Assembly: GCA_030645815.1 (NCBI GenBank)
Contig: JAUSMW010000050.1
Coordinates: 1 to 40,536, forward strand
Direction: 5' to 3'
Source of the DNA: Candidatus Saccharimonadota bacterium
GTDB taxonomy: Bacteria > Patescibacteriota > Saccharimonadia > Saccharimonadales > Saccharimonadaceae
Length of the DNA stretch: 40,536 bases
Every line of letters starts with the position of its first letter. Position 1 is the stretch's first letter. The position numbers and the translations under genes were made by a program. A model generated the notes under the pieces. It was not told the origin of the DNA and made no database searches. It saw only the letters and a list, made by a program, of their open reading frames with translations. Of this stretch, positions 1 through 40,536 are shown one piece after another.

Positions 1-128
1 CAATAATTAGTGAGCACGGTGGGAAGATTTGGCTCAAATCAGAGATTGGCAAGGGAACATCGGCATTTTTTACAATTCCGATGAAGGAAGAGAAAATTCA
101 ACCTACTTCCCCTCAAGTTCTTAACTAG
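1..128 (+). CDS. Histidine kinase, C-terminal end (partial)
   Basis: Codons 3-125 read in frame to a TAG stop at 126-128 and give the last 41 residues of a protein whose start lies left of the window. The segment SEHGGKIWLKSEIGKGTSAF followed by FTIP matches the end of the HATPase_c domain of sensor histidine kinases, where the G2 box (GKGT) lies in the ATP lid and a final beta strand carries the F-x-x-P element. About 14 polar residues follow. The sensor and dimerisation parts are not visible, so the signal it responds to is unknown. It points toward the divergent surface-protein group at 159-3823, but no link to those genes can be shown. Confidence 0.8.
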   Translation, partial: IISEHGGKIWLKSEIGKGTSAFFTIPMKEEKIQPTSPQVLN

Positions 129-158
129 TAAACCTTTAGCAAAAAGGGTTGGATATTT

Positions 159-316
159 TCAGAAAGACGGTGTAGCAACATAGGTATATTCTCCCTCCTA
201 AGACATGTTTACCAAGCTACCGTCTGCAACAATTTCATTACCGATTTACCCTACAGCATAGGAGGCAATAGTTGTTACAGTAGTCGTCTGGGTAGGACCG
301 CCATATTTACAAAGCT
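159..316 (-). pseudogene. Decayed 3' end of a paralogue of the 1404-2876 surface protein
   Basis: On the minus strand two pieces resemble the C-terminus of the protein at 1404-2876. The first reads CKYGGPTQTTTVTTIASYAV and matches CRYGWPTQTSPILIA there. The second reads EGEYTYVATPSF and then stops (TGA, 159-161); it matches the neighbour's ending GIYQSVVTYVATPSF. The pieces lie in different frames and are separated by stop codons, so this is a frameshifted remnant of a duplicated gene. It abuts the stop of the 317-1294 gene. Reading it as a pseudogene is inference; a sequencing error could also produce the frameshift, but at least two lesions would be required. Confidence 0.6.
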
Positions 317-1294
317 TTACGCTTGAGGTGCGGGTGGAGGAGTTGTTTGATGTTGTGCCGACTTCTTTCTGCGGCGTAAGAAAATGATAAGTAGAACAAT
401 GGCGATAATTCCTAATAGAGCTATTCCTGCAATTTTCCATGGGAGTACGAAAAATGTGGTTGAGGCAAAAAGGGTGAGATTGTTGTTGGTGCCATAATTT
501 GCCCGAAGTTCAGCGGTATACGGTCCAAACATGAGTTTGTCACCTACTTCTGTTGTAAAGTCCCGTGATGCTTCGGGGAAGATATTGTGTTCATCAAGGG
601 CTCCTGAAAATATAGTTTGACCGAGTAAATTCTTGACCACAACAATACCTATTGGTCTGATGTGCGAATCACTATAATTGGCAATCTGTGTATTGATTTT
701 GACGGGGCCGTATTCTGAAAATGCATTTTCGGGTGAGAACTTGGTGACGGTTGCATTTTCAACGATATCTCCATTCACGCGTACGTAGAAAAGTGTCCCC
801 AGGTGAGTTTCAACGCCGGCTCCTGTTCCTCTCACGCCTATTACTTCCTGGGGTTGATACACAACAGCTGCGTAATGACCTCCGGGGCGTGCATCGGAAG
901 GAACCTGTAAGTAGTAATTCACTTGTTGGGTTTTGCCGGGTTCAATCGTAAAAGTGTCAGGGCTGACGGCAATCCATGCGGAGGCTGAATATTTTTTTGA
1001 GAGAGTGTTGTCCGGCAAAATATGCGGTGTACCAACCGTGTCATCAACTATGAAATCCTTGATTTGTGCCTTAAATGTAAGCGGGGTGTTGCTGCTGTTA
1101 ACTACTTTTAGAATGCCTTCCGTTTTTCCTCCGGGATCAACCCTAAATTCGGCACCCGGGGGAACGATTGTTATCGAGCGGGCTTCCTGAGCAAAAAGTA
1201 CTTTCGCGCTTAATATGAGTCCGGCGCTGACCGCAGTATAAATGATGGCGGATTTGGCCAAGTATTTTGTTTTGCACTTCGTTGTAGTAGACAT
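317..1294 (-). CDS. Membrane-anchored surface protein resembling WxL-interacting (DUF916-type) proteins
   Basis: The 325-residue protein has an N-terminal signal segment (hydrophobic residues about 15-35), a beta-rich extracellular part, one C-terminal membrane helix at about 285-306 and a basic RRRKK stop-transfer with a Pro-rich tail. The extracellular part starts with VPPGAEFRVDPGGKTEGILK and NSSNTPLTF, and later has the pattern PSDARPGGHYAAVVYQP. This resembles the DUF916 Ig-like domain of Firmicutes WxL-interacting proteins, where proline-glycine turns precede a G-h-a-a strand. It is the last gene of a minus-strand trio with 2960-3823 and 1404-2876, consistent with one cell-surface complex. 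The ATG at 1292-1294 has no Shine-Dalgarno and is preceded by a period-7 repeat. The family call is by motif pattern only. Confidence 0.65.
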   Translation of the reverse strand: MSTTTKCKTKYLAKSAIIYTAVSAGLILSAKVLFAQEARSITIVPPGAEFRVDPGGKTEGILKVVNSSNTPLTFKAQIKDFIVDDTVGTPHILPDNTLSKKYSASAWIAVSPDTFTIEPGKTQQVNYYLQVPSDARPGGHYAAVVYQPQEVIGVRGTGAGVETHLGTLFYVRVNGDIVENATVTKFSPENAFSEYGPVKINTQIANYSDSHIRPIGIVVVKNLLGQTIFSGALDEHNIFPEASRDFTTEVGDKLMFGPYTAELRANYGTNNNLTLFASTTFFVLPWKIAGIALLGIIAIVLLIIFLRRRKKSAQHQTTPPPAPQA

Positions 1295-1298
1295 ATTT

Positions 1299-1352
1299 AA
1301 TGACTAATGACTAATGACTAATGACTAATGATTGATGATTAATGATTAATGA
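1299..1352. repeat. Period-7 tandem repeat (AATGACT unit)
   Basis: AATGACT is repeated head to tail four times and then decays to ATGATTA-like variants. It lies directly before the start of the 317-1294 gene. It belongs to a recurring class of heptamer arrays in this window (also near 5084, 21839 and 30160). Confidence 0.85.
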
Positions 1353-1403
1353 ACGAGATTCATTTATTTTATTTTTTAACCATTAATTATTAACTATCAA
1401 CCA

Positions 1404-2876
1404 TCAGAATGATGGTGTTGCGACATAAGTTACCACCGACTGATAAATACCAGGAGGTAGAGTTACGTCTTGAGTCGCAGCGTAGGAAACAACATTTTGT
1501 CCGCAGCCACTAGCGATGCACGCTGAGCCTGCTCCAATTGGTCCTGTTGAGCGTTGTGCGATAAGAATAGGGCTGGTTTGTGTCGGCCACCCGTATCGGC
1601 ATATTGGATCACTTGATCCGGTAACCTGGGTATTGCATGCAGAAACGATATTCGAAGTCCATCTAATTAGATCCGTATCAGTGCCGCAGGCATGAATACC
1701 AAAGAAATTTGTACTTGCAGGAAATGCTTGAGGAACAAGAGTGCTGGTTATGGCAAATCCGGTTGCAACGTTTCTTAATTGTCCGCTTGAGGTTGCCGTA
1801 ATAGAGTATCCATTTGCACCGTTGGTTGTTACGACTAATGTTTGGGCTGCGATATTGCTGAGAGTTGAATTAATACCCGGTGGAACAGAAAGACTTCCAA
1901 GGCTAATATCGGTTGCTGTAGAAGTTATTCCGGTATTTGTGGTATCCAATTGACCACAACCCGTATAAAGAGAACTTAAAGTAACACCATTAGCGACTCC
2001 GGCAATAGTAAAGGTAAGACTTGGATCGATGGTTGCGCGTACTGTTACCGATTCAACGGTGCCAATAGCAATAGTTGAATCGTCAAGTACAATATCTCCA
2101 GAATCCAGGGTCTGAATGCCAATTTTCCAAATATCGGCAGCCCCAGCAGTGGAATTACTCTTCGTTGGATTGATAAGTGTGGGCACTTGGGTCGTGCATG
2201 AGCCTCCCGATTGGGCAGAGCAGCCTACCAAAACGGTTACTGTTGTTCCGGCAGTGATAATTGCATTGGTAGTGCAAGTAATTGTCGGAGCACTGATAGA
2301 GACTGAGTTACATCCTGAGGCCGGGTTACTGACGACGCTGCCGGTTTGTAAATTATTGAAAGCAAAGGTTGTCGCTGAAGGAGAAGCCGTGTTATTGGCG
2401 GTCCCGGGGTACGTAAGTGTAATCTTTCCACCGCTTGGGATTTCGGTGTTAACCGTGAACTTAATAGAGTGCATAGCTGTTATCGGTACAAAAAGGACAT
2501 CAGCCCCGCGGGCAGCAAAGGTAGTTGTTGTATTTCCCAAATATACAGTGAGAAGATCTGCTGATTGGGAAGCGATAATGAGGTTATTATTGGTGATTGC
2601 AGTTCCTGTGGCCCGTATTGTTTTGGCCGAATCTGAAGCCAGAAAGCGTGAGCTGTTATTAAATATTGTTAGCTGACCGGAACCCGCCGCCGCACCCGGA
2701 GGCGAACCGCCATTATTTATTGGGCTTGAGGCGGATGGTCGTGAAGTTGTCAGTGTCGCGCTGGCAGATGAAAGTGAGGCTGCGTCGGATTTTCCAACAG
2801 CAAGAAAAAATAATACAAAAAATATTCCCGAAATGATCAGGGACATTTTGAGGCTTGATGAATAAGACAAACTCAT
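1404..2876 (-). CDS. Secreted Ser/Thr-rich beta-strand surface protein
   Basis: The 490-residue protein has a signal segment (hydrophobic residues about 10-30, then ADA-like cleavage context near KSDAAS) followed by a Ser/Thr/Gly-rich, beta-strand-predicted body without recognisable catalytic motifs. It contains several Cys residues (for example in SGCNSVSI, SGGSCTTQ and GCGQLDT) that could form extracellular disulfides. It ends LPPGIYQSVVTYVATPSF, a final strand pair that recalls the end of WxL-type wall-binding domains, but no clear WxL motif is present. The gene sits between a WxL-interacting-like protein and an Ig-like membrane protein on the same strand. A decayed copy of its 3' end lies at 159-316. 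Function is unknown; a structural or adhesive role is inferred. Confidence 0.7.
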   Translation of the reverse strand: MSLSYSSSLKMSLIISGIFFVLFFLAVGKSDAASLSSASATLTTSRPSASSPINNGGSPPGAAAGSGQLTIFNNSSRFLASDSAKTIRATGTAITNNNLIIASQSADLLTVYLGNTTTTFAARGADVLFVPITAMHSIKFTVNTEIPSGGKITLTYPGTANNTASPSATTFAFNNLQTGSVVSNPASGCNSVSISAPTITCTTNAIITAGTTVTVLVGCSAQSGGSCTTQVPTLINPTKSNSTAGAADIWKIGIQTLDSGDIVLDDSTIAIGTVESVTVRATIDPSLTFTIAGVANGVTLSSLYTGCGQLDTTNTGITSTATDISLGSLSVPPGINSTLSNIAAQTLVVTTNGANGYSITATSSGQLRNVATGFAITSTLVPQAFPASTNFFGIHACGTDTDLIRWTSNIVSACNTQVTGSSDPICRYGWPTQTSPILIAQRSTGPIGAGSACIASGCGQNVVSYAATQDVTLPPGIYQSVVTYVATPSF

Positions 2877-2959
2877 AGATGCAATAAGTGCTACTATAAT
2901 TAAAAGCAGAAAGAAAAACGTAAGTCAACAGGAATTCATTGAAATTTGTCCCATTAGCC

Positions 2960-3823
2960 TTAACTCCATTTGTCCAAAAACCAATCGTGGTGCATTTTCT
3001 TTCTCCGTCTCATAAAATCGATAAAAATGACCCACAACCTGAACTTCAATTTATAAAGAAGAATTCCTATAGCAACAAGTAGCGCTAAGGCAAGTAATAG
3101 GAATGGAAGGATATTGAAAGGTACTTTTTTTTCGACTTTTTCGATCACCTTTTCTCCTGTATCTGTTATCTGCTGCGTGATTGAGAGTGCTTCAAGCACA
3201 ACGTCATTTGTGGGGGTAAGAGAGGATTTATCTTCAAGGCTTGCCGTTGCAGAAATAGAAAATACACCTGCCGGTACATTTCTGTATATATAGGTATAGT
3301 ATCCGTCTTGGTCAGCGGTAACAGTGATGACTTTTCCTTCGATAACAATATAAACGGTTGCTCCCGGCATGGAATAGCCGTAGATAACGGCGTCTTGTCC
3401 TGCGTTAATTTGTTTTTTTGAAAGTCCAATAGTTGGGGGCAGAAACACATCTGTATAGGTAACGTCTCCGGTGATAGGTCCGGGAATAGTGATGCAAGAC
3501 TCTGAAATTCCTACTCTTTTAAAATCAGCTGCCTGAAAGCAATAGATTAAGTTTGTGCCGTTTATGAGTACGTTTGATACTGAAAAGTACCCATTCTCGT
3601 CAGCTGTTGTGGATGTAATGAAGGTGCCGCTTTGGGTTTTTATGATGATTGAAGCGTATGGGGACTGATATCCTGATATTGAGAGTGTTGTTGTGCCAAC
3701 CGTTGCATTGACGTTAGTTCCTTTGCTTTGAGAAAATTGAGGGAAAAGGGTTTGGGCAATCCCCTGGCTGGCAAGAATAAAGAATAAACCACAACAAAAA
3801 ATAAGTGCTCCTACACGCTTCAT
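2960..3823 (-). CDS. Membrane-anchored protein with Ig-like / carboxypeptidase-regulatory-like repeats
   Basis: The 287-residue protein begins with a signal peptide (residues 1-23, ending SQGIAQ). Two related beta-sandwich modules follow. Each has the pattern 'x-G-x-x-x-P-x-A-x-h-x-I ... T-x-x-D-x-x-G-Y-h': GYQSPYASIIIKTQ with TADENGYFSV, and GYSMPGATVYIVIEG with TADQDGYYTYIY. This is typical of bacterial Ig-like or carboxypeptidase-regulatory-like domains. A membrane helix at about 238-260 and a basic cytoplasmic tail (RRRKKMHHDW) follow. It is the first gene of the minus-strand trio ending at 317. A possible -10 (TACTAA, complement of 3828-3833) lies only 4 bp from the ATG, so a very short leader is possible. 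Confidence 0.7.
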   Translation of the reverse strand: MKRVGALIFCCGLFFILASQGIAQTLFPQFSQSKGTNVNATVGTTTLSISGYQSPYASIIIKTQSGTFITSTTADENGYFSVSNVLINGTNLIYCFQAADFKRVGISESCITIPGPITGDVTYTDVFLPPTIGLSKKQINAGQDAVIYGYSMPGATVYIVIEGKVITVTADQDGYYTYIYRNVPAGVFSISATASLEDKSSLTPTNDVVLEALSITQQITDTGEKVIEKVEKKVPFNILPFLLLALALLVAIGILLYKLKFRLWVIFIDFMRRRKKMHHDWFLDKWS

Positions 3824-3849
3824 ATATTTAGTATCACGAATTAGGAATA

Positions 3850-3909
3850 AAGTATCAAGTATTTAGGATGAAATTAAATTAATAGTATTAATTTTGATGC
3901 TTGATACTT
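3850..3909. repeat. 10-bp inverted repeat between divergent transcription units
   Basis: AAGTATCAAG (3850-3859) is the exact reverse complement of CTTGATACTT (3900-3909). The arms are 40 bp apart in the intergenic region between the minus-strand gene at 3823 and the plus-strand promoter at 3953. The left arm contains a possible -35 (TTGATA, minus strand) for the 3823 gene, so a regulator site is possible. Confidence 0.5.
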
Positions 3910-3952
3910 ACTTCTGTCGCTTAATTCTTAAGATTAAAATATCCCGTAGTAT

Positions 3953-3981
3953 TTGAAATTAAGGTAAATAAATGCTATAAT
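3953..3981 (+). promoter_or_regulatory. Near-consensus sigma70 promoter of the small-gene island
   Basis: TTGAAA (3953-3958), a 17-bp spacer and a perfect TATAAT (3976-3981) preceded by TG at 3973-3974, making an extended -10. Transcription should start near 3988 and leave about 200 nt of structured leader before the first gene. This is the best promoter match in the window. Confidence 0.8.
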
Positions 3982-4006
3982 TCCCATATCTTGAAGTCGA
4001 ATCTGA

Positions 4007-4037
4007 CCGGTGAAATGCTTACCGGACTAAGGTCCGG
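4007..4037 (+). promoter_or_regulatory. Two mutually exclusive leader hairpins
   Basis: CCGGT (4007-4011) can pair with ACCGG (4021-4025). CCGGAC (4022-4027) can instead pair with GTCCGG (4032-4037) around a TAAG loop. The two hairpins share 4022-4025, so only one can form at a time. This arrangement is typical of attenuators or riboswitch-like leaders. It lies about 20 nt downstream of the predicted transcription start. No known riboswitch class was recognised. Confidence 0.5.
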
Positions 4038-4081
4038 CATCAGCACTTTAAAAACAGGTCAGTTAGAATTTTGAGGAGAAA

Positions 4082-4123
4082 ATGGAGAGGCGGTCTAAAA
4101 CAACCCTTTCAAGTAGAGGGTAG
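4082..4123 (+). CDS. Possible 13-residue leader peptide
   Basis: An ATG at 4082 is preceded by a good Shine-Dalgarno (GAGGAG, 4073-4078) and opens a 13-codon frame, MERRSKTTLSSRG, ending with TAG at 4121-4123. It lies between the alternative hairpins and the first island gene at 4192. The ribosome site is one of the strongest in the window, which favours real translation. A role as a regulatory leader peptide is inference. It could also be a chance frame. Confidence 0.35.
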   Translation: MERRSKTTLSSRG

Positions 4124-4191
4124 ACCCCTGCACCAATCCAAGACATTCGAGGAAGGTTGCCCTTCCGCCATACTCATTGGGAGAGTGAGAG

Positions 4192-4647
4192 TTGAAACCC
4201 CATCACGTTGTTATCATAACCGCCGAGATCGGCCTTGCAGCCTGTTTGTTGTTTCTGGTCCTTCTGAGGATCAACGAGCCGCAGGTTGCGCTCGTCGTGA
4301 CGGAGAGCACAGAGGTTTGTGTCAAGAATGAAGCCGTTACGGTAAAGTTCTCACACAACGTGTACGTTGAAAGCCGTAATAGGCCGATCCGTGTCACAGG
4401 ACTGATTTTCACCGCCTGCATAAAGCAGGGCACGACGGTAGATCAGAAGCTCATCAACAACGCCTATGAGATCGCCAAAGAGGTGGTCTACCAGAAGGAT
4501 TTTAAGGATCATCTGGAGACGGTTGAAGACGTGAAGGCAGCAGCTGCGGAAGCGGTTTTTACCTACATGAACAGCTTCTCTCAGTACGAGGGTAAGTTGT
4601 TATTCACTGTTGACACGGTCCAGTTTGATGTGGAGGTTTTAAGATGA
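4192..4647 (+). CDS. Small membrane-anchored protein of the island, unknown function
   Basis: The 151-residue product starts at TTG, chosen because a purine-rich GGGAGAG site lies about 6 bp upstream and no better start keeps the hydrophobic N-terminus. Residues about 7-26 form a membrane helix (VVIITAEIGLAACLLFLVLL). The rest is a soluble alpha/beta domain with conserved-looking segments VKFSHNVYVESRNRPIRV and KQGTTVDQKLINNAYEIAKE; two cysteines are present (CVK and CIK). The family was not recognised. The next gene overlaps it at ATGA, so they are translationally coupled. Codons are visibly richer in G and C than in neighbouring genes, which suggests transfer. Confidence 0.65.
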   Translation: MKPHHVVIITAEIGLAACLLFLVLLRINEPQVALVVTESTEVCVKNEAVTVKFSHNVYVESRNRPIRVTGLIFTACIKQGTTVDQKLINNAYEIAKEVVYQKDFKDHLETVEDVKAAAAEAVFTYMNSFSQYEGKLLFTVDTVQFDVEVLR

Positions 4648-5006
4648 ATGGGCAATTCCCCGACTGGGTGTACCTGACGGTATACCTTGCATTTCCTTAC
4701 GCTGTAGCCTTCATGATCGCTGCGGCATTGGGAAACCACGAATGGTGGTGTACGGACGTTGTCCGTCGCCAGCTTCTGGAGGTGGCGATCACCATTGTCG
4801 GTGCTATCTTGCCAGCCTTCACCTATGGCATTGTCGCCGAAAGCGTGCTGGTTGGATTTGTAGTCCTTCCAGTGGCCCCGATTCCGCTTATCGTCATGTT
4901 CCGCATCAACAAGCGGAAGTACAACAAGCGTGTTTTTCGGGCAGAGTTTATGGCACTTATGTCCGATGGGGACGACTTGCCTCACATAGTAAGGAGTACT
5001 AACTGA
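4644..5006 (+). CDS. Small integral membrane protein of the island
   Basis: The 120-residue product has three predicted membrane segments, about residues 8-27, 43-62 and 68-88, and a basic C-terminal tail beginning RINKRKYNKR. A classical Shine-Dalgarno GGAGG (4632-4636) lies 7 bp before the ATG, and the start overlaps the stop of the upstream gene. Most genes in this window lack such sites. It probably works with its partner at 4192-4647, which has a single membrane helix. No family was recognised. A strong hairpin at 5041-5067 ends the unit. Confidence 0.65.
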   Translation: MNGQFPDWVYLTVYLAFPYAVAFMIAAALGNHEWWCTDVVRRQLLEVAITIVGAILPAFTYGIVAESVLVGFVVLPVAPIPLIVMFRINKRKYNKRVFRAEFMALMSDGDDLPHIVRSTN

Positions 5007-5040
5007 TCTGTCATCGCGCGGCCCTGGGCTGCGTATCCTA

Positions 5041-5067
5041 GTTCCCCCCGAAGCCATCGGGGGGAAC
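5041..5067 (+). terminator. Perfect 11-bp G/C-rich hairpin after the island
   Basis: GTTCCCCCCGA (5041-5051) pairs without mismatch with TCGGGGGGAAC (5057-5067) around a 5-nt loop. It lies 35 bp after the island's last stop codon. No T-run follows on either strand, so it may be an atypical terminator, an mRNA-stabilising 3' stem, or an end mark of the transferred island. Confidence 0.6.
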
Positions 5068-5083
5068 ACATTCAAACCACTAG

Positions 5084-5114
5084 AATCAAGAATCAAGAAT
5101 CAAGAATCAAGAAT
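5084..5114. repeat. Period-7 tandem repeat (AATCAAG unit)
   Basis: About four and a half head-to-tail copies of AATCAAG lie between the island hairpin and the end of the 5130-6332 gene. They have the same period as the array at 1299 but a different unit. Confidence 0.9.
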
Positions 5115-5129
5115 GTATACTCCTATCAT

Positions 5130-6332
5130 CTAGCGGAGGCCAACTTTATAGAGGTTTCCGGGGATTGTTTCATCGTTAAAATTGGCAAGGATTATAAGTC
5201 CCGATCCGTCAGGCCATGTGAAGAGAAAATCCGGATCGAAAGGGCCTGCATAGAGAGTTGTTTTATTCCCACCATCATATTCCAAAGAAAATATCCGTTT
5301 GTTTTGTACAAAAACAACATGCGCAGAGGAGGGGTGCCAGATGAATTGAGGCAAAATTTCATTCGCTTGCGGCTCATATAATAGATAGTTCTTGTCTTCT
5401 TTGACCTGATAAACATAGGCCGCGCCCTGTTTTATGTTTCTTGTTTCTTGGGTCGAATTTGTTGAAGGAAGAGTCGGGTTAATGAAGAAAGGCATTGTTG
5501 CACTTTGGGATGCTACGTATAGTATTTTGTCTCCTTCAGGTGAAAGTTTGGCTTTTGCGAAGTTGCTCAGAATGAATTTTCTGGAGGCAGTAGGGAGGGT
5601 TGTTGCAAATTCCTGATCTAATTGCTTTTGAATGTCTTCCCACCGTGTCCTTACTTCGTCTGAGGTTAGGGTGATATCCTGCGGGTCTACATTAAGAGTA
5701 TCCGATTTCAGTAAATACATACGTTCTTGAGTGAGAGTAGAGACTGTTGCGATTACTTCTCTTCCATCGGGTGAGAATTCTATAGACGCTTTTGAAAAGT
5801 TATGGACACTATCATCCGCTATTTGACGCGCGGAGGTGCCGAAGGGAATAATAAATCTACTGCCGAGGTTAAGTACATATATGCCATTATTTTCCGCAGA
5901 TGATGAGCTGACGGTATATCCTATGAGGCTTCCCGTGGGATCAATTACCGGTTTTTCAGCTCCCAGCAAGGTTACCGCTTCAAGCTTTGGAGCGACGGGG
6001 AAAAGTACTGCATCGGTTTTGGTAACAGCTTCATTTTTAAGCGTGACATGTTTTTTCCAGGGATAATACCCGTCTTTTTCAATTCTAACGTCGTATTCTC
6101 CTGGAGGTAAATTTATAGTATCATCCGTCGCGGTCGTAATGCTGTCGTCTATATAAACCCGGGCGCCATTTGGTGCACTCGTCAGAACGAGAAGTCCTGT
6201 TCCGGCAATTATTTTATTCCCTTCTCCTGATAAATTGAGGCGATAACCTTTGCCGTATAAGATAAAACCGTAGGCAACAAGTGTTACAACGATGAGGATA
6301 ATGGCTGTAGTGAAGATTGTTTTTTTCGGCAT
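5130..6332 (-). CDS. Membrane-anchored PEGA-domain protein with WD40/TolB-like beta-propeller
   Basis: The 400-residue protein has an N-terminal membrane helix (about residues 6-26). A PEGA domain follows at about 46-110, with the diagnostic 'V-x-x-x-P-x-G-A-x-V-Y-I-D' pattern (LTSAPNGARVYIDD) and LPPGEYDVRIEKDGYYPW. The remainder has repeated propeller-like blades, such as SIEFSPDGREVIATV, KAKLSPEGDKILYVA and IWHPSSAHVVFVQN; each has the S/P-D/G-x-x-h-h-h core of WD40-like/TolB blades. PEGA domains occur in surface proteins, and propellers of this kind bind proteins or glycans. No enzyme motif is visible. It is transcribed divergently from mreB and has a TATAAT box 7 bp from its ATG. Confidence 0.75.
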   Translation of the reverse strand: MPKKTIFTTAIILIVVTLVAYGFILYGKGYRLNLSGEGNKIIAGTGLLVLTSAPNGARVYIDDSITTATDDTINLPPGEYDVRIEKDGYYPWKKHVTLKNEAVTKTDAVLFPVAPKLEAVTLLGAEKPVIDPTGSLIGYTVSSSSAENNGIYVLNLGSRFIIPFGTSARQIADDSVHNFSKASIEFSPDGREVIATVSTLTQERMYLLKSDTLNVDPQDITLTSDEVRTRWEDIQKQLDQEFATTLPTASRKFILSNFAKAKLSPEGDKILYVASQSATMPFFINPTLPSTNSTQETRNIKQGAAYVYQVKEDKNYLLYEPQANEILPQFIWHPSSAHVVFVQNKRIFSLEYDGGNKTTLYAGPFDPDFLFTWPDGSGLIILANFNDETIPGNLYKVGLR

Positions 6333-6339
6333 GGTTGAA

Positions 6340-6348
6340 ATTATACCA
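6340..6348 (-). promoter_or_regulatory. Extended -10 promoter placed for a leaderless transcript
   Basis: On the minus strand TGGTATAAT (complement of 6340-6348) is a perfect extended -10. Only 7 bp separate it from the ATG of the 5130-6332 gene, so transcription would begin at or next to the start codon. There is no room for a Shine-Dalgarno. The -35 is poor, as is usual for extended -10 promoters. Confidence 0.6.
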
Positions 6349-6653
6349 TTCCCGTGTGCGCAGGGCTTAGTATACTATCCAATAATATACCTTTTTTACC
6401 ATAAAGAAAACTATTGGGTGTTTAATTATATAAGGTAAAGAATTGTCTTCCTCTAGACTTTTTACAATCAAAATGAGGGGTGTGGGCTTGAAAGGGGTTG
6501 AGACTATTGATATAGTGGATATAGTAGCTTTAAATGATATAGAAATTATATCTTTAGATATAGTTAAAAGTTTGAATGCAAAGTTCAAAGTTTTTCTCCG
6601 CTTTGTAATTGTATTTAACTTTTAATTTTGAACTTTTAATTTTTAGCTAGTTT
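6349..6653. other. Divergent intergenic region with GATATAG direct repeats before mreB
   Basis: This AT-rich stretch lies between the divergent 5130-6332 gene and mreB. It holds four exact GATATAG copies at 6509-6515, 6518-6524, 6536-6542 and 6557-6563, separated by 9, 18 and 21 bp. A low-complexity TTTAATTTTGAACTTTTAA-type segment follows up to the mreB start. No convincing mreB promoter or Shine-Dalgarno was found. The short frames in this stretch are low complexity and look non-coding. Confidence 0.5.
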
Positions 6654-7673
6654 ATGTTTTCATTTAACAAACGTATTGGCATTGATCTTGGGACAGCAAA
6701 CACTTTAGTGTATGTGGCCGGTAAGGGAGTTGTTTTGAATGAGCCGACTGTTGTTGCGGTAAGAGCCGATGACAATAAGGTGGTAGCGGTTGGCCAAGAG
6801 GCAAAAGAAATGTTGGGCCGTACTCCGGGAAATATCGTGGCAACCCGTCCACTGAAAGACGGAGTCATTGCAGACTATGTCATAACTGAGGCGATGCTTT
6901 CTTATTTTATTGAAAAGGTTGCCGGGAAAAGCAGACTTATTAAGCCCGAGGTGATGGTGTGTATTCCGTCGGGTATAACCCAAGTTGAGAAAAGGGCAGT
7001 TCTTGATGCGACCATGGCCGCTGGTGCGCGCTCGGTATATCTCATAGAGGAACCATTGGCTGCCGCTATTGGGGCCAAAATTCCGATAGCTCAGCCCAAC
7101 GGGCATATGATTTTAGATAGTGGGGGTGGGACTTCAGACGTTGCCGTAATTTCATTAGGTGGAGTTGTTGTTCACAAATCAATCAGAGTGGCGGGGGATA
7201 AACTTGAGGAATCGATAGTAAGCTATATCAGGAAAAAATTTAACCTGATGGTGGGTGAGCAATCTGCCGAAGAAATAAAAGTGACTATGGCAAATGCAAT
7301 ACCCGCCTCAAATTCGACAAAAAAGATGGAAGTTAAGGGCCGGGATAGCGTCAGTGGACTTCCTAGAGGCGTTGAAGTATCGGAATTCGAAATTAACGAA
7401 GCGATCCAGCCGGTACTAAAAGCGATGATTGGTGCGATCCGTGAGACATTTGAAATGACGCCTCCGGAACTGGCATCAGATATCATTGATAAAGGAATAG
7501 TTCTTTCCGGCGGCACGACACTACTTCGCAATCTTGATAAATTCATAACACGCGAAACGGGAGTCCCTGCGTATATTGCAGAAGATCCATTGTATTGTGT
7601 TGTCAGAGGAACCGGAGTAGCACTGGAGAATTTGGAACTATATAAGAAATCAATAAATAGGAATGAATATTGA
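6654..7673 (+). CDS. mreB: Rod shape-determining protein MreB/Mbl
   Basis: The 339-residue, full-length bacterial actin polymerises with ATP beneath the membrane and directs lateral wall synthesis. The phosphate-1 loop is IGIDLGTANT (8-17), phosphate-2 is ILDSGGGTSDVAVISLGG (153-170), and the adenosine motif is GIVLSGGTTLL (281-291). Phosphate-2 reads D-S-GGGT-S where most MreB have D-I-GGGT-T; this is a mild variation. IEEPLAAAIGA (131-141) is also typical. No mreC or mreD lies next to it. Its presence argues for a walled, probably rod-shaped cell. No ribosome site is visible before the ATG. Confidence 0.95.
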   Translation: MFSFNKRIGIDLGTANTLVYVAGKGVVLNEPTVVAVRADDNKVVAVGQEAKEMLGRTPGNIVATRPLKDGVIADYVITEAMLSYFIEKVAGKSRLIKPEVMVCIPSGITQVEKRAVLDATMAAGARSVYLIEEPLAAAIGAKIPIAQPNGHMILDSGGGTSDVAVISLGGVVVHKSIRVAGDKLEESIVSYIRKKFNLMVGEQSAEEIKVTMANAIPASNSTKKMEVKGRDSVSGLPRGVEVSEFEINEAIQPVLKAMIGAIRETFEMTPPELASDIIDKGIVLSGGTTLLRNLDKFITRETGVPAYIAEDPLYCVVRGTGVALENLELYKKSINRNEY

Positions 7674-8044
7674 TCAAGAGACTAATTGATTAAAGATTAA
7701 TGATTGGATTAATAAATAAAGAAGGAAAGAATTCCTGGAACAAATAAATATTTCTATGACGATGCGTCATTTGATAATCTAATTATTATGCCGGTTAGCA
7801 AATTGACTTTATAACTTGTAGTATTGTGAAAATAAAGAGTTTATGAATTTATTTTCACAGATGGGGAATAATGTAAGAATGATAAGTATCATATAAGAGG
7901 AATTATAGGGACGTGAATAATTTAAAATTAAAAGTATAAAAGTAATAAGTTTAGAAAGAATTAAAGGCAAAATATGCAGAACACAAAAAATGAACAATTG
8001 ATCAATTTAGCAATGGAACAATAAATTTTTAAAGGTTATATAGT
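7674..8044. other. 371-bp AT-rich intergenic region with one short palindrome
   Basis: No gene is supported here. The only ordered element is ATGACG-ATG-CGTCAT (7756-7770), a perfect 6-bp inverted repeat with a 3-nt spacer that could bind a dimeric regulator. AAAGG (8031-8035) lies 9 bp before the next ATG and is a plausible ribosome site. The rest is AT-rich, with fragments of the 'attaatgatt' type seen in other gaps. Confidence 0.45.
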
Positions 8045-8857
8045 ATGAAAGAGTTGCTTCCTTCCACAAAAATACTTGGCACGAAGATTACTACAGCGTC
8101 AAAGTTGGAGATCTTAGAGTATATCTTCAATAGTATAGAAAAAAAGAACCAAAAGAGCTATGTAGTAACCCCAAATCCGGAGATACTGGTATATGCGACA
8201 CGCTCAAGAGCGTATCAAGAGGTTCTTAATAAAGCTACGGTCAGCCTCCCGGACGGTATAGGGGTTCTACTAGCCGGTAAGATGTTGAAAAATGGCATTA
8301 AAACGCGCATTGCTGGTATAGATTTGATGTGGGAATTGGTTAGTGAATGTGCAAAACGTGGCTTGTCCATAGGGCTTTTAGGGGGTAGGGATGCAGTAGC
8401 AGAAAGAGTTGCTCACTGCTTACGTGAAAAGTATCCAGATCTCATAGTTAATTTTGTCGGAGAGGAATGGCCAAATATGAATAAAGATTCTAGATTAAAG
8501 ATTAAAAGAAATAAGGAAGATAATTTTAATTCAGAATCAATTAATCATAAATCATTAGTCATTAATCATATCGATATACTTTTTGTTGCTTTTGGTGCGC
8601 CAAAGCAGGAAGAGTGGATAGCGGCAAATCTTCCCAATATTGATGCTTCAGTTGCCATGGGAGTGGGGGGGGCATTTGATTATATTTCGGGCAAAGTGCC
8701 AAGGGCTCCAGAAGTTTTAAGAAAAATTGGAATGGAGTGGGCGTTCAGACTTGCCAGGCAACCATGGAGGGCTAAGCGCCAACTGGCATTGCTTGTGTTT
8801 GTAGCAAAAGTTTTAAAAGAGAAGTTTTCAGATTCTAATGTGTCATCCCTCACTTGA
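8045..8857 (+). CDS. WecB/TagA/CpsF-family glycosyltransferase (GT26)
   Basis: The 270-residue enzyme of this family transfers an N-acetylmannosamine-type sugar from a nucleotide donor to a polyprenyl-linked acceptor in wall or surface glycan synthesis. Family landmarks are present: VVTPNPEILVYA (40-51), SLPDGIGV (67-74), the catalytic Asp region with TRIAGIDLM (87-95), GLLGG (110-114), FGAPKQEEWI (183-192) and GVGGAFDYISGKVPRAP near 210. The acceptor and donor cannot be told from sequence. Residues about 144-175 are low complexity and encoded by DNA like the intergenic repeats (AATCATTAGTCATTAATCAT type), and the segment is longer than usual. The last codons and the TGA stop lie inside a palindromic repeat element. 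Confidence 0.92.
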   Translation: MKELLPSTKILGTKITTASKLEILEYIFNSIEKKNQKSYVVTPNPEILVYATRSRAYQEVLNKATVSLPDGIGVLLAGKMLKNGIKTRIAGIDLMWELVSECAKRGLSIGLLGGRDAVAERVAHCLREKYPDLIVNFVGEEWPNMNKDSRLKIKRNKEDNFNSESINHKSLVINHIDILFVAFGAPKQEEWIAANLPNIDASVAMGVGGAFDYISGKVPRAPEVLRKIGMEWAFRLARQPWRAKRQLALLVFVAKVLKEKFSDSNVSSLT

Positions 8858-8867
8858 TGCGGGATCC
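8841..8867. repeat. REP-like palindromic element at the end of the glycosyltransferase gene
   Basis: The stretch begins TGTCATCCCTCACTTGATGC and ends GGGATCC, resembling widespread extragenic palindromes of the 'GTCATCCC...GGGATCC' type. ATCCC and GGGAT form the stem ends. It covers the last codons and the stop of the upstream gene. Its reverse reading gives the peptide WIPHQVRDD, a common false translation of this element. Confidence 0.6.
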
Positions 8868-9281
8868 ATTTCCTTAAAACCTCATTATTTATATGTTTTT
8901 CTTTTACTTTCACCCCAAGGGTACTAGCTATTCCATAGCGGCGTCTGCCGAGAAAAGTATCAAAAGCCCTGCCATGGCTCATTTTCGTCATTCTTGCGCA
9001 GGCAAAAATATTGGTTTTAAAATCATATTTTTTCCTTCTCTTGTGCCGACAAGAGAAGCAGAAGCTCTTTACATATCAAGGGTCGCTAATTTTGCTACTT
9101 CGTGAAGTGTGTGATTTCACCCCCTCCTCGATCCCGCCAAGGCGGGACGAGGAATCCCCCGTCTTCACTTCATCCGCAAAATTCATACGCGCATTCCTTG
9201 AAATGCAAAATAGACATTAGTATTAGGTAAATCCTTTGGTGGTAATTGGGGCATTGACCCTTCGATTGCGCTCAGGATCGT
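8858..9281. repeat. Patchwork of palindromic extragenic elements
   Basis: The gap between the glycosyltransferase and the HTH regulator has no supported gene. It holds four element-like sequences. CGTCATTCTTGCGCAGGCAA begins at 8986, resembling a common extragenic repeat. A 10-bp perfect stem CTTCTCTTGT/ACAAGAGAAG lies at 9035-9058 with loop GCCG. A compound stem lies at 9126-9152, where CCTCG and CCCGCC pair with GGCGGG and CGAGG. CCCTTCGATTGCGCTCAGGA lies at 9258-9277, resembling the 'CTTCG...CTCAG' repeat also seen near 18691. None has a T-run placed for a standard terminator. Confidence 0.55.
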
Positions 9282-9309
9282 GTGGCAAATTTTGCTTAAT
9301 GTTTGCCAC
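9282..9309. promoter_or_regulatory. 8-bp inverted repeat abutting the -35 of the HTH gene
   Basis: GTGGCAAA (9282-9289) and TTTGCCAC (9302-9309) are exact inverted copies with a 12-bp spacer. The right arm directly touches TTGACA (9310-9315). It could be an activator or repressor operator, or the stem of an upstream terminator. Confidence 0.5.
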
Positions 9310-9339
9310 TTGACATGGTGTGATTGTATTTGCTACTCT
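9310..9339 (+). promoter_or_regulatory. Predicted promoter of the HTH regulator gene
   Basis: A consensus TTGACA (9310-9315), an 18-bp spacer and TACTCT (9334-9339) preceded by TG at 9331-9332, an extended -10. Transcription would start near 9346 and give a leader of about 80 nt. Confidence 0.6.
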
Positions 9340-9390
9340 GGATATAGCTTTGATAGTGAAAGCATAATAAAGCTAGTTTAAGACTATCTC

Positions 9391-9413
9391 AATGAATCTC
9401 AAAACGATTCATT
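9391..9413 (+). promoter_or_regulatory. 8-bp inverted repeat in the leader of the HTH gene
   Basis: AATGAATC (9391-9398) and GATTCATT (9406-9413) are exact inverted copies around a 7-nt loop. They lie just upstream of the AAGG ribosome site and the ATG at 9426. This may be an autoregulatory operator or an RNA stem controlling translation. A TATCTCA site overlaps its left edge (9385-9391). Confidence 0.5.
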
Positions 9414-9425
9414 ACAAGGCAGAAA

Positions 9426-9635
9426 ATGGCAAATCAAAACATATCAATCGAAAACCTTCCAGACCTACTCACTGTTCGCGAAGTGGCCGAACTTCTGCGC
9501 GTTTCACCTTTAACAATTAAGAGATGGGGAAAGAGGGGAAAACTCCCGGCAATAAGAATTAACTCCCGCGGCGACCGACGCTACAAAAAAGAGGCCGTTC
9601 TTTATCTTCTAGGTATTCAGCAGAAAGGGATGTAG
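9426..9635 (+). CDS. Small excisionase-family (MerR-like HTH_17) DNA-binding protein
   Basis: This 69-residue protein consists almost only of one winged HTH of the excisionase/HTH_17 type. LLTVREVAELLRVSPLTIKR (14-33) forms the helix-turn-helix, WGKRGKLPAIRI the wing, and RRYKKEAVLYLL the closing helix. Such proteins act as small DNA-binding regulators or as recombination directionality factors. No integrase or attachment site is nearby, so a regulatory role is favoured. It lies 197 bp before, and on the same strand as, the rotary-ATPase-like operon. Both leaders carry TATCTCA motifs, which makes it a candidate regulator of that operon and of itself. Ribosome site AAGG lies at 9416-9419. Confidence 0.85.
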   Translation: MANQNISIENLPDLLTVREVAELLRVSPLTIKRWGKRGKLPAIRINSRGDRRYKKEAVLYLLGIQQKGM

Positions 9636-9785
9636 TAGTTTAAGGCTTAGGAATTATTCTATCCTTTCAGTTTAATCCAACACATTTCCCATATCGGATC
9701 TATTCACCAAATAAGTGGAAGATTTTCGTAATTTTTAATTTTTGTTCTTTCTACCTATACAACGAAACAATTTTGGCCTCAATAG

Positions 9786-11285
<1,500 letters not shown>

Positions 11286-11289
<4 letters not shown>

Positions 11290-11741
11290 ATGAAATTTTA
11301 AAGCGTGTTACAACCGTAAATGAGAGGGATGAACTTACTGAATTTTTGAACCTGCTTGAGCAAAAGATATTTAATGCCAATATTAGTATTGCAGAATTCA
11401 TAGATGACAACGCACCTGTGAGGTTTAAAGTCGCAATCAAAGAGTTCTTGTTAGCTGAAAGTGCTCAGGGACAAGAGGAAAAAATATTTTCAAAAAGTAA
11501 GGAGCTTAAGAATGGTCTTGTTGTGATTCCGACTATAACCTTGACGATTGCAAATGATCCTACCGATGAAACAGTAGAAATTGTCAGACAGTATTTGGAG
11601 AGTACCGGTAAACCTGTATTGGTAGAGTTTACAAAAGACAAATCTCTCATTGGGGGAGCTGTTATTGAGAATAGCGGACGTGTATTTGAGTACAGTTTGC
11701 GTGATTACTTTGAGAAAAGAAAGGAGACAAATGGACTTTAG
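11286..11741 (+). CDS. F-type ATPase subunit delta-like protein
   Basis: The 151-residue protein is shorter than the usual 175-180. The C-terminal half keeps the delta signature: KPVLVEFTKDKSLIGGAVIE and GRVFEYSLRDYFEKRK correspond to the 'D-x-S-L-I-G-G-h ... G-x-x-h-D-x-S-L' pattern that closes the domain binding subunit b. The N-terminal helical domain, which in canonical delta holds the alpha N-termini on top of the F1 head, is compact and divergent (1-70). Its role would be to connect the F1 head to the peripheral stalk. It overlaps the b-like gene by 4 bp and the alpha gene by 11 bp. Confidence 0.8.
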
Positions 11742-13203
11742 AAAGAAGATGATGGAAAGCGGAGAATATGGGATTGTTCAGAATGTTAGGCATCCTATCG
11801 TTGTTGCTTCCGGACTTCCCGGCGCAAGGTTATCGGAAATTGTGATGTTTGAAACAGGGGAAATGGGTGAAGTTTTTTTGATGGAGAGGGACCAATTGGA
11901 AATTCTGGTATTTTCAAAAGATCCTATCAAGGTAGGTACAAAAATTATTCGTCTGAATTCTTTTCTGTCGGTGCCTGTTGGGGATGCTCTTTTAGGTTCC
12001 GTTGTTGACCCTTTAGGCAATCTTGTCTCGCAGAGTGCTCAAAACATCAACTTTGAGGGGTCAAGGCAGATTGATAATTCACCATTAGGTATCGCTTATA
12101 GAGCCCGCATTAAAAAGCCTTTACTGACAGGCGTTACGATAATAGATACTATGGTACCCCTTGGGTATGGGCAAAAAGAACTCATTCTTGGTGACCGTAA
12201 AACAGGCAAAACTTCATTTATTCTTTCCACTATCAAAAACCAGATAGAGCAGGGTTCAATTGCAATCTATGCAGGTATTTCCAAAAGAAAAAGCGACATC
12301 AAAAAAGTTGAGGATTTTCTTTCGCGTGAAGGACTTACCGATTCGTCGATAATTATTGCTACAACGCCATACGACTCGCCAAGTCTTATTTACACAACTC
12401 CTTTTAGTGCAATTACTATCGCCGAATACTTCAGGGACAAGGGTCGTGATGTTGTGGTCGTGCTTGACGATCTATCCACCCATGCAAGAGCTTATCTTGA
12501 AATTTCACTTCTTGCCAAGCGCTTTCCGGGACGAGATTCGTATCCGGGAGATATTTTTCATACTCATGCCCGCATCATGGAGAGGGCGGGAAATTTCAAT
12601 CTATCTGAAGGTCGGGAAGCATCAATTACTATTTTACCGGTTGCAGAAGTGGTTGAAGGGGATTTGACGGGTTATATCACAACGAATTTAATGAGTATGA
12701 CCGATGGGCATATATTTTTTGATAGTAATATTTACTTTGAAGGAAGGCGTCCTGCCGTTAATATTCCGCTTTCCGTGACCCGCGTAGGAAGGCAAGCACA
12801 GACACCATTACTCAGAAGCATTAACCGTGAAATAGGGGCATTTTTGACGCTCTACGACAGAGTTGCCAACCTTTCCCACTTCGGTGCGGAGTTAAATCAA
12901 ACGGTAAAAGAAACGATAGCTACCGGAGAAAGTCTTTACCTCTTTTTCAACCAGCATTACAACGTTTCGATTCCCATACATGCGCAAGTAGTTTTGTATG
13001 GACTACTATGGCTCAATTTAATAGACAGAACAGAATTGGGGCTTGAAAAAGCAAAACTGAAAATGATTGAAGCATATTCAGATGAAGGCAACAGAAAATA
13101 TTTTGACGATGCTTACGCAAAACAAACATTTAACGAGTTATTACAGTACGTAACTCAGAATAAAGATCTCTTTATCTCAATATGCAAAACAGAAAACAAA
13201 TAG
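11731..13203 (+). CDS. F1-type ATPase subunit alpha-like (nucleotide-binding)
   Basis: The product has 490 residues from the ATG at 11731. That start is chosen because AAGGAGA lies just upstream (11720-11726) and the reading aligns with alpha; a longer TTG frame from 11650 would run deep into delta. The P-loop is GDRKTGKT (154-161) and the Walker B region VVVVLDD (241-247). SLLAKRFPGRDSYPGD is typical of alpha, and the arginine finger lies in LSVTRVG (Arg351), which completes the catalytic site of the neighbouring beta. The extreme N-terminus is somewhat short. It should form the alpha3beta3 head with the product of 14182-15549. It overlaps gamma by 22 bp. Confidence 0.93.
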   Translation: MDFRKKMMESGEYGIVQNVRHPIVVASGLPGARLSEIVMFETGEMGEVFLMERDQLEILVFSKDPIKVGTKIIRLNSFLSVPVGDALLGSVVDPLGNLVSQSAQNINFEGSRQIDNSPLGIAYRARIKKPLLTGVTIIDTMVPLGYGQKELILGDRKTGKTSFILSTIKNQIEQGSIAIYAGISKRKSDIKKVEDFLSREGLTDSSIIIATTPYDSPSLIYTTPFSAITIAEYFRDKGRDVVVVLDDLSTHARAYLEISLLAKRFPGRDSYPGDIFHTHARIMERAGNFNLSEGREASITILPVAEVVEGDLTGYITTNLMSMTDGHIFFDSNIYFEGRRPAVNIPLSVTRVGRQAQTPLLRSINREIGAFLTLYDRVANLSHFGAELNQTVKETIATGESLYLFFNQHYNVSIPIHAQVVLYGLLWLNLIDRTELGLEKAKLKMIEAYSDEGNRKYFDDAYAKQTFNELLQYVTQNKDLFISICKTENK

Positions 13204-14054
13204 AAAAAGACATAAATTTGATAGGTTCTTTCAAGGGGCTTGCGACAGCGTATGAAGAAATTTCCGTATCGAAAATGCAGAGGATAAGAGGAAAAGTACT
13301 TTCAGCACGGACTTTTCTTGATGATTTATCAATTGTTTTTGCTGACGTTAAGGGAAGTTATAAAAATGAGATAGAAAAGCTCATCCATAACTCCAAAAAA
13401 GGTATTTTTTCCTTTTCTAATTTAAATAAGAACGGCAAGACTATTGCAGTTCTTCTCTCGGCAAATGACAAATTGTATGGAGACATCGGGCGTAAAGTGT
13501 ATGGGTTTTTTATCGAGGACGTCAAAAAGTCCAATCCTGATATTTATATCATCGGTAAAGTTGGGCGCGAGTTTTACGACTCATCTGAATACAAAAAAGA
13601 ATACAAATATATGGATTTTCCCGATACAAATGAAGCTAGGGAAAATTTTTCCCAAGTTTTGCAAATATTGGAAGGGTACCAGAATGTAAATGTATATTAC
13701 GGTCAATTTGTGAACGTAATAACACAAAATCCTATTGTTACTAATGTTTCAGGCACGAAGGAATTGCAAAACGATATTGCAAGTCAACATAAACAGGTTA
13801 AATTTTTCTTCGAACCGTCACTTGAAGAAGTATTGGAAATTTTTGAAACACAAATTTTCAGCTCATTATTCCGTCAGGCGCTACATGAGTCCGAGTTATC
13901 ACACGTGACATCCCGTATCCAGCAAATGGAGTACGCGCTTGAGAATATTGAGTCCTCGCAAAAAAGTCTTAATAAGAAGAGAAGATTGGTTATCAAGAGG
14001 CAGGAATCTGCAAAACGTCTGCAAAGATTTGCGGGAATTTCGCTGTGGAGATGA
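13182..14054 (+). CDS. F1-type ATPase subunit gamma-like central shaft
   Basis: The 290-residue product has the typical two terminal helices around a middle domain. The N-terminal helix (about 1-60, with KDINLIGSFKGLATAYEEIS and SKMQRIRGK) matches gamma's 'I-x-S-I-x-x-T-x-K-I-T-x-A-M-x-x-V-A-x-S-K-M'. The C-terminal helix begins with SSLFRQALHESELSHVTSRI, as in 'Y-x-x-h-x-x-S-x-x-S-E-x-x-x-R'. The extreme C-terminus is unusually basic and polar (KKRRLVIKRQESAKRLQRF), where canonical gamma is hydrophobic inside the head's bearing. The middle Rossmann-like domain is divergent. It would be the rotating shaft. It is followed by a 127-bp AT-rich gap, the only real gap before beta. Confidence 0.85.
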   Translation: MQNRKQIEKDINLIGSFKGLATAYEEISVSKMQRIRGKVLSARTFLDDLSIVFADVKGSYKNEIEKLIHNSKKGIFSFSNLNKNGKTIAVLLSANDKLYGDIGRKVYGFFIEDVKKSNPDIYIIGKVGREFYDSSEYKKEYKYMDFPDTNEARENFSQVLQILEGYQNVNVYYGQFVNVITQNPIVTNVSGTKELQNDIASQHKQVKFFFEPSLEEVLEIFETQIFSSLFRQALHESELSHVTSRIQQMEYALENIESSQKSLNKKRRLVIKRQESAKRLQRFAGISLWR

Positions 14055-15549
<1,495 letters not shown>

Positions 15550-15551
15550 TA

Positions 15552-15824
15552 ATGGAAAACCTAACTCCTCCGAAGGAAAAATTGGCTTTATATATACGTG
15601 ATCCTCAAATGCTTATATACCAAGGGATTGTTGACAGTATCTCAACGACAAATTCAAAAGGCGTTTTTGATATTTTGGGCGTACATGAGAATTTTATAAC
15701 GATAATTAAGGATAAAATAATTTACCGGAATGATGATGGAGTAAAGGAAGTTCCTATCACAACGGGAATTTTAAAAGTTGAGGAAAATATTGTGCATATC
15801 TTCGTCGGAACGGAGAAGATTTGA
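15552..15824 (+). CDS. F1-type ATPase subunit epsilon-like, short form
   Basis: The product has 90 residues, against 130-140 for full-length epsilon. It keeps the N-terminal beta-sandwich pattern: LALYIRDPQMLIYQGIVDSI for the 'h-x-h-h-x-P-x-x-x-h-Y-x-G-x-h' start, and GVFDILGVHENFITII for 'G-x-F-G-I-L-x-x-H-x-x-h-h'. The C-terminal helical hairpin, which inhibits ATP hydrolysis in many bacterial enzymes, is absent. This suggests an enzyme not held back from hydrolysis in that way. It would join the foot of gamma to the membrane hairpin ring. Its stop lies 2 bp from the stop of the convergent gene at 15827. Confidence 0.8.
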   Translation: MENLTPPKEKLALYIRDPQMLIYQGIVDSISTTNSKGVFDILGVHENFITIIKDKIIYRNDDGVKEVPITTGILKVEENIVHIFVGTEKI

Positions 15825-15826
15825 GG

Positions 15827-18661
15827 TTATTTCAATCTCACTCCGCTCTGGAGGCGGGCGCCGTTGCCGAGTCTTGCAGGAGTCAAATGATCCGGACATG
15901 TTGAGGCAAAAGTCCAGTTGGCACCGACGTTGGAAGGGGTCGAGGAGTAGGCTGTGATAGTTGCACTCCCTGCTTGATCTGTCACGGTAAGGTCAAACAT
16001 ATTAAATGTTCCTGCACCCGTCCAATCACGCTGAACACCACCCGATGATGAGGTGATTGAGATAGTATCTGATCCACCACATGTATTCTGATTGCCCATG
16101 GTGATTGTTCCGCTGTTACTGACTCCGCCAGCACCAACTACTATGTCCCCGGTTGAAGTGTTTACATATTTACCGTTAGCTCCGACAGTAAGGGTTCCAA
16201 ATGTAATATTTCCTGTTTCTTGAGTCAGCTTATCATTGACTGTTAGAGTGCCGGGAATTGTTGCCAAAAATGAGGCATTATTGAATTCTCCATCATTAAT
16301 TGTGAGATTGTTACCCGTGGCATCCAGAGTCAAAGCTGTAGCAAGCGTAAGTGCATAAAATCCGCCTTTATTGATGGTAATAGGAGTAGATAGGCTTCCC
16401 GCATTTTGCGTGAAAGTCTGAGGCCTTGGACCGCCAAAATTAAGAGTCATATTGGCTCCTCCAAATGCATCGGTAGTGCTTGTCGAGAAATTACCTTCAA
16501 CGGTGAGAATATAGGCAGATCCGGGGTTGCTGATAACCCCATCAGTACGAGTGAAGTTGCCTTGTATTGTACAATTACTGCCTAGTACGGTAAGTCCGCC
16601 TGCGTCAGTCTTATTGATGATTACATTTCCTTGAATCGGTGAGGCACAGGAGATTGTTGAATCATCGTCACTGGCTGATCCATCAAAAGTAATCGTTTTA
16701 CCACTCAAATCCCACGTTCCACTTTGAGTAAGACTTCCCTCAAGTGTAATCGCTGTATCAGAGTACGTAACTGTTCCTCCATTGGCAACGTTCACCGAAC
16801 CGCCACCTGATGACCCTGCGCTGGCATCAACATTAAAAGTGTTTCCTGTATGATTTAAAGTTCCATTCACAGTAAGTGTTCCCATGGTCGAGTTAATACT
16901 CGTGACGGTAATCGTGCATCCGGCAGCAAGCGTAAAGTCGGGGTATGTGACAATATCTGCCGTTTTTGCAATGACAACTGATCCACCAAGACTTCCTGTA
17001 CATGTGACAGTTGAATCATCATCAGTATGATTGCCATCAAAGGTAATTGTTTTGCCGCTCAAATCCCAGGTTCCACTTTGAGTAAGACTTCCCTCGATTG
17101 TAATAGCGCTCCCAGAGTACGTAATTGTTCCTGCCGCGCCAACGCTTACAGCACCGGAATTGGATGAGCCAGCACTAGAATCAACATTAAATGTACTACC
17201 AGTGTGATTGAGCGTACCATTGACAGTTAGAATTCCCATTACGGAGTTGATACTAGTGACAGTAATTGTGCATCCTGCAGCGAGAGTGAATGCTGGGTTT
17301 GTGACAATATCGGCCGTTTTTGCAATAACAACTGATCCACCAAGACTTCCGGTACACGTGACAGTTGAATCATCATCAGTATGATTGCCATCAAAAGTAA
17401 TTGTTTTGCCGGTCAAATCCCAGGTTCCACTTTGAGTAAGACTTCCCTCAAGTGTAATAGCAGTTCCTGAATAGGTAATTGTACCTCCGTTACCAACGCT
17501 TACAGCACCGGAGTTAGATGACCCTGCGCTGGCATCAACATTAAATGTACTTCCTGTATGATTTAAAGTTCCATTCACTGTTAGTATTGCCATATCTGAG
17601 TCAATACTAGTAACAGTAATTGTGCATCCGGCAGCAAGCGTAAAGTCGGGATTTGCGACAATATCAGCTGTTTTTGCAATAACAACCGATCCACCAAGAC
17701 TTCCGGTACAGGTAACAGTTGAATCATCACCAGTTTCTGATCCATCAAAGGTAATAGTCTTTCCAGATAAATCCCAGGTACCGTTTTGGGTAAGACTTCC
17801 CTCAAGAGTAATATTAGTTCCTGAATAGGTAATTGTACCTCCGTTACCAACGCTGACTGCACCAGAACTTGTTGAGCCAAGACCGGTATCAACATTAAAA
17901 GTGCTTCCTGTATGGTTTAAAGTTCCATTCACTGTTAGTATTGCCATATCTGAGTCAATACTCGTAACAGTAATTGTGCACCCGGCAGCAAGGGTAAAAT
18001 CAGGTCTATCGGTAATACCGGAAGTTTTTGCAATAACAACCGATCCACCAAGACTTCCTGTACATGTAACTGTTGAATCATCATCAGTTGTGCTTCCATC
18101 AAAAGTGACGGTTGCACCGGTCATGGTTAGAGTTCCTCCTGATGAAGTAAAACTTCGCTCGACTGTCCAAGTGCCTGTGGTAGCAGTATGCACACCTCCA
18201 GATACTGTAAATGATCCATCATTTATATCCAGAGTCTGGGCGCCACCAGCCCATGTGCCTGAGGCTTGATCAAAGTTAGAGGAACCAACGGTGAGCGAGC
18301 GGGCAGCAGTTATCGTCCCTGTATATCCGGAATTTATATCAACTCCCGCAACGCTTCCAGTAAATCCAGCATCAATAGTGGCATCTTTGGTCGAAGTTCC
18401 GTCGAATGTTGCCACATCTGATGCACCCGGAAGGGTATCTGTTGACCAATTGAGCGCGCATGACCATTTATTTCCATCCCCGGCTGCCCCCCCGCATGTA
18501 CCATCCGCACCTCCTCCATCCCAAGTACGTACTGCACCTTGTGCTGGAAATACAAAAACAAATAAGAAGAGTGGGACAGTAAGCGCGAAAATAAGAAGTC
18601 CCGCAAGTGTTCCTTTTTTATTCCTTTTTCTCCTGAATATATTTTTTAAAATGCTTCTCAT
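15827..18661 (-). CDS. Secreted beta-helix-like surface protein with five 118-residue tandem repeats
   Basis: The 944-residue protein has a basic N-terminus and a signal peptide (about 18-43, FPAQGA). The N-terminal part has TWDGGGADG, NWSTDTLPGASDVATFDG and GYTGTITAARSLTVGSSNF and is paralogous to the start of the 18762-21830 protein. A block of near-identical 118-residue repeats follows, each with CTGSLGGSVVIAKTADI, FTLAAGCTITVTSI, LTVNGTLNHTGSTFNVD and GTWDLSGKTITFDG. These are rich in Thr/Ser/Gly and alternate like a beta-solenoid. No autotransporter barrel or LPXTG motif is present. The C-terminus, TPARLGNGARLQSGVRLK, resembles that of its paralogue and may be a sorting tag. A structural or adhesive role is inferred. 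Confidence 0.8.
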   Translation of the reverse strand: MRSILKNIFRRKRNKKGTLAGLLIFALTVPLFLFVFVFPAQGAVRTWDGGGADGTCGGAAGDGNKWSCALNWSTDTLPGASDVATFDGTSTKDATIDAGFTGSVAGVDINSGYTGTITAARSLTVGSSNFDQASGTWAGGAQTLDINDGSFTVSGGVHTATTGTWTVERSFTSSGGTLTMTGATVTFDGSTTDDDSTVTCTGSLGGSVVIAKTSGITDRPDFTLAAGCTITVTSIDSDMAILTVNGTLNHTGSTFNVDTGLGSTSSGAVSVGNGGTITYSGTNITLEGSLTQNGTWDLSGKTITFDGSETGDDSTVTCTGSLGGSVVIAKTADIVANPDFTLAAGCTITVTSIDSDMAILTVNGTLNHTGSTFNVDASAGSSNSGAVSVGNGGTITYSGTAITLEGSLTQSGTWDLTGKTITFDGNHTDDDSTVTCTGSLGGSVVIAKTADIVTNPAFTLAAGCTITVTSINSVMGILTVNGTLNHTGSTFNVDSSAGSSNSGAVSVGAAGTITYSGSAITIEGSLTQSGTWDLSGKTITFDGNHTDDDSTVTCTGSLGGSVVIAKTADIVTYPDFTLAAGCTITVTSINSTMGTLTVNGTLNHTGNTFNVDASAGSSGGGSVNVANGGTVTYSDTAITLEGSLTQSGTWDLSGKTITFDGSASDDDSTISCASPIQGNVIINKTDAGGLTVLGSNCTIQGNFTRTDGVISNPGSAYILTVEGNFSTSTTDAFGGANMTLNFGGPRPQTFTQNAGSLSTPITINKGGFYALTLATALTLDATGNNLTINDGEFNNASFLATIPGTLTVNDKLTQETGNITFGTLTVGANGKYVNTSTGDIVVGAGGVSNSGTITMGNQNTCGGSDTISITSSSGGVQRDWTGAGTFNMFDLTVTDQAGSATITAYSSTPSNVGANWTFASTCPDHLTPARLGNGARLQSGVRLK
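16626..18130. repeat. Five tandem 354-bp repeats inside the 15827-18661 gene
   Basis: The word GATCCACCAAGACTTCC recurs at 16980, 17334, 17688 and 18042, always 354 bp apart. A fifth, more diverged unit is marked by TTGAATCATC at 16657 against 17011, again 354 bp. The period is an exact multiple of three, so unit loss or gain keeps the frame. Edges are approximate. Confidence 0.9.
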
Positions 18662-18687
18662 TATTGTATCGTTAAAATATTAAATAA

Positions 18688-18714
18688 GATTCTTCGTTTT
18701 ACTCAGAATGACAG
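18688..18714. repeat. Dispersed 'CTTCG...CTCAGAATGACA' extragenic element
   Basis: The stretch from GATTCTTCGTTTTACTCAGA through ATGACAG resembles a short extragenic repeat found in many bacterial genomes. A related copy lies at 9258-9277. It sits between the two paralogous beta-helix genes. Confidence 0.45.
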
Positions 18715-18761
18715 TTTATTATTCATTAATCATTTAATCTCTTTATCTATGTTAATTTTAA

Positions 18762-21700
18762 CTAATTCGCATGGATCCTTGTCCCTCCATATATTTTTGC
18801 CCCACCATGAACATTGGTGATGGGGAGGGAGTTCTCTGTTGAAAGTGTTGCAAATGATAAGGGTGATGATTGGTTATTGTACTCAGTTTCGATCCAGGAC
18901 GCTGATCTTGGAGTGCTTGATACTCTCGCTTCATCTATGAGTCCGGTAATATAGCCATGGGCTCCGTTTGAGCCACTTGTTTTATAGCTTCCCATACGGT
19001 AGTAACCGGTATAGTTTTCCGGATTCGCACAGGTTGTTGTATCCTGCAGTTGTCCATCAAAATATAATTTCACATAATTTCCGGTATTGCTGATAGTTCC
19101 CACTATATAATGCCATGCAGAATCATTTACTGTGCTTGTCGATATAGCAAATCTGTCGACTCCATCGTAACAAGTTGCATAAGCCTTACCATCGTTTCCT
19201 ATATCAATGTCTCTGTCATAACTTACAGATCCCGTACCTGTTTGGTTACTTTCAAATCCAAGTATTTTTCTTCCATTAGAACTTGATGTATTTATCCATG
19301 CAGAAATTGTAATTTCATCGGGGTTGACAAAGCTATTTGTAGTCGAAACATAGTCATTTGATCCATCGAAAGACTGTCCACCACCTGTTATACCTGTAGT
19401 TGGGTTGGGTTCTGTAGCCGAAACTTTATTTCCGGTATTCGTATTTGTCGTGGAATCGGTATGAGTTGTACCGCTTGTTTCTTCCAAGTGCCAAACACTC
19501 TTGAAATTTGAATCCCATACATTTGTAGTGTCTTGCTGGCTAGTGGCTGAGGCGTTACCGTAATACATAAATAGTCTAGTATTTGTTCCATTAGAAATAG
19601 TTGGTACTTTAACCCAAAGTATTAGCTCTCCGGTCGCGCCATCAAATTTTTCTATCTCGTGTGACAGCTTGGTAGTCCCATCTTCTGAGGTTATTAGAAT
19701 ATCATCATTATCATCTTGTGCGTATGTTGCAAGGCTTGTGTCTGATGAGAGCTTAACAAGGATAGGAAAATCAGTCTGGGTACCGATAACTTTACTTCCA
19801 TCGATATTTATGGCTCTTCTTTTTGTCCACAGTTTGTTATACCAGTCGGTATATCCTCCGGAAATTGTCCAGCAACTGTTATTACTTACGCTTACAGAAC
19901 CTGATGCTTCTAGAGGATTGGTAGTTCCACCACATGCATTTGAGTCCCTTACTGACAGTTTTGAAAGGGTAGCAGTGCCATTTACGACAAGGCTCCAAGG
20001 ATACCCGTCAGCGGTACTTTTTAGAGTTAAAAGTCCGTCAGAGCTTCCTCTTAGAGTTAATGCATTGCTAACAGTAGTTGTTGAGCTGTTAACAAATTGG
20101 AGAGTTTTGCTGGGTATTATGGATGTTAGGTTGTAAAATGTGGTTGTACCTGAAATGGAGGATGTATAGCCGGAATTATCAAAAGTAACTGTGCTAGACC
20201 CCGGAGTAAATACTCCTCCTGAATGGGTAAAGTTTTGCGATACAGTCATGCCAGATGGCGCAACACTGAAAGTTCCTGCAGACTGCGTAAAGCTACCAGT
20301 AACAGTCACATTTGATGCAGGGGTAAAGGATCCTGACCCACTAATCGTTAGGCTGGAGTAACTACTACCTGCTATTAGAGACGAATATGTTCCTGCTCCT
20401 GTGTACTCGACCGTGCTTCCAGAGGCGATACTCGCAATTGTCGGTATTGTTTCTCCCCCCTGCAGTTTGAAAGTGGCGTCTGCGCCAATGGTAAATTGGT
20501 CATCTACAGTCAGGTTAAATCCAGCTAGATTTAGAGTGCCGGAGGTAAGGATCAGATCCTGACCTGTATGGTTAATCGGTAATTCTGAAGCCATTGTTAC
20601 AGTTCCTGATGCTTTATTTATAGTAAACGTACCTGAAGGAAAACTGGTAGTTCCGGTATAAGTAATAGTTTGGTTATTGGTACCTGTTAGAGTTATGCTG
20701 ACATTTCCATATCCTCCATGCCCATCAGAATCATCTATATTCCCCTGTGCAACTATAGTCCCAGGTCCATCGATAAAGTTTCCGCACCAACCCAATGTCA
20801 GTGTATGTGCAACTGTAACTGTTGTTCCGGAAGCAATAGTAGAGGTTGCGCAGTTATCATCTTTCGATAGATCGTAAAAAGTTGTATTACCGGTAATTGT
20901 CATATTTCTATTGCCAGCAGAAATCCTAATAGCGCTAGTATATGTTGTTGCGTCAACTGTGCCCTGAACGTATTCCCAGCCCCCTGCAGATATGGCTTCG
21001 CTGTCTTTGATGTAAAAGGTTCCTGTAGCTTTATCTATTTTGAGTCCTGGAACACTTCCCCCGCTTCCACCAGACCAATTCTGTGTACCAGTACCGTTTA
21101 CTGTTATAACAGCATCTCCTGTAAGCCCGTTATTAGTATTGTGCAAAATATCTCCTTGAACAGTTACAATTCCAGGTCCATTAAGATTGGAATTTGTAGC
21201 GTTAACGCCCAAGGTCCCACCGATTTTGAAGGTTTTTCCCGTAACAATATCGTAAGTACGTCCATTTCCATTAAAATTGACGTTATTATACGTTTCTGTG
21301 CTTGGACTAATTGAACTATTGGCATTGCCAAAACTTAATGTTCCACCGTTTGCTGTAAAAGTACCGCTGACATTCCAGCTGTTGTTAGTTGTAATAGATC
21401 CTGCGGGCGCAGTAAATGATCCGCTTGTTAGCGCAAAGGCACCACCATTAAGATCCATATCACTGGTATTGTCCCCTCCAGTAAATGTACTACCTGAGGC
21501 ATTTTGGGTGTAGCCGGATGCTCTGATATTTACATCGTTTCCATTGCCTTGAGTTATGGTACCGGTATAACTGTTGGTGATATTTATGCCCGCAACATCA
21601 ATAGTAGTGTCAATTGTTACGTTGCAATTACTTGTGGCGCTATCAAAGGTTGCAATATCTACGGTCCCTGGAAGTCCTCCATCCCAATTTCCGGCGGTAT

Positions 21701-21830
21701 TCCAACTTGTACTCCCACAGGCTGCAGGATTCCATGTTTTGACTGCAGCATGAGCACCTTGAGGTAAACTAAGATATATTCCTATACAGAAAAGCGATAT
21801 TAGAAATGCTTTTAAAAATGTGTATTTCAT
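18762..21830 (-). CDS. Secreted beta-helix protein with DUF2341 and LamG-like C-terminal domains
   Basis: The 1022-residue protein has a signal peptide (about 1-29, QGAHA). The N-terminal part (TWNPAACGSTSWNTAGNWDG, SYTGTITQGNGNDVNIRASG) is paralogous to the neighbour at 15827. A long Ser/Thr/Gly-rich beta-solenoid follows (about 100-640). Next comes a DUF2341-like domain starting WYNKLWTKRRAINIDGSKV and ending LFMYYGNASA (about 660-770). A concanavalin A/LamG-like domain follows, with VWHLEETSG, GQSFDGSNDYV, ITISAWI, WHYIVGTIS and GLIDEARVS (about 785-985). Such modules commonly bind glycans. It ends NVHGGAKIYGGTRIHAN, similar to the other paralogue's end. Glycan binding at the cell surface is the likely theme; no catalytic residues are evident. 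Confidence 0.85.
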   Translation of the reverse strand: MKYTFLKAFLISLFCIGIYLSLPQGAHAAVKTWNPAACGSTSWNTAGNWDGGLPGTVDIATFDSATSNCNVTIDTTIDVAGINITNSYTGTITQGNGNDVNIRASGYTQNASGSTFTGGDNTSDMDLNGGAFALTSGSFTAPAGSITTNNSWNVSGTFTANGGTLSFGNANSSISPSTETYNNVNFNGNGRTYDIVTGKTFKIGGTLGVNATNSNLNGPGIVTVQGDILHNTNNGLTGDAVITVNGTGTQNWSGGSGGSVPGLKIDKATGTFYIKDSEAISAGGWEYVQGTVDATTYTSAIRISAGNRNMTITGNTTFYDLSKDDNCATSTIASGTTVTVAHTLTLGWCGNFIDGPGTIVAQGNIDDSDGHGGYGNVSITLTGTNNQTITYTGTTSFPSGTFTINKASGTVTMASELPINHTGQDLILTSGTLNLAGFNLTVDDQFTIGADATFKLQGGETIPTIASIASGSTVEYTGAGTYSSLIAGSSYSSLTISGSGSFTPASNVTVTGSFTQSAGTFSVAPSGMTVSQNFTHSGGVFTPGSSTVTFDNSGYTSSISGTTTFYNLTSIIPSKTLQFVNSSTTTVSNALTLRGSSDGLLTLKSTADGYPWSLVVNGTATLSKLSVRDSNACGGTTNPLEASGSVSVSNNSCWTISGGYTDWYNKLWTKRRAINIDGSKVIGTQTDFPILVKLSSDTSLATYAQDDNDDILITSEDGTTKLSHEIEKFDGATGELILWVKVPTISNGTNTRLFMYYGNASATSQQDTTNVWDSNFKSVWHLEETSGTTHTDSTTNTNTGNKVSATEPNPTTGITGGGQSFDGSNDYVSTTNSFVNPDEITISAWINTSSSNGRKILGFESNQTGTGSVSYDRDIDIGNDGKAYATCYDGVDRFAISTSTVNDSAWHYIVGTISNTGNYVKLYFDGQLQDTTTCANPENYTGYYRMGSYKTSGSNGAHGYITGLIDEARVSSTPRSASWIETEYNNQSSPLSFATLSTENSLPITNVHGGAKIYGGTRIHAN

Positions 21831-21838
21831 GGTTCGCT

Positions 21839-21870
21839 TAATACTTAATACGTAATACTTTATACTTAAT
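21839..21870. repeat. Period-7-like repeat (ATACTTA words) before the 18762-21830 gene
   Basis: ATACTTAATACGTAATACTT followed by TATACTTAAT is an imperfect array of TTAATAC/ATACTTA words. It lies between the ATG of the 18762-21830 gene and the end of the 21866-22273 gene, overlapping that gene's last codons. Confidence 0.6.
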
Positions 21871-22273
21871 TTGACAATTCTTCATAAAGACTGATTTTGC
21901 CTATATCTCTGACTGTTTTGGTGCTAGGATCAAATATCACTGTTTGCTGCGGAGTTGTGATAATTACATCTCCTTTATATGCTTTCTTAAGAAAAGGGTA
22001 TTTCCCGATAAGTGGCTTGGGATCATTGATAATTGCAGTAATTACCGGTTGATCGTCGCCGATGTCGTATATCTTGTTGGATTCTATGATGGTAACGTCA
22101 TTTTTGGCCGCTTCTTTATCGAGTGTTTGTATTTTTTCAAAAGTCTGTTGATTGGGTTGAGGAGGGGATAAAGGTTTATTGGTCCTTGCTGCAAGCACAA
22201 TAAAACCAACCAAGAGAAGAAGAACCGAAACAGTCACTAACAGTTTATTTTGAAATATTTTGTGTGCAGTCAT
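21866..22273 (-). CDS. Small membrane-anchored protein, paralogue of 22515-23027
   Basis: The 135-residue protein has one N-terminal membrane helix (about 10-29) and an exterior domain. NKIYDIGDDQPVITAIINDP and YPFLKKAYKGDVIITTPQQT followed by VIFDP and VRDIG correspond position by position to the neighbour's KIYQLPNETPTIATITEKGE and DPFYEKAIEGDKILIFADSR, IIMYRP and VIDVG. The two are paralogues sharing a compact alpha/beta fold that I do not recognise by name. The gene lies among exported surface proteins on the same strand, so an accessory surface or signalling role is possible. Confidence 0.65.
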   Translation of the reverse strand: MTAHKIFQNKLLVTVSVLLLLVGFIVLAARTNKPLSPPQPNQQTFEKIQTLDKEAAKNDVTIIESNKIYDIGDDQPVITAIINDPKPLIGKYPFLKKAYKGDVIITTPQQTVIFDPSTKTVRDIGKISLYEELSN

Positions 22274-22514
22274 ACGGTCAAATTATTGGTTATGCAGCCA
22301 TAGGATTTTTTTAAATCCCTCTATACTTAGTTCTTCACTCTTGATTCATAAATCAATTTTCTATCACGATCTTGGGTGCTACCTAATCTTAATACAGAGT
22401 TGGATTTACAAGCAAATCAAAAAGTAATAGTTGTAGAATTAAAGGGGGCTTAATTTTATTTCTTAGCTTACATTTCCTTAATCCTTTAATCTGTTAATCT
22501 TCAATCAACTAAGC

Positions 22515-23027
22515 TTATTCTAACTTCCGGAGGATTTTTGGTGTCGTTTGAGGCTGTGGGAGACTGAGTGTTTGTTGCGCAGAACCCGTACTGGAAGTTG
22601 AACTCCCGGCGACTTCAGGTACAGGTGTCGCCTCAGTTTTTGGCTCAAGAGTTCCGACATCAATCACTTTATTCTCTGAAGGCCGGTACATGATAATTTT
22701 TCTGGAATCGGCAAAAATGAGGATTTTATCCCCCTCGATAGCCTTTTCATAAAAAGGGTCAGGAGGTAGCTCTCCCTTTTCAGTGATTGTTGCAATGGTT
22801 GGTGTTTCATTCGGGAGTTGATAAATTTTGCCGACTATTTCAACCAGGGATTGTGCGACCGCTTTTGCTTTTTGAGGTTCATTAACAGTTTTGAATTCAT
22901 TTTTTTTGTTATTTGAAATTGTTATAAAGATAAGAAGTATGACTGCAATTAAAGCGATTCCAATGCCTCCAAACACTTTCTTGCCGAGAGGAGTTAGTTG
23001 TATGTTCCTGGGGTTGATTCTTTTCAT
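22515..23027 (-). CDS. Small membrane-anchored protein, paralogue of 21866-22273
   Basis: The 170-residue protein has a membrane helix (about 18-38) after a basic N-terminus, the shared domain (about 58-125, with IYQLPNETPTIATI and FYEKAIEGDKILIF), and a disordered Ser/Thr/Pro/Gln-rich tail (130-170) that the paralogue lacks. The same-strand upstream gene is the Cache-type sensor (23090-24694), 62 bp away. It has its own promoter in that gap (23039-23067), so it can be expressed alone. Function is unknown. Confidence 0.65.
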   Translation of the reverse strand: MKRINPRNIQLTPLGKKVFGGIGIALIAVILLIFITISNNKKNEFKTVNEPQKAKAVAQSLVEIVGKIYQLPNETPTIATITEKGELPPDPFYEKAIEGDKILIFADSRKIIMYRPSENKVIDVGTLEPKTEATPVPEVAGSSTSSTGSAQQTLSLPQPQTTPKILRKLE

Positions 23028-23038
23028 GAAGTCTGCCC

Positions 23039-23067
23039 ATTATTGCAAATTGGCAAAACCTTTGCAA
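23039..23067 (-). promoter_or_regulatory. Predicted promoter of the 22515-23027 gene
   Basis: On the minus strand TTGCAA (complement of 23062-23067), a 17-bp spacer and AATAAT (complement of 23039-23044) preceded by TG. The ATG follows 11 bp after the -10, leaving a leader of only a few bases and no Shine-Dalgarno. Confidence 0.55.
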
Positions 23068-23089
23068 GAAAAATTATTTGTATTTTGGC

Positions 23090-24694
23090 TTATTCAAACT
23101 GGTTGGTAATATATTTTGAGATCAGGTAAATCGGAAAAACAGAAAGGCATAGCAGTAGAACAGATACTAGGAAAGTAAGTTCAATTGAATGGCTTATTGT
23201 TTGGAGGGTGAGGCCTTTCTCTTTGCCTATGAGAAGCATGCCAATACTATTTCCATCTATGTCTTTTATAGGTGCAACAGCGACAACGTGGGGAGTGCTC
23301 AGAATATCCAATACTCCTAAAAAGGTATGGCCTTTGGTGAAAATCGTATTTATGAGATTTCCCTCATCTTGACTTGTACCGATATATCTTGATTTTCCAT
23401 CGGGAGAGACAAATGTAGTTGCAGCCATTTCAAGACCTGCATAAACACTACTATCAAGTTCTGTTGCGGTTTTGATCCCATCAACGAAAGCATTATCTAT
23501 CGTCGTGCCCGTTATAACAACTCCTATTGTATTTTCACCATCCATAATTGGAGCTGCCGCTCTGATTGAAATCTGGGGAGATATGATACCTCTTTCGACT
23601 ACAATTGAAGATAAAGGCTGTCCGGATTTGCCAATTTGAAACAACTTGTCTTCGGAGACCGATTCCCCAACCCTTTCTGTATTGTCCGGTCGTGCAAGAA
23701 CCTCACCCGTACTCCCCACAATTAAAAGATAGGACTGGTTCTTTGAGGAAATAATTTCATTTGTCAGGTCTTGAAGCATTGGCCTGTTTTTGGTGAGCAC
23801 GGCATCTACCACTTGGGGATTTTGAGAAACCAATTGAGCGTCGGATAGAGCTTCTGCCTTTTTGCCATCTATAGCAAAATTTAAGACGCTTACACTGGTT
23901 TTGAGATTTTTTTCCACGTCTTTCATAAGACTTGAAAAAAGCATTCCCGAAAAAACAAGTGTTACGGTAACGAAGATAAAAAGAGAAAAAGAGATAAATA
24001 TAATAAAAAGCTGAGTCTGAATTCTCTTCAAAAGATACTTAAATACCCAGTTTCCTAAAAGAAGAACGGATAAAACAAGAAGAATATGTTCAATAATCCA
24101 CAAAGGTCCAAAGGACTTCACCAGATCGCTTACGAAAATGTTATTTGTTGATCTAAAAAGAACTGCCAAATGAAAAATCTCCGACACGAAAAGGACGATA
24201 AAGCCATACGAAGCGGGTTTTAAATGTCTTTCAAGACCAACTGTTGCACGTCTAAAATAAAGACCAGCAATGGCAAGTGAAAGTATCGGGAAAACAAGAT
24301 GGAAGATATTGGAAATTATTCCTAAAAAAGGAATACCAATAGCGGAGAGGTTTATAGTTGGTGGAGATGCGTACTGCGGTTTTGCCTCAATTCGGTCATT
24401 AAGCAAACCTACAATTATAAGGCTATATCCTACAATTCTGAAAAATGCTGTTAAAAAAATGATAGTTCCTTCGCCAAGAACGGATGTTGCCTGAATGCTT
24501 TGTTCAATATGGGCTGCATTCGTAATAAATGATATCGATACTAGTAGAAAACCTAAGAATTTGGGAATTTGTTGAAGCCTTTTTCTTACAAGCCAGGCAT
24601 CAAAATAAAGCCAGGCAATTGCAAAAAAAACAAGCCCGGCAAATAGACTAATTGCAAAGTGAATATTTTGTAATATAAATTGTATTTCTAACAT
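23090..24694 (-). CDS. Membrane sensor with Cache-type extracellular domain and no output domain
   Basis: The 534-residue protein starts with about seven predicted membrane helices (residues 8-250, for example FAISLFAGLVFFAIAWLYF and LLGNWVFKYLL). The next hydrophobic segment, LFIIFISFSLFIFVTVTLVF, leads into an extracytoplasmic sensor region (about 265-495). That region has Cache hallmarks: SDAQLVSQNPQVVDAV, YLLIVGSTGEVLARPDN, AAPIMDGENTIGVVITGT and VAVAPIKDIDGNSIGMLLIG. A last helix (about 500-525) follows, and the protein stops 8 residues later at TNQFE. HAMP, histidine kinase, methyl-accepting and cyclase domains are all absent. It must signal through a partner protein or be a truncated receptor. 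A TATAAA box lies 8 bp before the ATG. Confidence 0.75.
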   Translation of the reverse strand: MLEIQFILQNIHFAISLFAGLVFFAIAWLYFDAWLVRKRLQQIPKFLGFLLVSISFITNAAHIEQSIQATSVLGEGTIIFLTAFFRIVGYSLIIVGLLNDRIEAKPQYASPPTINLSAIGIPFLGIISNIFHLVFPILSLAIAGLYFRRATVGLERHLKPASYGFIVLFVSEIFHLAVLFRSTNNIFVSDLVKSFGPLWIIEHILLVLSVLLLGNWVFKYLLKRIQTQLFIIFISFSLFIFVTVTLVFSGMLFSSLMKDVEKNLKTSVSVLNFAIDGKKAEALSDAQLVSQNPQVVDAVLTKNRPMLQDLTNEIISSKNQSYLLIVGSTGEVLARPDNTERVGESVSEDKLFQIGKSGQPLSSIVVERGIISPQISIRAAAPIMDGENTIGVVITGTTIDNAFVDGIKTATELDSSVYAGLEMAATTFVSPDGKSRYIGTSQDEGNLINTIFTKGHTFLGVLDILSTPHVVAVAPIKDIDGNSIGMLLIGKEKGLTLQTISHSIELTFLVSVLLLCLSVFPIYLISKYITNQFE

Positions 24695-24719
24695 AATTTA
24701 AGTTTATACTCTTTTTACA

Positions 24720-27362
24720 TCAATAACTTTTCCATTCTCTGAGAAATTCTTCTTCGCTCAGAACCCCGTATAATATTTTTTTAATTACACCCTTTTCATC
24801 TATAAAATAGTGGGAAGGCATCGTATTTATACTGTACAAATTTGCAAGTTCTACCTCAGAATCAACCACAATCGGGGTGTTATATTTGCCTCTTTTTTGA
24901 AATAGGGATACTTTTGTTTTGTTCTCACCAACAGCAACGATAACGCCATTTAACCTCTTTTGCGCAATTAGCTTGTCAAGAATTCCAACTTGGTCCAAAG
25001 ACGAAGGCGACCAGCTAGAAATAAAAGTCATAACATTTTTCTTTCCAAGTATTGACTTGCTATCAAAATTACCGCCCGTAGAGTAGGGGAGTATAAATTT
25101 GGAGATTTTGCGACCGACAAGCGTTGGCTTTTTGTCTATCTTGATTGATTGTTCGAAATTGGTATTAACTGTTGCTGTGTCGTTGAAGAGGTCAGGAAAT
25201 ACTATCTCAAATGAACCAATTTTTATCTTTGGTGAAGAATTTAGGTTAAATGTAGTATTGATGGGGGTTGATATTTCAGTCGTAAATATATCAGTGGCTA
25301 TCGGTCTTGAACCTTTGGCATCAATTCTCATGTAATATTTTCCAGGAGGTACATAAAAATGATAATCACCTTTACTATCTGTTATTTGTGGATTTTCCTG
25401 CTTAAAGGCGCTTGCATTCCATTTTGTCCAAAGCTTTGAAGCCGGGTTTTGATAGTATAAAGTAGCTGTAGCATCTTGAATCGGCGCACCTTTTTTATCC
25501 AATACTTTTCCTGAAGGAAGCACAATTACATCATTAATATTCCGTTCTATTTTGTGTCCGGCTCCATCAATTGATCTCACATTTAATTTATGACGTCCGG
25601 GTGAGGTAAAGCTTAGCGCACCGCTCCAGAGACCAGTTTGAGGGGTTTTGACGAGTGAGAACATCTGCTTTGATGTAGTTGTATCAGTTATAAGGTCAAC
25701 CGTTGTTGCCCCACCAACTGATGACATGGTTATCTTTTGGTCAAAGCCTGAGAGCATGAGGATGCTGCCATCTGCCAGTGGAGTAACTACTTGAGATCCA
25801 AGGGACAAAATATTTCCTCCAACGCGTGGTGGGAGTCTATCAATTACCAAAGTTTTTTCTTCAGAAATACCTATGTTGCCTGATGTATCTATTGCCCGTG
25901 CTTTGATGTTGTAGTTCCCGTCCTCTTTAACCTGTGGAGTAAAGGTATTTCCCTCAACTGGCAACCAGTTTTGCCCTCCATCAATAGAAAACTCAACTCT
26001 TTGTACTTGCTTGTCGTCAGTTGCATTTACTGACATTTTGGGAGCAGTTATATAAGGCTTTGTTACATTTGCAATTAACGTTATTGTTGGTGGAGTAGTA
26101 TCTTGTGGGATGACGGGAATAATTTTTCCATCAGGAGTTGTAATAAAAGCAGGAGTTGGTGTTGGAGTGGGGGTTGATGTGGATGAAGAAGCTGAGGTTG
26201 TTGGAGTTGGTGTCGGAGTCGGGGTTGAGGTGGGAGTTGTAGTCGATGAAGAAGCTGAGGTTGTTGGAGTTGGTGTTGGAGTAGAAGTCGGGGTTGGGGT
26301 TGGCGTTGCAGTAACGGTTGCTACAGCAGTAGTAAAAGTATTGTCGCTACTGGTTGTGGTAAGTGGAGCTGCAGAGGTAGACACAACTTGATAATGGTAA
26401 GTAGTATTTGCTGTGAGACCGGTCAGCGTCGCTGTGTGAGAGGTGGAATATGTACTATCTGAGCTAGTTGAGCCATAACCGGAAGTAGTTCCATAATTAA
26501 CAACTGATGTTGCTGCTATATCAGTAGTCCATGTGATAGTGACTGATGAAGATGTGATAGTTCCTGCAGAAATATTGGTAATTACAGGAGCAGAAGACCC
26601 GCCACCGGCTGCTGCACTCGTTGTGAATTGACTTACTTCATAGTCAATATTGGAATTACTATCCTCAACGTACGCTTCGAAATAATAGGTTGTTGAAGGT
26701 GTTAAGCCTACAAGAGAATAGGAATGAAATGTATTGGGTGTAGAGATGGATGAGCTTGAACCATACTCGGTAGTCGTACCATAGTTAATTTCTGATATTG
26801 AGTCTACAGTTGAAGTCCAATAGACAGATGCTGTAGTTGATGTGATATTTAGAGCATTTAAGTTAGCTAACTGAACAGGTTCATTCGAACCGGAGATTAT
26901 GGAAACTGCAGTGGTGCCAGTGCAACTACCAATTGTTGATCCACCATCATCAGAGACTTGTACTATCCAATTGGCGGCGTTAGCGGCTGAATCTATAGTT
27001 GTTACATTTACTGTAAAATATGAAGTGCCATCTGCTGCAATTTGGCCCGATGAGAAAGTTATTGCCGATGAGGCTGGTGCGTTATCCCAGTTGTCAGAGT
27101 CTCCGGAATTGATAGTAAATCGAAAATTTGGCCGCGTAATTTTAATCCAATTATATGAAGACGCGTCATTGTTAGTAATCGTAAATACAAGATTCGTTGT
27201 GGTGGCCTGAGTAATGGCAGTTGTGTTGGTAGTAACCGCACAGTTCTCGACAGTTGCCAAAGCCTGGGATGAAGAAAAGTGAACAAAGAAAAAATTAATT
27301 AAAAGAACAATAAGGCCAAAAATTGGTCTTAATTTAATACTTTTTACTCTAAAGGCTTTCAT
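24720..27362 (-). CDS. Secreted fibronectin/Ig multidomain protein ending in a cysteine-less thioredoxin fold
   Basis: The product has 880 residues from the ATG at 27360-27362; a GTG nine codons upstream also is in frame but overlaps a promoter-like TATATA. After the signal peptide (MKAFRVKSIK ... SSSQALA) come an N-terminal domain and two fibronectin type III-like domains (INYGTTTEYGSS and VNYGTTSGYGST mark equivalent strands). A Thr/Pro/Ser linker of TPTPTP type, an Ig-like domain (VQRVEFSIDGGQNWLP) and a carboxypeptidase-regulatory-like domain (KGAPIQDATATLYY, YHFYVPPGKYYMRI) follow. The last ~120 residues form a TlpA/redoxin-like domain: NVMTFISSWSPSSLDQ, NGVIVAVGE, TMPSHYFIDEKGVI. The C-x-x-C of active TlpA is replaced by S-P-S-S (25001-25015), so it cannot do thiol redox chemistry. 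A binding role is inferred. Confidence 0.8.
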   Translation of the reverse strand: MKAFRVKSIKLRPIFGLIVLLINFFFVHFSSSQALATVENCAVTTNTTAITQATTTNLVFTITNNDASSYNWIKITRPNFRFTINSGDSDNWDNAPASSAITFSSGQIAADGTSYFTVNVTTIDSAANAANWIVQVSDDGGSTIGSCTGTTAVSIISGSNEPVQLANLNALNITSTTASVYWTSTVDSISEINYGTTTEYGSSSSISTPNTFHSYSLVGLTPSTTYYFEAYVEDSNSNIDYEVSQFTTSAAAGGGSSAPVITNISAGTITSSSVTITWTTDIAATSVVNYGTTSGYGSTSSDSTYSTSHTATLTGLTANTTYHYQVVSTSAAPLTTTSSDNTFTTAVATVTATPTPTPTSTPTPTPTTSASSSTTTPTSTPTPTPTPTTSASSSTSTPTPTPTPAFITTPDGKIIPVIPQDTTPPTITLIANVTKPYITAPKMSVNATDDKQVQRVEFSIDGGQNWLPVEGNTFTPQVKEDGNYNIKARAIDTSGNIGISEEKTLVIDRLPPRVGGNILSLGSQVVTPLADGSILMLSGFDQKITMSSVGGATTVDLITDTTTSKQMFSLVKTPQTGLWSGALSFTSPGRHKLNVRSIDGAGHKIERNINDVIVLPSGKVLDKKGAPIQDATATLYYQNPASKLWTKWNASAFKQENPQITDSKGDYHFYVPPGKYYMRIDAKGSRPIATDIFTTEISTPINTTFNLNSSPKIKIGSFEIVFPDLFNDTATVNTNFEQSIKIDKKPTLVGRKISKFILPYSTGGNFDSKSILGKKNVMTFISSWSPSSLDQVGILDKLIAQKRLNGVIVAVGENKTKVSLFQKRGKYNTPIVVDSEVELANLYSINTMPSHYFIDEKGVIKKILYGVLSEEEFLREWKSY

Positions 27363-27426
27363 ATGAGCCCGCCTATATAAGTTTAGCACAATAAAATAGA
27401 AACAATATTTATTTATAAAATCCTAA

Positions 27427-30270
27427 TTAAAAAGAGAAGGATTGTTCAATGCCATTATCAAACCATGATCCGTGCCTCATTATCTGTTCATTTGTAGGAC
27501 CGGTTACTAATTGTGTATATATGATGATAATAACTCCACCTGCACCTGTTCCAATTGTTGCTCCACCGCCACCTCCCCCTCCATACAATCCACCATTTGC
27601 ACCTGTACCCGTTTGGGGGTCGCCGCCACCGCCTCCACCACCAGCGATAGATGGATCGCTAGTTGAAATTCCGTCTCCACCAACGCCCCCATTTGTAGCA
27701 GTATCTCCACCGCCTCCACCCGAACCATCGGTACCGGGATTTCCGTTTGCTCCATTTGCTGTAGTTCCTCCGTTAGCAAAACAGCTATTTCCACCAGGGC
27801 CTCCGTTAGCACCACCAATAGTTCCATCATTAGAAGCGCCAATGCTATCACATCCTGATCCACCGCCACCACCCTGCGCCTCATCTCCTCCGATTGAACC
27901 ATCGCCATTTCCACCAGTACCCCCGGTTCCATTTGGACTGCCGGCACCGCCCCCGCCACCCGTACTATCGTCACCTGTTGCACTACCAGTTCCACCTGCC
28001 CCACCAGCAAATTCTCCATTTGGACCAATCCCAGTAAGATCGCCACCTGCGCCACCTGCAGCACTGGTTGAAGTAGTTCCCCCATTTGCGCTTACGATTA
28101 CATTAGAATCCGTGTAATTTGCACAGCCTGTTGTATTGTTACAAAACCATGTATTTCCACCATTCACGCTGTCTGTGCCTCCTGATCCAACGCTAAAGTT
28201 AACATTGGTAGAAGCAGTAAGATCTGCATTTAATATACGTGCATATGCACCACCACCACCACCACCGCCTCCTGTGCTTAAATTGTCTCCAGCGCCCCCA
28301 CCGCCAATGGCGTAGATAGTATTTACATCAGTCCAGTCCGAGGGAACTGTCCAGCATCCTGATCCGCACGTACCGTCGGCATTAGCGTCAAGAACAATAG
28401 TAGAATCCGCGTCAGATGCTATTTGCCATTGTCGCAATTCGCTAAAAATAACCGCTTCCTTTTGGTTTGAAGTTTGCGTAGATGGTTTAGTAACTGATAT
28501 TTCAGCTGATGGAGTAGCAGTGCCCAGAACAAATGGATTTTTACTTACATCAAATTTAGCTTGGTCAATTTCAGGTATTTCAGAAGTCACAAATTGTAGA
28601 GGCCCGATCGAATAAAAATATGGTGAGCGGTAGGGCGCTTTATAATGATAGCCAATTGTTATTTCGTCCCCTGCTTGAAGATCAACATTCCAAACGATTG
28701 CTTTTGCTGCAAGGGGGTATTCCGCTGTTGAGAGGACTTCGTCCTCGATAACAAGCCCAAAGAATGGCGCGGGGTCAATTTTTCCATAATAAAGGTTGTT
28801 TATGTCGTAAACCTTTGGCTTGAGGCTGAAATGTAAATGTGGACCTGTGGTCAAAAGTCCCGTATTTCCTGATAACCCTAGCACACTTCCAGGGGATATG
28901 GTTTCCCCAGCTTTAACCCCAATTTTACTTAAATGCCCGTAATACGACCGTCCCCACGAATGCTCAATAACCACCGTGTGTCCGTAGACCCAATTTTCTT
29001 GAGCCAAAATTACTTCTCCACTATCCACTGCCAGAACGGGAGTTGCCGCAGGAAGAGCAAAATCGATACCGTCATGTCCATCTATTCCGGATTGTTTATA
29101 TTTATCCCTCATTCCATGCCTGTCAATTTGCTGGCCAAATCCAAGTGTTACCGGATATTTGTCGTCAAATGGCAGGCGAAGGTCAGGTATATTTGTTTCG
29201 GATTGTATATTGTAACTTTCTGAAATGCCACTTTCTTGAGAATAGGATAGAGTTGAGTCGGGTCCTTTTGAAATTTGAAAATCATGAGGTACACTTTCAA
29301 TGATCTTGCCTCTAAAAGGTTGATTTGCCTTTATTTTCATCTCAACAGGATAAGTTTTTGGCGGGTAAATACGTGTTGCAGTAATTCTTTCGACATCGAA
29401 AGGAACTGTGTCTCTTACCTCAAACCGGTCATTTACAGTATAAGTACCATTAAGAGTGTTAGCAGTTAGCTTCATATTATATCTTCCAACAGCTCCGGTA
29501 AGAAAAGAAGCTTCATAGTCTGGTCTAACGGTCACTTCATGCATGAGGCATTCACGATTGACAATGATCCCACCATTTTGGGTCGAAAGAGTAGATATGG
29601 TTCCCAATGGTGATTCTATCTCAAGGTTGACAGTGGCATCACAAACCATGCGTCCTCCTTCATCTAGCACTCCAATTGCAATGCTGGCCAGTTCTTCGGG
29701 TAAATACATCGACTTATTTGTGTTAATTGCCAAAACTCCCCAAGTAAAATCCTGAGTAGACACTGTTTCATTCGTATCGGCATCAATTATTTTGACAGTG
29801 TAGGATCCAGGTCTCATGCCAACCTCAGGATTGATGCTAAAAACGTATTCGCCATTTATATATTTTTCATCTACTTTGACATTCAGCTCAGAGCTTTTTG
29901 AATTTTTGATATCTATTCTATAACGAGTTGTAGGACGGGCATTTTTTACTACAAATTCAATTTTTTCTTTTGCTTGATATGCTACTCTTGATAGTTTTAC
30001 AACATAATCTTCGGGTTGGAAGACCGCGGATGCTGGGCTAGAGGGAATTGATAGATCAAGAATACTTTCAGGTACAGGTGTACCGGTACCAAGGTTTTCA
30101 AGTGTTGCTGACATAGTAGAGTTGGGGGTAGGAATGATCTCCTGGGCAAATGTTTTACGAGGTTGTAGGTTGTAGGCAGAAGGTTGTAGAAAAATAGATG
30201 TAAGAACCAGGAGTTCAATACAAATGGTTAAACACTTCTTAATTTTGATTTTTAAATTATAATTTTGCAT
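27427..30270 (-). CDS. Secreted M23 (LytM) metallopeptidase fused to a glycine-rich domain
   Basis: The 947-residue protein has a signal segment (about 10-42) and Ig/macroglobulin-like beta domains (about 88-330; KLSRVAYQAKEKIEFVV, NTNKSMYLPEELASIAI). An M23 peptidase domain lies at about 370-500: GHDGIDFALPAATPVLAVDS gives zinc ligands His399 and Asp403, YYGHLSK His446, and GPHLHFSL the His478-x-His480 pair. All expected ligands are present, so peptidoglycan cleavage is plausible. The C-terminal third (about 655-925) is dominated by Gly-Gly runs and ends GGVIIIIYTQLVTG, like glycine-rich adhesive domains. It lies 19 bp downstream of the giant repeat gene and may help pass surface proteins through the wall. 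The N-terminal codons lie in intergenic-type AT-rich DNA and the signal region contains a heptamer array. Confidence 0.88.
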   Translation of the reverse strand: MQNYNLKIKIKKCLTICIELLVLTSIFLQPSAYNLQPRKTFAQEIIPTPNSTMSATLENLGTGTPVPESILDLSIPSSPASAVFQPEDYVVKLSRVAYQAKEKIEFVVKNARPTTRYRIDIKNSKSSELNVKVDEKYINGEYVFSINPEVGMRPGSYTVKIIDADTNETVSTQDFTWGVLAINTNKSMYLPEELASIAIGVLDEGGRMVCDATVNLEIESPLGTISTLSTQNGGIIVNRECLMHEVTVRPDYEASFLTGAVGRYNMKLTANTLNGTYTVNDRFEVRDTVPFDVERITATRIYPPKTYPVEMKIKANQPFRGKIIESVPHDFQISKGPDSTLSYSQESGISESYNIQSETNIPDLRLPFDDKYPVTLGFGQQIDRHGMRDKYKQSGIDGHDGIDFALPAATPVLAVDSGEVILAQENWVYGHTVVIEHSWGRSYYGHLSKIGVKAGETISPGSVLGLSGNTGLLTTGPHLHFSLKPKVYDINNLYYGKIDPAPFFGLVIEDEVLSTAEYPLAAKAIVWNVDLQAGDEITIGYHYKAPYRSPYFYSIGPLQFVTSEIPEIDQAKFDVSKNPFVLGTATPSAEISVTKPSTQTSNQKEAVIFSELRQWQIASDADSTIVLDANADGTCGSGCWTVPSDWTDVNTIYAIGGGGAGDNLSTGGGGGGGGAYARILNADLTASTNVNFSVGSGGTDSVNGGNTWFCNNTTGCANYTDSNVIVSANGGTTSTSAAGGAGGDLTGIGPNGEFAGGAGGTGSATGDDSTGGGGGAGSPNGTGGTGGNGDGSIGGDEAQGGGGGSGCDSIGASNDGTIGGANGGPGGNSCFANGGTTANGANGNPGTDGSGGGGGDTATNGGVGGDGISTSDPSIAGGGGGGGDPQTGTGANGGLYGGGGGGGATIGTGAGGVIIIIYTQLVTGPTNEQIMRHGSWFDNGIEQSFSF
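30160..30190. repeat. Heptamer (GGTTGTA) array inside the signal-peptide region of the M23 gene
   Basis: GGTTGTAGGTTGTAGG and a further GGTTGTAG after a short interruption. The array is translated on the minus strand as part of SAYNLQPRKTFA, just before the predicted signal cleavage site. Confidence 0.6.
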
Positions 30271-30289
30271 TTTGACTTTTGAATTTAAT

Positions 30290-33200
30290 TTAGAAAGATG
30301 ATAGATAATTGAGTGTGATGTCTCCTACCTGTACGTGATTGCTGTCTTTACTTGACATCTTAAGCATGATAATTACCTCATCACCGGCCGTATCAAGGTC
30401 ATTTGCGGCGCCACTATCAAGGAGAGTACCTGCAATATCTATGTTGGTCCAAGTCTTTGAAATGGTTCTCTGGGCTTGCCGATAGGCAACAGGTGTTGCG
30501 GCTTGAGCAGCAGTCATTCCTCCAAAAGTACCGTTATATATGTATACGTCAAGTCTGTTGGTATCAGGATTTCCGAGCTCAGTGTTGAATTTGATTTGAG
30601 CAGCAGATGTAGATGTAGGCCACGCTGAGAAGTCGGCAGGCAATTTCACTCTTACTGCAACCGTGTAGTCCTGAAGAGTGGTAGACGTTGAGCTCCACTC
30701 ATAGTAATTGGTGAAGTTAGATAATTGAGCCGAAGCAGAAGCATCAGATGTCATGCTTCCTGTAGTTGTTGCCGATCCTGAAGCGGTAAGTGTGGCGCCA
30801 GCGTACTCTGCCATAAGAGTGATATTTTTTAGAGGACGTGCGCTACCCGCAAATCTAGGACCTTGATTGAGATAATCAAATACAATTCCATTGGTATCAT
30901 TTCCGATTTGGACAATACCATTTTGCTTGACTGTAAAGCGCGTCATGCCAGAGGATGAGGCAGTAAAGATATCACCAACGCCTGAATTGTCGACAACGAG
31001 CCCGGCAAAAGATGTATTGGCACTGACAGATGCTCCAACGACTGTTCCTTTAAATGGATTGTTCTGGCCAGTAACCCTGAATGCAGCAGAGGACGATGAT
31101 GTCCCTCCAGCCAAGAAATCAAGGGTAGTATTTGAAGGCATAATAGCGCCAAGAGATATATCAAATGCACTCGAAGATCCGACTCCACATGATCCCCAAG
31201 TGGCGCCTGATCCAACCCCGCCTGATTTGAGACATTCACCGCTATTTCCTTCATTTGTCCCAAGCCTAATTCCACCGGAATTTGTAATGGTGAATTTCGC
31301 AACACCCGAGGCAGAAGCACTAAATATGTCTTGCGTACCTGTATTGTTGAGCACAAGAAGCGCTTGTCCAGTCGGGGCGCCCTGGATAAGGTTTCCTGCG
31401 CCTGAAGCCGTAATAAATGAGAAAGTCCCATTTGCTAGAAGCCCTCCTACTCCAATCGTGACACCACCACCAATGGATAAGTTGTTGCCAATGTCAGTAT
31501 TTTCACTAACCAAAAGAGAATTTGTGGAGATATTTCCGATGCTTGCAGCAGGCGAATCTATACCATTTATATCAACAACCTGAAGACCAGATGTTCCATC
31601 CGAAACATAAGCATATTTACCGGATACAAAAGAATTAAGTGCGCTCCCTGAGGTATCATATGCACCGATATATTGAGGCAGTGTAGGATTTGAAATATCA
31701 ATGATTTGCAATCCGGAAGTACCAGTAGATAAGTATGCGTATTTTCCTGACACAAATACACCGGTTGCATTCCCGGTTGTATCAAGGGATCCGACAATTG
31801 TAGGGGCATTTGGATTTGAGACATCAACAATCATAAGTCCCAAGGTATTTTGCGCAAGATACACATATTTTCCCGAAACATACACACCTCGTACTGTATT
31901 AGTTACATTCTGTTGCTTAACAAGCGTAGGACTAGACGAATCGGATATATCAAAAATGTAAAGTAAATTGTTGAAATCTCCGACATAAGCATACTTACCC
32001 ATTACGTATATCGATTCAGCGAGCTGTGTGACACTAACATCTTTATAGAGGCGTATAGGATTTGCCGGATTTGATATATCTAAAATTGTTAATCCATCAA
32101 TTGTGTCAAGATAATATGCTTTATTTCCGGTTACAAAAACATCCATCCCATTTCCACCACCGGCATACGTACCAATAACCTGTGGCGCAAGAGGATTTGA
32201 AATATCCAGAACCTTAAGACCTATTGCGGCTGTCGTATCAACAACATAAGCATATTTTCCAGCAACATAAACACTAACAGCAGCAGTAAATGAACTATTT
32301 GTGCCAATTTGAATAGGGGAGGACGGATTTGAGATATCAATAACTTGTAACGTAGTTCCATCCGCAACATAAGCATATTTTCCAGCAATATAAATATCTT
32401 GAGCGTTATTAGGTGTGTTGAAAGTTCCTTTTAAGACCGGGTTACCATCCGCTTTTTGAAGGAAATTACCTCCGTTAAGTGTTAATTTCTCTGTGGCAGA
32501 CCCAGTACCGATATTTACATTTCCACTTTGCTGGACCGTAAATCTTTGAAGACCTGACGAGGAGGCTGTAAAGATATCACCGGATCCGGAATTATCAACA
32601 GTAAGCGCCGCAAACGAAGTTGCACCAGAAACAGATGCAACAGGAAGGATTCCCGAAATTCCTCTCATATCCATTGTCGCTAGGGCTGCAGTTCCAAGCG
32701 TTGGTACATTCCCAACAGTGAGAGCTCCCGTTTCGTCAATCCTCAGTCTTTCAGTTCCGGTGACTGTTGTGGTTGTGGCAGCCGTGAAGAAACGTATCAT
32801 GGTCATTGCATTTTCCGATAACGAGTTTCCTCCTAGGTATAGTTGGTTTCTCCCTCCACCAACTGCTCCAATAAGACCCGTTACAGGTGCTTGAGAATTT
32901 GTAGAGTGTGCGAATTTCAAACGGCCAAATTTTGCTGTTTCATCAGCTTCACTGTCCTGTAGCATGAGCCCTCCTGTGCCTGAGATACCATGGATAAGAT
33001 GTACCATGCCCAAGCTGTTTGCTGGTCTTATAAATATGTCTCCGGTTGTATCTCCTCCAATTGTCAAGGTTTGCATCTTGGTTGTCTGCAAACTTCCTGC
33101 GGCGTCTAATACTAAGTTTCCAGATATTGAAGCTGTCTGAGAACCTCTTGCATCATTTATGCCAAGAATTGCAAATTTAGCAGATTCTGTCGCAGTCCCC

Positions 33201-36200
33201 CCAAGAAGGAAATCAAGAGTAGAGTTACCTGCAAATATTGTTCCAAGAGATGAATTCTGGTTGAATGGTGACCCTCCATTTGCGATACCAAGAATTCCTG
33301 TTACATCAGATGATGCAAGATTTACAGCAGATGAAGAAAGAAGACCATTTGAACCAATGTGTGCTATTCCAGTTGAAAGAGAGGAGAACACTGTTGATCC
33401 ACCAAGAGTTGTTGTTGAAAGAGGAGAAAGAACAATATTTCCAGTATTTCCTCCTCCTATTGTTAATGTTTGTTTTGCAGTTGTTTGTATATTTCCATCA
33501 GCTGTAACAAAGAGAGCCCCATTAACTCCTGCACTAACAGAGGCAGTTGGTGTTCCGTTATTTATATTTAGTACTGCAAACTTAGCAGACAAGGTTGCAT
33601 TTCCTCCAAGAAGAAGATCAAGAGTGGAGTTACCTGAGTATATTGCACCATTTGCAATGTCCCATTGGGTTGTTCCTGTTCCACCCGGACATGTTGTCCA
33701 GGAAGGAGCAGAAGCACCGGATACAAGACATAGGCCTGTTGAAGCGGTTGTTGCTTGTGCAAGTACTCCTGTTGTTTGGGTTGCATATAGAATACCATTT
33801 TGACCAGTGTATCCTGGGAGAGTGATATTCTTTCCTGATTGGCCAATAACCAAGTCACCGGTTGTTCCTCCACCAAGAGTCAAAGTTTGATTTCTCGTTG
33901 TCTGAAGACTACCTTCAGAATCAAGAACTATTGATCCAGAGAGAGTAGCAACTTGAGTTCCTCGAGCACCTACTATATTTGTGATAGCAAATTTTGCAGA
34001 ATCAGTAGAGACACCCCCGAGAAGGAAGTCAGTAGTAATGTTCCTTTGTGTTATTACACCTGCAGATAATTGTAATGGGCTCATGCCGATAGGACAGTCC
34101 GCGCTTCCGATAACGATACCGTTTTGAGTTGTGACACAAGTAGCTGATGCAATGGTTGCGCCATTGGTACCGTTGCTTATAACTGTTCCTGTGACATTAA
34201 GAGTACCTGTAATATTAACGTTGCTTCCTTGTGCAACAGTCAAAGCAGGTGTAGTATTTGAATTCTTATTAACTCCGATTTCAAAACTTCCAGTTGTCGT
34301 ATTTACACCAAATGAGTAGTCGGTCGTCTGTCCGCAGCCATCAGTTGTTGTACAGATGATATGAAGCGAGCCGGGGCCAAGATATAGACTTCTAAATCGG
34401 GCCGATGGGGAAGACCCCAGGTCGGTTACATTGTCAGCAAAAGGCGCAATAAATCCGCCTGCTACTGCATTTCTTGGGTTGAGAATGATATTGCCTGTAG
34501 TATCTCCACCGATGGTGAGGGTTTGGTTATTTGTAGTCTGCAAAGATCCTGTTGCATCTAGGACCAAATTACCTGATATAGAGGCAGTCTGTTGTCCACG
34601 TGCGTTGTTTATTCCCAGTACTGCAAACTTTGCAGAAGCGGTAGAGTTACCACCTATGAGAAGGTCTAGGGTAGAGTTGCCTGAATAGATAGCACCTGAT
34701 GCAATATCCCATTGAGTCGTACCTGTGCCACTAGGACATGTCCCCCAAGTCGCACCTGATCCCACTCCTCCTGAGAGTAGGCATTGATTTGAGGTGCCCT
34801 CATTTGTTCCTAGTCTAATTCCACCTGAGTTAGTAACCGTGAATTTGGCAACTCCTGATGCGCTTGCAGTAAAGATATCTAGATTGCCTGTTTTGTTGAT
34901 GATAAGTGCTGCTTGTCCGCCTGAAATTGAAGTGATGGTCGCGCCAGCACCATTTCCTGAATTTGCGATATTTAGAACACTTCCTGTGGCAAGACCATAA
35001 CTTTGCGTAAGAGACAGAACATTTGCGCTGTTGGTACATGTTCCTGATGTTATTGTGCAGTTGTCAGTAAGAGAAGCGAGCGCTCCGGTAGTTGTTATGA
35101 CGCCGCTTGCACCCGAGGTAGGATTTCTTGAAATATTGAGTAGGTTACCGGTAAGACTGACTGTTGAGGTATATGTTGTTGCAGAACCAATTGTAAGAGC
35201 CTTTCCAGTTGTCAGAGCGTTGGCATTAATAGTAACGGCATCGGTAGTTGTACCTGGGAAGTCAAATGTTGTTGTTGCGTTGTCTGCAAATGTTACATAA
35301 GTTGCTCCGTTGTCTTGGACCAAAAAGTCTCCAGTGGAGGAAAGGTTGGCGACTAGATTGCCGGCACCAGGATCAAGTGAGATGTCACCTGTTCCTGATC
35401 CGATATTTACAAATCCGCTAGGTGCTGAAAGAGTGAGGTCTCCGTCAGCCTCTGCTGAGATGGTAGGAGCAGTAACTGCGCCTGATGAATTGAAGGCAAG
35501 AACACCATTCAGGTAACCAGCTTTTCCTAGAGATAAGACTCCTCCTTGGGATAGAGAGAGGAAGCCGCGATTGTTGCCACTTGTGCTATTAACACCAAAT
35601 TCAAGACTTCCAGAGGTAGTATTTACTCCTAGTGAGTAATCAAGATTTTGGGCACATCCATCTCCGGTTTTGCATTGGATGTGAAGAGATGTTGGTCCAA
35701 GGAAAAGATCTTTAAATCTGGCAGATGGAGATGATCCAAGAGCGACTGTATTGTCTGCACCTGGGAGAATTGCAGAACCGGAGACAGAGTTACGAGGGCT
35801 TAAGATAATATCTCCTGTCGTATCTCCTCCAACGGTCAGAGTCTGGTTGTTTGTGCTTTGGATATTACCAATTCCATCGATGGTAAATCCAGCCGATGAA
35901 GATGCCGTGCCATCATTTTTGATGACAAATTTAGTAACACCTGAGGCAGAGGCTGCAAGAATATCATGGGTTGAAGGCTGGTTGATGGTTAGAGCTGCTG
36001 TGCCCATGCTTACAGATGTTGTATTTATACCAACAGAGTGGACTCCAAAATCACCTGTAATAAGTGGTGTAGTTGTGTTGGAATTTGCTATATAAAGCTT
36101 GTTGGAAAGCGTTTCATTGTAGCCTGCGTTATAGCCGATAAATACACCGCTTCTACCCGATGTGTTGGAGCGTCCGGCGCCACTACCCACGAATGTATTG

Positions 36201-39200
36201 AAGCTTGCATTTGTGGAGAGTCCTGCTTCTGCGCCGATGAGGACATTATCAGCTCCTGAGGATACGATGTTTCCTGCATTAAATCCAAGCATTGTATTGT
36301 AGCTTCCGGTCGAAAGAGCAGCCCCTGCTCCTGCACCAACCCGTATTGTATCGCTTCCAAATTGAGAGAGTACCGAATCTGTGCCAATTAATAACGCTTT
36401 CCCTGATGCGAGTATAAGATTTCCAGTTGATGTAACAGTGCCGTTGCCACCATTGGGAGAGAGTGTAATATTGCCCGTTGTTGATCCTCCAATGGTCAAG
36501 CTTTGTTTAAGCGTAGTTTGGATTGAGCCATCATATCCAATCGAAAGGCCACGTCCATTTGAAGCAGAAAGTGTTGCAACCGGTGTATCTGCATTTATTC
36601 CAGTTACTGCAAACTTTGCAGAGGCGGTAGATGTCCCACCCAATAGTAGGTCTGTCGTTAAATTACCATTCGCAACAATTCCAGTGGAAGCATTGTACTG
36701 CCAGAAGTTTGCTCCAAGATTATCACTTCCACATGAAATCAATCCGTTTGTATCCGACTTTAAGGTACAATCTGAATATCCTGCAAACTTTATTCCTGTA
36801 TTACTTCCGCCTCTTCCCGACAAGACTAATTCACCTGTTTGGGAATCGCCAATTGTAAGTGGCGCAAAGTTCCTGTTCGCAATGGTTTGACTACCGGTAA
36901 ATACAAGATTTCCAGATAGCGTTGCTCCTCCATCAAATCTTGTGAGTCCACTATCTACCCATAATGCATAAGGCCCATTTGTAAAAGTGATGTTGGAACC
37001 TGTGGGGGCTCCATCAATGTATACAGTAGCTGCATCTGTTATGGTTTCGGTACTTCCCCCTACAACACCGCTAACATCTGGAGCACGGAATTGGTTATGT
37101 CTTTGAGTTGCAAGAGTTGCCCCATCCGCTAAAGTAATGAGTTGTACTGCAGTACCAAAGAGCACTTGTTCTGACACAACACCGGCAGCATTTAGGGCAT
37201 CAACCTCAAAGGCACTTCCAATAGAAGACCCATCATCTCCACCGACTGATACCTTCCCATCCCCTCTGACGTACAATCCTGTAGTTGAGCCGTTATTGCT
37301 AGTTACATTTAAAGCATATTGAGTTGAACTTGAATTAATGTCTATCGAGACTCCATTGGCGCTTGAATTGGAGGTATCAAAGACCCCTAAATTACTAGTA
37401 GTGGCGTTTGCGATGTTTAAAGTTCCAGTAAGATTCACAAACCCACCAGAACCATTATTGGGGGAGAGTAAGATATTGCCCGTAGTGGAGCCTCCAATGG
37501 TTAGATTATTGTTCCGCAAGCTTTGGATAGTTCCATCAGCTCCCAAAACGATTCCATTTCCGTTGCCACCAGATGCAGTAGTTGCAGATATCGATGCAAC
37601 AGGTGAGAGTGAGCCTGCAACATTGGTAATCGAAAACTTGGCACTTGCTGTTGAGGTTGCTCCTAGTAAGAAGTCAGTCGTGAGATTCCCATTTGCAACA
37701 ATTCCTGTTGAAGAATTATACTGCCAGAAGTTATCTGCTCCACCAGCACCGGTGTCATCTGTTCCACAACCAAGTATTCCACCAACTGTTTCAAGTGCAG
37801 AACAATTTGCAAAAGTAGAGGAGCCAAAGAGAATATTCTTTCCTGATTGACCTAACACTAAGTTTCCACTAGTTCCCCCTCCGATGGTGAGAGTTTGACC
37901 AAGAGTTGATTGGATATTTCCAACTCCATCAATGGTAAATCCAGCAGAAGATGAGGCAGTACCATCATTGTTGATGACAAACTTTGTAGCACCCGATGCA
38001 GAGGCTGCAAATATGTCATTTGTTGATATGCCATTTTGGTTGACGATAAGAGCGGCATTTCCGCCTGTAATTCCTCCAGTAATTTGTTGTCTTCCTGTGA
38101 GATTTAATTGTCCACTTGCACCACGGATGAGAGTTGTATCTGCTGTTCCACCGGTACCCCAGTCAATTCCATTATCTCCGAAGTAGGAGTTGGAGGACGC
38201 ATCTTCTACATATACAGCCCAATTCTTGGTGGCATCAGCGTCATTGAGGGCAAAGTAGGCTCCATATTGGGTGCCTGTAGTAGTCCCCGTTGCATCAAGA
38301 ACATAAAGTCCATAGCTTTTCGGAGTGGATGTTCCTGTGGTTGTGAGTTGGGTATAGTCTCCGAAAATTGTTGCGCCCGTGCTTCCGCCATTATTCGTAA
38401 TGTCATTGTAAACGGCATATATATCTCCGCCCGTTGCTCCTGCACCAATTGCCAAGGTATTCATGACTCCATAAACAAGTGAGGTGGCACTTGTAGATGT
38501 AATTGTATTGTCAATTCCTATATAGTTGCCTCCACGTGTTGTCGTGAAGTTATTCTCGACACCGGTGTATCCAAGTCCATTGACTGCCGCGGTATTTGAG
38601 AAATCATTGATAAGACCTTTGAGGTTAACCGATGTCTGTTCTGCGGTGAAAACATTCCTAACACCGATAGAGCCTGTTATGTTGTCAAACTTGTTGTAAA
38701 CACCTGTCTTGGTTGATATCGATTGACTTGCCGGGCTTGCCAAATTGTAAAGTCCATATCCATCTTGACTTGATGATACGTCGTTACCAAAATCGTTGTA
38801 ATACCCATACATATTAGTTGAAGTAAATGTTTGTGGATCAAAGATGTTATAGCTTCCATAAGCACTATTTGCAGTTGCACCTAGAGTCAAGGAATTGTAT
38901 GTCCCATATACACGTGAGTTAACACTGTTAGCTCCAGTGATAGACACATCATTTCTCGTGCCTGCAATTATTCCCGGGCTACCGGAGCCGCCTGTGTAGG
39001 AAAGAGTATTGTAATTGCCATAGAATGACTGACCATTTGTTGAGGTAGTACCGGTAACATTTAGACCTCTCTGGCCATTAACAACTGTCGTATCTATATT
39101 GTATGAAGGATTGGTAAGTCCAATTCCAAGTCTACCTCCTACGCCATTTTGAGGCATTATGATCATGTTTCCGGCAATTGTTGCTGTTGCAGGACCGGAG

Positions 39201-40536
39201 CCATTAATATTAAGTATTGCGAATTTCGCAGAGTCGGTTGAGGTTCCGCCTACCAGAAGATCTTGTGTTGTATTTCCCTGAGTGATTATTCCATTGGCGC
39301 TGTCCCAAACATTTACACTTCCTGCGCCATCACAAGCTCCCCAAGTAGGTGCAGCACTTGTATTTCCATTTAAACACTGACCATTTGAGCCTGATCCAAC
39401 CTGTGCCATAAGTCCAGCTGATGTTGTATAGAGTAGTCCGTAGCTTGTTGTGAAGTTAGGTAAGAAGAGGTTTTGTGAAGAACGTCCGAGGGTAAGGTCC
39501 CCTGTTGTTCCTCCGCCAAGGGTTAGACTTTGGTTATTTGTTGATTGAACTGAACCAACTCCATCAATTGTAAATCCTGCTGACGAAGAAGCAGTGCCGT
39601 CATTTTTGATGGTGAATTTGGTTACACCTGAGGACGATGCTGCGAAGATATCATTCGTAGACGCACCGCCTTGATTGACGATAAGCCCAGCTGCGCCTCC
39701 AAGTCTTGAGCCAGAAATTGTAAGAGTATTTGTTGCTGTTACACCTCCGCCATTTGTAATCGTAAATACATCAACTGCAGCATTTTGAAATACAGCAATG
39801 CTTCCGCCCGATGTATGGTTATTAACTTTAAAGGTAGTGAGGCCTCCGGCTGCAGCACCTGTGAAGATTGTTTCGCCTGAGACGACGGTAAAATCATTTC
39901 CTGATGCAACATTTGTATTTCCATTGAGGTTAATATTCCCTCCACTAATGTTGGTAGTGGCAGTTGTTATATGTCCAAGGGTTATATTGTTTGAGGTAGC
40001 TCCTATAGCAATGCTATTAGCACTTGCTGTATCAATGCTTATATTTCCCGTATCTCCTCCTCCAAGGGTGAGAGTTTGTTTTGCAGTTGTCTGCAAAGAG
40101 CCTGTTGCATCAAGGAATGCTCCACCAGCAAGGCCTGCTGATAGAGAAGCAGTTGGTGTTCCGCTATTTATATTTAGTACTGCAAACTTAGCACTTGTTG
40201 TTGCATTTCCTCCAAGAAGAAGGTCAAGAGTGGAGTTGCCTGAATAAATAGCACCATTTGCAATATCCCATTGGGTTGTTCCTGTTCCACCTGGGCATGT
40301 AGTCCAGGAAGGAGCAGAAGCACCGGATACAAGACATAGGCCTGTTGAGGCTGTTGTTGCTTGTGCAAGTACTCCTGTTGTTTGAGTTGCATATAGAATT
40401 CCATTTTGACCAGTGTATCCCGGGAGAGTGATATTCTTACCTGATTGACCAATAACAAGATTTCCTGATGTACCCCCACCGATGGTAAGAGTTTGACCAT
40501 TGGTGGTTTGTAAGCTTCCTGCAGTATCAAGAACTA
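30290..40536 (-). CDS. Giant secreted beta-strand repeat surface protein (5' end outside the window)
   Basis: The frame is open from the right window edge to the stop at 30290, giving more than 3,410 residues without the N-terminus. A TTG at 40096 is not the real start because the same frame continues upstream with homologous repeats. Recurrent modules include 'L-Q-T-T-x-x-Q-T-L-T-I-G-G-x-T-T-G-x-h', 'F-x-A-S-x-S-G-V-x-K-F-x-I-x-N-D-G-T-A-S-S-S-A-G-F' and 'L-x-G-G-x-S-T-x-S-A-K-F-A'. Distinct parts are G-x-Y-N-rich repeats at about 38200-39080, an N-T-x-x-G-x-x-A-G head-like stretch at about 36095-36330 (MLGFNAG, VLIGAEAG, TFVGSGAG, VFIGYNAG), seven LVIVD-type beta-propeller blades at about 31557-32420 (KYAYVADGTTLQVIDISNPS) and a C-terminal beta-sandwich (30290-30850). 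It is likely a long surface fibre or adhesin. No sortase motif is present. Confidence 0.85.
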   Translation of the reverse strand, partial: VLDTAGSLQTTNGQTLTIGGGTSGNLVIGQSGKNITLPGYTGQNGILYATQTTGVLAQATTASTGLCLVSGASAPSWTTCPGGTGTTQWDIANGAIYSGNSTLDLLLGGNATTSAKFAVLNINSGTPTASLSAGLAGGAFLDATGSLQTTAKQTLTLGGGDTGNISIDTASANSIAIGATSNNITLGHITTATTNISGGNINLNGNTNVASGNDFTVVSGETIFTGAAAGGLTTFKVNNHTSGGSIAVFQNAAVDVFTITNGGGVTATNTLTISGSRLGGAAGLIVNQGGASTNDIFAASSSGVTKFTIKNDGTASSSAGFTIDGVGSVQSTNNQSLTLGGGTTGDLTLGRSSQNLFLPNFTTSYGLLYTTSAGLMAQVGSGSNGQCLNGNTSAAPTWGACDGAGSVNVWDSANGIITQGNTTQDLLVGGTSTDSAKFAILNINGSGPATATIAGNMIIMPQNGVGGRLGIGLTNPSYNIDTTVVNGQRGLNVTGTTSTNGQSFYGNYNTLSYTGGSGSPGIIAGTRNDVSITGANSVNSRVYGTYNSLTLGATANSAYGSYNIFDPQTFTSTNMYGYYNDFGNDVSSSQDGYGLYNLASPASQSISTKTGVYNKFDNITGSIGVRNVFTAEQTSVNLKGLINDFSNTAAVNGLGYTGVENNFTTTRGGNYIGIDNTITSTSATSLVYGVMNTLAIGAGATGGDIYAVYNDITNNGGSTGATIFGDYTQLTTTGTSTPKSYGLYVLDATGTTTGTQYGAYFALNDADATKNWAVYVEDASSNSYFGDNGIDWGTGGTADTTLIRGASGQLNLTGRQQITGGITGGNAALIVNQNGISTNDIFAASASGATKFVINNDGTASSSAGFTIDGVGNIQSTLGQTLTIGGGTSGNLVLGQSGKNILFGSSTFANCSALETVGGILGCGTDDTGAGGADNFWQYNSSTGIVANGNLTTDFLLGATSTASAKFSITNVAGSLSPVASISATTASGGNGNGIVLGADGTIQSLRNNNLTIGGSTTGNILLSPNNGSGGFVNLTGTLNIANATTSNLGVFDTSNSSANGVSIDINSSSTQYALNVTSNNGSTTGLYVRGDGKVSVGGDDGSSIGSAFEVDALNAAGVVSEQVLFGTAVQLITLADGATLATQRHNQFRAPDVSGVVGGSTETITDAATVYIDGAPTGSNITFTNGPYALWVDSGLTRFDGGATLSGNLVFTGSQTIANRNFAPLTIGDSQTGELVLSGRGGSNTGIKFAGYSDCTLKSDTNGLISCGSDNLGANFWQYNASTGIVANGNLTTDLLLGGTSTASAKFAVTGINADTPVATLSASNGRGLSIGYDGSIQTTLKQSLTIGGSTTGNITLSPNGGNGTVTSTGNLILASGKALLIGTDSVLSQFGSDTIRVGAGAGAALSTGSYNTMLGFNAGNIVSSGADNVLIGAEAGLSTNASFNTFVGSGAGRSNTSGRSGVFIGYNAGYNETLSNKLYIANSNTTTPLITGDFGVHSVGINTTSVSMGTAALTINQPSTHDILAASASGVTKFVIKNDGTASSSAGFTIDGIGNIQSTNNQTLTVGGDTTGDIILSPRNSVSGSAILPGADNTVALGSSPSARFKDLFLGPTSLHIQCKTGDGCAQNLDYSLGVNTTSGSLEFGVNSTSGNNRGFLSLSQGGVLSLGKAGYLNGVLAFNSSGAVTAPTISAEADGDLTLSAPSGFVNIGSGTGDISLDPGAGNLVANLSSTGDFLVQDNGATYVTFADNATTTFDFPGTTTDAVTINANALTTGKALTIGSATTYTSTVSLTGNLLNISRNPTSGASGVITTTGALASLTDNCTITSGTCTNSANVLSLTQSYGLATGSVLNIANSGNGAGATITSISGGQAALIINKTGNLDIFTASASGVAKFTVTNSGGIRLGTNEGTSNQCLLSGGVGSGATWGTCPSGTGTTQWDIASGAIYSGNSTLDLLIGGNSTASAKFAVLGINNARGQQTASISGNLVLDATGSLQTTNNQTLTIGGDTTGNIILNPRNAVAGGFIAPFADNVTDLGSSPSARFRSLYLGPGSLHIICTTTDGCGQTTDYSFGVNTTTGSFEIGVNKNSNTTPALTVAQGSNVNITGTLNVTGTVISNGTNGATIASATCVTTQNGIVIGSADCPIGMSPLQLSAGVITQRNITTDFLLGGVSTDSAKFAITNIVGARGTQVATLSGSIVLDSEGSLQTTRNQTLTLGGGTTGDLVIGQSGKNITLPGYTGQNGILYATQTTGVLAQATTASTGLCLVSGASAPSWTTCPGGTGTTQWDIANGAIYSGNSTLDLLLGGNATLSAKFAVLNINNGTPTASVSAGVNGALFVTADGNIQTTAKQTLTIGGGNTGNIVLSPLSTTTLGGSTVFSSLSTGIAHIGSNGLLSSSAVNLASSDVTGILGIANGGSPFNQNSSLGTIFAGNSTLDFLLGGTATESAKFAILGINDARGSQTASISGNLVLDAAGSLQTTKMQTLTIGGDTTGDIFIRPANSLGMVHLIHGISGTGGLMLQDSEADETAKFGRLKFAHSTNSQAPVTGLIGAVGGGRNQLYLGGNSLSENAMTMIRFFTAATTTTVTGTERLRIDETGALTVGNVPTLGTAALATMDMRGISGILPVASVSGATSFAALTVDNSGSGDIFTASSSGLQRFTVQQSGNVNIGTGSATEKLTLNGGNFLQKADGNPVLKGTFNTPNNAQDIYIAGKYAYVADGTTLQVIDISNPSSPIQIGTNSSFTAAVSVYVAGKYAYVVDTTAAIGLKVLDISNPLAPQVIGTYAGGGNGMDVFVTGNKAYYLDTIDGLTILDISNPANPIRLYKDVSVTQLAESIYVMGKYAYVGDFNNLLYIFDISDSSSPTLVKQQNVTNTVRGVYVSGKYVYLAQNTLGLMIVDVSNPNAPTIVGSLDTTGNATGVFVSGKYAYLSTGTSGLQIIDISNPTLPQYIGAYDTSGSALNSFVSGKYAYVSDGTSGLQVVDINGIDSPAASIGNISTNSLLVSENTDIGNNLSIGGGVTIGVGGLLANGTFSFITASGAGNLIQGAPTGQALLVLNNTGTQDIFSASASGVAKFTITNSGGIRLGTNEGNSGECLKSGGVGSGATWGSCGVGSSSAFDISLGAIMPSNTTLDFLAGGTSSSSAAFRVTGQNNPFKGTVVGASVSANTSFAGLVVDNSGVGDIFTASSSGMTRFTVKQNGIVQIGNDTNGIVFDYLNQGPRFAGSARPLKNITLMAEYAGATLTASGSATTTGSMTSDASASAQLSNFTNYYEWSSTSTTLQDYTVAVRVKLPADFSAWPTSTSAAQIKFNTELGNPDTNRLDVYIYNGTFGGMTAAQAATPVAYRQAQRTISKTWTNIDIAGTLLDSGAANDLDTAGDEVIIMLKMSSKDSNHVQVGDITLNYLSSF
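33469..33930. repeat. Long internal DNA repeat of the giant gene (partner at 40075-40536)
   Basis: This segment and 40075-40536 align without gaps at a constant offset of 6,606 bp (2,202 codons). Stretches are near identical, for example GTCCAGGAAGGAGCAGAAGC and CCGGATACAAGACATAGGCC in both. The second copy reaches the window edge, so the duplicated block may be longer. Confidence 0.85.
40075..40536. repeat. Second copy of the internal repeat of the giant gene
   Basis: This is the partner of 33469-33930 at an offset of 6,606 bp. It is cut by the window edge. Confidence 0.85.

Follow-up and report, generated by a model that had tools for sequence, protein, structure and literature searches.

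Two exported proteins encoded side by side in a stretch of 40,536 nucleotides of Patescibacteria DNA (the window), P0001 and P0002, end in a common sequence. This ending is a module in its own right, real and portable, which terminates large exported proteins, most of them rich in beta structure. The module is a repeat, stands at the extreme C-terminus of proteins bound for export, follows domains of different kinds and takes on no fold in the structural model. It is probably a genuine attachment or assembly tag. The reading that we prefer, with a probability of roughly 0.38, is that of a flexible and exposed C-terminal docking or assembly peptide, whose partner, beta-addition and attachment we infer.

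The gene pair and its C-terminal ends

P0001 (15827-18661, minus strand; 944 aa) is a long beta-repeat protein behind a signal peptide, and has no Pfam domain above cut-off. P0002 (18762-21830, minus strand; 1022 aa) consists of a signal peptide, a beta-repeat half, DUF2341, a LamG domain (Laminin_G_3) and the tag. The signal peptide and the N-terminal half are common to both proteins, with 30% identity over about 590 aligned columns. The later halves differ: DUF2341 and LamG are found in P0002 only, and P0001 carries further beta-repeats. Judged by this level of identity, the two proteins are old paralogues. The first-pass annotation had described a recently duplicated pair with unrelated late domains; the second part of this description stands and the first does not.

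P0001 ends in PARLGNGARLQSGVRLK and P0002 in ITNVHGGAKIYGGTRIHAN, each followed directly by the stop codon. The tag comprises two hexads in both cases, RLGNGARLQSGVRLK at 15830-15874 in P0001 and NVHGGAKIYGGTRIHAN at 18765-18815 in P0002 (both minus strand). Since the two tags use different codons, they are not accounted for by a recent duplication. The endings quoted in the first-pass annotation are exact, with 0 and 2 residues, respectively, after the quoted motif. That motif is real but was drawn too short; the full motif repeats with a period of 6, has hydrophobic residues at three positions and in this pair takes the form x[ILV]xGG[TAV]x[ILF]xGG[TV]x[ILF]. The tandem hexad occurs once in each protein, at the C-terminus.

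Motif definition and specificity

The consensus of the tag is [ILV]-x-G-G-[TASV]-x-[IL]-x-[GDS]-G-[TVS]-x-[ILF]-x(1-3)-stop. In the alignment of the tags, the hydrophobic, G and T/A/S/V columns are kept and the remaining residues are variable. A relaxed pattern matches the window twice, against 0.13 matches expected and with two or more in none of 100 shuffles; over the whole genome to which the window is assigned, its 2 matches are the two tags, and the reversed control also gives 2. The strict expression matches 15 of 824 C-termini, which is not a genome frequency because the loci were chosen partly for the tag. It matches one of the 824 tails of 40 residues when these are reversed, and 57 of 28799 internal cut points. 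Two spacing variants (G546 and G464b) and two one-hexad ends (G495b and G519b) fall outside the strict expression and were added by eye.

Distribution of the tag

Among 100 relatives, the genome of the window included, the strict tandem pattern was found in three, always 12-14 codons before a stop, and the reversed control gave 0 matches. Across the order, 392 genomes gave six exact matches to the DNA pattern, one in each of six genomes; in every case a long open frame reaches its stop 12-14 codons further on. When up to one mismatch was allowed, 79 places in these genomes were read in frame, and seven of them are C-terminal (the six exact matches and one inexact), all in frames 598-1385 aa long. 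The remaining 72 fall in arginyl-tRNA synthetase, a permease-like protein, other protein interiors and short junk frames (names assigned by eye). A looser hexad pattern gave 66 places in 197 genomes, one of them (position 7486 of the window) placed by coordinates only, inside MreB; nine of the 66 are C-terminal, all in proteins of exported type.

Over the phylum as a whole (379 genomes, of which 347 are outside the order by our count), the exact pattern was found in the genome of the window only, with three matches in the reversed control. The looser pattern gave 81 in-frame readings at 80 loci of the phylum sample, five of them near a stop and one of these convincing; the places left unread were MreB-like by eye, duplicate sequence, or in genomes already covered (G000, G011, G033, G065 and G248). 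The convincing case, in genome G149 from outside the class, is a very large exported Ig-like protein that ends in VQVHIEGGVNLNDGVQLAP before the stop.

The two-hexad proteins thus number 17, namely the pair in the window, 14 proteins with the Ig/FnIII-like domain described below and the G149 protein; one expression fits 15 of them. The tag therefore extends beyond the supposed recent pair, to the same C-terminal position in other genomes. Its description as lineage-specific holds roughly: the tag is sporadic in Saccharibacteria and turned up a single time in a different class of the phylum. Matches in viruses, in five contigs, were never C-terminal, and a tag in viruses was rejected. Also rejected as a phylum-wide tag was a lone hexad whose last residue is basic, a form known from Parcubacteria: it gave 11 matches in 314 genomes against 10 in the control, none of the 11 on a plausible exported protein. 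No earlier description of the tag was found in the open-licence literature.

Tag carriers and their export

The last domain before the tag is usually an Ig/FnIII-like sandwich; LamG, a beta-repeat region and a bacterial Ig domain also occur there, and the linker between this domain and the tag is short and variable. The sandwich was first seen as common to six bearers. Its best solved Foldseek matches are Ig and FnIII folds, with weak E-values, and its match to Pfam (Ig_Rha78A_N) is marginal. A profile of the domain found matches in 11 of 53 genomes, 19 proteins by our count, of which 14 end in two hexads, two in one (GGVIIGQ) and three in neither. Examples of the tagged ends, each running to the stop, are INIGGGTSIYSGTTIGG, ININGGTTIYDGVTIGH, YIDGGTIIDGGTIIGN and VEIRGGSEIRGGSLIGN. 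The genome of the window has no match to the profile, yet its P0001 and P0002 are tagged. Among named records, 13 of the 14 loci with the domain belong to Candidatus Saccharibacteria and end in two hexads (11) or one (2); the fourteenth is an Omnitrophota protein in which the domain is internal and there is no tag. The named records are largely the same genomes as those given here by G numbers and do not constitute independent evidence.

All 11 complete and unmasked bearers, two of them one-hexad proteins, have an N-terminal hydrophobic segment, the hydropathy peak being at least 1.96 in ten and 1.45 in one. In the strict-expression set, three of the 15 tagged ends belong to proteins scored as complete; two of these have the segment, and the N-terminus of the third (G507) is masked by N. 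P0001 and P0002 resemble secretory proteins that are cleaved; in several bearers the N-terminus is long and basic and there is a single transmembrane helix, with no obvious cleavage site. The suggestion that the tag belongs to exported proteins is supported, and the tag was found on no complete protein of cytoplasmic appearance. Hydropathy over the last 80 residues does not exceed 1.13 in any bearer, which agrees with the initial description of ends without a membrane anchor. With no C-terminal hydrophobic segment, the tag should not be a membrane anchor.

DUF2341 was considered as the tag carrier and discarded: it is present in four of 118 genomes, that of the window included, and the four proteins from other genomes, each followed through to its stop (L012-L015), end without the tag. 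DUF2341 together with LamG is also found in G630. The NCBIfam model TrpL_Coryne, a Corynebacterium trp leader, matches inside three large surface proteins of Saccharibacteria (L017:7468-9261, L096:6044-10198 and L193:1-2751), over cut-off once only; this is likely a false annotation.

Comparison with known systems

Like C-terminal sorting signals, the tag is short, extreme C-terminal, sporadic and portable between unrelated exported proteins. LPXTG signals, read by sortase, combine an LPXTG-like motif with a hydrophobic segment and a basic tail; PEP-CTERM (exosortase) and GlyGly-CTERM (rhombosortase) signals have a C-terminal transmembrane segment and a basic cluster. Unlike all three, the tagged ends have no membrane segment or basic tail; nor do they carry an LPXTG-like motif, and neither the sortase search nor the genes beside the tagged ones gave a matching enzyme. 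The presence of sortase in tagged genomes is uninformative as to LPXTG membership. PMC11809585 reports that Patescibacteria encode proteins of very large size with FhaB and/or DUF2341 domains, for which a role in adhesion was suggested. P0002 and the G630 protein resemble the large DUF2341/LamG exoproteins of Patescibacteria in carrying both domains; the difference lies in the tag, as the main text of PMC11809585 mentions no C-terminal motif and contains neither the term 'C-terminal' nor 'sortase'.

Structure of the tag and resemblance to Hexapep

In an AlphaFold2 model of a monomer, built on only 13 related sequences, the sandwich that precedes the tag is mostly predicted with pLDDT above 85, and the tag with about 55, without a strand and without packing on the domain. 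The tag thus appears to lie outside the domain, as a free tail in the monomer. A single-sequence model of the P0002 tail was uninformative (pLDDT 34).

Nine of ten internal matches to the looser pattern, picked by eye, are left-handed beta-helix proteins of the Pfam family Hexapep (PF00132), so that the period of the tag is that of beta-solenoid rungs. The consensus of Hexapep is [LIV]-[GAED]-x2-[STAV]-x. Tags share with Hexapep repeats the period of 6, a hydrophobic position i, the mostly T/A/S/V position i+4 and a G at the turn, and the DNA pattern of the tag also recovers true Hexapep enzymes; set against the consensus, i and i+4 agree for the most part. The period and the STAV position are the reason why rungs of a beta-solenoid are read into the tag. 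Unlike Hexapep proteins, the tag has only two hexads, stands at the extreme C-terminus and is free at i+1, where it does not fit the consensus; eight tag tails gave no match in Pfam, Hexapep included, at E-values up to 10, a search of short tails subject to the HMMER filters.

Genomic neighbourhood

The search for a co-occurring processing enzyme, proposed together with the motif, covered sortase and gave no dedicated enzyme: all 53 of 53 genomes have sortase, whether tagged or untagged, and its presence is thus unrelated to that of the tag. Nor was a conserved processing gene seen beside the tagged genes.

Next to P0002 lie two small membrane proteins of one family, of 135 aa (21866-22273, minus strand; no Pfam match) and 170 aa (22515-23027, minus strand). 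The former is a candidate partner by neighbourhood only, and the latter has relatives next to the tagged genes of G519 (L068) and G149 (L219). In the 1.59 Mb of overlapping sequence searched, the members found come from three genomes, and each is separated from a tagged gene by no more than about 1.1 kb; the family may be common elsewhere.

The same strand run of the window contains a giant repeat protein with an LVIVD beta-propeller (30290-40096, minus strand; more than 3200 aa, open to the contig end). Very large open frames also adjoin tagged genes in G061, G464, G616, G630, G495 and G519, and no such giant lies beside those of G083, G507 and G546 within the stretches fetched. An open frame of at least 1000 aa occurs in one of 34 control loci, a rough comparison given that locus sizes differ. 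Hexads in the adjoining giants are at shuffle level; the idea of the tag as a unit of these neighbours was rejected on this ground, and no shared-fold partner was found among them. Homology between the C-termini of the giant in the window and a 952-aa protein of G149, suspected by eye, was not found by phmmer.

Other genes of the window deserve brief mention. An M23 peptidase with a very glycine-rich tail is encoded at 27427-30270 (minus strand); an alignment of 191 residues from its N-terminal region shows 41% identity with the tagged giant of G149. The product of 24720-27389 (minus strand) is exported and has FnIII domains, an OmpL47-type domain and a C-terminal AhpC-TSA/redoxin domain. At 9833-10615 (plus strand), a membrane hairpin like that of the ATP synthase c subunit follows a signal peptide and an exported domain of about 180 residues, to which it is fused; by eye, this gene heads what looks like an ATP synthase operon.

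Alternative explanations

That the ending is a functionless low-complexity residue, or a chance product of glycine-rich proteins, is very unlikely. The proteins are indeed rich in G, T and S, but the tandem hexad is confined to one terminal copy in each of P0001 and P0002, reversed tails and internal cut points hardly ever match, and six of six exact matches are terminal. We also consider it unlikely that the tag is a binding tip, turned outward by an uncleaved N-terminal anchor and in contact with a host cell or polysaccharide. The bearers with a basic N-terminus and one transmembrane helix would suit such an arrangement, as would the lifestyle of Saccharibacteria, described as epibionts in PMC8080830; against it, P0001 and P0002 appear to be cleaved, and the motif is kept in genomes that are far apart, where a host-specific tip would typically vary.

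Two serious rivals to the preferred reading are left, both of them tentative. One is a folding or oligomerization element, in which the hexads trimerize or cap their own protein with no outside partner. The period-6 [ILV]xGG[TV] pattern fits beta-solenoid rungs, and the bearers are long, beta-rich and fibrous; the variable linker, the different folds that the tag follows and its failure to pack on the domain in the monomer model speak against it. The other is a sorting signal, as first suggested, here taken as an extreme C-terminus read by a dedicated enzyme or export gate that cleaves it or attaches it covalently. Position, portability across domains and sporadic distribution are those of such signals, and sortases are at hand in all 53 genomes tested. 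Being universal, sortase does not follow the tag; the tagged proteins lack a C-terminal transmembrane segment, no conserved processing gene was seen beside their genes, and NCBIfam gave no C-terminal signal model.

According to the docking or assembly reading that we prefer, the tag would be exposed at the C-terminus after Sec export. Its two or three short beta-strands, split by GG turns, would then add as rungs to a beta-solenoid or beta-sheet that belongs either to a second copy or to an adjacent surface protein, and this addition would hold the tagged protein in the cell coat.

Origin of the contig

The genome to which the window is assigned measures 1.46 Mb, with 6.12% contamination. MreB of the window (6654-7673, plus strand) matches the looser pattern. 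Judged by eye, MreB does so in many genomes from outside the order too, but the match is absent from the remaining 196 genomes within it. The contig is therefore possibly misbinned and, on this sequence evidence, may belong to another Patescibacteria lineage. This would change the species label and not the motif.

Implications for Patescibacteria

To our knowledge, the attachment of surface proteins in Patescibacteria, and hence attachment to the host, is largely unknown. The tag marks a set of surface proteins, for which it predicts a shared fate, and in a Saccharibacterium that can be cultivated it could be removed from one protein or moved to another. A bolder proposal, which we regard as rather improbable, is that it represents a new, non-hydrophobic C-terminal surface-assembly signal of Patescibacteria, forming one or two left-handed beta-helix rungs on a common scaffold. 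If this were true, unrelated adhesin-like proteins would enter the coat of the epibiont without sortase or a membrane anchor.
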